Positions 1-64,000 of a stretch of DNA of 64,000 bases are shown here, piece after piece; the stretch's first letter is position 1; every line of letters begins with the position of its first letter. Made by a program: the position numbers and the translations under genes. Source of the DNA: Nitzschia sp. DOCU1 (lineage: Eukaryota; Bacillariophyta; Bacillariophyceae; Bacillariales; Bacillariaceae); contig OX595989.1 of the NCBI GenBank assembly GCA_951394045.1, forward strand, positions 1,426,001-1,490,000, given 5' to 3'. The notes under the pieces are model-generated. The model was not told where the DNA came from. It saw only the letters and a program-made list of their open reading frames with translations, and searched no databases.

Positions 1-2
1 CC

Positions 3-431
3 GTCGACTATCTCAATCCTGAACTTCCGGTTGTTACTACAGACCCCTGTGCTTGTGGTCGCAACTACTTTACTCGTCCATCAGCTGTGGTTGACGAAAA
101 CTCACCGCTCGACGAAGTGGACGAAGAAGAACGATACGCTCTTTTGGAAGACCTTCATTGGATGAAGACCCTCGTAAACGGTTTCATGCATCCAGAACTC
201 CCAGTGGACTACTCGGGAGTGTTCGTCGATGCTACCAAGAACAGCTATGCCGAGGAGGCCGAAGGCCACTTTGACATGGATGAAGATATTACTGTCTCGT
301 ATCCAGCACCACAAGTTCACGTTCAACCAATCAAGAGGCATTCTAGCACTCCCGAGAACGGGGGGCACCTTCCAGATGGTGAGGGCGCAAGTCTCGCCTT
401 TTCACCTGATTGCGTCATGATGGTGCGTTGA
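3..431 (+). CDS. 3' end of a hypothetical gene (partial)
   Basis: An open frame runs in from the left edge and stops at 431, so this is the C-terminal end (about 142 residues) of a protein whose start lies outside the window. The visible part has a CACGRNYF stretch near its beginning, then an acidic region (DEVDEEER), then a region rich in Pro, Ser and His. I recognise no domain. An intron further upstream cannot be excluded. Its reality rests on the uninterrupted frame from the window edge and ordinary composition; the function is unknown. Confidence 0.5.
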   Translation, partial: VDYLNPELPVVTTDPCACGRNYFTRPSAVVDENSPLDEVDEEERYALLEDLHWMKTLVNGFMHPELPVDYSGVFVDATKNSYAEEAEGHFDMDEDITVSYPAPQVHVQPIKRHSSTPENGGHLPDGEGASLAFSPDCVMMVR

Positions 432-697
432 GACGTACCCAATAGTTCAGGGTCCATTGCAGCAATACCACAAGTCACGTGGAAACAATAATCTTTACTC
501 TAGCTAACTTTCATTCAGTCAAATTACAGCCAAGAATACAATATCATTACACCCCAAACAAGTATGCCGTAGTAGAGAAGCTAACGCAGTCCATGATTCG
601 ATTGGCGTTGATACGATAATTCCATATCGTGTGTCTTGGGAACCTTTCATTCACGACTACGCAATGAAGCACGACACCTCGGCCGATCGTGGAGTTC

Positions 698-916
698 CAG
701 CAAGAACATGTGGATGATGGCTCTCGTCTTGCAAACCCGCCTAACTTCTCCTCTGGACGAGACTATGATGTAAGGATATTCTAGAGTGGCATGTCACCTC
801 TTCCAAGCGCGGTCTTCCGAAAAGAACATTTGGATGGCTCGTCAGCAGCTTGCAAACCCACGTACTATGATAGTAACTTCTCCTCTGTTTGCGACTATGA
901 TACAAGATATTCTAGA
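698..916. repeat. Diverged direct repeat in the 432-1001 intergenic stretch
   Basis: Two copies of a roughly 90-100 bp sequence lie one after the other, at about 698-787 and 819-916. Both contain a GAACAT.TGGATG block, a CTTGCAAACCC block, an ACTTCTCCTCTG block and the ending ATATTCTAGAGT. The copies differ by many substitutions and small gaps, so the duplication is old. The rest of 432-1001 shows no gene that I can support. Confidence 0.6.
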
Positions 917-1001
917 GTAGTAGCTATTATAATGCACACGGAAGCAGTAGTAATAATACACGCCTGTGTAAAAGTAGCTAGCATTTCTCCTTTCAGTAGT
1001 A

Positions 1002-1958
1002 TCAAAAGATTCTCGCATGAACGTGTCGGCTCGTCTCGGGTGGGTCTACAATACAACAATCGGGCATATCGGACGCTTGTTCCAGCTCCAAGTGCTTTCG
1101 TTTGTTGGTCGAGTCTTCGATTGGAAGCAATCTTACATCCTCCTGCTTCTCAATGGGAATGTCACGAGCACAAGTATTAGAAGTTGCAGTAGTCGCTAGA
1201 TCACCATTGGCTGGAAGCGTCGTCGCCTTTGTGCCATATACTTCCTCGAATAGACGCTGGGCAATGGCATGAGCAATGCTACGAGACCAACAAGAGCATC
1301 TTCGAGATACAGCTCGAATGAACTCTTCGGAATTGTCACTAATCGCATGAGTTCGCTGTTGATGTTGTGCCAACAATATCAGCCGGTTGGCACGTTTCTT
1401 GCAGGCGATACGTTCCACGGTAAATCGATCGAGGCCTAATAGATCTGGCTCTTCTTCCGCTGATGGTGGTGTCTGAGGAGGTGTCATCAAGGAACGAGCA
1501 TATCGTTTCATTAGCAACAAATCAGAATTTTGCCACCACAGCTCTTGAATTCGTTCTCTGGTCAGCTCTGGAATAATCGGTGGAGCATGAGACGTCTCGA
1601 GGAATTCATGACACGCAAAGTGCACATGACGCTGTTTGGGGATAGCGTCTTCTACTTCTTCTTCTTGTTGCTGTAGATCCTTTGCGGTACCGACCATCAC
1701 CTCTAGTTCGGACGGTGATATTCTCCGATAGTGTCCTACTACCCGAGTTTGGACATGACTAGCCATCGGTGCGCGGTGCTGACGCCGCGGAGTTGCCTTT
1801 CGTGGTACCATTGTTTTCTTCTTGTTGCTGCAATCGTTATCGAGCGACATTATCTCGTCCTTGTCTTTAAAAGAGATACCTGGCAACCAATTCTCGTCAA
1901 AATGGTTGTGGTTGTAATCGTTGAAAATAGGACTGTTGTTGGTGTGAGGGACTACCAT
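1002..1958 (-). CDS. Hypothetical protein, diatom-type family
   Basis: Encodes about 318 residues from an ATG at 1958. The open frame extends to 2114, but only with a TTG. The centre contains HVHFACHEF, a segment ending in RIQELWWQNSDLLLMKRYA, and a block LDRFTVERIACKKRANRLI followed by a Gln- and Ser-rich helix. The pattern of an early W/Y-S/T-x-x-D-L motif plus a Leu/Arg/Gln-rich helical block is familiar from large, functionally uncharacterised diatom families. I assign no function. The N-terminus is basic and low-complexity. No signal peptide or transmembrane segment is visible. Confidence 0.7.
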   Translation of the reverse strand: MVVPHTNNSPIFNDYNHNHFDENWLPGISFKDKDEIMSLDNDCSNKKKTMVPRKATPRRQHRAPMASHVQTRVVGHYRRISPSELEVMVGTAKDLQQQEEEVEDAIPKQRHVHFACHEFLETSHAPPIIPELTRERIQELWWQNSDLLLMKRYARSLMTPPQTPPSAEEEPDLLGLDRFTVERIACKKRANRLILLAQHQQRTHAISDNSEEFIRAVSRRCSCWSRSIAHAIAQRLFEEVYGTKATTLPANGDLATTATSNTCARDIPIEKQEDVRLLPIEDSTNKRKHLELEQASDMPDCCIVDPPETSRHVHARIF

Positions 1959-2959
1959 TGATTTTATTATGGTGCGATGGTCTCTTGTCTTCCACAATAT
2001 TTTCTGGGTGCTGTTGGGGATGAATTTGTGAGATGTATACCCAAAGAGAAGGGCATCAATTCTTCGCGTCGTTCCCTGACATGGATGGTCATGCCATGGA
2101 AAGGAACGTCTCAAGTGCGGGTTTCCTCTGTCGTGTGTGTACTATCAATCGTGTTCCGATTTACGTGCGTCTGTCGGCAATTGGCATATACGTTTGCATT
2201 GCGTGCCTTATGTATTGGCACAATCAGAGACGTCGGGATAATGTCTTGTGGCATACCGGTATACTTTGCAACGATTCCCTTGTAAAAGAAATGCTCTTCT
2301 TTGAAGATCCATCAGTTGGCGTTCGTGCTTGTTGCAGCTGTCAACCTATTATATTGGATTGCCGTCGCACTTATTACGTACGACAGAAGGTTTAGGAACG
2401 CGTGGGAACGGAGTCTAAAATCATCGAAACGGGTACGCAAGCGAAGAAACAAGGAACGTTTGTCACAGAGAAAGGAACGTGTGGAACATTTTCCTCGAAA
2501 GTATGCCTGGTACTTATGTACTGTCAGTAGGTATACTCGTGTATCGCAAATCCCCATTGTTGCTCCCCAACTTTCACACCCACAAATCATTCCATCACGG
2601 CGTCTTGCGTACTCGTGTCGTACGATACCTGGTACGGGCGAAGGCGAAAAAATGTTCTGCGATGAGAAAGTTCTGCCTTGGACCAATGAAAATCGAGCTC
2701 GTCGGTGGTCTGTCAACAACAGCGACAATGGCAATGATAGGAGTCGCACGTGCATCTTCCCATGAATCTCGCAGTGTGTGGCGTTACTCCGCAACGCAAG
2801 GAGGAAGGCGGTCGTCTTCTGGAAAGACACAAGACTACTCATTTTCTCTCCTGCCAATCGCATCAGGAGTCAGTCAATCGTACTGCTGCATTGACAACTT
2901 GGCGTTTTCTCTCTCGGCTTGACATTTTCTCACAACATCATCAACAACATACCAAGAAC
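1959..2959. other. Intergenic, divergent promoters and 5' UTRs
   Basis: About 1 kb lies between two divergent genes (minus-strand start at 1958, plus-strand start at 2960). Open frames on both strands here have no recognisable protein character and overlap each other. I see no gene, RNA or repeat that I can support. The last 60 bases before 2960 read like a leader (CAACATCATCAACAACATACC), consistent with 2960 being the start codon. Confidence 0.5.
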
Positions 2960-4708
2960 ATGGTTTCCGCGGACGTTAGTACTGAAGCTTCCAGGCCGGC
3001 CGAAGCTCCGCACAGAACCACCAGCAGCAGCTATGAATCGTTGAGCAACCTGATTTCCGAAGTATCGGCTGCAGATTCAGATGAATCCTCGTCGACAGTC
3101 GCCACTACTGCCGTCAATACGGCAAACGCGTCGTCGTCGGCTGTGGCGGTCAATCACAAAATTACTTGCGGACATTTTCTGGGCGCCGTCGCCAACTTGT
3201 GCTCGGCAACCTTGGGTGCCGGAATTCTAGCTCTTCCATTTGCTATTTATGAATCAGGTCTGGTCTTTGGATTGATTTTACTAGTTGCCAGTGCCTGGGC
3301 TACGGCTACTTCGATTCATTTGATTGTGCAAGCTTGTGATTACTATCGTCTCGCCACGTATGAAAGCGTGGTAGAACAAGCCTTGGGGCAAAAGTGGCGT
3401 CAAGTGGTGGAAATTTCCATTTTGATTTTTTGTGGAGGCACGGCCGTCGCCTATGTGATTGCTGTGGGAGATATTATGGAACGAATTGAAGATGTGGGGC
3501 ATTTCACGTCACACAAGCGACTGGCCATGACGTTAGTGTGGTTACTCGCCATGTTGCCATTGAGTTGTTTAAGGAAAATGCAAAGTCTGCAATGCGCTAG
3601 TAGCGTGGGGATCATGTCCATTGGCACCTTGCTAGTAGCGGCGACAGTACATTTGCTCTTGCCGCCCGAGGACAGCAAGCCGGAAGAATTTGACGAATTT
3701 CTCTTTGTGCGGGATCTCCTCCCACAACTCAAACTCTTTTTGTGGCCGAATCATGGCTTCTTGTCCGTGCTGCGAGCGTGCCCCATGTTCTTTTTTGCGT
3801 ATTCTTGTCAGGTCAATGTGGCACAGATCTATGGCGAATTGCCTGGGTCACGGTTGCTACAGTCGTCGTCGTCCGTTCCTGCTGGACCTGCGGTAGCATC
3901 TGGTGCTGCCCCAGGCAGCGACGACCGCCTGAATAGTAATCGCCGACGAGTTCAAAGCATGAGCTGGGTGGCATGGGTCGCTATTGTACTTTGCTCTCTG
4001 TTATATGCCAGTATTTCCTTTGTGACCTTGATGGACTTTGGCAATGCTGTACAACCCAACATTTTGTCCTGTTACCACCTAATGGGACCGGAATCTGCGT
4101 TGTTACACTTGGCATTTTTGGCAATGGCACTGGCCGTCATTATGGCCTTCCCGCTCAATGTATTTCCAGCGCGAGTCAGTATTATCCAAATGTGGGAGGC
4201 GGCCTCGAGCGAAAAGCCGGCGGCAGAACAAATTCTACTGGGGGGCGGCGATGACGAGGAAGCTTCTCGGCAGCCATTGCTGGACAAGGATACCATCAGC
4301 AAAACGTATAGAAGCAGCGACGACCTACAGCGACATCATCATGACCCACTGCATCCACCACCCGTTTTGATGCAATTGTCGTCATTGGGAGACGAATCTT
4401 TGTTGCCTGTCGACGACGACGAGGAACCAGAATTTCATGCCCGTCAACACCAATTTGTCACATTGCTCGTCGCCGGGATGGCACTGGGACTTGCACTCGT
4501 TGTCCCAAACATCTCGGTAGTCTTTGGTCTACTGGGTGGAACGACAAGTTCATTGTTAGGATTTGTCGTCCCAGGCATGCTGGGCTTGGCCATGGAACAA
4601 GATCCTGGCAACAATGATATCAGCAAGACAAGTTCATGGGTACTGGTGGTGGCCGGAACACTGATTGGAGTCGTGACGACAGGCGTCACGTTGTACTCCA
4701 CCTTTTGA
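2960..4708 (+). CDS. Amino-acid permease, AAAP/SLC38-like
   Basis: A predicted 582-residue multi-pass transporter of the amino acid/auxin permease superfamily (vacuolar AVT and SLC38 relatives). It would move neutral or cationic amino acids coupled to H+ or Na+, at the vacuole or plasma membrane. The first membrane helix carries the family signature GAVANLCSATLGAGILALPF and is followed by helices typical of the 11-TM fold. A Ser-rich N-terminal tail and a long acidic, His-rich loop (around DDLQRHHHDPLH) before the last helices look regulatory. The open frame extends upstream to an in-frame ATG at 2750, but that 70-residue stretch looks like translated leader, and the ATG at 2960 with its AAC ATGG context is the better start. 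No intron is needed. The substrate is not predictable. Confidence 0.88.
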   Translation: MVSADVSTEASRPAEAPHRTTSSSYESLSNLISEVSAADSDESSSTVATTAVNTANASSSAVAVNHKITCGHFLGAVANLCSATLGAGILALPFAIYESGLVFGLILLVASAWATATSIHLIVQACDYYRLATYESVVEQALGQKWRQVVEISILIFCGGTAVAYVIAVGDIMERIEDVGHFTSHKRLAMTLVWLLAMLPLSCLRKMQSLQCASSVGIMSIGTLLVAATVHLLLPPEDSKPEEFDEFLFVRDLLPQLKLFLWPNHGFLSVLRACPMFFFAYSCQVNVAQIYGELPGSRLLQSSSSVPAGPAVASGAAPGSDDRLNSNRRRVQSMSWVAWVAIVLCSLLYASISFVTLMDFGNAVQPNILSCYHLMGPESALLHLAFLAMALAVIMAFPLNVFPARVSIIQMWEAASSEKPAAEQILLGGGDDEEASRQPLLDKDTISKTYRSSDDLQRHHHDPLHPPPVLMQLSSLGDESLLPVDDDEEPEFHARQHQFVTLLVAGMALGLALVVPNISVVFGLLGGTTSSLLGFVVPGMLGLAMEQDPGNNDISKTSSWVLVVAGTLIGVVTTGVTLYSTF

Positions 4709-5747
4709 GACTCGCTATAGTTGTTATAGCTAATAGAGGAAAGAATTGAGTCGGTTTCCGTCCGTCATGGCGTCCTTATTTTGACTGGTACGGTGTAGTA
4801 GAACTAGTTCTTCTGCACTACTACATGAACATCAAAATGATGGTCTTAGTAAAGGAGAAAACGGCCAGGTAAGACCACCAGGGGCAGCAGGAAACAGCAC
4901 ATATAATTCTGTAGTCTAGTTCGTGGTGCTGGTCTAGTACAACTACCCATGTCGGTTCTTGTAGAGTAACTCTAGTAGTCGTGTGATGCAGAAACCACGA
5001 TCAAGAGCAATCACAACAGCAACAAGAAGAATCCTTACAATAGTCCTCGTCGTCGCTGTCGCCGAGATGCTGGTGGTGGGTCTTCTAGCACAATCATAAA
5101 CCAGATAATAGTTCCAGTAGTATATACTAAAATACTACCGGTATGCTAGTATCCCATAGTCCGTAACACTACTAATAAACAAGAACGTTCTCTTTGTATC
5201 GTATGATACCAGGTAGACGTGTTTCTTCGTCTCCTTGCTTGAGTAATGGGCGGTGCCAACATGATTCATGTATTGCTAAAGCCCAAGCAAGGATCGATGG
5301 ATGCACTTTTTTCTTCGTCATGATCTTCTATTTCTCGTGCCAACGAATACGCCAACACCTCAGCACTCAATACTACGACAACCGGGGGGCACTTTTTGCT
5401 GGCGATGACGTTGTTGCTAATTGATAATTGTTGTGTTTCGTAAATCGGCTGATTTGTCATGATGTTTCGGTATCTCTGAAACAGCTATCATAACAGCGGA
5501 GTAATCGAAGGCGTTCTTGTTGAGTTAGACATTCTCTCTACGGTAGTAGGGTGACCAGAACGTGCTTGAGTACCGAGTTCTGGATGACGGGTTATAATTG
5601 CCTTTAAATGATTTGTTTCGGTCCGAACGATAATCAAGTGGTAATAGCACTTTTTCATTCCTTGAGCCAAGGGGCTTAGTATTGCGCTAATGCATATTTG
5701 AACTTGAATTCACTTGCATTTATTGCAATGGGTTCTCCTTTCTATTA
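4709..5747. other. Intergenic, no gene seen
   Basis: About 1 kb between the permease and the outer transposon. It holds only short overlapping frames. A 12-bp perfect palindrome (AGAACTAGTTCT) sits near 4800, flanked by GTAGTAG and CTACTAC arms, so a hairpin is possible just downstream of the permease. Nothing else is supported. The TA at 5748-5749 is the left target duplication of the outer transposon. Confidence 0.5.
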
Positions 5748-5749
5748 TA

Positions 5750-5967
5750 TTATGGTTCCAATCTTTCCGGAAACGGAAAAACTTTTTTTTATTTTTCCCC
5801 CGACATGACCCGAAGCCAAAATCTTTTCGATCGCCAGATCGCCGGGCAAGCTTCGGATTGGAGGGAAAATCACGGTCCAACGCGTAGATAAGTCCCGTAG
5901 ACCATAGTAGAAAATTGAACGTTGGCTCTAGTTTTCCGTTTAGCCCTCACAAAATTGGCGACGATGA
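5750..5967 (+). repeat. Left terminal inverted repeat of the outer transposon
   Basis: 218 bp that match the reverse complement of 24266-24484 with a few substitutions and one indel. Its inner edge contains the ATG (5964) of the coiled-coil ORF1, so it probably also serves as that gene's promoter and 5' leader. Confidence 0.92.
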
Positions 5968-6644
5968 TGAATAACCAAGATGAACAAGACCCCAACGGCC
6001 CTGACGAGGAGCCGGCCCATAACGAAAATGGCGAGGAACAACATGTGGATGCACCTGCCTGTCCTGCCGGCAGCCCTTGCATTCGAGTCATCGAAGGACT
6101 TAGGGCAAGACTCCGCAGGCTTCAAGACCAACTACGCCAGCATCGGACCGCATCTACGTTCGCTCTCAGCCGTCGGGAGGCGGCTTGTGATAAGAAAGAT
6201 TCGGAGATTAAAAAGCTGAAAGGATGTTTGGAGATCCAGGAGAGCAAAGCCGAGGCCAAACTGGACGCTGCACGTGCTAGAGCCGAGGCACGACGCCAGA
6301 AGGAGGTTGGCCAAGCCCAGGCCAGCTACGTCAAGCTCCAGCTCGATTCATCGAAGCAGATCGAGACCCTCAAGTCTTCGTCGAAGATCCAAGCCTCGGA
6401 GCTCCGACATGCGCTCTCTCAGCTCAAGAATTGCCAGCTGGCCCACAGTAAAGTGGTCGCACAGAAAAATGCTGCCGAGGGTAAGTTGGCAGTCTTGTCG
6501 GACCAACACCAGCTGCTCAAGTCTGAGGTGGCCGACAAGGGCAAAGTCCTTAAGCAACTTCTGCAACGGCATGACGCTGTACAGAAGAAGCTAAATAGGC
6601 AGAACGAAATAAAAGTTCAAGCATCCGTGCGAAAGGAGGAGCTT
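5964..6644 (+). pseudogene. Coiled-coil ORF1 of the outer transposon, 5' part (split gene)
   Basis: The first 227 codons of a protein cut by the inner element. It starts at ATG 5964 (MMNNQDEQDP); the frame extends upstream only with a TTG. An acidic N-terminus is followed by a CPAGSPC motif, then from about residue 40 by a long Lys/Arg/Glu/Gln/Leu-rich heptad region typical of a coiled coil. The reading frame ends naturally at GAG CTT (6639-6644), where the last TT is the target duplication. The continuation begins at 21901. Read-through into the inner element's end gives a stop at 6773, so a truncated protein is possible. ORF1-type coiled-coil proteins may assist transposition or bind nucleic acid, but this is inference. 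Confidence 0.85.
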
Positions 6645-6677
6645 CATCAGGAAAGGGAAAATATGGGGGTACCCATA
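6645..6677 (+). repeat. Left 33-bp terminal inverted repeat of the inner transposon
   Basis: Identical to the reverse complement of 21866-21898 over 33 bases (starts CATCAGGAAAGGGAAAATAT and ends GGGGGTACCCATA). The GGGGGTACCC core is itself nearly palindromic. The preceding TT at 6643-6644 is repeated after the right end. Confidence 0.95.
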
Positions 6678-6808
6678 AGTACCCCCCATTTTTTCCTTAC
6701 ATATGGTCATTTTCCCCCATATCCACAGCAATTTTTCCCCTCACTAAAGGCGCCCTCCCCCCCAAGTAAGTAGGATCCCATTCACTAACCCTCTCACCCC
6801 ATTGACAA

Positions 6809-7403
6809 ATGCACACTTTGGCAATCACCAACGGAACCCCTCCATTCGGACCTCCCCAATTGCCATTTCCCATTCAGCCGACAACCAACATGGAAGCAAC
6901 CCCCCATTGCCAACACGTAACACTCTCTTTTCAACATTTTCAATCCACCGTTCCCGACCCCCACCCCCCTCCCTCTACAACTTTTCCGTTACGGACACCA
7001 AATCGTAACGACATTCGACCCGCAGCACCAACGCCCAAAAATCGAATGACACCCCCCTCCAACATGCCGAAATCCTCATTATCACAGCGATCCTCCATCA
7101 ACATGAAGAATAAAAAGCGGAGTTCCACTGGGTCACCCCCACCTATCCCAGCTACGCCCCATCAATCTTTGCGAACCACGGCGAGCTGATTGTCGTATGA
7201 AAGTTCACTGCGACTGTGACATATGCTGGCGGGAAGTACGCAAACTACCACCCAAGCCAACAGAGGATGAAGTCAAAGCCAGAGAACTGCTCCAGATCAC
7301 CGAACGTCTCAACAAGAAGGCCAAGAGAGACGCCAAACGGGGGGTCAAGAAGGGCACCCAATCTTCAATCCTTTCCTTTTTTGTTTCACTAAACAAAACC
7401 TGA
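6809..7403 (+). CDS. Possible small Cys-rich gene at the left end of the inner transposon
   Basis: Two overlapping or adjacent frames: 6809-7189 (126 residues, Pro/Thr/Ser-rich) and a frame ending at 7403 whose open part, upstream of the ATG at 7197, includes a cluster of Cys and His (LCEPRRADCRMKVHCDCDIC) followed by a Lys/Arg-rich tail. The cluster resembles a small zinc-binding knuckle. The two frames would be joined by an intron ending at a CCCAG around 7151, but I cannot fix a donor with confidence. The start, splicing and even the coding status are uncertain. The position just inside the terminal repeat suits a DNA-binding accessory protein, which is inference only. Confidence 0.35.
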
Positions 7404-7444
7404 TAATTCCAATAGGCAAATTTACCTCATTAATAGAAAATTTA

Positions 7445-8335
7445 TTATTTACTATTATCAGTATATCTTAATCTCTCATCGCCGTGAAAAAGTATTACCA
7501 GGCGTTTAGCCGGAAACTCGGTGCCTTCCCAGGCTGCTGTCCCATGTTCCAATTCAACTGCATCAAGCAGAAGAACCGACCCTACATCCACGGAACACTC
7601 CCTTTCCTTTGTCTCGTTTCCTCTCTTTCCTTTCGGTGGCTTCAACTTTATCGATGCACAGCTTTTTCCACTGTCGTACACCATTGGTATCCAAAATACC
7701 AAAGGGTATTTGCCACCCGGCCCCGGCTCCTTTGCCTCGTACTCCTCCACGTCCCTGTGGAGAGCTCCAGCACTTTTATTCCACGGAGTTGAATGGACTA
7801 TGGTGACATCCACGAAGCGTTTGTCTTTCCATCCCATACCAGCCAACAATCCTTCACAGAAAGCACCCAAGACCGGACAATCCTGATCCAACTTTTCCGC
7901 AAGTGCTCCCTCAAACAACAAACATGTATTGATCCTACTGTCAAATTTGAAACAAGCTTGAGCCGGCTTTCGCCTCAACAACTCCATGCTCAATTTCTCC
8001 ATAAAAACAAGGTCTAACACATTGCGAAGATGGATGTACCTCCGCACACTCCACTCCTCCTCCCAATCACTCCATTTCCGATATTTTTTGCTCTTGCCCG
8101 TCCCCACCGTCAAGGTACATCGTGTCTTTCGCCGAAACTTCAACGTTGACGCTAGATAATTGCCTGCTAAATAAGCCATCTCTCTTGCCGCCTTTTCCTT
8201 TTCTTCGAAACTTTTCGACTCGCTCATCGTCTTTACTCTCTTTCCATTTTCACGTCTCCATCGGACACGCCGACTCTTATCCGTGATTGACGACAACTCC
8301 ACGAACTCCACCACGTCCTTCCGTGCAAACGGCAT
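7445..8335 (-). CDS. Putative 2-oxoglutarate/Fe(II)-dependent dioxygenase carried by the inner transposon
   Basis: A 296-residue protein starting at ATG 8335. The C-terminal half reads as a double-stranded beta-helix oxygenase: an HxD iron motif (H193-R194-D195 in ALHRDVEEY), hydrophobic strands (KYPLVFWIPM), then VGSVLLLDAVELEHGTAAW with the distal His (H264) and, 14 residues later, an Arg (R278 in AKRLVILFHGD) in the place where 2-oxoglutarate is held. The spacing fits the superfamily. The basic N-terminal 100 residues could contact nucleic acid. The family members closest in logic are TET/JBP DNA hydroxylases, AlkB-type repair enzymes and prolyl hydroxylases; I cannot choose among them by eye. 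Genes of the TET/JBP group are known to travel with KDZ transposons in fungi. The neighbouring 117-bp array lies upstream of its start. Confidence 0.62.
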   Translation of the reverse strand: MPFARKDVVEFVELSSITDKSRRVRWRRENGKRVKTMSESKSFEEKEKAAREMAYLAGNYLASTLKFRRKTRCTLTVGTGKSKKYRKWSDWEEEWSVRRYIHLRNVLDLVFMEKLSMELLRRKPAQACFKFDSRINTCLLFEGALAEKLDQDCPVLGAFCEGLLAGMGWKDKRFVDVTIVHSTPWNKSAGALHRDVEEYEAKEPGPGGKYPLVFWIPMVYDSGKSCASIKLKPPKGKRGNETKERECSVDVGSVLLLDAVELEHGTAAWEGTEFPAKRLVILFHGDERLRYTDNSK

Positions 8336-8441
8336 TATGTCACAAACTCAAACTCTCCAAAGCTCGACGGGTATTTCTCTGAATTTTTGTTGCCGCAATA
8401 CCCATGTGCTCCTTTCCCTCTCCGTGTCTTTGCAAGCACAC

Positions 8442-9313
8442 CACCACTGTACCCTCCATTGCGCCTTTTTAACTGAAAAACGGCTCAATCTGAAGAAAAT
8501 CACGCCGGCACCACCACACCGACCCTAACAGTCAATCCAGTCCAATCCCCTGCAATTTCACCACTGTACCCTCCATTGCGCCTTTTTAACCGAAAAACGG
8601 CTCAATCTGAAGAAAATCACGCTGGCACCACCACACCGACCCTAACAGTCAATCCAGTCCAATCCCCTGCAATTTCACCACTGTATCCTCCATTGCGCCT
8701 TTTTAACCGAAAAACGGCTCAATCTGAAGAAAATCACGCCGGCACCACCACACCGACCCTAACAGTCAATCCAGTCCAATCCCCTGCAATTTCACCACTG
8801 TACCCTCCATTGCGCCTTTTTAACCGAAAAACGGCTCAATCTGAAGAAAATCACGCCGGCACCACCACACCGACCCTAACAGTCAATCCAGTCCAATCCC
8901 CTGCAATTTCACCACTGTACCCTCCATTGCGCCTTTTTAACCAAAAAACGGCTCAATCTGAAGAAAATCACGCCGGCACCACCACACCGATCCTAACAGT
9001 CAATTCAGTCAAATCCCCTGCAATTTCACCACTGTATCCTCCATTGCGCCTTTTTAACCGAAAAACGGCTCAATCTGAAGAAAATCACGCCGGCACCACC
9101 ACACCGACCCTAACAGTCAATTCAGTCAAATCCCCTGCAATTTCACCACTGTACCCTCCATTGCGCCTTTTTAACCGAAAAACGGCTCAATCTGAAGAAA
9201 ATCACGCCGGCACAGCCACGCCGACCCTAACAGTCAATTCAGTCAAATCCCCTGCAATTTCACCACTGTACCCTCCATTGCGTCTTTTTAACTGAAAAAC
9301 GGCTCAATCTGAA
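8442..9313 (+). repeat. Left 117-bp-unit tandem array
   Basis: The landmark CGGCTCAATC recurs at 8481, 8598, 8715, 8832, 8949, 9066, 9183 and 9300, an exact 117-bp period with about seven and a half copies. Units differ at a few positions (for example AACCGAAAAA against AACTGAAAAA). Because 117 is a multiple of three, one frame stays open and gives a 39-residue repeat, which I regard as fortuitous. The same unit forms the right array in the opposite orientation. CACTA-type elements often have repeated transposase-binding motifs near their ends in both orientations, so these are candidate protein-binding or boundary sequences. Confidence 0.95.
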
Positions 9314-9394
9314 AAAATTCCATCAGCCAGTCATCCGTTGGGTGCTTGCTCCAAAAGCTGCTTCACACCCCGCCCCCACCCTGATGTTGTTGTT

Positions 9395-9490
9395 GTTTCC
9401 TCCATTCGTTCTTTTTCATCTGGCCGGGCCCGTAAAATTCTTGTTGTTTCCTTCATTCGTTCTTTTTCATCTGGCCGGGCCCGTAAAATC
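9395..9490 (+). repeat. Tandem duplication of about 50 bp
   Basis: Two adjacent near-identical copies, each with CATTCGTTCTTTTTCATC followed by TGGCCGGGCCCGTAAAAT, lie directly upstream of the ATG at 9493. They probably belong to the promoter or leader of the large plus-strand gene. Confidence 0.75.
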
Positions 9491-9492
9491 TC

Positions 9493-12400
9493 ATGCAATC
9501 CGGGAAGCCATTCACAACCACCCGCAACAAACTCCTCTTCCCCTGCCCCTTCCAAGGACCAAATTTTGTCTCATTGCAGTCGCCCCTCTACTTTTCGATT
9601 TGCGCCTTTTCCTGGCCTGACGTTGAGATATGCAAGGTCCTCACTCATTTACTCAACGTTGGTATTTTAACCCGTCTCTGCCAACACTCCGTTGCATCGG
9701 TCAAAGGTGGATTATTGTTTGATGTTGGAGTATCCGACACTATTCACCCTGAGGCGGTCAAAACCATTCCCGATCCCAATTGGTTCCCCTTATTCTGGTG
9801 TCACTACGTCCATCAATTGCACGAGGCAGAGTACAAGCTGACCTCCACATACCAACGCCATAAAGAAAAACAAAGGGAAAGGTATTATGAAAGCCATGTC
9901 GGAAAAAAAAGGGAACAGTATTCAGGGGGCACAGAGCAGTCTGGGCCAGCGGCGAGGAAGGGGAAGTTCGAGACTGAGACCGGAACTGACTTCATCTCAA
10001 CCTTTCTGCCCTCTGGATCTCCATGTGCTTCGCCTGCAGCAACGTCCCCCCCCCTTGTAACACCGCCTTCGACTCTACCTCCTGTCCTCTACATCGACCG
10101 GCCACATGTGCGACCCTCTTCCCTTTCCGACCTGCTTCAATCTGTTGACAGTGAATTTAACAACACAACAACTTACTCCTCAGACCCACATGCCGGTCAT
10201 GACGGGAACAAGGATGATGACAGCAGCCTCAACACAGCATGTGTTCTGGACGAATTTGGGGGAGACATCGGTGCCGACGAACAAGGGAAGGCAGCACCGC
10301 CGCCAGTGTATCTACCAACCTTTGCCTCACTGTTCGATTCGGGTAACAATGAACTTCACAAAGACGGGGACAGCTGTGTAGACATTGGTGGTGCTCAGGA
10401 GGAACTCCAGGAACAAGAGGATGTGGAACGCGCCCCAGGGCAAGCCGACGACATAGGCGAGATCGACTACGAGTTCCTCGAAATAGCGGACAGCGAGTTC
10501 AACAGCGACGGCGAAGACCACGGCATTAGCATTGACAACGGCGGTGCTCGGGACGACGACATGGACAAGGAAGGTGTTCCTGGGGAAGGCAACTGCAGCG
10601 ACGGCGAAGACTACGGCATTAGCATCGACAACGGTGGTGCTCGCGACGACGACATGGACAAGGAAGGTGTTCCTGGGGAAGGCAACTGCAGCGACGGCGA
10701 AGACTACGGCATTAGCATCGACAACGGCGGTGCTCGCGACGACGACATGGACAAGGAAGGTGTTCCTGGGGAAGGCGACTGCAGCGACGGCGAAGACTAC
10801 GGCATTAGCATCGACAACGGTGGTGCTCGCGACGACGACATGGACAAGGAAGGTGTTCCTGGGGAAGGCGACTGCCCCGATGCTGCTGATGCCAACACCG
10901 ACATTCCTCACGACCAAGGCGGCCAGTACGACGATAACTTGTCTAGAATGGATAAGTTAATGCTACGCATTGCGTCTACCGCCCCAAGTAAACGTCTACT
11001 CTTTCTCTTCATGCGTCAAGAAGGGCAGATGTCGTCCCATACCCCGGCAGAGATTCTCGAAATGGCCTGCACAAAGTCACTGTCCTTGTTATCGCTTCAC
11101 AGGGACATGGCTCGTGTCAACTGTGCCAAGTCTTTCGGTTTCGAGGTCCATACTCTCAGCCGTCAGTCTAGTGACCACCCGCATCACCTTTCTTTCGATG
11201 TCGGGTTGTCAGTGGAGCACTCTGCCTCAAGAAATCTGCCTGCCACCTTCAGTGGCTACTTCCAGGTCTGCTGTGATGTCATCTGGATGCCAGCTAGCTA
11301 CGAGGACCAGATCTACAGCCCATCATTCTTCAATCGCTTCCTTCCCAGCCTCCTACCGCGCCTTGCGCCGGGAGGTTCAATCCACTTGCCGGCAACGCCA
11401 CATGTCTTTTCGGGTCTGATGCAAAGCGGATTGGTCAAAGAGGGTGGCTGTCTTGTCCGGTTTCTTACACCAGACTTGGTGGCTGCGGAAAATATCTTGG
11501 CAATCGTTGGAGAGGCCTATGTCACAAAAGAAAACTTGGGAAAGCACCCTCCCAGTGCCTACTACCTGCAGCCTCACTACGGATTGTCGTACGAGCAATG
11601 TCGGAACATCTGTGGCGGATTGGCGGATATCCTTGCTTTCCATCCCGGGAACTATAGGCGAGATCCAGATCAAGAGGAGCCCAGGGTTGTCGCGTTGGTG
11701 ATCAAGCGACGAGTACCAGAGAAGCGTCTTCCGGGGCTCCGTCCAAGGCAGTGGGTCCGACTTACGCAGGATAATTTCGAGGAAGAAAGTCTGCAGGAGA
11801 CCAAAGAGAAGGAGGACGATGAATGGCTCGAGGGAGTTGACGGAAGTGGGTTGCCTCACAGACGTGTGTCCAACCTTGCCCGCAAGAAAGCGTTGAGCCG
11901 ACAAGTTTTCTTGAAGCTAATGAGCCTCGACCCAGTGGGTCCCTGCGCCGACAATTGGACCCACACTGTCATCATTTTTCCGCGTGAAATCTCGCCTCAA
12001 CTTTCAAGCCAGTCGGTTTATTCCAAGCTGTGTTTGCACCAGCCTTCGTCCATGAAGTTGTTTTTCCGAGAAGAAATGGTTGCCGTGCAGAAGGGGGAAT
12101 GTCAGCTGGTGATGAGCTTTGGACTGCGGGTTGCCCCACACGGTGTTCTTGGCAGGGAAGGTCTTCGTGCCTTGGCCCGAAAAATCCAGTTCGAGATTAA
12201 GTATCTTTCGAATGACGTCGATCATCGGTATGAGCCGGCGCTCCCCTACCAACCAGTCGTCGTCAACACAACCAAAGGGGCCGCTGGGTATGACCGTTCT
12301 TTGTCCCTTATGAAAATTGGCTTTCCCGAGGAATGTTTCGGCCTCGACCTGCTGACAACCTTCCGCCGAATTTGCGAGATGGGTTATGAAAAAGGGTTCC

Positions 12401-14286
12401 TTGACCTCATTGTTGAATATGGAACAAAGGACAGTCGTGGGGCCTTCGTCACCTGCCACATGGGCCCTGCCGTGCAAGATGCCAATGGATGGATACGCAA
12501 CAATGATGTTTCAGTGGCGATTCCTGGGTTGTACACATCAACCGCCCAGGCACCGAGCGACTTCCGTGAGTGGAAAAGGCTTTTGAACCTCGTGTTGACT
12601 GATGGCATGATCCGTCGAATGCTAAGTGGGAGTGACCGTGAGTTGCAGGGGAAATTGACGGAAGAGGAGAAACAGGTTGCTGGCGAGTTTTTCTACAACC
12701 ACTTGATGCTGGATCCAACAACTTTGGATGAATTTATATTCTCTCCTGGTATGACCGACGGCATTGGGGATTCCGGTGTGCATTTAGACACCATGAATGC
12801 AGTGGAGACTCTCCACGACCACAACAACTGGGGGATCTACTATCACGAGGACCTCCGCCATTGTTTAACCGAGGAATCCCTCAAAAAACTACAGGCCATT
12901 AAGATGACCACCACAAACAAGTTTTCAATTCACTTGTCTTACGGCCGGTTCATCATCATGAGCCAGGCCCGCAAGTTGATGAACAAGGATGCCGACGCCT
13001 ACACGCTGGCCATGATGGAAGCTGCTGATCAAGAACACGAGTTGTCGTTGGGGTGGCTGGGAACAGCCAGGCATGAACGTTTCCTTCGGTTCTTGAAGGA
13101 CCAAGACAACAGCTACGAATTCAAGACTTGTGTGGGGATGGCCAGGGCAACCATTGTCAAAGAGGGTTCAAACCGGGATCTTTTTCTAGGAACGGCAGCC
13201 TATTGCTGGTTTCGGCTGTTGGATCATTACCCTACCCTGAAGTGGAGGCACTACGATGAGTACTGCGCCGTGGTTGCAAGGGAGGTCAATGGAATCATTT
13301 TGCTGGTGCAAGTCACTGAATTCTTCCTAGAGTCAGAGGTGGGACAACGAATGTTTCGGGAAGAGTTGGTGGAAAACGACCAAGTTGGACGGCTATTTCG
13401 GATATTCAGGGTTGCCATGATGAGGCATGACGACGAAAAGAGGAGCCTTGAAAAGCCACGAGGCTCGGAGCAAAACCGGTGGGTCGTTTCGGGTTCGACC
13501 ATATACAGGGGGGATCAGGACATGGACAAAGTTGTTGCCTTTGTTACCTTTGTGTCGGAGCAGTTCAAAATCATCCGGCATTCCACCGACTTGGCCCAGC
13601 AGGTTGACGTGTGTCGGACTATGGTTGACAAGAGGTTACGAAAGGGGTTGGTGGAGGACGGAATCTTTGACATGTCTGATGTTCGGGGAACTTTCCTTGT
13701 CCACCTGGCAGCTTATGTCCAGGCCATACCTCCGTGCTTTGCTTCTTGGGCGTCCATCAAACGACCTGATGGAAAAATTTCAAGGACAAAAGGAGCTGGC
13801 TGCTATCGATTCATCAACAACGTCATGAGGGATGCCTACCCCACCCGTTATTCCGAGAATTTGACCACAGAGGAAGTAAGATCCGTGGTTGACAAGACGA
13901 TTGCCAACATGGTCAAGTCGGGGAGGCAGGTCGATTATGCCTTCATCGACCAGAATGGTTGCCTCAATGCAAGGCGGATATTTTCAAGTGACGGGACGGA
14001 CAAGAGAAAGAATGACCTGGCTTTCTTCCATGCGGATGGGACAATGTTCCTTCCGATCCAATCACGGGTATTATCCTGTATCAAGGACAGTGGGCTCTCT
14101 CAACGATCACTGAGGTTCTTTGTCAGGGATAGGTGGTACCTGTTGGCGGACTATCGCCCGCCGGTGCCAACTACTGGACTTGACGAGTGTGCAATCCGTA
14201 GCAAGTCCTGGGGATCTGGCACAATGGGAGAATTCCGCTGTAGTCGTTTGCTGGGAAAGGATGGGGAACTTATCTCGGTTGTTTGA
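9493..14286 (+). CDS. Large transposon-encoded protein with a methyltransferase-like region
   Basis: An uninterrupted 1,597-codon frame from ATG 9493. I see a low-complexity acidic N-terminal part with four copies of a 31-residue repeat (SDGEDYGISIDNGGARDDDM core), then from about residue 490 a globular part. Around residues 560-740 there is a pattern of a hydrophobic strand with DVIWMP, an FFNRFLPSLLPRL helix and an APGGSIHLPA turn. This resembles the second half of a Rossmann-type class I methyltransferase fold (Asp strand, helix, GG turn), but no clear GxGxG SAM-binding loop is visible, so it may be degenerate. The remaining 800 residues contain no domain I recognise. The first roughly 60 residues could be leader or an unspliced segment. 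It faces the transposase gene convergently, with the 132-bp array between them. Confidence 0.75.
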   Translation: MQSGKPFTTTRNKLLFPCPFQGPNFVSLQSPLYFSICAFSWPDVEICKVLTHLLNVGILTRLCQHSVASVKGGLLFDVGVSDTIHPEAVKTIPDPNWFPLFWCHYVHQLHEAEYKLTSTYQRHKEKQRERYYESHVGKKREQYSGGTEQSGPAARKGKFETETGTDFISTFLPSGSPCASPAATSPPLVTPPSTLPPVLYIDRPHVRPSSLSDLLQSVDSEFNNTTTYSSDPHAGHDGNKDDDSSLNTACVLDEFGGDIGADEQGKAAPPPVYLPTFASLFDSGNNELHKDGDSCVDIGGAQEELQEQEDVERAPGQADDIGEIDYEFLEIADSEFNSDGEDHGISIDNGGARDDDMDKEGVPGEGNCSDGEDYGISIDNGGARDDDMDKEGVPGEGNCSDGEDYGISIDNGGARDDDMDKEGVPGEGDCSDGEDYGISIDNGGARDDDMDKEGVPGEGDCPDAADANTDIPHDQGGQYDDNLSRMDKLMLRIASTAPSKRLLFLFMRQEGQMSSHTPAEILEMACTKSLSLLSLHRDMARVNCAKSFGFEVHTLSRQSSDHPHHLSFDVGLSVEHSASRNLPATFSGYFQVCCDVIWMPASYEDQIYSPSFFNRFLPSLLPRLAPGGSIHLPATPHVFSGLMQSGLVKEGGCLVRFLTPDLVAAENILAIVGEAYVTKENLGKHPPSAYYLQPHYGLSYEQCRNICGGLADILAFHPGNYRRDPDQEEPRVVALVIKRRVPEKRLPGLRPRQWVRLTQDNFEEESLQETKEKEDDEWLEGVDGSGLPHRRVSNLARKKALSRQVFLKLMSLDPVGPCADNWTHTVIIFPREISPQLSSQSVYSKLCLHQPSSMKLFFREEMVAVQKGECQLVMSFGLRVAPHGVLGREGLRALARKIQFEIKYLSNDVDHRYEPALPYQPVVVNTTKGAAGYDRSLSLMKIGFPEECFGLDLLTTFRRICEMGYEKGFLDLIVEYGTKDSRGAFVTCHMGPAVQDANGWIRNNDVSVAIPGLYTSTAQAPSDFREWKRLLNLVLTDGMIRRMLSGSDRELQGKLTEEEKQVAGEFFYNHLMLDPTTLDEFIFSPGMTDGIGDSGVHLDTMNAVETLHDHNNWGIYYHEDLRHCLTEESLKKLQAIKMTTTNKFSIHLSYGRFIIMSQARKLMNKDADAYTLAMMEAADQEHELSLGWLGTARHERFLRFLKDQDNSYEFKTCVGMARATIVKEGSNRDLFLGTAAYCWFRLLDHYPTLKWRHYDEYCAVVAREVNGIILLVQVTEFFLESEVGQRMFREELVENDQVGRLFRIFRVAMMRHDDEKRSLEKPRGSEQNRWVVSGSTIYRGDQDMDKVVAFVTFVSEQFKIIRHSTDLAQQVDVCRTMVDKRLRKGLVEDGIFDMSDVRGTFLVHLAAYVQAIPPCFASWASIKRPDGKISRTKGAGCYRFINNVMRDAYPTRYSENLTTEEVRSVVDKTIANMVKSGRQVDYAFIDQNGCLNARRIFSSDGTDKRKNDLAFFHADGTMFLPIQSRVLSCIKDSGLSQRSLRFFVRDRWYLLADYRPPVPTTGLDECAIRSKSWGSGTMGEFRCSRLLGKDGELISVV
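10498..10878 (+). repeat. 93-bp coding tandem repeat
   Basis: Four in-frame copies with an exact 93-bp period (GACGGCGAAGAC at 10507, 10600, 10693, 10786), encoding a 31-residue acidic unit. The copies are almost identical in DNA, including third positions, so they arose by recent expansion. Confidence 0.95.
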
Positions 14287-15108
14287 AGACATCTTTCATA
14301 TCACTAACACTGTATAACTCTACTAGGAATTATTGTTTGAAGACATATTTCAAATCTCTAACAGTGTATAAACTCTACTAGGAATTGTGCCACACAAAAA
14401 GGACGATGTAAGGAGACAGCAGTTATCCCTGCTATGCCTGGCAGAAAGGCACATTAGAGGATACAATGGCTGGCAGAAAGGCACATTAGAGGATACAATG
14501 GGGAAAGCCTCACAAGAAAGGCACGGTAGAGGATACAACTGGGACTGCCGCAGAAAAAGGACGTTCTAAGGAGACATCGATTAACGCCGCTGAGAAAGAC
14601 GCCGCAGAGGATACAACGGGGCATGCCGCACAGAAAGGATGATCTAAGGAGACAGCGATTATTGCCGCAGAGAAAGACGCAGTAGAGGATACAACGGGGA
14701 CTGCCGCAGAAAAAGGACGTTCTAAGGAGACAGCAATTATCGCTGCTATGCGGCATGCCGCACAGAAAGGATGATCTAAGGAGACAGCGATTATTGCTGC
14801 AGAGAAAGACGCAGTAGAGGATACAACGGGGACTGCCGCAGAAAAAGGACGTTCTAAGGAGACAGCAATTATCGCTGTTATGCGGCATGCCGCACAGAAA
14901 GGATGATCTAAGGAGACAGCGATTATTGCTGCAGAGAAAGACGCAGTAGAGGATACAACGGGGACTGCCGCAGAAAAAGGACGTTCTAAGGAGACAGCAA
15001 TTATCGCTGCTATGCGTGGGAAAGCCGCACAAACAGGAAAAGCTATGTAGTCTTAGGCTGCTACACACTGAAACACAGAGGCTAGTAACCTTGTGAAGGT
15101 GGCGTGAG
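14287..15108. repeat. 132-bp-unit array and short duplications between convergent genes
   Basis: Two roughly 55-bp near-copies (TTTGAAGACAT...TCTACTAGGAATT) at about 14283-14390 directly follow the stop of the large ORF. They are followed by a region built from a basic module of CAGA(A)AAGG and (G)AGGATACAAC or AGGAGACAGC motifs. A higher-order unit of 132 bp (GCATGCCG landmark at 14621, 14753, 14885) repeats a little over three times. A minus-strand open frame over the array (14454-15122) is Cys/Ser-rich repeat translation and is not counted as a gene. The array may act as a terminator or spacer between the two convergent genes. Confidence 0.88.
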
Positions 15109-18100
15109 TTACCATGGACCATCCATAGTTCGGGAGTACGTGTGTGCCCAATAGCTTTTTCGGTCCCTTATGTATACTATGTTTTTTGACTGAGTGGTTG
15201 AATTCTCGACTGCAAGGTCAATATATGACCGTAGTTGCGAGAACTCTTGGACAACCATAATACGTCGTTTGATTTGAGATGGGTGGCACAGCCTGATAAC
15301 TGGTCTCAATACCTGCCTATGTGAAGATTGGCCCTCGTGTAGAACGTTCAGATTCTCATCAAGGAGGGGGGTTTGTATAGTACACTGCCGGTATTCAAGC
15401 TCCCAAGTTTCGGTCAAGGCGGTTTCACTTGCGGTGTCTTCGACTGTCGAGTGGATTATACACTGAACCTTAGGATTGTCAATTGGGTGCTCCTCTTTTT
15501 GGGGATCATACCCTGGGTTGCATATTATTCCTAACAACCTCACCGGAAACCAACCAGCGGGTGTGGTTCCTTCGTACTTTCCAGAAATGTTTTTGTGTGG
15601 AGGAAATGGGTGACCTGGCTCATTAAAATTGACAAGTACCCACTCGTACCACTGCTTCCCTCGGTAGAAGGGATGGCACCTCAGCCTTCTGTATTCGCCG
15701 TCTCTGTCGTCCGCCACGTAGACCTCAGTGTAGCCTTCGACCCAGCCGTCTTCGAAGAAGGATAATATGCTTTCCACCACCAGTTGGGGCATTTCCATCA
15801 ACACGTTACTTTTCTGTCGACCACTCCAGATACACTGTTTCAACTCATTGTTTGAGGCTTCGAGCCGCCACTGCACCTGGCTCTGGTATATCTTGAAACC
15901 AAGGCCATCAAGGCCCGTCGTTGCGGCTTTTGGTAGCTCAGATGTTGTGTCCTCTTCCTGGTCACCACTTTCCTGTTCCCCAGAAACGTCTAGGTAATCT
16001 AGGAGAGCTGTTTCGTAGACTCGGTCAGCTATCATCTCGCTGAAGTCATGAAGGTTGTCAGCGTGGGCGGCCTGTGAAGTCTTGCAAGGGTTCTTCCCGA
16101 AAAATTTGAGCATCCTTTCCCCCCAGTCCGCAATGTACTGATAGGGGAATCCAAACATTGTAATGTTGCGGGGGATGTGTAGCAGCTCGTGAAACTTCTG
16201 AGTGGCCCACCCACTACCCGCCCGGCGGGGAAATGTCTCCTGAATCAATTTCTGCAGATGACCTATACGTACCCTTAGTATCATCTCCTTTGTTGAATCC
16301 CAGTTGAAAATGTTTCCATTGCCCACCTCCAGGCGTGGATTACGACCGTTGGTGGCAAAGGCATGGAACATCAAAATCTCTTCAAAAACTTCGACTACCT
16401 GCTGAACGGTCACCTCCACAAGAGGTGGCAGTTCGACAACGTCCCCACTATTGTCCAACTTGGTCCGTTTGGCAGCAAGGTCTCCGTCTCTGGCACGTTG
16501 TGCCAACTCCCTGGCACGTGATCGGGTAAGACACTGCTCCATCAGGGCCGAGCCACGTCGTGTACGCAGTAGCACAAGCGACATCAATATAGTGCCAACC
16601 CACTCCCTCGCAGACAACATGGTAAGGGATGTAATGCCATTGGAGAAGTAGATTCTAGGAAAAGACTTCTTTTCCCCTGACCTTAATGTACCGAAGATAT
16701 GAGAAGCCTCTATGTCCAACCGGGCACACTCTCCTGCGGAAAGGGGGGAAATGAGAAGGGAAAACATGGTCTTCATTATTGTCATGAAGATATGCATCAA
16801 GTCATGGGGTAGGGGTAGAGAGGCCTGTCCACCAATATCAACGTCCCATAGACTGTTATGACAGACGTGTGTGCACAGATTAGCCAAGGCTTCCCTTCCG
16901 GCTGCCACCTGTTCCCTAGTTGATTCCGGCGACAAGACGGCAGCCACGTGTGGCTTGACGTCATCGATCGTAACCTCTGTGCATTCTGCCCCAGCCACTC
17001 CCGCTTCGGCAGAGGTAATGTTGCAGAAACGAGATAATCTGGATGAATTCTGGTACGAGGAATATCGACACGCTTCACAGTCCATGGCCTTGGCATCACC
17101 ACAGATAAACGCAATCGGCAATCGGAGATAGACTAGCCGAGCCTCGTTGCCAATCAGAACAACTCTTGGTTGCTGGCGGAACTCTTGTTGTACCTGTCTA
17201 ATCTCTTCGAAAATCTTGGCCTGGCACAGATGAAAGTTTCTGACGGTGCGACCCTTTCCCTCTCGTGGGATGTTTTCTGCCCCCTTTTGTGCCTTGGTCC
17301 TTTTATCAAAGTTAGGTATGTAACCGATGGTCCGAACATACTTGCGACGATACCGAAGGTGGTGTCTCAGGATCCCAAATGCCAGTAAGACCGGAGTGAC
17401 TGATTGGCGTTGGTTTAAGCTAGTACCAATCTCATCCCAGTAGATGATAAAAGGGACGACCAAATCAAGACCTGGACAGAGGGACTCATGCCGAATGTAG
17501 TCCTGCATGGCCTTCCCTGACAGCACTTCGCCTGGCTGGGATTCAGCAAGGTTGATTTGGTTCCACCTATTAGTCGGATTAACCACAAGATTGTCTAAAT
17601 TAGACATCGTTTGAAAGTCGCGCAAAATCAAGTTCACGGCATCCCTGACAGAGAATATGGTAATGTTTGTCGACTGTCGGGGGAGGCGATGGTGGGACAA
17701 GTCTTGTGGTCGGGAGGACTCTATGGCAATTGGCACGGTCACCGGGAGCTTCATCGGGGATAGTTTACTGAACTTTGAATATAGAGTCGCCGCGGAGTAC
17801 GAAAGGAATGCATCAGAGGACAGGTCAACCCCTGCCGCCGCCCCCTTCCTGAGTTCACTCATCAGCCGGTCGAACAAATAGCGTGGAACAGCAGGGTGCC
17901 GACATATGCGGTACATCCGAAGGAGGAGCCTCTCTTCAGGTGTCCCGAGAAAGGATATTTGATTAGATTGTTCCCGCAGATCCGGCAAAGATAGTGTGGA
18001 TGTAGGGGCGCTTAAAACCTGGAGCTCCGCTGGGGACAAATGGCGAGGACCAGAGCTCGAAGGGGAGTGCTGTAGGGTACCTGGGGGGAGAGGTGCTACA

Positions 18101-18642
18101 CATTCATCAGGCATTGGGGGAGCTGATAAGGTAGGCACCCCCCCTGTTGTGGTAAAAGGGGACGGGGAAGAGTCTCTGGGTTGGTCGTCTGGGCGAAATA
18201 TGACATATGAGCCGGATTCCAAAGCAGAGAGGTCTTCATCACGTGGATCCAATTGGGCATCTGGAGGAGCGGGGGGTTCACGTATGGCAAGTAGTTGACA
18301 AGAGGCCCGCATCGACCTGCGAGTTCGGGGTGCGTCCAGTGTGGCGGAAGTAAGAGGAGGATGCTCTTGCACCTGGATCTGTCGACCGGCAGCAGAGGGT
18401 AGAGAAGCTGCCGGAGGCGTGTGTTGATAGACATAAAGAAGAGGGGGCGGCTGGGCAGTTGGTGATCGGAAAACTCTTAATGGTTGCTGCCCGTTTGAGG
18501 AGGTGTCATCGTCGAAACTGGCGTGCAAAAAGGAGGGTGACTCCTCTATACTTTCATCATCTCGCAGATGCTGTGCTTGCGGGTACGTGGTCACACGGAG
18601 ACGTGTTCTTTTCAGGCTGGCCTTGGAAGGATTTCGTGGCAT
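15109..18642 (-). CDS. DDE transposase, EnSpm/CACTA-Plavaka-like
   Basis: A 1,177-residue protein from ATG 18642 (the longer frame to 18678 begins only with TTG). Residues 1-230 are Pro/Ser-rich and disordered. The catalytic core shows a first Asp in VPFIIYWDEIGTS (D403) followed by PVLLAFGILRHHLR and IGYIPNF, a second Asp in ICGDAKAMDCEACRYSSY (D516) with a Cys cluster, a PHDLMHIF motif (D614/H617), and a Glu in ADWGERMLKFFGK (E842) preceded by FHELLH. The order D...D...DxxH...E with the (S/W)D(E/K)-(T)P(V/L) block is that of EnSpm/CACTA and fungal Plavaka transposases. The C-terminal 250 residues hold a WYEWVLVNF/PVRLLGI segment that could be a BAH-like module. It is intact and without introns. 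Confidence 0.82.
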   Translation of the reverse strand: MPRNPSKASLKRTRLRVTTYPQAQHLRDDESIEESPSFLHASFDDDTSSNGQQPLRVFRSPTAQPPPLLYVYQHTPPAASLPSAAGRQIQVQEHPPLTSATLDAPRTRRSMRASCQLLAIREPPAPPDAQLDPRDEDLSALESGSYVIFRPDDQPRDSSPSPFTTTGGVPTLSAPPMPDECVAPLPPGTLQHSPSSSGPRHLSPAELQVLSAPTSTLSLPDLREQSNQISFLGTPEERLLLRMYRICRHPAVPRYLFDRLMSELRKGAAAGVDLSSDAFLSYSAATLYSKFSKLSPMKLPVTVPIAIESSRPQDLSHHRLPRQSTNITIFSVRDAVNLILRDFQTMSNLDNLVVNPTNRWNQINLAESQPGEVLSGKAMQDYIRHESLCPGLDLVVPFIIYWDEIGTSLNQRQSVTPVLLAFGILRHHLRYRRKYVRTIGYIPNFDKRTKAQKGAENIPREGKGRTVRNFHLCQAKIFEEIRQVQQEFRQQPRVVLIGNEARLVYLRLPIAFICGDAKAMDCEACRYSSYQNSSRLSRFCNITSAEAGVAGAECTEVTIDDVKPHVAAVLSPESTREQVAAGREALANLCTHVCHNSLWDVDIGGQASLPLPHDLMHIFMTIMKTMFSLLISPLSAGECARLDIEASHIFGTLRSGEKKSFPRIYFSNGITSLTMLSAREWVGTILMSLVLLRTRRGSALMEQCLTRSRARELAQRARDGDLAAKRTKLDNSGDVVELPPLVEVTVQQVVEVFEEILMFHAFATNGRNPRLEVGNGNIFNWDSTKEMILRVRIGHLQKLIQETFPRRAGSGWATQKFHELLHIPRNITMFGFPYQYIADWGERMLKFFGKNPCKTSQAAHADNLHDFSEMIADRVYETALLDYLDVSGEQESGDQEEDTTSELPKAATTGLDGLGFKIYQSQVQWRLEASNNELKQCIWSGRQKSNVLMEMPQLVVESILSFFEDGWVEGYTEVYVADDRDGEYRRLRCHPFYRGKQWYEWVLVNFNEPGHPFPPHKNISGKYEGTTPAGWFPVRLLGIICNPGYDPQKEEHPIDNPKVQCIIHSTVEDTASETALTETWELEYRQCTIQTPLLDENLNVLHEGQSSHRQVLRPVIRLCHPSQIKRRIMVVQEFSQLRSYIDLAVENSTTQSKNIVYIRDRKSYWAHTYSRTMDGPW

Positions 18643-18784
18643 TGACAGACAGGGAATGGGAAATAAATGAAAATTCAAGGGTAGAAGTTAGCAACAAGTA
18701 AGAAGAAGTGAGGAGCCGGAGATATGTTCTGTGTGCAACTTCCTTTTGTGAGGCTCTTTTGAAAGCTAACTTGGCATGCGTGCT

Positions 18785-19865
18785 TTGTGCTTTCTTCAGA
18801 TTGAGCCGTTTTTCAGTTTAAAAGGCGCAATGGAGGGTACAGTGGTGAAATTGCAGGGGATTGGACTGGATTGACTGTTAGGGTCGGCGTGGCTGTGCCG
18901 GCGTGATTTTCTTCAGATTGAGCCGTTTTTCAGTTAAAAAGGCGCAATGGAGGGTACAGTGGTGAAATTGCAGGGGATTGGACTGGATTGACTGTTAGGG
19001 TTGGCGTGGCTGTGCCGGCGTGATTTTCTTCAGATTGAGCCGTTTTTCAGTTAAAAAGGCGCAATGGAGGGTACAGTGGTGAAATTGCAGGGGATTGGAC
19101 TGGATTGACTGTTAGGGTTGGCGTGGCTGTGCCGGCGTGATTTTCTTCAGATTGAGCCGTTTTTCAGTTAAAAAGGCGCAATGGAGGGTACAGTGGTGAA
19201 ATTGCAGGGGATTGGACTGGATTGACTGTTAGGGTCGGCGTGGCTGTGCCGGCGTGATTTTCTTCAGATTGAGCCGTTTTTCAGTTAAAAAGACGCAATG
19301 GAGGGTACAGTGGTGAAATTGCAGGGGATTGGACTGGATTGACTGTTAGGGTCGGCGTGGCTGTGCCGGCGTGATTTTCTTCAGATTGAGCCGTTTTTCA
19401 GTTAAAAAGACGCAATGGAGGGTACAGTGGTGAAATTGCAGGGGATTGGACTGGATTGACTGTTAGGGTCGGCGTGGTGGTGCCGGCGTGATTTTCTTCA
19501 GATTGAGCCGTTTTTCAGTTTAAAAGGCGCAATGGAGGGTACAGTGGTGAAATTGCAGGGGATTGGACTGGATTGACTGTTAGGGTCGGCGTGGCTGTGC
19601 CGGCGTGATTTTCTTCAGATTGAGCCGTTTTTCAGTTAAAAAGGTGCAATGGAGGGTACAGTGGTGAAATTGCAGGGGATTGGACTGGATTGACTGTTAG
19701 GGTCGGCGTGGCTGTGCCGGCGTGATTTTCTTCAGATTGAGCCGTTTTTCAGTTAAAAAGGCGCAATGGAGGGTACAGTGTATTTATTATGAAGGTGCCG
19801 GCGTGATTTTCTTCAAATTGAGCCGTTTTTCAGTTAAAAAAGGCACAATGGAGGATACAGTGCGT
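18785..19865 (-). repeat. Right 117-bp-unit tandem array, inverted relative to the left array
   Basis: GATTGAGCCG (reverse complement of the left-array landmark) recurs at 18799, 18916, 19033, 19150, 19267, 19384, 19501, 19618 and 19735, exactly 117 bp apart, with a shortened and diverged tenth copy at 19816. Units are more homogeneous than in the left array. The array sits between the starts of the transposase (to the left, minus) and the three-exon gene (to the right, plus), so it may also hold their divergent promoters. Confidence 0.95.
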
Positions 19866-20085
19866 TTATCGCGAGGGTGAAAAAAGGTTTGAACAGGGTG
19901 GGTGTGATTTTGAAAACAGAGGCCATTATCACCACACATAAAACGGGCGTGCATGCGTCCGTAAGTGAGAGAGTTTGAATGGGAGATGGAGAGAGGATGA
20001 CGAGTGTTTGGTTTAAAAAGAGTAAAAGGTTGCAACCTTGGCGCAAATATTATTGCCACAAAAACAGCAAAGGTGAGGAGCAGTC

Positions 20086-21410
20086 ATGAGGAACGAGGGT
20101 GGCTCCGTGCAGGAGAACGAAGCGGCTGCAGCCAGTGGCGGTGGTGGGGATGAATTTGATTTGGAAAGTTTCTTGGATAGGCTGCCGCCCGATCAGAGAA
20201 GAGAATTGCGCAGGGTGTTAAGTGGTGGTATGGGGAATAGTGGCTCCGGCGGGGCACCTGTGGTAGAAGTCGGCTTGGCAACGGGTGGAGTGGTTAGTAC
20301 AACCTCATCTATAACCGTGGGAGATAGGAGGGAGGAGGCTAAAATATTTACGGAACAGATGAAAAGGGTGTTCAGGCAGGTTAAGTTCATTGATGAACGT
20401 GATCTGCAACACGGCAGGCTATTCTACGAGAAGGTTGTCGAGGCAATGGGAGGTGGGGTGGTTGGTACGGATGAATGGTACAGGAAGAAGGGAGGTCTGA
20501 GAGCAAGGGCTTATGCTAAGATAGTGGATCTGAGAGGAAACGTAACGAATCGACTAAAAGAGGCATTTTTAGGTAAGAGGTTGCAGGGTCGGTGGAGTTG
20601 TATGGTATCGGGTATCGGCTGTTATGACTAACGAGCTGGGTGGTTGAAGCTCATTACCGTGTAAAGGAAGCTGAGGATAGTAACAGCAACGAAGATGAGG
20701 ATAGAGAGGGGGGTGTGGAAATGTTTGTTCCAGGTGATTTGTGGGAGACAAGGAAGAATCCAGGACTGTTCAAGGTTCTGTGCCGACAGTATTTTCCGGC
20801 GGTGAAATTTGGGAGGAAGGGCTCTTATGGTAGAAGAATGGCAAGCGACCTGGTGAGCCAGGTCTTGAACCCGTCGGATGAGGCATTCGTTTATCTTGTT
20901 TTGGAGAATAACTTTGAGTACTGGAAGACATTGGGCAGGGAAATGTAAGTTGGAAATTATGGGATTGTGATTGTTGGAATGAGAGGGTTTGAAGTATCTG
21001 ACTGATGGTGTGCCTGTGTATTGTTGCTGTGTAGGATTGATACGGGAAGGGTACTTCCCATGAATATGAAGGAGCGTATTGTGCAGCCCAAGTATACGCA
21101 TGCCAGGAACAGCAATAACATGAGTTGGAATCGAGCTGGAAAGGTGCGCTATGTGGAGTTTCTGAAAATGGTGATTGAGGATAGGAACAGGGCTGGTGCC
21201 AAAGAGCTGGAGTTGGAAGTTAGGCAAGAGTGGCGAGATGCTAATGGAGGGAGGCGCAGACGAGATAATCTGCAGGGGGGGCAGGAGGAAGAGATATTAT
21301 CAATTCCAATAGTGGATGATGATGGGAATCCAGTAGTCATTGAGGTGACGGGGGGGCCATTGGTTGAAACAGAGGATGAGTTGGAAAGGGCAGGCGTAAT
21401 GGCTGTTTAG
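20086..21410 (+). CDS. Three-exon accessory protein of the inner transposon
   Basis: Exons 20086-20572, 20650-20944 and 21035-21410 join in frame to 385 residues. Both introns are GT-AG (GTAAGAGG...TTGAAG with a TGACTAAC branch-like site; GTAAGTTGG...TGTGTAG with CTGACTGA). The N-terminus is Gly-rich. Residues of about 85-170 and 200-260 are helical and basic (MKRVFRQVKFIDERD; LFKVLCRQYFPAVKFGRKG), with the look of a DNA-binding or scaffold protein. The C-terminal tail is acidic. I do not recognise the family. In En/Spm elements a second protein binds the subterminal repeats; this protein, next to the right array, is a candidate for that role by position only. Confidence 0.78.
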
Positions 21411-21865
21411 AGTAACTGTTAGAAATGTTGAGGAAATTCATTAATGGACTGGGAATTTCTAATTGGGGTAGGGCGTAGTGAGTGACAGAGAGCGTATAAA
21501 GAGGGAATGGTATTTGATTGGTGTGAACCCATTTGGAACTGGTAAGGGGATGGGGTAATGGTAGTGGGGGGCGGTAGTATGGGAGTAGAGTGCCATTGAA
21601 AATGAAAAGTGCTGTGAGAAATGGTAAGGTAGTTCATAAGTGGTATTATGGATTAGGGAGGGTTAAGGGTTGCCCAATGGAAGGACGGTATAAGAATGGT
21701 TGTTGCCATTTTTGAATGATGTGCAAAATAGTGAATGGTGTGGCGGTTAGATAGGGGGGTGGGCCATAGCTGCTGGTTAAGGGGTTAAGTATGATTTGGG
21801 GGGATAATAATGGGTTCGGAGACCTCCCCACGGTGATGCCTATTTTTGGGGGTCCCGGACATAGA

Positions 21866-21898
21866 TATGGGTACCCCCATATTTTCCCTTTCCTGATG
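21866..21898 (-). repeat. Right 33-bp terminal inverted repeat of the inner transposon
   Basis: Reverse complement of 6645-6677 without mismatch. It is followed by TT (21899-21900), the second copy of the target duplication, and then by the continuation of the interrupted ORF1. Confidence 0.95.
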
Positions 21899-21900
21899 TT

Positions 21901-22791
21901 AAGGTACGTCAGAAGGAGGTGGAGCTGCAGCGAGTTGAGTCCCTCAAGCGCAAGGCCATCGAGGTCAAAGAGGCAGAGGGCGAGGTCAAGAAACAAGTGC
22001 ACGCCCATCGTGCCAAATGCATGAAGGCGATTGCTCGTAATCGTGCTTTCCTCAAAGGTGAGGAGCACCGTCGCAACATTGGAACTTCGAAGGAACGGAT
22101 AAATCAAGCTTTGGCGTTCCAAAATGCAGCTGCTGTCGCTGCTAGTCAAGGCGGTACCTTTCCAAGTGTCGGGGGTGGTCCCGATTCCTTGGCGAACTAT
22201 CCTCCGGTCTGGGTCCAACAGACCCTCACCCAGATGCCTTCGTCCGCATCGTCCACGAGTACTCGTCCTCCTACCGCACCTGTCCCGCAGATGAACAACA
22301 GGCAACAACCAGCATCGTCTGCTCAGGTCGTGGCGTCCCCACCTATTCGAGTTCCCGGTGGATATGTTCGTACCCGGGATACTATTACGGGTATGGATGT
22401 CTACATCCACGAGGGAACAGGTAAGGTGGTGCATAGTGTTCTTGAGTGCTACAAGGAGCCTCCACCCCAACAAACGCAGTCGTCCATGCATCCACCTGAA
22501 ACGCCCACGCAAATCGCTTCGGTTTCACCTGAAACGGTGCTTTCGACGGCAGCAGGGCCCCCGCAGCGTCCAAGAAAGATTAGAAAGCTGAATCATAGCA
22601 ATCGGCGCAATCCGATTGACCTCTGCTGCAGCGACTCTGGAATTTCTTCGGGTGAAGAAGAATCGCCGGAGATTGTGTATGGCAAGTCTGAAGCGCAGCA
22701 GCACGACAAGCAACTTCTGCTAGGCCAAGACCCCGAGGACAAAGATGATGAACGCGGTGAGGAATCCGACTCTGAAAAGACTGAATGGTAG
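21901..22791 (+). pseudogene. Coiled-coil ORF1 of the outer transposon, 3' part (split gene)
   Basis: After removal of the inner element and one TT, GAG CTT reads directly into AAG GTA CGT CAG at 21901. The heptad pattern continues without a break (KEVELQRVESLKRK, EGEVKKQVHAHRAK) and ends at the stop at 22791. The complete protein would have 523 residues. The C-terminal half is Pro/Ser/Gln-rich with an acidic tail (DPEDKDDERGEESDSEKTEW). Stops and frameshifts are absent, so the gene was intact when the inner element arrived. Confidence 0.85.
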
Positions 22792-23110
22792 GAGAGGAGC
22801 ACTACGACATGTTAGCTTTGAGAAACTTCAATGTTAGCTTTGAGAAACTTCGGCTTGGGTGGATTTTCCACGCAAGTCGGCTCAAAACTAGCATATTAAT
22901 AACTACAGAATAACAATATTAGTACTACACTTTCAGGTTTCTTGATGCTAGCGTATTATATGACTATGACTATTAGTTACGATCGACAATGTGGTAGAAT
23001 CAACTTTTGCCAATGCTTACGACAATGGTGAAGCATAGTGATTACTATGTAATAACATTATGAAAGCATTGTATCGTAGACTATATATTGTTACCCAGCA
23101 GGCTATTGTA
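22792..23110. other. Spacer between the two convergent genes of the outer transposon
   Basis: AT-rich, about 320 bp, with a short tandem duplication (GTTAGCTTTGAGAAACTTC twice, near 22811 and 22832). No coding potential is visible. It probably contains both 3' ends. Confidence 0.6.
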
Positions 23111-24229
23111 CTAATACCCGCAGTGAATGGCGCAGTCGATCACCGTTTTGGCGGTGATTGTAGAGACGATCTCTTGCACCTGGTTCGGCACCGAAATCGT
23201 CGCCGCGTTCACGATTCCGTTGCTAAAGTACCGATTCTGGCGCAAGCGGCGGGCCAGAATGTGAAAAACTAGCTCAATGGGGTTTAGTTCCGGTGCCCTG
23301 GTGGGCAAGGGAACTACCACAACCCTCCGAACCTCCCACAAAAGGTCGGCAACGATGGCAGCTTCGGCGCCTGAGTGAATTGCCGCATTGTCTAGAATAA
23401 GAACATCGTAGGGCTGGAACCAGCCGATTTCCAGCAAGTACTCGATGTAGGCTGTGAAATTAGCGGCAGTACCGTTTTCTTCACCAATGCTGTAGTGCAT
23501 TGGTGGTCCCACCTGATTGCATCGTATGATCGCAATCATATTGTAGGCCCTTCGAAAGTTTCCCGACACCAGAATGCACCGAACCGCCCCTGTGATAGGG
23601 TCGGCACGAACCCTATTGTTGTAACAATCTTTGTTCACGATATGTTTCTCGTCGATGAAATGAAACTTGTCGTGTCGGGGCAACGAAGTCGTCCGCATGA
23701 ACTCGTGATATGCCTGAATATTGGAAGGCTTCCACTTATCCAGTGGAACCATGGACGACTTCCTCAGACTTCCCTTGTGTTGGAACCGCTTTTTAAAGAA
23801 GTTGTCGATTGTCGTCGCACAAACAACTGTCCCAGTTGCCAGCTGGAGGCCCCGCTGGTAGTCAGTCAACAATTGCTGGTCGTTCTCACAGCGAAGTGAC
23901 AGGAGGACCAAAGATTCTTCGGGACCAAGTTTAGTGTATTGTTGTCTTATTGCCCTTAACTCGTCTTGGTACTCGGTAGGCTCCCTGACATAGCCCATAG
24001 CCAAATACTCCTGAACAACATTGTAAGCAAACCTGACTCCTACCCGACAATCCGCCGCCACCTCCCGTATGTGGAGCGCCCCAAAGCTGCGTCCATCTTG
24101 TTCAATTTCTTCGTCCATGGCAAGGTCGGCCTTTTGGCGATCCAAAAAGGCCTCGATGACTGCCATTCGTTTGTCAATCCCGTACCGACTACCTCGATGG
24201 TAGTACCCTCCGTGGTCGTTGATGTCCAT
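23111..24229 (-). CDS. Tc1/mariner-IS630-type DDE transposase of the outer transposon
   Basis: A 372-residue protein starting at ATG 24229, just inside the right terminal repeat. The N-terminal 90 residues look helix-turn-helix-like (ALHIREVAADCRVGVRFAYN). The catalytic domain shows D193 in KFHFIDEKH, D280 in DVLILDNAAIHSG and E319 in PTRAPELNPIE, the last two separated by 38 residues, with the typical VPLPTRAPELNPIE signature of the IS630/Tc1 group. It is intact, without introns. The right terminal repeat would supply its promoter. Confidence 0.92.
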   Translation of the reverse strand: MDINDHGGYYHRGSRYGIDKRMAVIEAFLDRQKADLAMDEEIEQDGRSFGALHIREVAADCRVGVRFAYNVVQEYLAMGYVREPTEYQDELRAIRQQYTKLGPEESLVLLSLRCENDQQLLTDYQRGLQLATGTVVCATTIDNFFKKRFQHKGSLRKSSMVPLDKWKPSNIQAYHEFMRTTSLPRHDKFHFIDEKHIVNKDCYNNRVRADPITGAVRCILVSGNFRRAYNMIAIIRCNQVGPPMHYSIGEENGTAANFTAYIEYLLEIGWFQPYDVLILDNAAIHSGAEAAIVADLLWEVRRVVVVPLPTRAPELNPIELVFHILARRLRQNRYFSNGIVNAATISVPNQVQEIVSTITAKTVIDCAIHCGY

Positions 24230-24265
24230 ATTGTAGTACGATGCAGGTAGATTGGTGATTATTGG

Positions 24266-24484
24266 TCATCGTCGCCAATTTCGTGAGGGGCTAAACGGAA
24301 AACGAAAGCCGACGTTCAGTTTTCTACTATGGTCTACGGGACTTATCTACGCGTTGGACCATGATTTTCCCTCCAATCCGAAGCTCGCCCGGCGATCTGG
24401 CGATCGAAAAGATTTTGGCTTCGGGTCATGTCGGGGGAAAAATAAAAAAAAGTTTTTCCGTTTCCGGAAAGATTGGAACCATAA
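24266..24484 (-). repeat. Right terminal inverted repeat of the outer transposon
   Basis: 219 bp matching the left repeat in inverted orientation with one indel and several substitutions. It ends CCATAA, followed by the TA duplication at 24485-24486. Confidence 0.92.
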
Positions 24485-24486
24485 TA

Positions 24487-25101
24487 GTTGTTCTCTCCCT
24501 TCTCGTCTTTGCTTCCAAGACATCTGGGCTGTAGATGGTACCGGTAGGTGCCGGTAGAGTGAGACAAAGGGTCCCTCGCACGGAACCTCGTGACGGGTAT
24601 TCACGAGTATCACACGGGTGCGCGCGCATGCAAAACACAACAAGCAATGCTTTTGGCCGTTCAATAAAGTTCCGCCGTGCCGCCATAAATGATGTTCTCA
24701 AGCTAAAACCGCGAAGTTTCGCACACTTTCTTTACCCGCACCTCCGTCGTCCTGTGCAGTAAATATCGTACCGCGTAAATACCTGGTTAGGGGGCAGAGG
24801 GCCTGAGTTATTTTCGGCGGAGAGGGCGGCGGTGACCAGTCGAAATCTGGCGAAAACAAGAAACCCTCAGGATCACCCTCACTGAACACTCTTCAAATTA
24901 TCCGAACTGCCTCATTCGCATTGTTAGACGTTCCCAAGTACCAAGAATACTTGTTTCTATCGCCACTCGCCCCTGTTTTAGTTTCAACAAAGCTATCGTG
25001 CCGTAATCACCAATCGGTGCCGAAATTTGTCGAGCGGAGCGTCCAAAAAGTCACAAGGATTCCCGTCTCATTGCAAAGGGGGCTCGCATTTCCCAAACCC
25101 A
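24487..25101. other. Intergenic, promoter region of the DUF6824 gene
   Basis: About 600 bp with no coherent frame. It includes a GC-rich stretch with CGCGCGCATGC near 24622. I see no gene here. Confidence 0.5.
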
Positions 25102-27190
25102 ATGAGCGTAGTAGCAGTCAGAAGTCTGGACATGCAGTCGGCATTCGCTGGGGGAGACAATCTGAAACCTCATGAGATCTATGATGAAACAAAGGAAACC
25201 AATCCGAGCAAACATGATATTTCGACCAAACCAGATATCGTGAATCCTGGATCGCATGATGTTCTTCTGGGGCGTGGTGGAGGTAAGCTGATTTCCCAGT
25301 TCTCATACCGTGTTGTCTTCCTGTTATTAACGTGTCAACACCTTTACAGGTACAAACAACCACTCGGGGAATAAAAACTTCCGGGACTTGGTGAACAGAC
25401 ACAAGATGCGTTATTTCTCGAGCAATAAGATTGATAAACCCAAGGTAGCCCGAGAAGTTGTCGACCTCTGGAAGAAGCTTGATCCTCCGGGCCGATTCCT
25501 ACAGCGGAAAGATGATAACGCAAAGGGACCGGGTTCTGTTCAGGATGACGCTATTATTTGGGTTGAGGTTGACGACCACGAAGCGAGAAAGAAAGCTTCC
25601 CAATGTCTGCGCGAGAAAACAGCCGAAGTGAAACCCCTCCTTACTCAGCTGCGGCAGTATCAAGACCAAATGACTGAACAAGGTGTATCGAGGGTGAAAG
25701 AGCAAATGAAACTCACCAACTTGAAGCCTTCGGCGACTCCTGACTTGATGGGTAGCACTTCCTCGGATTCACCAGCTCCACAAGGAGACAAATCTCTGGC
25801 AAACATGCCAGATCAACCAACAAGCTTCAACCTGAGTTCCCTGCGAAGAGGAAGCATGCCTCCTGCCTTGGGACACTCTATCAGTAATGGCTTCCCGAAC
25901 AGAGCATCCATGGGTGCTGGGAATTTGAGGCTTCATGACCGCCGCATTAGTATGCCTGCGGCAAATCGGATGCAGAGTGCACCTGATGTGGACATGGAAC
26001 GTCTAATGGCACGCCAGCAGCAGGTGTTGAGGGACGCATATACTGTGATTGAACGATCTGGCGATATCGAGGCGGCACATCAAGCAGGAATGCAAATCAT
26101 GCAACAGCAGCAACTCATGGCGCAGAGGCAAGCCATGGCGCAACAACATCACATGGAAATGCGTGCCAATATGTTGCAGAAAGCTCGAAATGAACAGATG
26201 ATGCAAAATACCATGGCCATGATGCACCAGCGGAACCATGGTATGACCGGAATGTCCCATAATAACATGAATGGGCAGGAACAAAGCCTGGCACAACGGC
26301 AAATGTTGCTTGCCCAGCAACATCAGCGATTGGTAGCAGAGCAAGAACGCCTTGTCCGACAGGAACAAATGCTCGTTCGTCGACAGGCGGAAATGGCTCG
26401 TCAGCACCAAATAGTTGATCAACAGGAGATGGCCGCTCAGTTCAGACAACAGGCTCTACCCGTGACAACATTATCAGGGGGTTCAAATCCAGGCGAAGAT
26501 GATTTCGCAGACACTGACGGCGAATTTGAGCCTTTGCCGCTTAATGAGGACTACGAAATTCCGTTGGCGGCGATTCCCGACGCCCAACCATCCGCCGGTG
26601 GCTCGCCGTTTACGTCGAACGAACGCGGCAGGAGGGGACAAGTGGGCACTTTCAAGACCAAGAGGGGGGGATTGAATTTGCCGTCCGACGACTCTAAGCC
26701 GTCGGCATCTGAGAATTCGAACAAGAAACAGGGGACCGACGATGATGTTGAAGGTGATGATCAGGAAAGTGAAGACCCCAAGGCAACGCTCCTTGACTAT
26801 CGGAGAACTCTGGAATCGTACATCACTAATAACCAGAATTCAGCACAGTCTCTGGACATCGATAACGAAGGCGGGGATCACAACAGTGGAATGGTCAACG
26901 GTGTCGTGACATCGGATTGGATTGAAAAGCAGTTGATGAATGACTCAACGGGGGGCCTTTCGTTTTCGACCAAGGAACGGCGGTCACTCCATAGATCAAA
27001 TTCAAAAAAGTCCATAATGAGTTTGGATCGGTCTACAGACCAATTGAGCTTTGCCTTCTCGGATATGGAGCACTCGGAAGAGTTCTCGAAAGGAGAGTCT
27101 AGGAGAAACGCTACCCGTTCCATGTCAATCGTGTCCACTGGCACTGCCATGTCCGAATTGACCGATTTTGACGAACTCGATTGCCTTTGA
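25102..27190 (+). CDS. DUF6824-domain protein with Gln/Met-rich coiled coil
   Basis: Two exons, 25102-25282 and 25350-27190, joined across a 67-bp GT-AG intron (GTAAGCTG...CCTTTACAG), giving 673 residues. The intron splits the conserved block DVLLGRGGGTNNHSGNKNF, which opens the DUF6824 domain, an expanded diatom domain found in presumed regulatory proteins; the rest (VAREVVDLWKKL, PPGRFL) follows. Residues of about 300-450 are Gln/Met-rich with long helices (QQQVLRDAYTVIERSG, QEQMLVRRQAEM). The C-terminus is acidic and Ser-rich with phosphorylation-like motifs. No signal peptide is seen. A transcriptional role is often assumed for this family, but I cannot show DNA binding. Confidence 0.85.
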
Positions 27191-27304
27191 GGTTTCAAAC
27201 AGACGACGTCAGCTTCTTTCTCAAGTTGGAAAGTTGACTCTAAACTGTAATTTCATATTACAAGTCTATGATTTGTAGGTATTGTGGCCTGCCAGTCTTT
27301 TCGC

Positions 27305-28522
27305 TCAAATGAAAGCCAGGGTAATGGCGATGAATACAAAAATCACTGGTTTTAGAGGCCCCGAAACCATTGTGCAGCATGCTAGAGCTGCAACTGCTCG
27401 CGCGACGATTCGGATTGTAGATTGCTGCCCTCTAACTGCGGGCACCGACACCTCCGTACGTTGGGTTTTCTTCCTTTTCTTTTCTTTCTTTGTTGATTTA
27501 GATTTTCTCTTTTGTAATGTGCCATCATCTTCGATTGCACATTCGTCGCCCTCGGATTCTTCGACTGTGCCCCCTGTATTTGCCAAATCTTCATCCTTCT
27601 TGATGATGTCGGCTTCGCTCAAGGTTGAGGGTGATTGCTCCTGTTCGAATTGCCGCGTCGCTTTGCCATCTTCGTCTAAAGAATCCGAGGACAAGACACC
27701 GTCCCTCAACAATTTTGCATGGTCAACTGTAATCACAGAGTCTCCCGATCTCCACTGCACTTTCCATGTTTGACTTCTCCGAGCGAACTCTAGGATTTCG
27801 TCAGCGGATCCAATAGTCCCTCCGATTTCTTGGGGACTTGTCGTCATGTGATGCCGCAGTGCATGTACGAATGCCAGAACAGTCCATCGCGGTGTCCAAG
27901 ATTCTGGATGGTAGTTTGAGGCACTCAAACAAATGTCCTTCTCAGTCTTGAAGCGCCCATTGGGAGTCAAAAATTGGACGCGAGGGGGAGAGAAGGGATA
28001 GTCTTTTGGTAAAATGATCCGTCCGTGATAAATGCCAGACTCGTATATGCTGCCTTTTACACCGCGAACGGAAAAATGCCAGTGACGTAAATTAGTCGCA
28101 AGGGGTCCGAGACAAAGTATCTGAGCGTCGGGGTCTTTTCGGACAGTGTTGGCGGAAACGACAAGACGTTGCTTTTTCCAGTCATAGCAAATCCCCATTC
28201 GAATGGCATCCTTGTATTCTTCACGGATGCGTCGTAAACAGTCGGATTCGGGGGCAGAGATGCCAATTTTTGTCGGTTTCTTTCTCGAAGCCGTTTTGGT
28301 GGATGATTTGGGTTTCTTATTCTTCATTTTGGGTGGCTCGGAAAGTTTGACGCTATCAACTATATCAATATCGTTGTCCAGAGCCGTTTGGTTCTTGGGG
28401 ATGTCTGCACTGGAAGTCGTCGGCGTCGGCATTGCTGAGAAGGCATTTGCTGACAACGAATCCGCCGTTTCTCCAGTGACCAGGACTGCGGCCAGAAATA
28501 AAAATGGAAATAAACCCCTCAT
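27305..28522 (-). CDS. UBE2J/UBC6-like ubiquitin-conjugating enzyme with plastid-type leader
   Basis: A 405-residue E2. The UBC core of about residues 95-240 has RHWHFSVRGVKGSIYESGIY, YPFSPPRVQFLTPNGRF and DICLSASNYHPESW, where the Cys is the active site, and IGSADEILEFA. This is the signature of the ER-associated UBE2J/UBC6 group (HPN replaced by TPNGRF...ICLS). The C-terminus ends in a hydrophobic tail anchor (LKPVIFVFIAITLAFI) after a Lys-rich segment, also as in UBC6. Unusually, the N-terminus is a signal peptide (LFPFLFLAAVLVTG) followed by SANAFSAMP, an ASAFAP-like motif. Together these point to the periplastid compartment, where the ERAD-derived import machinery SELMA uses its own E2. 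The alternative is an ER E2 with a cleaved leader. Confidence 0.86.
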   Translation of the reverse strand: MRGLFPFLFLAAVLVTGETADSLSANAFSAMPTPTTSSADIPKNQTALDNDIDIVDSVKLSEPPKMKNKKPKSSTKTASRKKPTKIGISAPESDCLRRIREEYKDAIRMGICYDWKKQRLVVSANTVRKDPDAQILCLGPLATNLRHWHFSVRGVKGSIYESGIYHGRIILPKDYPFSPPRVQFLTPNGRFKTEKDICLSASNYHPESWTPRWTVLAFVHALRHHMTTSPQEIGGTIGSADEILEFARRSQTWKVQWRSGDSVITVDHAKLLRDGVLSSDSLDEDGKATRQFEQEQSPSTLSEADIIKKDEDLANTGGTVEESEGDECAIEDDGTLQKRKSKSTKKEKKRKKTQRTEVSVPAVRGQQSTIRIVARAVAALACCTMVSGPLKPVIFVFIAITLAFI

Positions 28523-29049
28523 TGCGATTGAAAGTTTTAAAGTATTGTCAAAACTGAGCGTATGGTCAATACTCTTCCGTCAACCTCACAAGAGGTTCGG
28601 CGATGCAAATGTAGAGGTTAGAAATGGCAGGAAGTACAACGACTGGCATGGGATTTTATGGGAGAAAGCGAGCCGTGCGCAACGAAGAATTCTGGCGGGA
28701 AAATCGACATGGAATACCGTATCCACGTGTTTACTTACGGTATACCAAACAGTACCGACCGTTCTATTTCTGGGGACGACCATGCGCTTCCACGTGTTGG
28801 TAAATCAATCGAGTAAGTCGTCTTAACGGCTCGATCAATCGAGCTCGCGAAGAACGCGCGTGCAATTGGAGAGGCGACAACCAAGTATTCCAATTTGCCT
28901 TCTAAAATCTTCGTCTCGAAAGACATCATCTCCATCGTCTCCGTGATGACACCAGAAGGTGTTTCATTCACAATTGCAAACCTACTACTAAGTCTGTACT
29001 TGATCTATCTCTTGTTCCTGTTGGAACTCTTCAGTTCATCCTGGATGCC
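28523..29049. promoter_or_regulatory. Divergent promoter region (E2 and topoisomerase)
   Basis: About 530 bp between divergent starts at 28522 and 29050. Short frames on either strand are not convincing. It must contain both promoters; no individual element is recognised. Confidence 0.45.
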
Positions 29050-32000
29050 ATGTATTTCCTGTTTCCAAAGAGCAAAAGATCGATCTGGTATTGCGTCGGT
29101 TGGATTCTCATGTTTCTCGTAATAGGACAACGTCGATTGGCATCTGCTTTTTTGACACGATCTTCCGAAGTGGTTTTCCAGAAGTGGGCTAAGCCAGCAA
29201 CATTTCAAAGAAGTCGAATTTCCTGGACGCGGCCTCTACAATTGGCCAAGGTCGCCGCTGCTAAGACTTATACACGCAAAGCGTCGTTGGTCATTCACGG
29301 TCCACCTGCCTTTACTCCAGGTCAAAAGCGAGATCGGCCTTTCAAATTGGTGATTGTGGAATCTCCCAGCAAATGCAAAACCATTTCCAAAATTCTTCAA
29401 GAATACGTCGAAGCCCAACAGCTAGATCATGATTATGTGGTGACCAGTTGTATGGGGCATATTCGGAATCTTCCACAGCAAAAGACGCATAAGGATCAAA
29501 CGGTTGCAGGAATCAATCTAGAAAATGGCCGATACGAGCCCGTATACACAATTCTTCCAGAAAAGGAACAACTGGTGTCAGACCTTCAGAAATTGGTTGC
29601 CCAGTCACAACAACTCATTCTTGCGACGGATGATGATCGAGAAGGGGAAGCTATGGCTTGGCATTTGCTTCAAGTTTTGTTGGAAGAACCTCCCGCCGAT
29701 CAATTGCCGCCACTACGGGTAAGATTTACGGAAATTACACCCAAAGCCATCACAGAAAGTATCTTTGAGCACGCTTCTACGAGTCTGCGTGATAACCTAG
29801 TCCAAGCGCAAGAAACGCGGCGGATTCTGGACCGTTTGGCGGGATTTACCGTATCTCCAGTGCTTTGGAAAAAGATTGCCCCTGGGTTGTCCGCTGGTCG
29901 GGTGCAGTCAGTTGGAATGGCTCTGATTGTTCAGCGAGAGCGAGAACGCCTGCTTTTTCAGGAGACTGAGTATTGGGATATCCAAGCCAATTTCACTGCT
30001 AAAGCCAACTCATTTCCGGGGACTCTGGTGTCGTTGAATGGTTCCCCACTTGCGTCTGGGGGGGGTGACTTCGAGCCGCGACAATCCAATCAGCTGACAG
30101 AAAACTCGAAACATAAAGTTCATATGAAGGAATCAGATGCCCTTCGTTTGGTTGAGAGGTTCGATACGGAACAGTGGGCGTGGAGCATTGCCAACGTGAC
30201 CGAACGAGAGCGAAAGCTAAGCCCATCACCCCCTTTCATAACCTCCACGCTACAGCAAGAGGCTAATAATCGATTGGGACTATCGGTCAGTCAAACTATG
30301 CAAACGGCCCAGCAATTGTATGAAAATGGATTCATCAGTTACATGCGCACCGATTCCACGCATCTCAGTGACGATGCCAACCAAGCCATCAAAACGGAAA
30401 TTGTCCACGACTACGGTGGTCCCGAAAATTACCAAGAGATTGCCAGTCAGCGAGCGGCTCGAAAGAAGAGCAAGTCGAAGCCCGATGCTCAGGCAGCTCA
30501 CGAGGCTATTCGTCCCGCGATTCAGCCTGGTGGGCGCTTTGTCAAGCCGGATGAGCTCCCCGATAGTTTCAATGGTGTGGCCCGAGCCCTTTATCAACTG
30601 ATCTATCAACGAACGGTTGCATCACACATGCCACCTCAAGTGTCCAAACAAACGACAGTACGAATTCTGGGAGAAGCCGAAAAGGATGAAACAACAGTTG
30701 TCTTTCGAACCAGTGGGAGCGTCGTCGTAAGCCCTGGCTTCACATTGGTTTATCCCAAACATTCACAGGGCAATGACCCTATTTTGCCCCATCTGGATGA
30801 GGGGCAAGACCTTGAATGCGAAGAAGTAGCTCCAGTTCAACACGTCACGCAGCCACCGGCGAGATATACCGAGGCGTCCTTTGTTCAAGAATTGGAGGCT
30901 CTGGGAGTCGGGCGGCCCAGCACATACGCGGGTACGGTACAAATCTTGCGAGATCGCGCATATGTAGGCTCCCCTGCCTCCAGCGAGAGTGCGTCCCGAA
31001 GATCCAAGGTAGTCTCGGGGCCCGCTATCAGTGCGCAAAGGGCGGCGGGGGGCGAAGAATTTATCGGGGCGGCTCGTGGTCCTATGGTGCCATCTTTGAC
31101 AGCCTTTGTTGTTTGCTCTCTACTGGAGAAGCATTGTAACATGTACGTGGACCCTTCCTTCACGGCAAAGATGGAGGAACGCTTGGATATGATTGCGAAC
31201 GCCGAAGAGACAATTGGTGACGATCAACGAATAGCGTACTTGGATGAATTCTACGCCGGCGACGATGGTCTTGCCGCCAATATAAAGAGGATCGAGGAAC
31301 AAGTCGATGCCGATGACGCTCGAAGAGCGCATCTCCCATCCTTGGATTCTACAGAAGAGGATGGGACAGATATAGGTTTGTTCGTTGGACCGTGGGGACC
31401 CTACGTCAAAAAGGGGGCGCCGAATGGAGAAGCAATCGATGGTGCAGATGAGGACAAGCCGGTGACAGCACCATTGCCAGCCGGTATGGCTTCCGACTTG
31501 TCCACCATCAGCTTGAAAAGCCTAAATGGGCTCTTGTCAATGAAGGAAGAGAACGGAGCCATTCTTGGTCAGCACCCGGAAGATGGAAGGAATATTCGAC
31601 TAAAGATTGGTAGGTTTGGTGCTTTTCTTCAATGGGGCGAAGACGATGAAGAAGGCACTACTACACACACACTACCAGCGCATATTCGCACCATGAAAAA
31701 TTTTGGTACCTTCGACGAGAGCTCGCAGGGGGGTGTCCTGGGTCTTTCCTTCGAAGAAGCTGTCCGATACGTCAATCTGCCCAGAACCGTTTGCACAATG
31801 GACGACCTACCCATTGTAGCAGCGATTGGCCCCTATGGTCCCTACTTGAAATACAACAATACCTATGTTACACTGAAACCAGCGGACGGTGATGTGACCA
31901 CCATAGACCCAGAAGACGCGATGCTTGTGGTAAAGGAAGGTTTGAGCAAAAAGTCAAGTAAGTATCCCTACCATTGATGTGGCATGGTGTTTGCACTATG

Positions 32001-33037
32001 ACTTACATTCCGTTTTGAAAGAACTTGGAGCTGGGGTCTTGGCCGAGATTGGAGAGAAGGAAGGTAGCCGAATCGTTGTCAAGAGTGGTAGATTCGGCAC
32101 TTATATCAATTGGAAAAAAGTCAATGCAAAAATACCAGTCGAATACATGGACAATCCATCAGACTTACCTTTGGAAGAGGCATGGTCGTTGATCCAAGCC
32201 AAGGCGGAAAGTACGGGAACCAAAGTAACTGGTAAGAAAGGAAAGAATCAAACACCATCGGTTGACTTGCCGTCTGGGCCAAAACGTCCCCTGTCGGCCT
32301 ACTTGCATTTTTGTGGCGAGAAGCGCAATGAGGTATCGCAGCGTGTTTCATCACTCGGAGAGATTTCGAAGGAGCTAGCCAAGTTGTGGTCGGAAGCTTC
32401 CGACAAAGATCGACAGCCATATCTGGACATGGCAGAGGCATCCAAGAAAGAATACGAAATAAAGAAGGCAGAATGGACCAAGGAGTGTCAGGCTATTTTG
32501 GACCAAGCATCTGCCAAGTCTTCCGGCAGCCGTGGCGGAACAAAAAAGCAAGCTGCGTCGTCTCCCGCAAATGACACCATCAAGAGACCGCGTTCATCCT
32601 ATGTCTTCTTTTGTTCCGACAAGCGTCCGGAAGCCGCTGAAAAGTTCGATCGACTGGGCGATGTATCTAAAGAACTGGCTCGCCTTTGGTCCGAAACCTC
32701 ACCGGAGGAACGTAAGATCTACGAACACAAGGCTTTGGAAGACAAGGAGCGCTACGAGCTAGAAAAAAATGGAATCAAGAAGGTCAATGGAATCAAAAAA
32801 GTTAATGGCCACGCTACGCCCAAACCGGAGGTAGTGGCGACCAAGAAGAAGCGAGGTCCTTCAGCATATATGCTCTTTTGCGCTGCGCACCGCAACAGCA
32901 TTGTGGACGAAAGTGGGAATAAGCTACCGCTGGGGGAAACGACCAAGCAGTTAGCCAAGATGTGGAAGGAATGCGACGAAGAGACTCGAAACGAGTTCAT
33001 GTTGGAGGCTGAAAAGCAAAAGGAGTTGGTCGCCTAA
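29050..33037 (+). CDS. topA: Plastid-type bacterial DNA topoisomerase I (TopA) fused to three HMG boxes
   Basis: Two exons, 29050-31957 and 32022-33037, split by a 64-bp GT-AG intron (GTAAGTAT...TTTTGAAAG); 1,307 residues. The leader has a hydrophobic core (VGWILMFLVIG) ending in LASAFLTR, a textbook bipartite plastid signal. The Toprim domain starts KLVIVESPSKCK (about 99-110), with the acidic metal site ATDDDREGE at 192-200. The active tyrosine is Y431 in FISYMRTDSTHL. Toprim-C-terminal-type repeats (GLFVGPWGPYVKKG, IGRFGAFLQWG, AIGPYGPYLKYN, SGRFGTYINW) replace the zinc ribbons of E. coli TopA. From about residue 1,054 come three HMG boxes (KRPLSAYLHFC, KRPRSSYVFFC, RGPSAYMLFC). The enzyme would relax negatively supercoiled plastid DNA, the boxes anchoring it in the nucleoid. 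Its stop codon overlaps that of the next, convergent gene. Confidence 0.93.
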
Positions 33038-34419
33038 ATGGGTATCCGCGCGAGACAAACGATCACGGGTACCCATCCAAAGGAAGCCGCTCTCACCACG
33101 TATCCCAACGACACGTCTTCCATTGTTTCAAGCGGCGCAACAATGTACGAGTTGGAGCTCATCAAGTTGGACGAATTGGCTCGCGGAGACACACCCACGA
33201 GACTAGTTGCATTCTGTCGCAATGCTTGTCGTCGAATTTGGATTTCGAGTCGCCCCAGGTACACAAACTCTTCAAAGGCATCACGAAATTGTCGTGCAAT
33301 CGTACCTGGTGCATAGGGATCGTTGCATACCAATGGGCCGTCGTCGTCACACCCTTGCAAGGCGACAATGCGAAACGTGAGCACCACTGGAGCATGTTGC
33401 GGAACGAGAGCCTTGACTGCTTCTGTGATATCGACCCTTTGATAGCCTGGGATGGATCGGACACTTTCTTGAATGGCGCGTTCCAGAACAAAGTCCACCT
33501 TTTCCTCTAGAGGGATCTCTAATGTTTCTGCGTCGTCAAGCAAAACGCGAAGAGTCGTGTTGACTTGGAGAAAGGGTCCCGGTCCGTACGTACGCTCCAT
33601 AGTTGGAAACAACGTCGGATACCAGCTTGGCCCCAAGGAAGGCACCCAAGACGGCATTGCGGTTTCCACAGTCGGTGCAACCGTTGGCGACTCGCTAGCA
33701 ATGGGAGTCGGGCGAGCGCTTGGACTCTTGGAGGGAGCCATGGAGGAAAATTCCGATGGCATGACGCTCGGGACGGTGGACGGGGCGTCTGATGGCGTAC
33801 TGGAGGGACGTGCACTTGGGCCTTGCGAAGGTCCCAAGGTGGGAACAACCGAAGGCTGAGGGCTTGGAGCAGACGAAGGTGCATGCGACGCCAGCCGACA
33901 AGTCTCGATGATACAGTCTTGTCCAGCACGGGTACGCAATCCGTCGAGGAGACTGCACATGGCCATTGTCAAGCGCGAGCTGAGATAGAACGAGCTGGTG
34001 GTGCTGGTCGTCGCTGTCTCTATTTCAAAGCCTTGCTCATACTTGGTATCCGACAAAAGGTCCGGAAAGTTTTCTTGTTCTATGCAATGGCGAATCGGCT
34101 CGTATGTGTCAAAGCGCAACGAGGCGCACGTTCGGTTCACCGACGAGAAATCGTCGGGAACGCACCAATCGTCCGGCGGCGAAGGTACCAGCGGCACGAG
34201 TTGTTCGCGAGTATACGGTGCTGTCATGACATGTTCTACCATGCATGTAACGAGTTCTTGAGCTACCGAACCTGGAATGGGCTGGTCGTCGAGCCATTCG
34301 GGTGAGAGTCCAAGACTGGCGCACGACACGATCCAAGAGATTTCATTGCTGGTGCCGCTGCAAGGCAATGGAAGTAAAAAGAAGGAGGCACCTAATGCTA
34401 CTAGCAAAGGAGGAATCAT
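33034..34419 (-). CDS. Secreted or cell-surface protein with PSXP repeats
   Basis: A 461-residue protein starting with a signal peptide (IPPLLVALGASFFLLPLPC). An N-terminal Cys-containing domain (CASLGLSPEWLDDQPIPG; two or three possible disulfides) is followed at about 185-265 by a Pro/Ser-rich linker with repeated PS-x-x-PS units (SPQPSVVPTLGPSQGPS), common in diatom secreted and frustule-associated proteins. The C-terminal domain (about 280-440) is mixed alpha/beta with no recognised family. The end is hydrophobic. The stop codon lies inside the last codons of the convergent TopA gene, a 4-bp overlap. The PS-rich linker is likely O-glycosylated. Confidence 0.78.
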   Translation of the reverse strand: MIPPLLVALGASFFLLPLPCSGTSNEISWIVSCASLGLSPEWLDDQPIPGSVAQELVTCMVEHVMTAPYTREQLVPLVPSPPDDWCVPDDFSSVNRTCASLRFDTYEPIRHCIEQENFPDLLSDTKYEQGFEIETATTSTTSSFYLSSRLTMAMCSLLDGLRTRAGQDCIIETCRLASHAPSSAPSPQPSVVPTLGPSQGPSARPSSTPSDAPSTVPSVMPSEFSSMAPSKSPSARPTPIASESPTVAPTVETAMPSWVPSLGPSWYPTLFPTMERTYGPGPFLQVNTTLRVLLDDAETLEIPLEEKVDFVLERAIQESVRSIPGYQRVDITEAVKALVPQHAPVVLTFRIVALQGCDDDGPLVCNDPYAPGTIARQFRDAFEEFVYLGRLEIQIRRQALRQNATSLVGVSPRANSSNLMSSNSYIVAPLETMEDVSLGYVVRAASFGWVPVIVCLARIPI

Positions 34420-34810
34420 ACTGTAGGAGGTAGTGTGGGTGCTGTAGTAGTCTCAACAATGCAGTCAAATGAAAAAAGAAGAAATGCTGTTGCTTTGGAT
34501 GCACATCGATTTTGATAGAACAAAATGATGCCGCCCAAGCGCGCTCGCTCGTCGTGTGTGGAGTATCATGTGTGTTGCGCGCGGGCGTGTCACGCCCAAT
34601 TTTGCAAGTCGAACTTGTCGAACCAGAAGCAATAATAATCATGCTGCCTCTAGTACCTGATAGTAGAGAGTAATAGTACGATACCTGTACGAGGACAACT
34701 ATAAAACTCCAATAGTAGCATAAAACTCTATTGCACGCAAGAGGTCATTGTAATCTCTAGTATCGTAGTATTGTAATCTCTAGTATCCAAGTACTACTAC
34801 AAAAGCCATA
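34420..34810. other. Intergenic, CTAGTA-rich
   Basis: About 390 bp between the start of the PSXP gene and the stop of the sulfotransferase gene. It contains repeated short motifs such as TAATCTCTAGTATC (twice around 34750-34790) and TAGTAGTAC-like strings. No coding potential is seen. Confidence 0.5.
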
Positions 34811-36007
34811 TCACCCCACATATCGGCAACGAGGATCGAGCTCCAACGTGGTCACACTATGCTGGTAGGCTTTGCCCCCGGGACTGGGACGCTTGGGCCG
34901 TTGTCCATAGGTTGCCTTGAGGCGTTGAGGGGCTGGTTTGGATACTGCCAAGTTCCTATGGTTGCTGTTGCTGCTATTGGATCCCGACGATCGACCCCCC
35001 GTATTGAGTTCCAACAATGCCGGAAAGGCACAATATTCCGAAAAGCCCAACCATGTAACAGCCTTGTTGAGTTCTTGGACGTCTTGGGTCCATTTCGCAC
35101 CATCAATAACTATTGCACTCTGCCCTAACAAATTGGCCATTATTTTCAAACGATTCACTTCTTCCTTGAGACGTTCCACGGCCAGTGACAAGTTTGCTTT
35201 ATCCTGCTGCCGATACGTTGGCAACGCCGTCATTTGGGACATGGCTTGTTGGGCAAAATCCGATCGATAATTGATAATGTATCGTGTACATGGAAAATGT
35301 GCTTTTAAAAATTTGGCAATGGCGGGCAAATCGGCCAGAGTGTTGTTGCGAACGAGCCGAATCGTTTTGAATCCAATAATATCTTTGGCGGCACCAGGGG
35401 CCATGTGTGTGGCATTCCATCGTTTGGGGGGAATAATCGTTTCAATCATGGATTGGGCGGGACATGCCAAAGCACCCGGTGGAATCGGATTGTGATCCCA
35501 TGCGCCTTGTTTCGATTGTTTGCCAGGCACGAGTTGAAAGGGCGGTTTGGTGGTGCTTTGAATCATGGTCATGATGTTCTGGAGAGCATTGTTATTTTCA
35601 CCGCCCATGCGCAAGCCCGGAAGTAAATCCAACATCCACGTCAAAGTCGTCGAAGCCGATCGGCCATTGGTAATGACAATTAAAAAGCGTCGTTGACAAG
35701 GTTGACACATGGGACTGGATTTACAGTCGGCGTCAGGGCACCAACGTTTATGATCGATAGGTGAAGGAGGCAACTTTATAACTCGTGTGGAAACAGCAGC
35801 AGATGGTCTCGAGGAGATGGTTAACTCTAATTGACATTGTTTGCGAGTCGAATAAATCATGGATACCAGGGCCAGCACTAAAATCACCACCCATGGTTTG
35901 GTTCGGATGGCCATTCGTCCCGATGCTGAAATGTGACTTTTGCTGTGTGAATGATTTTCAGAAGTGTCCTTGGTCATTGACTTTGGTGGCATTACGACGC
36001 CCACCAT
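34811..36007 (-). CDS. Type II membrane sulfotransferase-like protein
   Basis: 398 residues from ATG 36007 (MVGVVMPPK; the longer frame reaches 36211 but adds Cys-rich leader-like translation). A short cytosolic tail and one membrane helix (PWVVILVLALVSMIY) give a type II Golgi topology. The lumenal domain opens with LIVITNGRSASTTLTWML, which matches the 5'-phosphosulfate-binding P-loop-like motif of PAPS-dependent sulfotransferases, and the later RYIINYRSDFAQQAMSQ fits the 3'-phosphate-binding Arg/Ser region. The acceptor is likely a glycan or glycoprotein, but cannot be told from sequence. No intron is seen. Confidence 0.78.
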   Translation of the reverse strand: MVGVVMPPKSMTKDTSENHSHSKSHISASGRMAIRTKPWVVILVLALVSMIYSTRKQCQLELTISSRPSAAVSTRVIKLPPSPIDHKRWCPDADCKSSPMCQPCQRRFLIVITNGRSASTTLTWMLDLLPGLRMGGENNNALQNIMTMIQSTTKPPFQLVPGKQSKQGAWDHNPIPPGALACPAQSMIETIIPPKRWNATHMAPGAAKDIIGFKTIRLVRNNTLADLPAIAKFLKAHFPCTRYIINYRSDFAQQAMSQMTALPTYRQQDKANLSLAVERLKEEVNRLKIMANLLGQSAIVIDGAKWTQDVQELNKAVTWLGFSEYCAFPALLELNTGGRSSGSNSSNSNHRNLAVSKPAPQRLKATYGQRPKRPSPGGKAYQHSVTTLELDPRCRYVG

Positions 36008-36517
36008 GACAATATAGGAGTTATACGGTAGCGTGGTGGTAGCAGAGGATGGCTTCTTGTGGCGTGCGTGGATGCCAATGCCCAATGTTGAAAAGCAGCA
36101 GCAGCCCTGGCGACAAAGAAGAGATGGAGAGAGAGCGGTGGCCTTGCTGTGATCTCCTCTCTTTTTCGCATACACAACTTTTGAAAGCGAAAGAAGTATG
36201 CCTTCCAGCATGAACGAAGGACGGACGGACGGTGTGACGAATGCGCGCGCTTGAAGTATCTCCTGTTGACTAAACGGACGTTGAAGGACACGTCTGCCCG
36301 AAAAGAGTGCATGGGTAGTGGATTTGGACTCATAGCTAGCAAGTTTGAACTACCAAAGAGCTGATTTTATTCTAGTCTCTAGTAGGATATACTTTGCGCT
36401 TGAAGAGAAAGCAAAGACTGATTGATAATGGTACGATTCCAGTTCAGCAAAGGCCTCGACCACGGCAAAACTCGAACTGCTATGGTGGTGGATTCATTCG
36501 CGTCAACGGCGTTTTCA
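36008..36517. other. Intergenic
   Basis: About 510 bp, including the upstream region of the sulfotransferase gene and the 3' side of the following minus-strand gene. No additional gene is supported. Confidence 0.45.
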
Positions 36518-37240
36518 TCACGAGTCCTTTTTTGTAGAGTCAGATTTAGCCATGTGCGTCTCCAACAGCGCCGCTAGCTGAATGTCGGCCGTGGTGAAAC
36601 TACGACGACGATCAAGGTTGGAATCGTCGTCGTCTTCAAGATTCTTGACGGTGACCAAATACTCTTCCAAGGACATGTTGAGAGCAAATTCAAGTGGTTT
36701 TCGTAATTCTTCCATGTCCTTGGCTTGTTGTACATGATCTTGGACCACCTTTAGGATCCGAACAATTTCAGCCTCGCGTTCTTCCAGACGGATTTGTTGA
36801 GCATTCTCAATAATTTCGGGTGTGTAGACTACATTGGCATACCAAAAGGCAGAAATGGCACCCAACAAGAAAACTCCAGGAACCAACAAAAAGGAAGGTA
36901 GGCCTCCTTCACTACTATCCGAAAATAATGCCAGCATCAATGACACTTCTGGACCAATACTAACGCTGGACGGGAGGGTCGTCGTCGAATGGGCCAGGGA
37001 GGACGCAGCAGCTGTCGTCGTGTCCAGCACACTACACCACGTTGGGGATGGTAGCAAGGATAGTGAAGTCATGCAAGATGTCGATCGAACCAATGTCTTT
37101 TTTGAACGGTGGTACGATTCTCGCATCCTTGTCATTCGACATCCCGACAACCGGGAAACTCCAGCAAATGCCCAGGAGGTTTCGTGATGCGTCAACAGCA
37201 CCAGCATCAGAGCTAGGATGAGTAAGGCTTTTTGTAGCAT
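36518..37240 (-). CDS. Plastid-targeted membrane protein, unknown function
   Basis: 240 residues from ATG 37240 (MLQKALLILALMLVLL; the frame to 37258 starts with TTG). The leader is a signal peptide ending in TSWAFAG, an ASAFAP-like motif, followed by a Ser/Arg-rich transit-like stretch. The mature part has one clear membrane helix (FLLVPGVFLLGAISAFWYAN) and then a charged helical region (RLEEREAEIVRILKVVQ), ending in an acidic and Lys-rich tail. A thylakoid or inner-envelope protein is likely. No family is recognised. Confidence 0.7.
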   Translation of the reverse strand: MLQKALLILALMLVLLTHHETSWAFAGVSRLSGCRMTRMRESYHRSKKTLVRSTSCMTSLSLLPSPTWCSVLDTTTAAASSLAHSTTTLPSSVSIGPEVSLMLALFSDSSEGGLPSFLLVPGVFLLGAISAFWYANVVYTPEIIENAQQIRLEEREAEIVRILKVVQDHVQQAKDMEELRKPLEFALNMSLEEYLVTVKNLEDDDDSNLDRRRSFTTADIQLAALLETHMAKSDSTKKDS

Positions 37241-37880
37241 TTGCTTGCTCGCTTTCAATATCTTCTTTTTTTATGCAGCAATCGATGGATCGACGCCTTT
37301 TTATATCGGCCCACCATTGTGGGTCGAAAAGCGAGTGCGGAAAAAAGATACCACTGTGTGTCGTTCCCAAAGATCTTCAAGGCGTCTCCATCAGTTCAAG
37401 TAGTCGTATTGGTCAGTCAACGTACCAGGTACACTGACGTCACAAATCCGTTCTCTACACGTGCCTTTTCGATCAACGGCTAAATGAATTTATACACTTC
37501 TCCTTATGATCAATACATATGGTGTTGTGGAGCATAAGGATTTGCCACGTGCACACGCTGATTTTTTAGTACGATACGATACAGTCAGTGTACAGTATGT
37601 CTGTGTATGATAGCGAAAAAAGCATAATTCTTGAAGGGTGTACTGGTAGTTCGCAATTTCTCGGAAACTTTTGGGCATCTTCCATCTCATGAAAGCAAAA
37701 TGACCCATCCCTCCCAGCGTCCGACGCAATGAAAAGGCTTTACATTGTGTCACTATGATACACGCAGCAGTGTCAAGTGGCCAGGATACGTACTATACCA
37801 TGACTCCACCATAAAACAATTTATCTAGTTTCATCATTGCCAGAGGGGTGTTTAAAAAGGCGGAAAGGACGGCAACCGAC
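37241..37880. other. Divergent intergenic region
   Basis: About 640 bp between starts at 37240 and 37881. It contains several near-palindromic CGATACGATACAG/CTGTGTATGATAG-type strings near 37570-37610. No gene is seen. Confidence 0.45.
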
Positions 37881-40241
37881 ATGACGATTAGGCTGTTACC
37901 TACTAGCGGAGGGGCAGTGGACTTCACCGGGAGTCGTAGGGGGTTGAAATACTTGAAACGGCGGCTGGTTGTTCTTATTGTCGCGGCCCCCCTTATACTC
38001 ATCATGGTGTACAAACAATTCGGCAGCCTAGCAAGCGGGGAACTTGCAGTGTCAAGCTTGCTGGAGGATCATCAGTTTGAACCTCCGTTTGTTGCCGATG
38101 AAAACGAGGAGGACCATGCTGCTGCGCCATCTACTTTCGTGGTATGGATGTATCCTAGCCCTCCATTGACACCCGACATCTTGGCGCCAGGCGAGGCTTT
38201 GTTCTGTGCTTACCAGGTCGCCTGCCATGGGCTACTTGTACCATGGAAACGCATCAATCTGCGCAAAATTACCTTTGGCACAAAGTACCATAAAGCTGTG
38301 ATGAATCATGCGCTGCAGAAGGTTATCCAAGGGAGGAATTACGTCGACCACATTCAATCGATTGCTATGCTTTCGCTGGTTCATGTAATGCCGACGTCAT
38401 GTGCAAGAACATGGGGCGAACACACTAGAACGATTTGCCACAGAGATCTCTACCAATATTCCAGCTACAATCCGATGGACCGGAATCATGTCGCACCCCT
38501 GGCAGCCTTACCGCAATCCCAACAGATGCACCACCTCCATTTTCTTTCACTTCGATACCAAATGGGAATAAATGGCAACTCTGGTGATGAGATACAGTCA
38601 CTGGCTGCAGCACAGTTTCAGCCGTTCGTTTCCAAGCTTGTAGACAGAGATCGTGGCTGGGGTCCTAGCACTTATGGGACAGTCATCAACAATGGCTGGT
38701 ATGGCAATCCAATATATTACCCGGTGGATTTGCTCGACCGGGTCAACATGACATTGATAGCAATGCACTTCAGTAAGAAAGGAAGAACTTCAGTGAAAGC
38801 CGCAGATCAACCCAATCTTAAAATCCTCCAAACCTACACGAAAGAAGTCGGCCCTATCGGCGCGAGGGATTTGTCTACCCTCGCCTTTCTTCGTCGTTTG
38901 GGAATTCCTTCGTTTCTGTCTCTGTGTGTCACACTCATGCTTCAGCTAGGATGCAACTGCCACGAGTGCCCACCGTGTACTAGAAATGGAACCATTGTCG
39001 TGAATGACGTTGTCTCGGCAAACTTGCCCGACCATGTGCGGGACCAACTTGCTGGCGCGGTCCATGTTTCACCTACAATGCGATTCAAGCGTATGCATGA
39101 CGAAACGTTCGCACGCACATTTGAATACGCTTCCAACTTGCTAGAGATTTATGCCCATGCTGATCTTGTCGTCACTTCAAGACTTCACTGTGCACTTCCG
39201 TGCCTAGCGCTCGGCATTCCAGTCATTTTCGTTGACGCAAAAAAGAAGAAGAACCTTCCGGGAGGACAACGCTCCCGTCTTACTGGCATATTTGAAATCT
39301 TGAATGTGTACAAGCCTGGCGACGAATGGAACTTTGATTTGCAAAACCCCCCACCGAATCCCGGAGTCCACATCATAGACCGCCATCGGGCCTCAATCTG
39401 GAATTATCTGAAGAAAAGATCGCCTTTCTTCGAAGATACGGCGAAACTTCATGGCATGGTTCCACTTCGAAGACTGGGGGCGGGTCGCACATCCTCATCG
39501 GCAGATCGTGATATTGTCTTCCACTTCGTTGCGCCTGCAAACTATTCCTGGCACTTCAAACGGGCTATCGAGTCGACATTTTTCCACCACCCAAATGCCA
39601 AGGTCATGGTACACAGACCATTCGACGCGCCTGCAATGGCAATGCTGGATATCTTTAAAGAAAGTGGGTACGATCTTTCCATTCTCCAGTACGACACGAC
39701 GCACCCAATCATTCCTGAGCATCACGTAAGGGATTATGTCGGCCTGGCAGCACTCCTTATGCACGGAGGTGTGTATTTGAGTCAAGGGCTGTATCTAACA
39801 AAAGCTATTCCCCTCGATTTGAGTGATGGCATAGTCACGGTTGGAGCTGGTGGCATGGCCATTCGTCTACAACCTTCTCACGCAACCAAGAGTTCTAACA
39901 CCACCAAACATGGATGGCCTTTGCATGAGTACATTAAGCATGCCGGGGACATCGCATTGGCACCTTCGTTTTTCGACGCTCTGAGGAAAATCGGGTCACC
40001 TACAGCGTTTCCTCAGGCCATTCTAGTACAGCAGGGAGAAAGTGCTACGCTGGGCAAAAAGGCGAAAGAGTGTGTCACGATAGATATCGGTCTCATCATC
40101 TCTAGTTTTTTTGCGGTTCACCTAGACACGAAGATACTCCAGCATGATACAATGGTGAATGGCTCTACCTGCGACAAAATTCTGAATTCGTTTTGCATAT
40201 TCTGTGACGAAATCCACACAACGTTTCCTTCGGCTTTCTAA
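37881..40241 (+). CDS. Type II membrane fusion: polysaccharide pyruvyltransferase-like plus glycosyltransferase-like
   Basis: 786 residues from ATG 37881 (the frame extends upstream only with GTG). A short basic cytosolic tail and one membrane helix (LVVLIVAAPLILIMVY) suggest the Golgi. The first lumenal domain matches the polysaccharide pyruvyl transferase fold: MGINGNSGDEIQSLAAAQF near the start, and HADLVVTSRLHCALPCLALG near the end, where HC is the conserved family motif. A Cys cluster (CNCHECPPC) is inserted. The second domain, from about residue 530, resembles DXD sugar-binding glycosyltransferases (DIVFHFVAPANYSWHFKRAI; RDYVGLAALLMHGGVYL), but the expected D-x-D after GGVYL is S-Q-G, so this domain may be catalytically inactive. 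A role in cell-surface glycan modification is inferred. Confidence 0.8.
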   Translation: MTIRLLPTSGGAVDFTGSRRGLKYLKRRLVVLIVAAPLILIMVYKQFGSLASGELAVSSLLEDHQFEPPFVADENEEDHAAAPSTFVVWMYPSPPLTPDILAPGEALFCAYQVACHGLLVPWKRINLRKITFGTKYHKAVMNHALQKVIQGRNYVDHIQSIAMLSLVHVMPTSCARTWGEHTRTICHRDLYQYSSYNPMDRNHVAPLAALPQSQQMHHLHFLSLRYQMGINGNSGDEIQSLAAAQFQPFVSKLVDRDRGWGPSTYGTVINNGWYGNPIYYPVDLLDRVNMTLIAMHFSKKGRTSVKAADQPNLKILQTYTKEVGPIGARDLSTLAFLRRLGIPSFLSLCVTLMLQLGCNCHECPPCTRNGTIVVNDVVSANLPDHVRDQLAGAVHVSPTMRFKRMHDETFARTFEYASNLLEIYAHADLVVTSRLHCALPCLALGIPVIFVDAKKKKNLPGGQRSRLTGIFEILNVYKPGDEWNFDLQNPPPNPGVHIIDRHRASIWNYLKKRSPFFEDTAKLHGMVPLRRLGAGRTSSSADRDIVFHFVAPANYSWHFKRAIESTFFHHPNAKVMVHRPFDAPAMAMLDIFKESGYDLSILQYDTTHPIIPEHHVRDYVGLAALLMHGGVYLSQGLYLTKAIPLDLSDGIVTVGAGGMAIRLQPSHATKSSNTTKHGWPLHEYIKHAGDIALAPSFFDALRKIGSPTAFPQAILVQQGESATLGKKAKECVTIDIGLIISSFFAVHLDTKILQHDTMVNGSTCDKILNSFCIFCDEIHTTFPSAF

Positions 40242-41079
40242 TCAAGTTCGAGGCCAGCTAGCAACTCATAGATGAGTTCGTAAATAGATCCACCCGTCAT
40301 TTGTGTTATAAAGAGATGAACCTACAAGAATCCCATCAGCTCTCTGGCATCACACTACTTACTTTTGCACCTGGCAAAGTTGTCTCATCAGCGATAGTAG
40401 TTGCAGAAGCGCATTGACTCCGTTCGAGATACGAATATGAGTAAATCCAATCTGCCGCAAAAATTCCAACCTGACCCCCTCTTCCATTTCATCGTGCTTT
40501 GGTAACTACGGCGTTTGTAGTACATCACCGACCTGTCGCGGCGTTGGTCGTCGGCGAGGAAGCGACTCAGCACAACTATGTACTTTCTGATGCAGCAACT
40601 CTTATCTTCCATCTTGTTACGGACAATACTTCCTGAAAATGAGAGAGCAGCAACAAGGTTTTGGCCTTGACTAGTACGTAATATACTTTCCAACGAAAGT
40701 TGCCCTACGTACACAACCATCGCTTCTACAGCCCGCTCACCTGCCGCCAACCTTTCGTACTAGCTGCGCTTTTGCCATGCAGGGGTGTGCTATAAATGTC
40801 TCTTGCAATAATTATAGCGGAAGCTTGGCTAGAGTAAAAGAGAAATTATGGGGTGAACGCGCTGCTGTCGAGGTGGGATAGTAGTGGCTAGTGGTCATTT
40901 TGGTTGCTGGAACGAGGTGGTCAAACTCGACTGCACCATCACGTGTGTGCGCCGGTACTTTTGATAGAGTAAAGTGTCACCAGAAGGTATCCAATTCAGC
41001 GCTGCTGCGGCTAGTGTAGAGCGCGAGATGATTTGACTTGGTTTGTTCGAAATATATGTATGATTTAGCTCGCTTTCCA
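40242..41079. other. Intergenic, no supported gene
   Basis: About 840 bp between two convergent genes. A 120-codon minus-strand frame (40388-40750) has no recognisable features and I do not call it. Nothing else is seen. Confidence 0.45.
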
Positions 41080-41865
41080 TTATAACTTGGCAAGATTTTC
41101 TCGTGCACAAAGATTGGATTCAATCTCGTTGGAGAACCTGGTAACGAAGCCATCCCACTCTTCCGGTGATCGTTTCCGACAGTCCTCGATCGTATCTCTG
41201 ACCTTCTTGACGAACAAATGACTCGGACCAGTCGAGAAACTCGCAACACATTGCCCCCGTCGGTAGATTTGGACAAAGGGAAACTTGGAGACTCCCAAAG
41301 TCCGAAGGGTTTGGGCGCTGTCCGGAAAGACCATACTTTCCACTTTGCCAAAGCGCACGTCGGGAAACTCGGAGGCAATCTTCTTCAACTGAATTCCTGC
41401 TCGTTGGCAGATCTTGCAGTAGTGGGCATAGTATTTGATCACAGTCAGCTCATCGTCGCTCTGACTCCCCACCATAAAAGTGACCAAATCAGCCGGGGAT
41501 GCTATTTCCGTTACCATATTGGAGGATCGGATGCTGCTGCTGCTGCTGCCGGCACTAGCATTTTCGGAGGGCACTGATTCAGTGGGCATTGGCAAAGGTG
41601 GCGATGGTTCTGGCTCCTCGCAGTCACTGAAAAAATAGGGCGCCGTAGAAGGAACAGATAAAACATCAATATCTGCCATTGTAGTGACGCAAGTTTCATT
41701 TCGAGTGATCATCGATGCTACTCCAAGGTGGGAACTTCGTCGCTGCTGCAATTGTTGCCGTGATACGACAAGTGGCTGAAAGGCCTGGGCCTGCATTATC
41801 CACAGCAGGGCGATATTGATAACAAGGCGCCGTCTTGTGGAGCTCCAACCTAGAAACATGGCCAT
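41080..41865 (-). CDS. Plastid thioredoxin-like protein
   Basis: 261 residues from ATG 41865 (MAMFLGW). The leader has a hydrophobic core (VINIALLWIM) ending in QAQAFQP, an ASAFAP motif, so plastid import is likely. After a Ser/Pro-rich spacer, the last 130 residues form a thioredoxin fold: VIKYYAHYCKICQRAGIQL with a CKIC redox pair, RFGKVESMVF, then the cis-Pro region VSKFPFVQIYRRG. The CKIC sequence differs from the canonical CGPC, so its redox potential and partners probably differ. It might act on stromal or periplastid targets. Confidence 0.82.
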   Translation of the reverse strand: MAMFLGWSSTRRRLVINIALLWIMQAQAFQPLVVSRQQLQQRRSSHLGVASMITRNETCVTTMADIDVLSVPSTAPYFFSDCEEPEPSPPLPMPTESVPSENASAGSSSSSIRSSNMVTEIASPADLVTFMVGSQSDDELTVIKYYAHYCKICQRAGIQLKKIASEFPDVRFGKVESMVFPDSAQTLRTLGVSKFPFVQIYRRGQCVASFSTGPSHLFVKKVRDTIEDCRKRSPEEWDGFVTRFSNEIESNLCARENLAKL

Positions 41866-42356
41866 CTTCTGCAGAATCTTATAAGGGTAACCAATAGATA
41901 ACAATGACTGTCTGCTTCCTGCTACAGTGAGGCTCGTAAATGCATTCTAACAAAAGTGGCAGTCGTCCGCTTTTGTGATGGGTGGTCCGAGTGGTAACGC
42001 GCCAGAGAATGTGCCGATGCTAACGCACTTCCCACTACTACCGACCAACGAACATGAAGAATGCATGAAGGTCATTCGTCGCCAACTGCGAACTCATCGC
42101 TGATTGGCTAAAAAGAAATGAGCCAAAGAAACCACGTCTGGGACTTCAACATGATCAGGAAACGTATCCTCGCACTCATCCAAAGTACGTCCATCGTTAC
42201 TTTGAAACAAGAAAACACAGCGAAACTTCACTCCGTCCCGGCGCGCCACTACAATGACCTCTCGCATCCTATTGTTACTCTAAAGTCCATTGCCTATCCC
42301 TTTCTCCAACTCCAAAAGCTGGAAAAATTCACCCACCATCTTACCTCTGACCGGCT
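41866..42356. promoter_or_regulatory. Divergent promoter region
   Basis: About 490 bp between divergent starts (41865 minus, 42357 plus). No separate gene is seen; short frames are not convincing. Confidence 0.45.
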
Positions 42357-44108
42357 ATGAATGCCGCAGAAGTATGCCATGAGGTCGATGGCTGTCCTGG
42401 GCTTTACGTCGATGCTTTTCGAGGCCGATATCTTCGGCGGATGCAAGATCCTGACAAAGCATTTATTTTGACGCACTACCACGGTGATCATTACCAAAAC
42501 TTGCCACGAGACGGAAAATATACAGGCCCTGCCCAAATTCATTGCACTCCCGTCACGGCGGCTCTCCTCATTCAAGTTCATAAGGTGGACGCTCGATGGG
42601 TAGTCGAGCACGATTACGAACAAACATTTTTCTACGCAATCAAAGGACGCGGCAACGAACAAGCTCGCATCACATTTTACGACGCCAACCACTGTCCAGG
42701 GGCATGCATTGTGCTGATTCAATTACCGGATGGAACTACGCATCTACATACAGGGGACATGCGATATCACGAGAGGTTCAAATCCTACCCCTTGCTCCGG
42801 GAAGCCGTCTCCAACAACAAACTAGACATTGTGTACTTGGATACAACCTACAGCCATCCCAAACATGATTTTGTACCACAAGACGAGGCCGTGCAAGCTA
42901 TTGCGGATACCACAGTTGAGCTCCTAGGATCAGGCCCGCCAGAAGATGATGACATGCAAAGTCGTCCCAAAACCCTGATACTGCTCTCGTGTTACTCCAT
43001 CGGAAAGGAAAAGGTTCTCTGGGAGGCAGCGACGAGGACCAATCAGCTTGTCTATGTCACCGAAAAGAAATTAAAAATGCTCCATTGTGTTCAGGGTCAT
43101 GAATCTCAAGAAGTTTCATCTCAGATCGTTCATCGGTGTACACGAGACGAGAATGCCACTCCGATACACGTCATACCGATGGGTTTGGCGGGAGAAATTT
43201 GGCCGTTTTTTCGACCAAACTTTCTCAAATGTGCAGACTACGCCCGGCGTCTACAACAAAAATATGATAAAGTTGTGGCTTTTCTGCCCACTGGGTGGGC
43301 TCATGGTTCCAAATGGAATCGAGAGCACGCTGTCAGTCAAAAGACGATCCCTGCGAATGATACACACGGGCCTATTGACGTCGAAGTGCGGCTGATTCCC
43401 TACTCGGAACATTCCGCCTTTGCCGAGCTTGTATCGTTTGTACAATATCTTCGCCCTCGTAAGGTTATTCCGACAGTGTTCAGTGACGAGGCCGACTATC
43501 GCAAAATTGAGCAGCGCTTTCACAATTTGCTGGACGCCAAGCGTGCCAAGCAGGCATTCTTCCGGTCCATGGAGAAACGATCACCCGTGGACTCTCCAGA
43601 CCTTTCAGTTGTGACGGCAAGTTGTGTCGCTGGCGGATGCAATGGCGCAGACGAAACAAGCAAAGTTATGTATTCTGCTGTTTTGCAGGCCAAGTCTGCG
43701 GACTTGGGTGTCGGTGACGAATCCGATAATGATGAAGTCGAGGTTCTCAGAGTTGAGCCTCCAATACAGCATCGGAGTGATTCAAGTATTCCTGTGCCCA
43801 TCGAAAGCGAGCATTTGGCAACTTTGACGGCCATGGGTTTCCCACTTGCGCGGGCACAAATAGCTCTTGATGTCTCAGGAGGGGATGTTGATCGTGCAGT
43901 GGACAAACTCTTATCCAGCACAAAGTCACTAATGTCGTCGTCATCTCCTCCTTCAAGGAAAATGGGCGACTCTCCTTCTTCGACGATAGCGTCCAATACC
44001 GAGGACTCTTCTCCTGCGTCGACTTCCAAACGGAAACGCAAGTCGCCTTCGACATCCCGGGCAGCACCCCCCATTACCAACTTTTTTGCCAGAAAGACGG
44101 CATTCTGA
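42357..44108 (+). CDS. SNM1/PSO2-type DNA cross-link repair nuclease with UBA and PIP-like tail
   Basis: 583 residues, one exon. The N-terminal metallo-beta-lactamase part has the metal motif HYHGDH at 40-45 (FILTHYHGDHYQNLP), DANHCPGACIVL and HTGDMRYHERF. The beta-CASP part has LDTTYSHPKHDFVPQ, LILLSCYSIGKEKVLWEA and the C-terminal IPYSEHSAFAELVSFVQ. This is the family of 5' exonucleases that unhook interstrand cross-links (human DCLRE1A-C, yeast Pso2). The C-terminal extension carries a UBA-like domain (ATLTAMGFPLARAQIAL then GGDVDRAVDKLL) and ends PPITNFFARK, which resembles a PCNA-interacting box lacking the leading Gln. Recruitment to ubiquitin and PCNA at stalled forks is inferred. Confidence 0.92.
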   Translation: MNAAEVCHEVDGCPGLYVDAFRGRYLRRMQDPDKAFILTHYHGDHYQNLPRDGKYTGPAQIHCTPVTAALLIQVHKVDARWVVEHDYEQTFFYAIKGRGNEQARITFYDANHCPGACIVLIQLPDGTTHLHTGDMRYHERFKSYPLLREAVSNNKLDIVYLDTTYSHPKHDFVPQDEAVQAIADTTVELLGSGPPEDDDMQSRPKTLILLSCYSIGKEKVLWEAATRTNQLVYVTEKKLKMLHCVQGHESQEVSSQIVHRCTRDENATPIHVIPMGLAGEIWPFFRPNFLKCADYARRLQQKYDKVVAFLPTGWAHGSKWNREHAVSQKTIPANDTHGPIDVEVRLIPYSEHSAFAELVSFVQYLRPRKVIPTVFSDEADYRKIEQRFHNLLDAKRAKQAFFRSMEKRSPVDSPDLSVVTASCVAGGCNGADETSKVMYSAVLQAKSADLGVGDESDNDEVEVLRVEPPIQHRSDSSIPVPIESEHLATLTAMGFPLARAQIALDVSGGDVDRAVDKLLSSTKSLMSSSSPPSRKMGDSPSSTIASNTEDSSPASTSKRKRKSPSTSRAAPPITNFFARKTAF

Positions 44109-44555
44109 ACTCCAACAATATAATAGATACCCTACTAGAACCAACAATGACGTAGCTAATTCAGGTCTCTCGCCAGCTTTTCGCTATGCTTGCTGCCTTT
44201 TGCTGGACGACAAAATCGATTAATTCGATTCATTAGACTGCGATGACGATCGTTTGCTTTTTCGACCCCTTCGACTTACGGGTGTGGCGTCAAATTCTGA
44301 TGTAGCGAATTTTACGACGCGATATTCTGATACCTGGTATGCCGACGGAGAGGCTGTTTTCGCGCGCGCCTTTTCTTGGGACTGGCGTCATCGGAGAGAT
44401 GCGTGATGATGAGATGTTTTCGCTCGAGAATCGTCGTCAACGCATGTTCCACGAAGTGTTGTCATTTGTCTGCTGGACGGAAGGTCGACCGAGTGCCATC
44501 ACAAAAAGACAGCCACAATTTCTGCTTCAGAAGGGTCGTAACGAAGAAAAGAAGG
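44109..44555. other. Intergenic or 5' leader of the transporter gene
   Basis: About 450 bp. The transporter frame is open from 44376, and an in-frame ATG at 44406 exists, so up to 50 extra residues are possible. The rest holds nothing I can name. Confidence 0.45.
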
Positions 44556-45644
44556 ATGAAAGCCTCCACTGCCGTTTCTGTCAACGTTTCCTTCTTGGAA
44601 AAATATCGCCACGTCGGTCGTCTGGTCTTTTGTGCTTCCGGCATTTGCTTTTGCTATTGGTTCTACGGTTTCTTACAAGAAAAGATCCTGGCGCAGTCCA
44701 GCCTGGGAGCAACTTTTATCTTGGTGCTACAAACGATCGCAAATGTGTTTGTCGCGCTGTTATGGCAGCGGGTTGAGGCACCATCGTCGTCGTCGGTGGA
44801 TGTTGCGAGCAAGCCAGGACAGAAACTGAACCATCCGCTTCTGGCGTTAACGTCCTCGACCTATGTCTTTGCCATGACAGGATCCAATGAGGCACTTCGC
44901 TTTGTTTCGTATCCCACGGCTGTCCTAGCGAAAAGTTGCAAGCTCATTCCGACCATGCTCATGGGGTGGGCACTGGAACGACGAAATTATGACCTACGGC
45001 AGTGGGTAGCCGCATTATCCATCAGTTTTGGGATTGCCATTTTCAACCTTTCTAGAATCAAGGAGCAGCCAGCTATTTCGCATAAGACTACTAATGATGA
45101 GGAAGATGCAAATGTTGACGAATACTGGAAGGGTTGGGTCCTTCTATCCATAAGTCTTGCCATGGATGGCTTTCTTGGTGTCAGCCAAGGCTTTCTGAAG
45201 CGCAAAGATACAAGAGGGAACAATGAACGGCCACCCACGGCAGTGGAGACCATGCTTTTCATTAATGCCTATTCTCTGCTTTTATTGGTCCCCATGGCCA
45301 TTGCAGACGATCAAATGTACTCCGGCATTCAATTGCTGCGGGACGATCCCGCTTTGTTGCGAGCCATCGTCTTGCTGAACGCGGTCGTGGCCGTGGGACA
45401 GATTTTTATCTTTTTGACCATTACTTGGTACTCCTCGCTGGTGTGTACGACCATTACTACCACACGAAAGTTCTTTACCATCTTGTTCAGTGTCATTCAC
45501 TTTGGTCACAAGTTTTCGTCGTGGCAATGGGTTTCGATTGCCATGGTATTTGCGGGATTGTATTTGAGCATTATCCCCAATAAGAAAGGACCAAGTGAGC
45601 AAGAGAAACCAACACAGCAGCAAAAATCGTTGAAACAAGAATAA
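44556..45644 (+). CDS. SLC35B1-like nucleotide or nucleotide-sugar transporter
   Basis: 362 residues from ATG 44556, with ten predicted membrane helices of the drug/metabolite transporter fold. Signature segments are FCASGICFCYWFYGFLQEKI in helix 1, YPTAVLAKSCKLIPTMLMGW, GWVLLSISLAMDGFLGVSQ and TTTRKFFTILFSVIHFGHKF, as in SLC35B1/UTR7-type proteins of the ER (UDP-sugars or ATP/ADP exchange). Starting at this ATG puts the first helix about 25 residues in, as in the family; earlier in-frame starts add a basic stretch of low conservation. The C-terminus is Lys/Gln-rich. The substrate is not fixed by sequence. Confidence 0.85.
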   Translation: MKASTAVSVNVSFLEKYRHVGRLVFCASGICFCYWFYGFLQEKILAQSSLGATFILVLQTIANVFVALLWQRVEAPSSSSVDVASKPGQKLNHPLLALTSSTYVFAMTGSNEALRFVSYPTAVLAKSCKLIPTMLMGWALERRNYDLRQWVAALSISFGIAIFNLSRIKEQPAISHKTTNDEEDANVDEYWKGWVLLSISLAMDGFLGVSQGFLKRKDTRGNNERPPTAVETMLFINAYSLLLLVPMAIADDQMYSGIQLLRDDPALLRAIVLLNAVVAVGQIFIFLTITWYSSLVCTTITTTRKFFTILFSVIHFGHKFSSWQWVSIAMVFAGLYLSIIPNKKGPSEQEKPTQQQKSLKQE

Positions 45645-45997
45645 ATGGCGGACGATGGAAAGGATGGCGAACGACTCCCTCGAATTTCTTGTCATCGCAT
45701 TCAGATTGGAACTTCATGACGGACCAGATCGGTACTCAGTTTTTGGCAGATCTATCTGCCTGCAAACAGTGGCACTTTCTTTTGTAGTTTCAGTTTGACT
45801 ATTCGCGGTAGAGGTCCTGATGGGACGGATGCCGATCGATGCCACAACAGATAAATGACAGTGGCAACGAGCAAGATCTTTTTTCAGAAACACGAGCCGA
45901 AAAGATGCACTATTCCGGCCCGTCTTGCTGTCATCCAAGCTAATTAATTAAATTGAGAAATATTTTTATTAAAAACCAGTAATTGGTAAATCAGGAG
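45645..45997. other. Intergenic
   Basis: About 350 bp with AT-rich sequence (TTAATTAATTAAATTGAG near 45940) directly before the next gene. No gene is seen. Confidence 0.45.
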
Positions 45998-47687
45998 ATG
46001 ACCTTTTGTACGTTATCGTTTGTGGGTGTATCCTTGATGCGCTTATTTCAAAATCTTCGAAGAGGTTTCCCCCCAAACCCAAAATGGCGGTGCACACCAT
46101 CAAGAACCAAAGCATTGGCCACTGTTTGGATTCACAGCATTGTTATTGCTGCTGAGGGAGGCACTACTTTAGTTGGACAATCGATCCCATGGGCAACGAC
46201 CGTATCTACAATGAGTGATCCTGGAACGCACTTTGCGTCTCGTCATGCACAGGCATTCCAGGATGACGCCATGCTGGGACGAGCGGAAGCCGCCATCATG
46301 GGCGAGTCTGCTTTGATTGATCGGGAGACGGGCCGAGTCTTTTGGGAAGGAGGGGGCTCTACGACACTTACCGAGAGCGTTTTCACCGCAAAATTGGACC
46401 GATTTGGAGCCGAGCATGCGCAGGCGGCTTTGTTGACAGCATTTATTACACTTGCTTTTCTGGGTGTGATGGCTGGCTGGCTGCGGCAAATCATGGTTGT
46501 CCCCCCGACCAACAGTGAATCCTCTTCAGTGTGGCTAAGAACGTTTCACCTCATAATCTCCTACACCCTCTTCCGGATTCCGCGACTCGAGAACAAGTGG
46601 CTGGTACTTATTACAGTTGCATTGTACTTCTTGGAATCATACAATTGCGCCACGAGGCGATTTCTAGCAAATGCAATTTCAAGTCCGACTGAGGTGGAAG
46701 ATTACATTGAACAGCTACGATCTCAGGACCCTATTGTCACGTGGATGGTTCGATCCTTTCATTACCGAAAAAGGAGAATATTTGCATTGTCTGAGGTGAT
46801 CCAATCTCTCTTTCTAAGGATCAGACCAGCAAAGGAATTTGACGTGCCAACCGTTCCCCGGTCGAAGAGCTGCCCGCCAGCTTTCCCTTTCACAAGAAAA
46901 GTTGTTTCCCATGAAGCGACTACAAACTATCAATATCGAAGGTATGCCAAAATGATGGCTTTTGTCGTGGAATCGCTTCCCTAAAATGTGCAGTGAGCCT
47001 ATTAACAACCATCCTGTAACAGCTGTAGGGACAACACGATTGCTGGCGTATGGCAACGGGCCGACGATACGTCCATGGGTCTTGCTCCCTTTACTAAAAT
47101 CATGCTTACGAAAATCCTCGTCCTGAACGATCGCAAGACGAGAGAGGACTACTTTCGACAACAGTCGGACTTTGTTACCGAGCACGGTCGGGGAGACGAG
47201 TTTACAGAGTTTGCCACTGATATTCAGGGTATGTATGGCTCTCCGAGATCGATCTCACGCGCTATTGTTCTTGTTTGATTGAGTCCTCTTACATGAGTTT
47301 TTGTCAGTTCCGGGGTATCGACCACGCGTCCTCGCAGTTCGGTCCATTAAGGGAATTTCGTCGGCCAAGCTATTTCGGCTTCACTTGTTTTGGCTCTTTA
47401 CATTTTTTGGGCTCACTGTTCCATATCGGATATGGTTCAAGAGGCACTGCGACTCCCTGCGCGTCATCGTGATCAAAGAAACATCGTCATCGCCGCCAAG
47501 CGTATCGTATTGGGACCGTGCCAATCAATGGATGCCTAGTCGAGCAAGTCTTCAGCCCTATGTGCACAGCAACAAAGACACCGCCTTTCACAGATATATG
47601 AGAGGTAGATACCTTTATGGTGAGAGCGCGACGACAATTGTACCCCAAGAACCCATCACGTCTTCAGAAGATTCCAGCGGGCAATGA
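45998..47687 (+). CDS. TMEM151-like multi-pass membrane protein
   Basis: Three exons (45998-46941, 47023-47228, 47308-47687) join in frame to 509 residues, with GT-AG introns of 81 and 79 bp. The conserved blocks fit the TMEM151 family, which is expanded in diatoms: an acidic lumenal part with ALIDRETGRVFWEGG, membrane helices (ALLTAFITLAFLGVMAGWL), DPIVTWMVRSFHYRKRRI, then across the first junction YQYRSCRDNTIAGVWQRADD, EFATDIQ across the second junction to VPGYRPRVLAVRSIKG, and FTFFGLTVPYRIWFKRHCD. Reading continuity into these blocks supports the splicing. The true start could be a later Met. The function of the family is unknown. Confidence 0.85.
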
Positions 47688-48083
47688 GCAATACCCTTGG
47701 TGTACTGATTGGCACAGCACATAGACAGCCACCGCACACGTGCCATTGTCACATTTCCGTATCTAGGCTAGCTAGCATGTTTATGTGGGCTTTCTCTACG
47801 CACATTAGTTCAGAAATGGTGATAACCATTTTGAAAGGAACTAGAATTTAGTCGATTGAGTCGGTGAATCGTTCCTCGCACAATAGTCGCTTGAGTCGAA
47901 GAACAGGGCTTCCACGTGTACCGATAAGAATAGCAACTTGAACTTCTGGGCTCGCGTCATCCATCGAAAGAAGCCGATCTTATTTTCTGCCGCCGACTCA
48001 AACTTGATGATCTCTTTCACCATTCCACTTCAGGACAGCACCCTAATAGATCGAGTGTCATTTCTAAACAGTTCGTAGCTACG
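47688..48083. other. Intergenic
   Basis: About 400 bp between the TMEM151-like gene and the SDR gene. Nothing beyond promoter and 3' sequence is evident. Confidence 0.45.
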
Positions 48084-49148
48084 ATGAGATCAGTTCTTTT
48101 CGTTTTCTTTTCCTCGCTGGTCCTTTCGGTGCAGGCTTTCTCCCCTGCCAATGTTCCCGTATCTCGTACTGGCGCTTTGAAGGCTTCAACAGCGTTGAGT
48201 ATGTCCAACGGTGGTGTTGTCATCACTGGCTCGGCTGGGGGAGTTGGCTTTGCTTATGCCGGAGAATTCATGGATCGTGGCTATGACGTCGTCATTTGTG
48301 ATGTCAAAGATTGTACCTCTGCTGCACGTGCCTTGTCAGCGAGACATCCCAACGGCAAAGTCTACCATACCAAATGCGACGTTTCAGATGCCAAATCGGT
48401 TGAAAATCTTGCCCAATTTGCCAAGAAGAATTTAGGAACCGTCAACTACTGGATCAACAATGCTGGAGTCAACGGTGGACGCCGCGACTTGCGTGATGTC
48501 CCGGTTAGCCAGGTAGAGCTAGTCGTCAAGGTCAATCTTTTGGGGATCCTTTTGTGCACCAAGGCCGCCATGGAAATTATGGGGGAACAGGTAAGGCGTG
48601 CCTGGATTAGGAAATCGAGAAATTGGAATCGAACCTAACCTTTGCTTTGCTAGGCTGGTGTAACTGGTCACATTTTCAACACTGTCGGAAGCGGAGTAAA
48701 AGGCGGCGGTACGCCCGGATACGCGTGCTACGGTGCCACGAAGCGAGGATTGCCTCAGCTGACGGAAAGTCTTGTGAAGGAATTGGATGTGGGTGTCCAA
48801 GGATACGAAAAGAAAAAGACGGCCGGAACTATCCAGGTTCACAATCTTTCCCCTGGAATGGTTTTCACGAAGCTTCTCTTGGACGACTCTACTCCGGAAC
48901 TTCGAAAATTTCCTTTTGGTGTGTTGGCAGCGCAGCCCGAAGAAGTTGCAGCTGACCTTGTCCCTAAAATTTTGGCAACGACCAAGAATGGAGGAAGCGT
49001 TGAATTCTTGACGACTGACCGCATTTTGACCAAGTTCTTTGAACGATTTATTCTCCAAAAGAAGAGCGAGTACATCGATGACGACGGAAATGTCATCAAA
49101 GTTCCCGGTGAGCAATACGATGAAGCCGGTGTCCGATCACTTTATTAA
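48084..49148 (+). CDS. NYC1/NOL-like short-chain dehydrogenase (chlorophyll b reductase family), plastid
   Basis: Two exons (48084-48590, 48654-49148), 63-bp intron GTAAGGCG...TTTGCTAG, 333 residues. The leader is a signal peptide ending in VQAFSP, an ASAFAP-type motif, so plastid. The SDR core has the NADP-binding VVITGSAGGVGFAYAGEF, NNAGVN, the conserved HIFNTVGSG serine region and the catalytic YGATKRG (Tyr/Lys). Downstream, VHNLSPGMVFTKLLL is characteristic of the NYC1/NOL group that reduces chlorophyll b. Diatoms lack chlorophyll b, so the natural substrate must be something else, for instance a chlorophyll c or a catabolite, or another carbonyl. Confidence 0.85.
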
Positions 49149-49167
49149 GAAAACGCTATAGCAAAGA

Positions 49168-50494
49168 TTATACAAAGAGGGTGAAGATCTGCAGGACGCC
49201 TACCAGTGCTCCGAGAACTCCTCCTAAAGCGATCAGTTGGATTTCGTCTTCCTCGAAAGCGGGATGCAAGACACCCTCAAACTCTGACGGTGGTAGCTCA
49301 GCCATCTTCTCTCGAATTGTCGTCTCCATTTGGAGAGCTTCTTGTGTATATTCGTAGGAGGCATCGATGATGCTTGGGATCTTCTCAATGACTTTTTGCG
49401 CAATGTCTTCTTTCATTTGCAAGAATTTTCCCGAGCCCATGGCCGCAATTGCCAAAGGCTCAATTTCGGCGACTAACTTCCCCGTGAATACCAATGTATG
49501 GGCTCGAAGCATGGCAAAAAAGTTCTTGCTCAACCGCCCGGTGAAGATAGCGTTCCACATGGCTTTGATGTGGAGAATTTCAACGCACACCACTCGAGCA
49601 AAAACTTCAGAAACCTCCTTTTGTCGCTTCAAGAAGATCCCCTGAAGCTCGTAGCCGCATACATCTATCGGTTGAATCGGCTCAAAGATTACTTTCAGCG
49701 CCATCCAGTTCGTCACCCATCCCACCAAAAATCCGGCAACGGGCAGCACCCAACTCGCCGAATAGAAAAACCAAAGTAGCATTTGGAAAATTCCGAATAT
49801 GAATCCAAAGTAGAAGCCAGACCGACGAATGAAAACGAACTCTTTCTCTCCACACTCCTGAAAAATCTTTACCAGCAAGTGCTTGTTTTCGACGCAGGTA
49901 TTCACCGACATTTCTTTAATATCGCAAACGTCCTCAATATGCGCCTGCATGTCCTTCATGAATGATGTCAGGAATGCGTTGCTCTCATTGTCCGCTGTAA
50001 CCACAATGTCGTCTTTAACTTCTTTTGGAATATTCTTCCATGTTTCCGGCATGTATTCCTCCGCGACTTCGTTTATGATTTGATCCATCATGAGCAACAC
50101 AGCGTCGTCCATTACTTCGGCAAACCGCTTTGGGTCTAGCCGACCAAATATTTCATGAATACTAAATAACCGCGTGGTCATGAGGTCAAAGCATGTGGAG
50201 GCCATCTTTCTTGCTTTTGTTGGGATGATTCCTATAGTTGGGTTGCAAACCAGTAACAGGAAATTCATCAGATCGGAGGAATACGATTGCGCACCCACCG
50301 GGTCACTTCACTTTCAACTCACCTTGCCATCCTATTAGACCCCATGGCTCATCTTTTAAGCGGAACAACTCGATCCCAACGAATTCGAGTGGATAAAATG
50401 TCAGCCAAAGAGCCACAACGTTGGTAATGTAGCCGACGAATCCCGCGATCCAAGGAATGAGAAAATATTCCCACCATTCGTATTCGAGCGCCAT
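49168..50494 (-). CDS. DUF445-family membrane protein
   Basis: Two exons (50494-50323 and 50231-49168, minus strand) with a 91-bp GT-AG intron; 411 residues from ATG 50494 (MALEYEWWEYF). The junction creates GWQGIIPTKARKM, a conserved DUF445 block. The membrane segments AGFVGYITNVVALWLTFYPL near the start and LVGWVTNWMALKVIFEPIQP in the middle are the internally repeated signature, and a final helix (LGGVLGALVGVLQIF) anchors the end. Long charged helices lie between. The family is found in bacteria and eukaryotes, function unknown. The stop lies only 19 bp from that of the convergent SDR gene. Confidence 0.88.
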
Positions 50495-51006
50495 ATTGGT
50501 ATCTTTCACTATCTCGGTCGGATTTCTTCTTGGAACAATTTCGCACTACTTCAATTCACGTTCAACGACCCCTCGAATCTTTTCTCGAGCAAAAAAGGGG
50601 ATTGGCACCAGATGTAATGGTGTATGGTATTGATAGAGGTGAAGAAGGAATCGAATTTATTACCTGGTAACAATTTCATAACCTGCGCGTTGAGGGTAAC
50701 ATTTTTTGGCGGGAAATGACCGGAGGGAATTCGGAATGGGAGAGGAGAACATGGTTGTTCGACTCGTTCGAATATTTGACGGCCTGATAGTTGATGGTTC
50801 CTCAGTTCCCGCGTTCCGTGGCTGAACGCAATGGCAGCAACAGAAATCATCTTCTAACTAGCCAATTACTGTATTACAGGAATGTAGCTCGAATCTATGG
50901 CTTCACAAAGTAGGCCTGCTGATTGCATTGGATCTCGGAGCATCTTGGTACGCCTCCAATCGAACGATTCCTCGTCTACTTTCTCTCTGCCTGTTTCCAG
51001 CCTGTT
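50495..51006. other. Intergenic
   Basis: About 510 bp on the 5' side of the DUF445 gene and the 3' side of the MTHFSD-like gene. A 99-codon minus-strand frame (50551-50850) lacks support. Nothing else is seen. Confidence 0.45.
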
Positions 51007-52122
51007 TTAGGCCTCTTTTCTTCTACCTTGTCCGTCTTGCCTGGTATTCTTTTTATTGTTTGGCTTGCCTGACTTCTTCGCAACGGGAGGTAGCACTTCA
51101 TCTGGTCCCGATGGTAGTATCTTCCCTTCTCGCTCTTCGATTTCTTGTTTCAGCTGCCTCAAGACACGTATTTGGGCAAGCTTTTGCGGAGAGAGGAGAT
51201 CCCAAAATACTCCAGAGGGCTTTGGTGCTCGATTTGGAACTCGAATCACCTTGGTGGGAGTCACAATCACGTCCACAGGCACATCGTGCTTTGTCAGCGA
51301 CCCAGCTGGGATGTCATTCACCACTTGCTCGTCGTGAACAGTCGTAACTACCAATGTTGTAGTAGGATCCAAGTTTCCTTGGGCCGACAGAATACCCCAT
51401 TCTAGTTCCGCAAATCCTTCTCCCTTGCCAACTCGAGCGCCCGTTTCTGGGCACACAGCCGTACTTCCAACGATAACCAGATCCACAGTGTATTTATCAT
51501 TCAAAGTAACTGGAGTACCCCACTTGGCTACGCCTTTTGAAGTCGTGCAGTCATCAATTTCCACCAGGGATGGTAAAGTATCCATTCGAATTGTCGAAAA
51601 GAATCCAGTTCGAAGGCGAGGTTGCGGGGTCAACAGAGTCTTGCCCTGGGCCAGGACAACATGTCGAACGGGTCGTTGGGGAGTGTCTGGGTTGACTTTG
51701 ATGCAGCGAGCATCTTTGAATTCTGGTAGATCCGCAAGTCGAGCAGCTGCCTGATCCGCACCCACAAAGTTTGGGATGCGATGATGGACTGGTCGGGGAA
51801 ATCGGGCAATATCCTTCTCTTCCATCATATCCCAGATTCGTTTGCGAATTTCCCATTTCCATGGGGTTCGAAGCTTGGCAAACTCATTTTCCGCCACTTC
51901 TTTCATGGCATTCATCGCCTCAGCATCCTTCTCCAATCGGTCTTTTTCGTAGGCCACCTCGTCGAAATCCTTCTGGGCTGATGATGATAATCCCGCGAAG
52001 GTGGGGATGGATCTTTCTCGTGTCAACAACAACGCCGATCGGATAACAAATGACGTGGTCGCGGAAGGAAGATGTAGCACCGCAGTGATCAAAACAAAGA
52101 ATCGAGCTTGGGCGAGTTTCAT
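51007..52122 (-). CDS. MTHFSD-like protein (5-formyltetrahydrofolate cyclo-ligase fold), probably plastid
   Basis: 371 residues, one exon. The leader (RFFVLITAVLHLPSATTSFV) is a signal peptide with a TSF motif close to the ASAFAP consensus. The core has WKWEIRKRIWDMMEEKDIAR, RIPNFVGADQAAARL, CIKVNPDTPQRPVR, TPQPRLRTGFF, VDLVIVGSTAV, VGKGEGFAELEWGIL and DEQVVNDIPAG, all in the order of methenyltetrahydrofolate synthetase domain-containing proteins (MTHFSD, plant COG0212). The plant COG0212 protein is plastidial and linked to thiamine metabolism, so catalysis of the folate reaction should not be assumed. The C-terminus is a Lys-rich tail. Confidence 0.87.
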   Translation of the reverse strand: MKLAQARFFVLITAVLHLPSATTSFVIRSALLLTRERSIPTFAGLSSSAQKDFDEVAYEKDRLEKDAEAMNAMKEVAENEFAKLRTPWKWEIRKRIWDMMEEKDIARFPRPVHHRIPNFVGADQAAARLADLPEFKDARCIKVNPDTPQRPVRHVVLAQGKTLLTPQPRLRTGFFSTIRMDTLPSLVEIDDCTTSKGVAKWGTPVTLNDKYTVDLVIVGSTAVCPETGARVGKGEGFAELEWGILSAQGNLDPTTTLVVTTVHDEQVVNDIPAGSLTKHDVPVDVIVTPTKVIRVPNRAPKPSGVFWDLLSPQKLAQIRVLRQLKQEIEEREGKILPSGPDEVLPPVAKKSGKPNNKKNTRQDGQGRRKEA

Positions 52123-52536
52123 GGTGATGTTGGTGATCGTCGTCGTAACAGATTTATAGTTTCAAACCTGCTCATCACCACAGTCGGTCTCAATGTAATG
52201 GGGTGATCATCGGGACTGATGATGAATCATGCCACCCGCCACATTCGTCTTTTTTCCCACCGAGACGGTTTTGTGACCACGCACGGACGGAACGAATGAC
52301 TGACGACAGTTTTCCGAGGACTTCGACTTGGAGGACTCAAACACGCGAGCTCTCTCTCGCCCTGCCTCGCTCCTTGCACTACTACCGGTAGTAGAAAACG
52401 ACACACCCGCGTGCATGCACTCCCACCATGGCGGGGCCTCTCTTGGTGCACTTTTTTCGCCCTATCCATCCATCGGCGACGACACAGTTGGGCTCTCGCG
52501 TAGCCATTCTATTCTCAGGGAGCTTCTCGATACATC
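52123..52536. promoter_or_regulatory. Divergent promoter region
   Basis: About 410 bp between divergent starts at 52122 and 52537. A CTACTACCGGTAGTAG inverted repeat (about 52378-52393) is a possible regulatory palindrome. No gene is seen. Confidence 0.5.
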
Positions 52537-52966
52537 ATGGCCGTAAGTCTTCACCGTGTTCTGCAAGGAATGAGTGGTCATTGCGCTTTTGATAGCATTG
52601 GAGGCAGTTTCTTCCACCACGCTTGCTACGTTATGATTTCAAACCGGCGCCTCACGTAATTTGTCATTTTATGTTCAACAGATGGAATCTCTGGAACAGC
52701 GGGTTGCCGCTCTCGAAAAGGGGGCCATCTTCGACGCCACGCAATCGGCTATTCGCAAGCGAGAGGAGGAGATGTTGGCAACGCTACGGGAAATTCGTGA
52801 GCAAATGGCAAAGGAAGCTGGATCCGGAGCCAGTTCGGCGGAATTGGAGAGCCTGAAGAAGGAAAACGAACAACTCAAAGCAACAATCGCAAAGCAAGAG
52901 TACCGAATTCGGCATTTGATTACGGGTATGGAGGGGCTCTTGGCAGCAAAGAAGGCGTCGTCTTAG
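52537..52966 (+). CDS. Small coiled-coil protein with a predicted 6-bp first exon
   Basis: The main exon (52682-52966) encodes a 94-residue helical protein (MESLEQRVAALEKGAIF, LESLKKENEQLKATIAKQEY) with leucine-zipper spacing. A perfect donor follows ATG GCC at 52537-52542 (GTAAGT), and an AG acceptor stands directly before ATG GAA at 52682, so a 6-bp first exon would give MAMESLEQR (96 residues). If this is wrong, the gene starts at 52682. Short proteins with this layout occur widely in eukaryotes. The role is unknown; it is probably an oligomerising subunit of a larger complex. Confidence 0.7.
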
Positions 52967-53034
52967 AGTGGCGGCTAAATGTGATGAAGGCAGACTATTT
53001 TCAATTGTACATACAGCAGTGTATCTCTATTCGT

Positions 53035-54663
53035 TTAGCTTTGGTTGGATTCAAAGTCCTTAGGCAGCCAGTCCATCATCTGGTTGATCATCTTGTTGAG
53101 TCCATTCTTTTCAACGATGCGACGTTCATCCCCTCGCCAAGCCTCGTTCTCATCCCAAGTGAACCACGAGACTGCATGGAATCGATCTCCTTGGAATACG
53201 TCCCGTCCATGGAGTGCTCGGTAATTGTCAACAAGAAGAACATCCCCGGGCTCCATGGACAAGGCGGTAATGTGCTTTTCGCTCGCTCGCTTAATCTCCA
53301 TGCAGTCCTCCAAGGTCAGCGGCTCCATTGTATCAGCGTAAAATACCTCTGTCATGCCCACCTCTGGCACACCGCAAGGACGTCGATCCCGAAGCTTTCG
53401 CGCGTGATTGTGAGCATTGTTGAACCAAACAGGAAGGCCAGTCACTGGGTGTCGGTTGATGGGTGATTCCGCACACTCGACAGCCTAATAAAAACAAGAA
53501 TTGTTCACGGAGTTAGCGCGGCGATCCAATATTACACAAAGGCAACTTCACCAAACGTACCTGTAGACGACCTGGCTTTCCGTCTTTCTCAAACATCATT
53601 TCTAGATCCATATCAAACTTGGGGGCAACAGCAGCGTCCACGGCTCCCTTGACACCTTCCTTGATGAATCCAGGGAGGCCAGGTGGAAGGTCCAAATTGC
53701 TTACAGAAATTCGAATCTTTCGGTCGTAGAGTTTCTGCAATACTTTGGTATCCAACTCAGCAAGGATGGCAGCGCCATCGGCTACCAAAAAACGGCCACC
53801 TCCCTCGGTTGCCTTTTGGAAACAGACGAAAGCCGCATATGCCGCCGTTCGCTTAGACGTAGATTCACAATGCAAACCAATGTAGTGACCACGAAGAGAT
53901 GGCTTATTCACCTATGTGAAAAAGGGGTTGAGCAAGGCTCCTTCTGGCCAATGGCGAATTAACATTTGTCAGGAGCTGTCCTTACCTCTTCGTACAAGGC
54001 ATCGCGTTCCGAGGCAAATTTTCGAAGCCCGGACGAGTGCAAAGGATCCAAGCAGGGCTCCAATTCCAAAGCTTCGTACATTTCACGATGTCCGGCAACA
54101 CCCTTCATCAAATCAAATCCACGAAACCAAATGGCGCCATATTTCAAAAGATCGGCTCGGATCTTTTTCTTGTTCTTTGCAAAGTATTCAGCACCCATTG
54201 CATTGTCTTTGTCCGACGCTCGGACCTCCAAGGGACATTTAGGCATCTTTGCTGCCTCCTTTTGAGCCTTTGCAACATCAATACTGAATCGATCAATAAA
54301 TATAACGAACGCCCGAACAACATAAGCACATTTTGAGAAAGTGTCAAAAAACCCTGAGATATACCCGAAACACAACCTGGCTTACCCTTCATAGTCCCAT
54401 CGCGTCAAGGGGCACTCCCACATACCGCTCAAATCAGGCTTGGACATGTCACTTTTCATGAATTCCTCGGGAGAAAGACCAGGTCTGTCTTCCCACGCAG
54501 GTTCCCGTCCGGCACCAGGGGCTTCCCTTACCGGCGGGGCATCCATTGTGCTGGCAGCCAACAAAGTTGATGTTCGCAGACCGACCCCATTGGGGGCAGC
54601 CGTGAAGGCGATAGTCACGGATGGCAGAACTGCCAACGAAAACGCCGCCAAAGAAAGCTTCAT
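53035..54663 (-). CDS. TauD/TfdA-like dioxygenase, plastid-type leader
   Basis: Four exons on the minus strand (54663-54386, 54283-53986, 53911-53561, 53484-53035), all GT-AG and in phase, 458 residues. The leader SLAAFSLAVLPSVTIAFTAAP is a signal peptide with an IAFTA cleavage motif. The oxygenase core has YGAIWFRGFDL, then GLHCESTSKR, where HxE takes the place of the usual HxD iron motif, GGGRFLVADGAAIL, and the distal part DVLLVDNYRALHGRDVF with His, followed by GDRFHAVSWF with the 2-oxoglutarate-binding Arg. This is the TauD superfamily of Fe(II)/2-oxoglutarate enzymes. The substrate is unknown; a role in carotenoid or other plastid metabolism is only a guess. Confidence 0.85.
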
Positions 54664-54990
54664 TGTCGTTTTGGGAAGGTGGATCGGATTAGTGACACAA
54701 TGATGGTCGAGCGAGGAAAGATCATCCTCGTAGGCGGAAGCTCGTCATCCTTCAACCAAAGAAAGCGCGGAAATTGATTCAGATATCCGAAGAACCCGGA
54801 ACTTGAAGTTTTTTGGTCACAGCCCATAACCTGATGGGTACTGACGTCAACTTCCACGTGAAATTGAAATGCCGAAAGATCGCGCCGACGGTCGATCATC
54901 GAGAACGCACTCTTGGGTCTGGGCATAAAGGCAATAGGCAAAGGGATCATTGTCACTGTTGGACATATTTCGCTTTTCCTTCGTCTCAAA
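54664..54990. promoter_or_regulatory. Divergent promoter region of two plastid genes
   Basis: 327 bp between the ATG at 54663 (minus) and 54991 (plus). It contains TGACGTCA (54842-54849), a CRE/bZIP-type palindrome, and TTCCACGTG shortly after it (an E/G-box-like core), either of which could co-regulate both genes. Both are visible in sequence; their use is inferred. Confidence 0.6.
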
Positions 54991-56709
54991 ATGGCGCCTC
55001 TCAGCCTAATTACTTTTATTCTGGCGTTGTCTTCGAGTGCCGCGTTTGTCCCTCTGGCAACTGTCCGAAATGTTGGATCTACCAGTGGAATCCGTTTGGT
55101 CGAACCATCGGTGATGGATGCCGGTGTTGTCGACTCCATTGCTACAGCGTTCCAACAATCGACGTTCAGTGAACTAATGGCTTCCAATTTTGCCGAGTCT
55201 GCCAGCAGCACCCTGGCCTTCTCTGATCAAGGCAAAAACTTGGCTGGCATTTTCTTCCAGGCGTCGCTTCTTCCCTACCTTCTTTTCTTGTACTTTTTAT
55301 CTTTTCGTGCCAATCGAATCAATAACATTGGCAACTTTGGCTTTCAATTTATTCTACTCTTTGTCTTGTCGACAATCCCTTCGGGAATCATTTCCAAGTC
55401 AACGTACGGCTGCTCCTTGGCAGATGTGGATTGGTTGCACGGTGGTGCGGAGCTCTTGCTGACGGTGGCCAACGTATTGATTGTAGGTGGCTTTGGTCGG
55501 GAGATTCCGATGCTCGATCCTGCTGTTCTTGGCGTCAGCTCACAACCTTTCTCTTGAATATAGGTCCTTGGTTTCAAAGAGGCATCCACGAATCCGAATC
55601 CCCCTGCAATTGGAACGAACCGGAACCTAGCTCTTGGAGCGTTTGGAGCTTTCGCAGTAGCTTGTGCGGTTGGGCCATCCCTCGGCTTTGAGGCTCACTC
55701 TCCCTTTCTTTTCGGTGTTGGAGACCTCTCACCTGATATGACTCTTGCACTCCCATGGGTAACTCACAGTGAACCAGTCAACGCCCTCTCTATTCCTACT
55801 TGGGCTATTCACTTCTCTTCGGTTATTGAATATTTGATTGCTATGAATCTAGTTTGGAAATACTCGGAAGTTACGGGGAACGAAAAATGGAAAGGTCTTA
55901 CTTGGGGCATGTTGCCGTTGCATGCCTCTGGTATCTGCGCTTGCACGTACCACTTTTTCTACAATCCGTCTGTCTTGCAGTTCTTGGTGAATATGCAGGC
56001 TGGATTTACGCTTCTTGGTAATCTGACTTGCGCCATTGCTGCATTCCGCATTGCTCGAAGCAATGGCTGGAATTTGGACGAGATCAACCCATTCCCAAAA
56101 ACGTCCACCAACCCTCGTGGCCTTGTGGCCGATGGAATCGCTGCCATGCCCTTGACGCTGAGGAAGCCCGAAGAGAGCAACCAGGTTTTGGCTGCGAAGG
56201 TTGTTGGAATGACTCTGCTTCTATCATATCTGGTGAAATATGGAGAGCTGGGCTTGGATCTTCCCTTCGAACCAAATGCGCCAGTGGCGCTGACCATGGT
56301 CCTTGGTATCCCTGCTATAACTGCACTCCAATACTACAAAATGTCGGAACCATCCGAAGAGGGCCAGGGAGGTTTCAATTTTAATTTCATGGGCGACAAG
56401 ACTTTGTCCATGGATGACGTCAAGAAGTATGGAGTTGCTGGGACTGTGGCCTACGTTTTAACAGAACTCGCCTTCTGGATCGTTGCCTTCCCGGTTGCGG
56501 CTACGGCATTGTATCAGTCGACTGGACATTGGCCGGATGTGATCAATGAAACAGGAGACAGAACCGCAGTGTTAGCCTTCATTTTTGCGGGAGCCAATAT
56601 TGCTCGAGCCTTTGTGCCAGTTCGCTTGGGAGCTGCGTTGGCATTGGCACCATGGGTAGACGAGAATATTTTGGGAGGCAAGAAGGACGATGACGTAGTT
56701 GCTACGTGA
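54991..56709 (+). CDS. Ycf49-like protein (DUF3593-DUF2499) with C-terminal DUF1279, plastid
   Basis: Two exons (54991-55482, 55564-56709), 81-bp intron GTAGGTGG...TGAATATAG, 545 residues. The leader (LSLITFILALSSSAAFVP) has the SAAFVP plastid motif. A DUF3593-type domain (GIFFQASLLPYLLFLYFLSF through HGGAELLLTVANVLIVLGF across the junction) is followed by FEAHSPFLFGVGDLSPD, then DUF2499/Ycf49 (PWVTHSEPVNALSIPTWAIH, LTWGMLPLHASGICACTYHF). From about residue 455 comes a DUF1279-like unit (DVKKYGVAGTVAYVLTEL, FVPVRLGAALALAPWVD). Ycf49 relatives in cyanobacteria and plants are conserved thylakoid or envelope proteins of unknown function. The donor site was chosen because it restores the conserved ANVLIVLGF block. 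Confidence 0.88.
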
Positions 56710-56812
56710 TCGTCATGTGACAGTCAACTAAATAGCTAAAATACCCGTTTTTCAACCTTTCTTCGCCTTTGCTTAGCGCTCTCCATTCATTTCCGTCCAG
56801 CAGTTTAACTCG

Positions 56813-58594
56813 CTAACGGAAGTCAATAACCTTTTCAAACCAGAAACCAATTGCAATCATGACATATGTTGTGATGAGGAGCGAACCCTCCAACCAGTTC
56901 CCTTTTGGGTTGGAGATGCACACAGACACGGTGAAAACTGAAAGAATATAGAGTGTGATTTCAAAGTGTGGGAAGTTGAGAGTCATCGGCTTGTCCAAGG
57001 CCCATCCAACCAAGACTGTGAGCGGAACCACGAACAGCGAAATCTGCGTACAGGAGCCAACCGCAACTAAAATTGAAAACAAGAATTAGTCCCAACAAGG
57101 CGCTCGAGTACACGGCAGAAAGGTGATCCTCGACGTACCTCCCATGGACAAGTCCATTTTGTTCTTCATGGCCACGGTCACTGCCGTGATATGCTCGACG
57201 GCATTTCCGACGATCGGTAGAATGATCAGGCCCACAAAAGTGCGACTGATACCCGAAATTTCACAGAACTCGTCAATGCTGGACACCAAGTAGTCAGAAA
57301 AGAGAGTAACAGCCAACGTTGTGACTCCAAGCCCAGTCAATGCGACAGTCATTGAGATTGAAGCCTCCTCTTCCTCTTCACGCTCCTCAAGCTCTTCCTC
57401 TTCTGCCCCTACCCCATCGTCCGATTCTCCACTGATCTTCATGCCTGTGAGTTCGTCGTCGTCGAAAAGATCCTTGTGCGTATGGAGCTGGAAGATCAGC
57501 AACTGGATATACATGAAGAGCAAGAAAACGGCGGCAAACCGCGATATGATCAATACGTGCTCATCCTGAATATTGTAGTACTCAGCAAACGGGGTTGGCA
57601 ATACCATCGCAATGCTGCTAAGGGCCAATAGCCCCATATTGGCAGTAGCCGAAGTCGAGTTAAAACTCTGCTCCTTGTAATACAACCCACCAAAGAAGAA
57701 GCAGCACCCAAGAACCAGTAGAAGATTGCTAAAGATGCTTCCAATCATACTGGCTTGCACCACACGAATTTCATTCGCCAGCAACGCCTGGATGGCGACC
57801 ACAACCTCAACAGCATTCCCAAAAGTCGCATTGAGAAGTCCTCCAATAGTTTCATTTGTATGAAGGGCGGCTTCCTCAGTGAAATCTCCCAAGATGGAAG
57901 CTAGTGGAATCATGACGAGAAAGTTTAACCAAAAAACATAATTTGCGCCCCAACCGGCCTTTGCCGACCAAATGGCCACGGGGATAAACAGCAAGAGGAC
58001 GCTAACCGGTTTGCCAAGAACGATGGATTTCAAGGCCGCCACAGTATCGTACTCAGGCAAACCATCAGCTGGGGTCCCATTGTTTTCAGAAGTGGTACCA
58101 CCATCGGTACCATCATTGCCAACACGGTCTACCAGGGGGGCCAATTCCGATTCTGAGGGAATGTGAGATAACCTTTCAGACCCGGTAAACCTTGCAGACT
58201 GGCTGCTAATCAGTTTTTCCCTCAGATCACTCCGACGACTCTGGTTCAAAAAACGCCTTGCGGCTGCAGGACTTTTAAATGCAGCAGTCGCACCTAGCGA
58301 CCCGAATCCGTCAAAGGAGGAAACGTCCATATGCTCGCTCTGAGCGGAGAGCCGACTTCCCAGACCACTGCCTTTGCTCAAATTCCGTAAACTGTGCCGT
58401 CCATACAGGCCAGGGCGCACGCCACTGCTAAATCGCACAACGGGCTCAGAGCTGCTGGCGTTTGTCGAGCTTTCCTGTCGTGCCCCCGGGCGGCCACTAT
58501 CATGTCGCTGATGGTCGGGTGGGGCGAAAAGGTCCTGCTCGCCCACGGAAGCCTGACGTTTGTTGTCACGATGCAACATGTCGCCGTCACTCAT
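56813..58594 (-). CDS. CAX-type cation (Ca2+)/H+ antiporter
   Basis: Two exons (58594-57139, 57066-56813), 72-bp intron, 569 residues from ATG 58594. The long N-terminal tail is Ser/Arg-rich and probably autoinhibitory. Membrane helices carry the two CAX signature repeats GGLLNATFGNAVEVVVAIQA and VGLIILPIVGNAVEHITAVT (GNAxE and GNAVEH). Between helices 6 and 7 there is an acidic run (GAEEEELEEREEEEE), the usual acidic loop. The junction gives MGVAVGSCTQISLF, as in other CAX proteins, and PMTLNFPHFE follows. It exchanges cytosolic Ca2+ or Mn2+ for vacuolar H+. Confidence 0.92.
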
Positions 58595-59392
58595 TGAGAA
58601 TTTCGATTTCGATCGGAAGGCGGAGCACCTGTTTGGAGACGAACGTAAAGAGTCAAATCAGCCTATACAACGAAGCTGAATCGGTCTGGTGCAGTTGATC
58701 ACCTCACCGTCAGCTACAAAATTTTAATGAAATGTCGAATCCGATGCTTGCCTCTGTATTCGTAACAACGCGATCGCCAGGTTGGAGTGCTGGAATGGTG
58801 ATGGTTGAGCCGACGGAAAATCGGTCCAAAGATCCATCCAAGGCACACGACGAATTAAGGATGACCCTCCTTTCCGCCTTATTCTTGACTTTCCTTGTCC
58901 TACCCGTGTCCTCGGCCAAATTCGAAATTTTCGCCAGCGTGACCAAGGTCCAGTAAAGTGCGTCATCGCGTCTCACTCGGCGGCGCGCCAGAATGCGACT
59001 CGTACGACCTGAGTTCGCTTCGTCTTGTTCCCGAATGAATCATCATCTCGATCGAGCTTGCTCTCGTTGCAAGGGATACTATTCGCGGCTGTCAAATCCT
59101 TCACTGCACCTCTAGACTAGAGAAAGGTGATTTCATTTGAGATGAATCATGATATTTTACATGTGCTCTCTAGCTAGTAGGTCCTATGAGATCTTTATTC
59201 TTGAAACTGCTATGAGAGTCGTCATCGCGGAACGACCGCAGTACTATACACTCGTAGAAAATGAATCTTCCCGCACTATGATTACTAAAATGTTCTAGCT
59301 GATTCTAAGAAGTAATTATTCAAGGCATAGTTGGAGTGTAGGAGCGCAGAGGCTACTCTCGAATGTTCCTTCCCGTCAAAAGCACAGCGACC
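58595..59392. other. Intergenic
   Basis: About 800 bp upstream of CAX. Overlapping short frames at 58710-58976 (minus) and 58732-58956 (plus) have no family resemblance, and I do not call either. An upstream non-coding exon of CAX is possible. Confidence 0.4.
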
Positions 59393-59815
59393 TCACTTTT
59401 GCCAAGGAAATATGAACCCCTCCTCCTTTCGCTTTTGTTCCTTAGCCAAATCCTCTGGATCCACCCACCCGCTCTCAAAGTACGGCATTTTCGTTTGCTT
59501 GCTTTCTCCAGTTTCGTCCACCAAATTGTTTGCTTCCAAAGAAAACATAAATTTTCCAGTCTCCTTGTCCACGCCTTGGTAGTCGCCCAAGAACGGTGCT
59601 CCCAGACCAGCTGTGATTAGCTGTGCAAGTCCACCCAGACCAATCTTTTTTTCTTCTAGGTTGGGATCTTTTTTCTCGTCCTTGTCCTTGGGACCAAAGG
59701 TAGGAATCCCAAAGTGTAGATTCATCTGCTCACGCCGCGAAGAAGTCGGCGGGACAAACGCATTGGCAGCAAGCAGGGCCGAAGCAGCCACGAGAGCAGA
59801 AATTCCTCGAGCCAT
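59393..59815 (-). CDS. Plastid-targeted small protein, unknown function
   Basis: 140 residues from ATG 59815 (MARGISALVAASALLAANAFVPP); the longer frame to 60043 has no leader logic. The ANAFVP motif is a classic plastid leader. The mature part starts after RREQMNLHFG and contains IGLGGLAQLITAGLGAPFLG, KFMFSLEANNLVDETGE and a charged C-terminus ending FIFPWQK. No membrane helix longer than the Gly-rich stretch is seen. The short mature part would suit a thylakoid-associated subunit, but I cannot place it. Confidence 0.78.
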   Translation of the reverse strand: MARGISALVAASALLAANAFVPPTSSRREQMNLHFGIPTFGPKDKDEKKDPNLEEKKIGLGGLAQLITAGLGAPFLGDYQGVDKETGKFMFSLEANNLVDETGESKQTKMPYFESGWVDPEDLAKEQKRKEEGFIFPWQK

Positions 59816-60365
59816 CTTTGAGTTAAATCTTTGAGCAATGAAGAGTACTAACAACGAGAGAGGAGCAAGCTGATGGCTTGTTCTACTTTTCGGTAGACTG
59901 AAAGTAGTAGAGCTGGACGAAGAACCTGCGAAAAAGAAAATCCAAACGACCAAAGTATGTGAGAACTGCAAAGAAAGCTTGTACCGCGATGCCACGTATG
60001 TAACCCCACCATGAATGAATGCGGCAGCTGGTGTTTCAGTCACGAATGTTGATTCGCGAAATGTTTAACGTATATTTTGAGCTCGCACAGTAGGGCATTT
60101 TCTTCGTAGAGAATCCAAATCTTCGAGCTCCGACTTTGTTCAAACGAACACGTCATCGGTCTGATGGCATGCATGTGACAAAGACGGCGTAACACGCGTG
60201 GTTTTCTGGACGTTGCCTGGAGGAAAAGTAGCGACACCACCATGCCGTTGCAGTTGATGGACCACCTGGCTGCTGGTATCGCTTTCGCCAACGATTTACA
60301 CCGTCGGGCTCATAATCCTTCATAGAAACTCTCTTGTGTATATCTGCAAACTGTAAATTCTCGCA
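59816..60365. promoter_or_regulatory. Divergent promoter region of two plastid genes
   Basis: 550 bp between ATGs at 59815 (minus) and 60366 (plus). A 177-codon minus-strand frame (60153-60686) lies antisense to the PGR5 gene and is a shadow. No other gene is seen. Confidence 0.5.
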
Positions 60366-60749
60366 ATGAAGACCTTCCAAACCCTCGCTATCCTCTTTGC
60401 CCTGATCGCATCGGCCGTTCAAGGCTTCAGCATTTCCGCCACGGGAGGCTCGTCGTTTGTGATCTCCCAGAGACCACGTGCTGTCATGCCCAGTGCTTGC
60501 CCCGCCCGTACTGGTACCTCTAGCTTGCAAATGGGATCGCAAGCGAAATTCGGAATCTGCTCGCCGGCTGTTTATGCTGCCAAGATTGCTTTGGGAAGCG
60601 ACAAATTGAACAAGATCCGAGGAAAGGCCATCTCCTTGCACAGTCAATACATTGGTGATTTCTGCGAATGGGCCGGTGCCTACCACTTGCGAACTCGATT
60701 GATCAAGAAGGCCAAGACCAATGGAGATATTTTGGGATTCTTGGTATAA
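60366..60749 (+). CDS. PGR5: PGR5, cyclic electron flow regulator (plastid)
   Basis: 127 residues, one exon. The leader (KTFQTLAILFALIASAVQGF) is a signal peptide with the Phe of the plastid motif at the cleavage site. The mature part matches plant PGR5 from its core to its end: KLNKIRGKAISLHSQYIGDF, then a Cys (FCEWAGA), and LIKKAKTNGDILGFLV where plants have LIRLAKKNGERLGFLA. PGR5 supports antimycin-sensitive cyclic electron flow around photosystem I and proton-gradient control. The stromal Cys after HSQ..GDF is conserved and may be redox-regulated. No PGRL1 partner is in this window. Confidence 0.9.
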   Translation: MKTFQTLAILFALIASAVQGFSISATGGSSFVISQRPRAVMPSACPARTGTSSLQMGSQAKFGICSPAVYAAKIALGSDKLNKIRGKAISLHSQYIGDFCEWAGAYHLRTRLIKKAKTNGDILGFLV

Positions 60750-60978
60750 ATCGTCCTGTGCACTTCGACAAAAGCCTGCTCGATACTACTGTCCAGTAAC
60801 CTATCGCGAGGGAGGGGAGAACTAGATCCCAAGGGATTACTCTGGCTGATTGCCTACTTGGTCATAACCTCCTAGCCAGTTAAACTATAGTTGCACTCAA
60901 TCATTACTTCTATCACTAGAAAACTTTGCTATGGTGTGTTCAAGTAGTAGAAAGTATCCCACGTATCCATCAGCGACT

Positions 60979-63006
60979 CTAGTCAATCTCAATGACTTCC
61001 GCATCGGATAGGCGGGGCTTCTTGGCAAGTCGTTCTTCCTCTTCAGGTACTGCGGCACGTTTCTTCGACGCCTGGTCCTCATCCACCACCAAGACTACAT
61101 CATCGTCGTCGTCATCTGCTGCCTTGGCCGCCGGCTTGGCATCCTCAGTAGTAGTAGTTGTTGTGGCAACAGCAGCAGCCGCCGCCTTGGGTGGCGCCCC
61201 ACCGACTACAAAGGGAAACTCTTCGCGTTCATCTTCGGGCTGCTCAGACCAGTCCTCCTTGTGAGTTACACTGACTTGAATCGTCAAATTCTGTGTCGTA
61301 TCATCCAATTCAAAAACGGTTCCATGCTGAATGCCACCACACGGCAATTGATCCAAAGTCTTGGGTAAATTAATGGCAAATTCTTCCGAATCTGCTCCCT
61401 CACCTTCTTCCCAGACAAAGTCTCCATCAATCAAGACGGTGGGTGCTTCAAATCCCAAACGTCCCTTGGCAATAATCTTGATGAGTCGCTCCAAAGTCCA
61501 TTCTTTGGTATTGAGAGTGAGAGGAATGGTTGCATTGCGGCAGACAAAGCACAATGGATTGGGAGACTCCAATTTGGAAGCCGTCAGATACAAGCCATTG
61601 CGTGTCTTGAACGAAAACACAGGTAGGGTGAGCCTCTCCAAGCATGTGCACATCTACTCCTCTTTGTTTCCATCGTCGTCACGTACCTTATTTCGCAAAC
61701 AATTCACGTAGCAACAAGCATCTTTGAGTTTCAAATCCGTCTTGGCATTTTGACCTTTTTGCTCCAACAAGAGCTGTTGTTGTAAAATTTGAAAACATTC
61801 CAAAATTTGTAGACCTGCACAAATGGCATTGGTCGTGGCAATGGCTGGAATAATGTTTCCCGCAATGCCCTTGGCGCTATAGAGACTTTGGAGGGGCGCA
61901 ATGCCAAAGATCGAACTTCTCAAGTTGGAAGCCGCACAAACAAATTTCATTGCCAAATCATCGTCCTTGTCAAATTCTTCCAATACTACATTCTGTCGAC
62001 GTGCTTGAATCAGACAGTCTTTGACTTGTCCAATGCACTCGTCCAATGTCCAAATAGTAGTATCCGACAAGGATGCAGTCGTGGCAAGACCTGATTGAAT
62101 CATGGCCGGATCCAAGACAGTAGGAGTCTTTTTGGCAGCCTTGTACCGTCCCATGTCGAGTTGTTTTTGAATTTCGGCGCCATACAACTTGTTCAAGAGC
62201 ACTCCCGTTTCGTTCAGGAGTTGTTCGTCTGACACGTCGTCACTCTTGACTAGCTTGCGCATTCGCAAGACGGATTCCATGTACGTCGATGGTTCTTCGG
62301 CTTGTGGATCTTCATAGAGCATACTTTCTTCGACTTTGGAATGAAACAAGAGTTTGTACAATTCCTTGGCCCAAACAATAGTATGCACGGGCATACTGGG
62401 AGTACTTCGAATGGTACAAATCGGATATACTTTTTGGGTTTCTTGTGTCTTGCACTCGTAGCAAGCCACTTGACTCGACTTGTGAATGACAGTCACTTGT
62501 CCTAAATAGCCAGTGGTACCTGCTTCTACTAATGGAATGTCGGCCGCCAGACACAATCGATTGACGCGACGACGAGCTTCCACATTATCCAAGGCATTCA
62601 ACACGAGATCAAATTGCTGTAAAAACGCAACATTGAATTGAGACGCATCACAAACATTGCCATGATGTGCCACATATTGAATGGGTTGGAGATTAGCGCC
62701 ATGGGAAGGAGGCACCATTTCTTGGGCGACTTGACAAGCCACTGTACATTTCGCCATTCCCACATGCTGTGAGCGAAATAACAATTGACGATTGAGATTG
62801 GAAACATCAATGGTATCCAAATCAATGACTTGTACATTTCGAAAACCACTCAGCGCAAGATCCTTCAAAAGTTCACAGCCAATGCCACCGCTGCCAACGA
62901 CGAGCAATTGACAGGATTGAATTTTGTGGAGCATTTCTGGGCCGAGTGTGCGTTCCAAGCCAAACAGAGGATTGGACATGTTGAGAGGAACAGTAGTAGT
63001 ACTCAT
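60979..63006 (-). CDS. UBA2: SUMO-activating enzyme subunit 2 (UBA2/SAE2)
   Basis: Two exons (63006-61687, 61605-60979), 81-bp intron GTACGTGA...CGTTCAAG, 648 residues from ATG 63006 (MSTTTVPLNM). The nucleotide-binding fold has LLVVGSGGIGCELLKDLALS, DLDTIDVSNLNRQLLFR and NALDNVEARRRVNRLCL. The catalytic cysteine is in YPICTIRSTPSMPVHTIVWA. The junction gives CYVNCLRNKTRNGLYLTASK followed by PNPLCFVC, so a Cys pair of the structural zinc site spans it. The ubiquitin-fold domain follows (LERLIKIIAKGRLGFEAPTV), then an acidic linker and a basic tail (KKRAAVPEEEERLAKKPRLS), probably nuclear. It forms the SUMO E1 with AOS1 and transfers SUMO to UBC9. Confidence 0.93.
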
Positions 63007-63363
63007 GATGAGTGTGGAGATTGTAATAGTAAGTTTGAGTGGAAAGTTGTCGTCAGAGTGACAATGACAATGACAGGCGAGTGCCGGGAATAAGGATCTG
63101 CGTGCCGTCGGCGTTTTGGCAGCACCCGCGAGGGTCCGGTCACGACGGCAAGCTCTCTCGGACAGATGACGGACGGAGGCGAACGAGGATACGATACTCG
63201 ACTTGTTCGAGTTCTTTAGAACGTTCCCGCGCAAAAATGGCGGCAGCAAAATATCCACCATGGCGTCCGTTTTGGAATTGGAACACCGTCCAACAAACGT
63301 TGCAGAGAGCATCGTCCACATCTCTCGACCTACAGGCATTCACTACAACACACTACTACTACT
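63007..63363. promoter_or_regulatory. Divergent promoter region
   Basis: 357 bp between ATGs at 63006 (minus) and 63364 (plus). Frames that continue upstream of the UBA2 ATG on the minus strand are not conserved-looking. It holds both promoters; no motif is assigned. Confidence 0.45.
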
Positions 63364-63839
63364 ATGGTCTTTCATGTTCCATCCTTTTTGGCAGGTTCGG
63401 CCCTTTCGGGTACAGCTTTTCTCCTTGTGAATCAACAATTGTCCTATCGGAATCGATTGACCTATAAATGGCCATTGGCAGGTATGTCAATGGCATGCAC
63501 AAAGGCGCAAATGAAATCATAATCTCACATTTGTTTATTTGGTTGTGTGGCATTCTAGAAAAAGTCGAAACAGTCATGCGAGCGCAATGGAACGAGTTCA
63601 AGACGAAACTGAATGATAATGAACCCGCCAAGGTGCGTCTACTAGCTAGAGATTCGGTTGGTTCGGAGAATGCTGTGGCTGTTGGCGTGCACTAACATCA
63701 CTTGTGTAAAAATCGTTGTGGCTATTTATTTTGCGCGCTGACATTTCCGTTTTAGTTGGCAAGTCGAGAAGTCGCATCCTTTTCGACGCATTGGAATAAT
63801 GGAATTTCCAAGGCCAAATCGTTTTTTGAAAAGCAATAA
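63364..63839 (+). CDS. Small single-membrane-helix protein, possibly mitochondrial (MICOS-like)
   Basis: Three exons (63364-63481, 63559-63632, 63756-63839) with GT-AG introns (GTATGTC...CATTCTAG; GTGCGTC...CGTTTTAG) give 91 residues. It is too fragmented to appear as one open frame; the joined product is coherent and ends at a TAA. Residues 8-24 form a membrane helix (FLAGSALSGTAFLLVNQ) followed by SYRNRLTYKWPL and a charged helical tail. A short N-terminal helix with a GxxxG-like pattern and an amphipathic tail recalls small MICOS subunits, but the likeness is weak. Confidence 0.65.
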
Positions 63840-64000
63840 CCATGATGATTCAATGGATATTACTAGTATTGGGGGTTTTACCGAAAAAGATAAAGCCAGG
63901 GCAAGGTTTGGATCGAGCGGTCAGTCGGCTTGAAGGGGCTGCTGGGTTTTGGCGGGTTTTGGCACTACGAGCCAACAGCAAATTCTGGAGTATGGTTGAC
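63840..64000. other. Right edge, nothing assigned
   Basis: 160 bp after the last stop to the window end, with no convincing frame, repeat or RNA. Confidence 0.5.

Follow-up and report, generated by a model that had tools for sequence, protein, structure and literature searches.

What use could a DNA transposon in the genome of a photosynthetic diatom have for a gene encoding a dioxygenase-like protein? The locus that raises this question lies at positions 6645-21898 of the window, i.e., the 64,000-nt stretch of Nitzschia sp. DOCU1 contig OX595989.1 that was analysed, and constitutes a complete 15-kb DNA transposon. We consider it to belong to the Plavaka branch of CACTA/EnSpm-like elements, to move by cut and paste and to use its dioxygenase-like protein against host silencing, a reading to which we assign a probability of about 0.55.

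Ends, gene layout and transposase

The element is bounded by perfect 33-bp terminal inverted repeats (TIRs) of the form 5'-CATCA...TGATG-3', the left one (6645-6677, plus strand) beginning with 5'-CATCAGGAAAGGG... and the right one (21866-21898) lying on the minus strand, and it is flanked by a TT target-site duplication at 6643-6644 and 21899-21900. The 33-bp end has 35 genome-wide matches with at most three mismatches, and a backwards control pattern has 0. Identical 2-bp flanks border all 12 paired elements that were read, the window element included, which corresponds to 11 independent flanks because two of these elements have one duplicated flank in common; the remaining matches to the end are unpaired or unread. 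When the element and one TT are taken out in silico, the host sequence is restored to an open frame of 538 aa, and the joined 200-bp empty site has full-length matches at 20 other genomic places, five of them at 100%. The termini and the short duplications are those of PlavakaB, a group of the CMCT clade, for which CATCA...TGATG ends and a 2-3 bp target duplication are given in the parts of the source used here (Kojima 2025, PMC12730594).

Four genes are open in the element, which is therefore probably autonomous. DIOX (7445-8335, minus strand) encodes the 296-aa 2OG-Fe(II) dioxygenase-like protein, BIG (9493-14286, plus strand) a protein of 1597 aa, TPASE (15109-18642, minus strand) a Plavaka-like DDE transposase of 1177 aa, and SG a 385-aa protein from three predicted exons on the plus strand (20086-20572, 20650-20944 and 21035-21410). 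DIOX and BIG start divergently on either side of a 117-bp tandem array of 7.5 copies (8442-9318), and TPASE and SG do so around an inverted copy of this array with 8.5 copies (18791-19780), about 95% alike. Within BIG, four copies of a 93-bp in-frame coding repeat (10503-10875, plus strand) fall in the acidic N-terminal part, two copies of a 54-bp direct repeat (14279-14386) are located around and past the end of the gene, and 32/78/132-bp tandem repeats (14434-15016), within which the 78/132-bp array spans 14528-15016, lie where BIG and TPASE converge with their ends. The preliminary description had reported a transposon with perfect 33-bp TIRs and a TT duplication, four sizeable intact genes and three kinds of internal repeat arrays; the ends, the restored frame and the empty sites confirm the first, all four genes are open (SG by its predicted exons), and the 117-bp pair, the 93-bp units inside BIG and the 78/132-bp array are real.

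The claim of a CACTA/Plavaka-type transposase was likewise borne out, by profile comparison. Against the Pfam model of the Plavaka transposase (PF18759), TPASE of the window element scores 18.1 bits and its copies on C14 and C4 score 24.4 and 23.5 bits, all below the gathering score of 26.3 bits; the profile comparison shows TPASE to be homologous to families above this cut-off (E = 6.6e-33), and thus we name it Plavaka-like. The CMCT pattern, i.e., a D, D, E series in which C(2)C and H(3-4)H lie after the second D and ahead of the E, appears in the window protein as D403, D516, DCEAC, HDLMH and E842, candidate residues whose catalytic role is assigned by position only. In a five-row alignment, the first D and the GD are aligned in four rows (family 2 excepted) and GER in all five, and the C(2)C and H(3)H motifs occur in the window form only in the two rows of family 1, to which the window element belongs.

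The dioxygenase-like protein and BIG

The structure model of DIOX, which is of moderate confidence (pLDDT 59, pTM 0.65), predicts the DSBH fold of a 2OG-Fe(II) dioxygenase, and the metal triad HxD...H with a 2OG-binding R can be placed by pattern at H193, D195, H264 and R278, in agreement with the putative dioxygenase of the preliminary description. Among the matches listed by Foldseek for this model, TM-scores normalised by query length lie in a low range of about 0.31-0.40, and the rmsd is mostly near 7. DIOX gave no significant sequence match to any known oxygenase family; the fungal PE-type TET/JBP members are likewise barely detectable from sequence, according to the parts of PMC12730594 used here. 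A search of a 5.8-billion protein set with DIOX found only P0001 and P0002, the latter identical to the DIOX protein of family 2, and scans of IMG/VR matched neither DIOX nor BIG. Among eight aligned homologues, D195 is replaced by N in two (P0001 and L023) and R278 by C in one, thus some DIOX lineages may lack activity. Left out of this alignment were the C5 and C16 copies, both with a stop codon in DIOX, a shortened C12 copy, the C8:67 kb fragments and six further family-2 copies.

The suggestion that BIG is methyltransferase-like found no support. Its stretch CCDVIWMP...LAPGGSIHLP could by eye be taken for the latter half of a class I methyltransferase; BIG has no Pfam match over cut-off and no significant PDB sequence match, its single-sequence model is uninformative (pLDDT 41.7) with no Foldseek match at E<=1e-3, and we do not adopt the assignment, which stays a candidate. 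Residues 300-1500 gave no match in the 5.8-billion protein set among 7990 candidates scored. A TET-like identity of BIG was also considered. The animal TET motif is HxDxHN, which HKDDHN in the partner ORF of family 3 resembles, and BIG carries HLDTMN in family 1 and HFDSMN in family 2. A profile comparison of BIG (families 1 and 2) with the partner ORFs of families 3 and 5 yielded E = 0.23 vs. 0.32 for the reversed control, and the TET-like reading was therefore set aside.

Recurrence of the gene set and competing readings

A second family in the same genome (C6:480219-495822 and copies) likewise has CATCA ends and carries DIOX, BIG and TPASE with order and strands unchanged, with protein identity to the window family of only 23-34%; it differs in having no SG match and other ORFs on the right side. 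All four genes are under purifying selection, with dN/dS of 0.12-0.29 and 0.43 for the N-terminal part of BIG, SG exon 2 being omitted from these values. BIG residues 431-1550 (residues 1-1550 counted from base 9634) show a dN/dS of 0.126, a constraint equal to that of TPASE, and DIOX, whose omega has an upper bound of 0.43, is under weaker constraint than the other genes of the element. Because the gene set recurs in a deep second family and is under purifying selection, it is, as judged from these sequence comparisons, no chance capture. Five of the six paired elements longer than 13 kb hold sequence of all four genes, and the sixth (C11:2014602) has TPASE as an N-terminal piece only. The recurrence of order and strands at such low identity, the constraint on BIG and DIOX and the gene content of the long copies all argue against the reading that DIOX and BIG are captured passengers of no service to the element, which we regard as quite improbable. 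Copies with the same ends that lack DIOX or BIG had been named beforehand as a sign of passengers, and they do exist: among the 12 paired elements, seven whose ends are identical or almost so lack both genes (C15, C2, C13, three on C11 and C4:3463249). The C15 element is a plain deletion derivative, several others make up a related group of shorter elements, and in C4:3463249-3471243 a different gene of 952 aa stands at the left; the outcome of this check is thus mixed. Plavaka families 3 and 5 of the same genome gave no DIOX match, thus transposition in general does not require DIOX.

If DIOX does serve the element, it could act as a transposon-borne oxygenase on a protein, e.g., by hydroxylating the transposase itself, a histone or some silencing factor, and on no nucleic-acid base. 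We hold this to be unlikely on balance; it would fit the structural matches listed for DIOX, which are small-molecule and prolyl hydroxylases (SptF, FtmOx1, P4H and PHD2), and the lack of any TET/JBP match by Pfam in the genome. Somewhat less likely again is that DIOX is a true TET/JBP member and the element a TET+ Plavaka outside fungi, given that Tet_JBP (PF12851) has no match anywhere in the genome at E<=10 and that the HxDxHN of animal TETs is absent from DIOX. TET structures are also absent among the best 50 PDB matches listed by either program, which with a model of moderate confidence is weak evidence and does not point to a different clade. True membership would accord with the HxD...H...R layout of DIOX, with the CpG decay in one copy pair and with the CATCA...TGATG ends and short duplications common to TET+ Plavaka elements in the parts of PMC12730594 used here.

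Proposed anti-silencing role

For the element as a whole, we infer an anti-silencing role, a substrate for DIOX and its targeting by the arrays as follows. TPASE would excise and insert the element at its CATCA...TGATG ends, and DIOX would oxidise methylated bases, most likely, or a chromatin silencing mark at the promoters of the element itself. The core accessory proteins would be BIG and SG, one of which may guide DIOX to the two divergent promoters by binding to the 117-bp array present at each. CpG transitions are in clear excess in one of the two copy pairs compared; in the closer C11 pair with repeats excluded, the CpG contrast is not significant (4/552 vs. 1/482, p = 0.38). The C14 and C4 copies show no CpG depletion relative to GpC (0.88/0.86 and 0.87/0.86), a slice of one light-harvesting gene has a CpG o/e of 0.66, and C5-methyltransferase genes were found in the same genome. 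One light-harvesting protein of this genome is of heterokont type, with broadly similar scores against XLH, FCP and VCPI chains and against LHCI chains of entry 9vfj.

The best reading by analogy is that of an accessory oxygenase comparable to those of fungal TET+ transposons, with membership in TET/JBP a candidate only. In the parts of Kojima (2025, PMC12730594) used here, all TET+ Plavaka belong to PlavakaB and have Agaricales fungi as hosts; they resemble the window element in the Plavaka-like transposase, the CATCA...TGATG ends, the 2-3 bp duplication and an element-encoded Fe(II)/2OG-type dioxygenase, predicted in our case. The window element differs from them in its photosynthetic host, in a dioxygenase that is a candidate TET/JBP member only, in the additional conserved BIG and SG and in its pair of oppositely oriented 117-bp arrays, one at each divergent promoter. 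The same parts describe no BIG- or SG-like partners for Plavaka and mention a third protein for TET+ Harbinger. The fungal TET+ KDZ transposons (Kyakuja/Dileera/Zisupton) are likewise DNA transposons with a dioxygenase gene, but their transposases form a different group and their duplications are 7 bp (Kyakuja) or 8 bp (a Dileera family), as given there (PMC12730594). Arabidopsis VANDAL elements with their VANC proteins likewise encode their own anti-silencing function and have tandem repeats in the noncoding regions that it targets, which corresponds to what we propose here; VANC itself binds in a sequence-specific manner, and the abstract describes no oxygenase (PMC10398659). Judged by titles and abstract starts, none of the open-licence PMC papers listed treats Plavaka or TET/JBP transposons in diatoms, and among them only PMC12730594 deals with transposon-encoded dioxygenases.

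Dioxygenase-bearing transposons have thus already been described in fungi. We tentatively propose, as a possibility well short of an even chance, that non-fungal Plavaka-type transposons independently recruited a non-TET 2OG oxygenase with BIG as its obligate partner. The two proteins would form a mobile anti-silencing module directed at tandem arrays in the element's own promoters, and with it a new kind of transposon-encoded factor that erases or rewrites marks on nucleic acid or chromatin. With a fully open copy, a decayed copy in which CpG transitions are in excess, and genes for C5-methyltransferases all in one genome, the anti-silencing idea would be directly testable. If the algal origin and the unrelated oxygenase hold true, self-unsilencing transposons would have emerged repeatedly from the arms race that hosts and their mobile DNA wage.

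An intact element in a repeated host gene

The window corresponds to positions 1426001-1490000 on contig C5 of a 52-Mb genome with 63 contigs. Its element (6645-21898; 15,254 bp) is a real, complete Plavaka-like transposon with every gene open. The 33-bp terminal inverted repeats and TT duplication given in the preliminary description were confirmed, as the ends match each other without mismatch, TT flanks the element on each side and insert-free sites exist. The element splits a reading frame, and joining the flanks with a single TT yields an open 538-aa frame. The joined 200-base site has 23 genome matches, i.e., 20 other, full-length, insert-free places (five at 100% identity, 15 at 94-97%), the window's own two flanks and one partial match (73%). 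The 20 insert-free sites argue for a precise insertion into a member of a repeated gene family. The split frame lies at 5919-6644 and 21901-22791, and its 200-bp junction region is matched at 94-100%.

All four genes described as intact (DIOX, BIG, TPASE and SG) are indeed open. The assignment of TPASE (1177 aa) as a Plavaka-like transposase holds, although its match to Pfam Plavaka is weak (18.1 bits, cut-off 26.3); this cut-off is cleared by eight other genomic loci, and in a profile-to-profile comparison the transposases of families 1 and 2 matched two above-cut-off Plavaka families with E 6.6e-33. The sequences IIYWDEIGT, CGDAKAMDCEAC, HDLMH and WGERMLK contain candidate catalytic residues. 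DIOX, the putative dioxygenase of the earlier claim, is predicted to be an element-encoded 2OG-Fe(II) oxygenase. One DIOX sub-lineage (protein P0001 and locus L023) has HNN where others have HxD; the usual metal-binding carboxylate would thereby be lost. Domain searches recognised no domain in BIG (1597 aa), so the proposed methyltransferase was unsupported by the tools used. SG is predicted to have three exons encoding 385 aa, and its matches in three other copies (L020, L022 and L030) are interrupted at identical exon boundaries.

Copies of the element and constraint on its genes

The 33-bp end has 35 genome matches at up to three mismatches (control pattern, 0). The 2-bp flanks were identical in all 12 two-ended elements read, including that of the window (TT four times, TG three times, and TA, CA, TC, GG and GA once each); two TG-flanked elements with common longer flanks represent a single, duplicated insertion. 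The dioxygenase and the large ORF had been proposed as parts of the element, and this was upheld in part: five of the 12, all of them among the six longer than 13 kb, hold sequence of all four genes (the window, C5:96956, C11:1949699, C14:1029357 and C4:2113839), and seven lack both DIOX and BIG despite having both ends (C15:1034969, C4:3463249, C11:2014602, C2:1460146, C13:785235, C11:1994349 and C11:2196842). The sixth long element, C11:2014602, retains only an N-terminal piece of TPASE, and the C15 element is 1.5 kb long and contains SG pieces. The TPASE match is limited to residues ~11-117 in the C2, C13, C11:1994349 and C11:2014602 elements. DIOX persists, outside any recognised full element, at C4:2136514, C16 and C8:2096764.

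The C14 copy (81.9% identity to the window copy over 71% of the element) likewise has all four genes open. In the C5 copy DIOX contains a stop and BIG is split; in the C11:1949699 copy BIG carries a deletion and the TPASE frame is broken; the C4:2113839 copy misses part of TPASE and has the BIG N-terminus out of frame. Between the window and C14 copies (Nei-Gojobori, 1000 bootstraps), dN/dS was 0.292 (0.195-0.431) for DIOX, 0.126 (0.103-0.154) for BIG residues 431-1550, 0.425 (0.293-0.571) for BIG residues 1-430 and 0.116 (0.095-0.140) for TPASE; SG exons 1 and 3 gave 0.162 and 0.144 without bootstraps. All values are below 1, and the weakest constraint, leaving aside the repeat-rich BIG N-terminus, is on DIOX.

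Short or rearranged elements (L031, L032, L024 and L034) contain an open 146-205 aa ORF matching only TPASE residues ~11-117, which may represent a remnant or a DNA-binding fragment acting as a competitor; in L028 the stretch matching TPASE N-terminal residues is interrupted by a stop. L030 (C4:3462900-3471600) has nearly identical ends, a 71% identical TPASE N-terminal half, an SG copy and, on its left (1056-3911, plus strand), a different, acidic 952-aa ORF with relatives on C13, C4, C8 and elsewhere. The elements at C11:1994349-1998966 and C11:2014602-2030087 have identical flanks, and therefore a segment was duplicated; they differ by ~10.9 kb, including a 1923-aa ORF without a Pfam match.

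Related families in the same genome

A second family (C6:480219-495822; 15.6 kb) has CATCAGAGGGCCGG at 4/4 ends read; the C10 copy is flanked by AA on both sides and the C6 copy unequally (GA vs TA). As read in the C6 copy, family 2 encodes a DIOX of 330 aa and, in open frames of 1244 and 1221 aa, BIG and TPASE. Order and strands are those of family 1, at identities of about 29-33% for DIOX, 23-30% for BIG and 32-34% for TPASE (the last over ~100 residues). The trio was matched in consistent order and strands at six places (two on C1, one each on C6, C10, C11 and, with wider spacing, C17), a count that rests on gene matches, with read-through limited to the C6 copy.

Plavaka families 3 (C9, C8, C3 and C11) and 5 (C11:2249500-2258499) have a convergent partner ORF at the loci read; no DIOX match was found in them, and profile comparison did not demonstrate relatedness of the partner to BIG. 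At the above-cut-off loci L039/L040, L044, L045, L046 and L043, the partner protein has ~1000 aa and an HxD motif. At L038 (C8:2096300-2102600), foreign sequence replaces the final residues of a family-1 DIOX copy, and the stretch leading up to the element end includes a 646-aa ORF, a relative of the family-3 partner.

Silencing context and likeness to fungal elements

Outside the repeats, 65/863 CpG, 10/722 GpC and 34/2645 remaining C/G sites differ by a transition between the window and C5 copies (CpG against GpC by Fisher test, p 1.7e-9). In the closer C11 pair the counts were 4/552, 1/482 and 3/1972, and the CpG excess over GpC was not significant (p 0.38). Observed/expected CpG is 0.75 in the element vs 0.97 at window positions 22000-64000, and 0.64 in family 2, 0.88 in the C14 copy and 0.87 in the C4 copy. 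CpG depletion occurs also outside transposons, since one light-harvesting gene slice (801 bases) has 0.66. The C5-methyltransferase family PF00145 has seven above-cut-off matches at six places in the genome. The 117-bp arrays (8442-9318 and, inverted, 18791-19780) lie between both divergent pairs of gene starts and show no CpG depletion (1.04 and 0.95); their unit number differs among near copies, and no match to them was found in the C14 and C4 copies. The anti-silencing protein of Arabidopsis VANDAL elements targets regions made of fast-diverging tandem repeats (PMC10398659), to which the 117-bp arrays may be a parallel.

Diverse fungal DNA transposons are reported to encode TET/JBP dioxygenases, and every TET+ Plavaka in that report is a PlavakaB, with CATCA...TGATG ends and 2-3 bp duplications (Kojima 2025, PMC12730594). 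The window element resembles fungal PlavakaB in its ends, duplication and transposase type. Unlike the fungal TET+ Plavaka, it has a predicted oxygenase that is not detectably TET/JBP and two extra conserved proteins, and it resides in a photosynthetic eukaryote, as indicated by 63 light-harvesting matches in the host genome. Most likely the element works like the fungal TET+ elements, with a putative oxygenase that is not assigned to TET/JBP.
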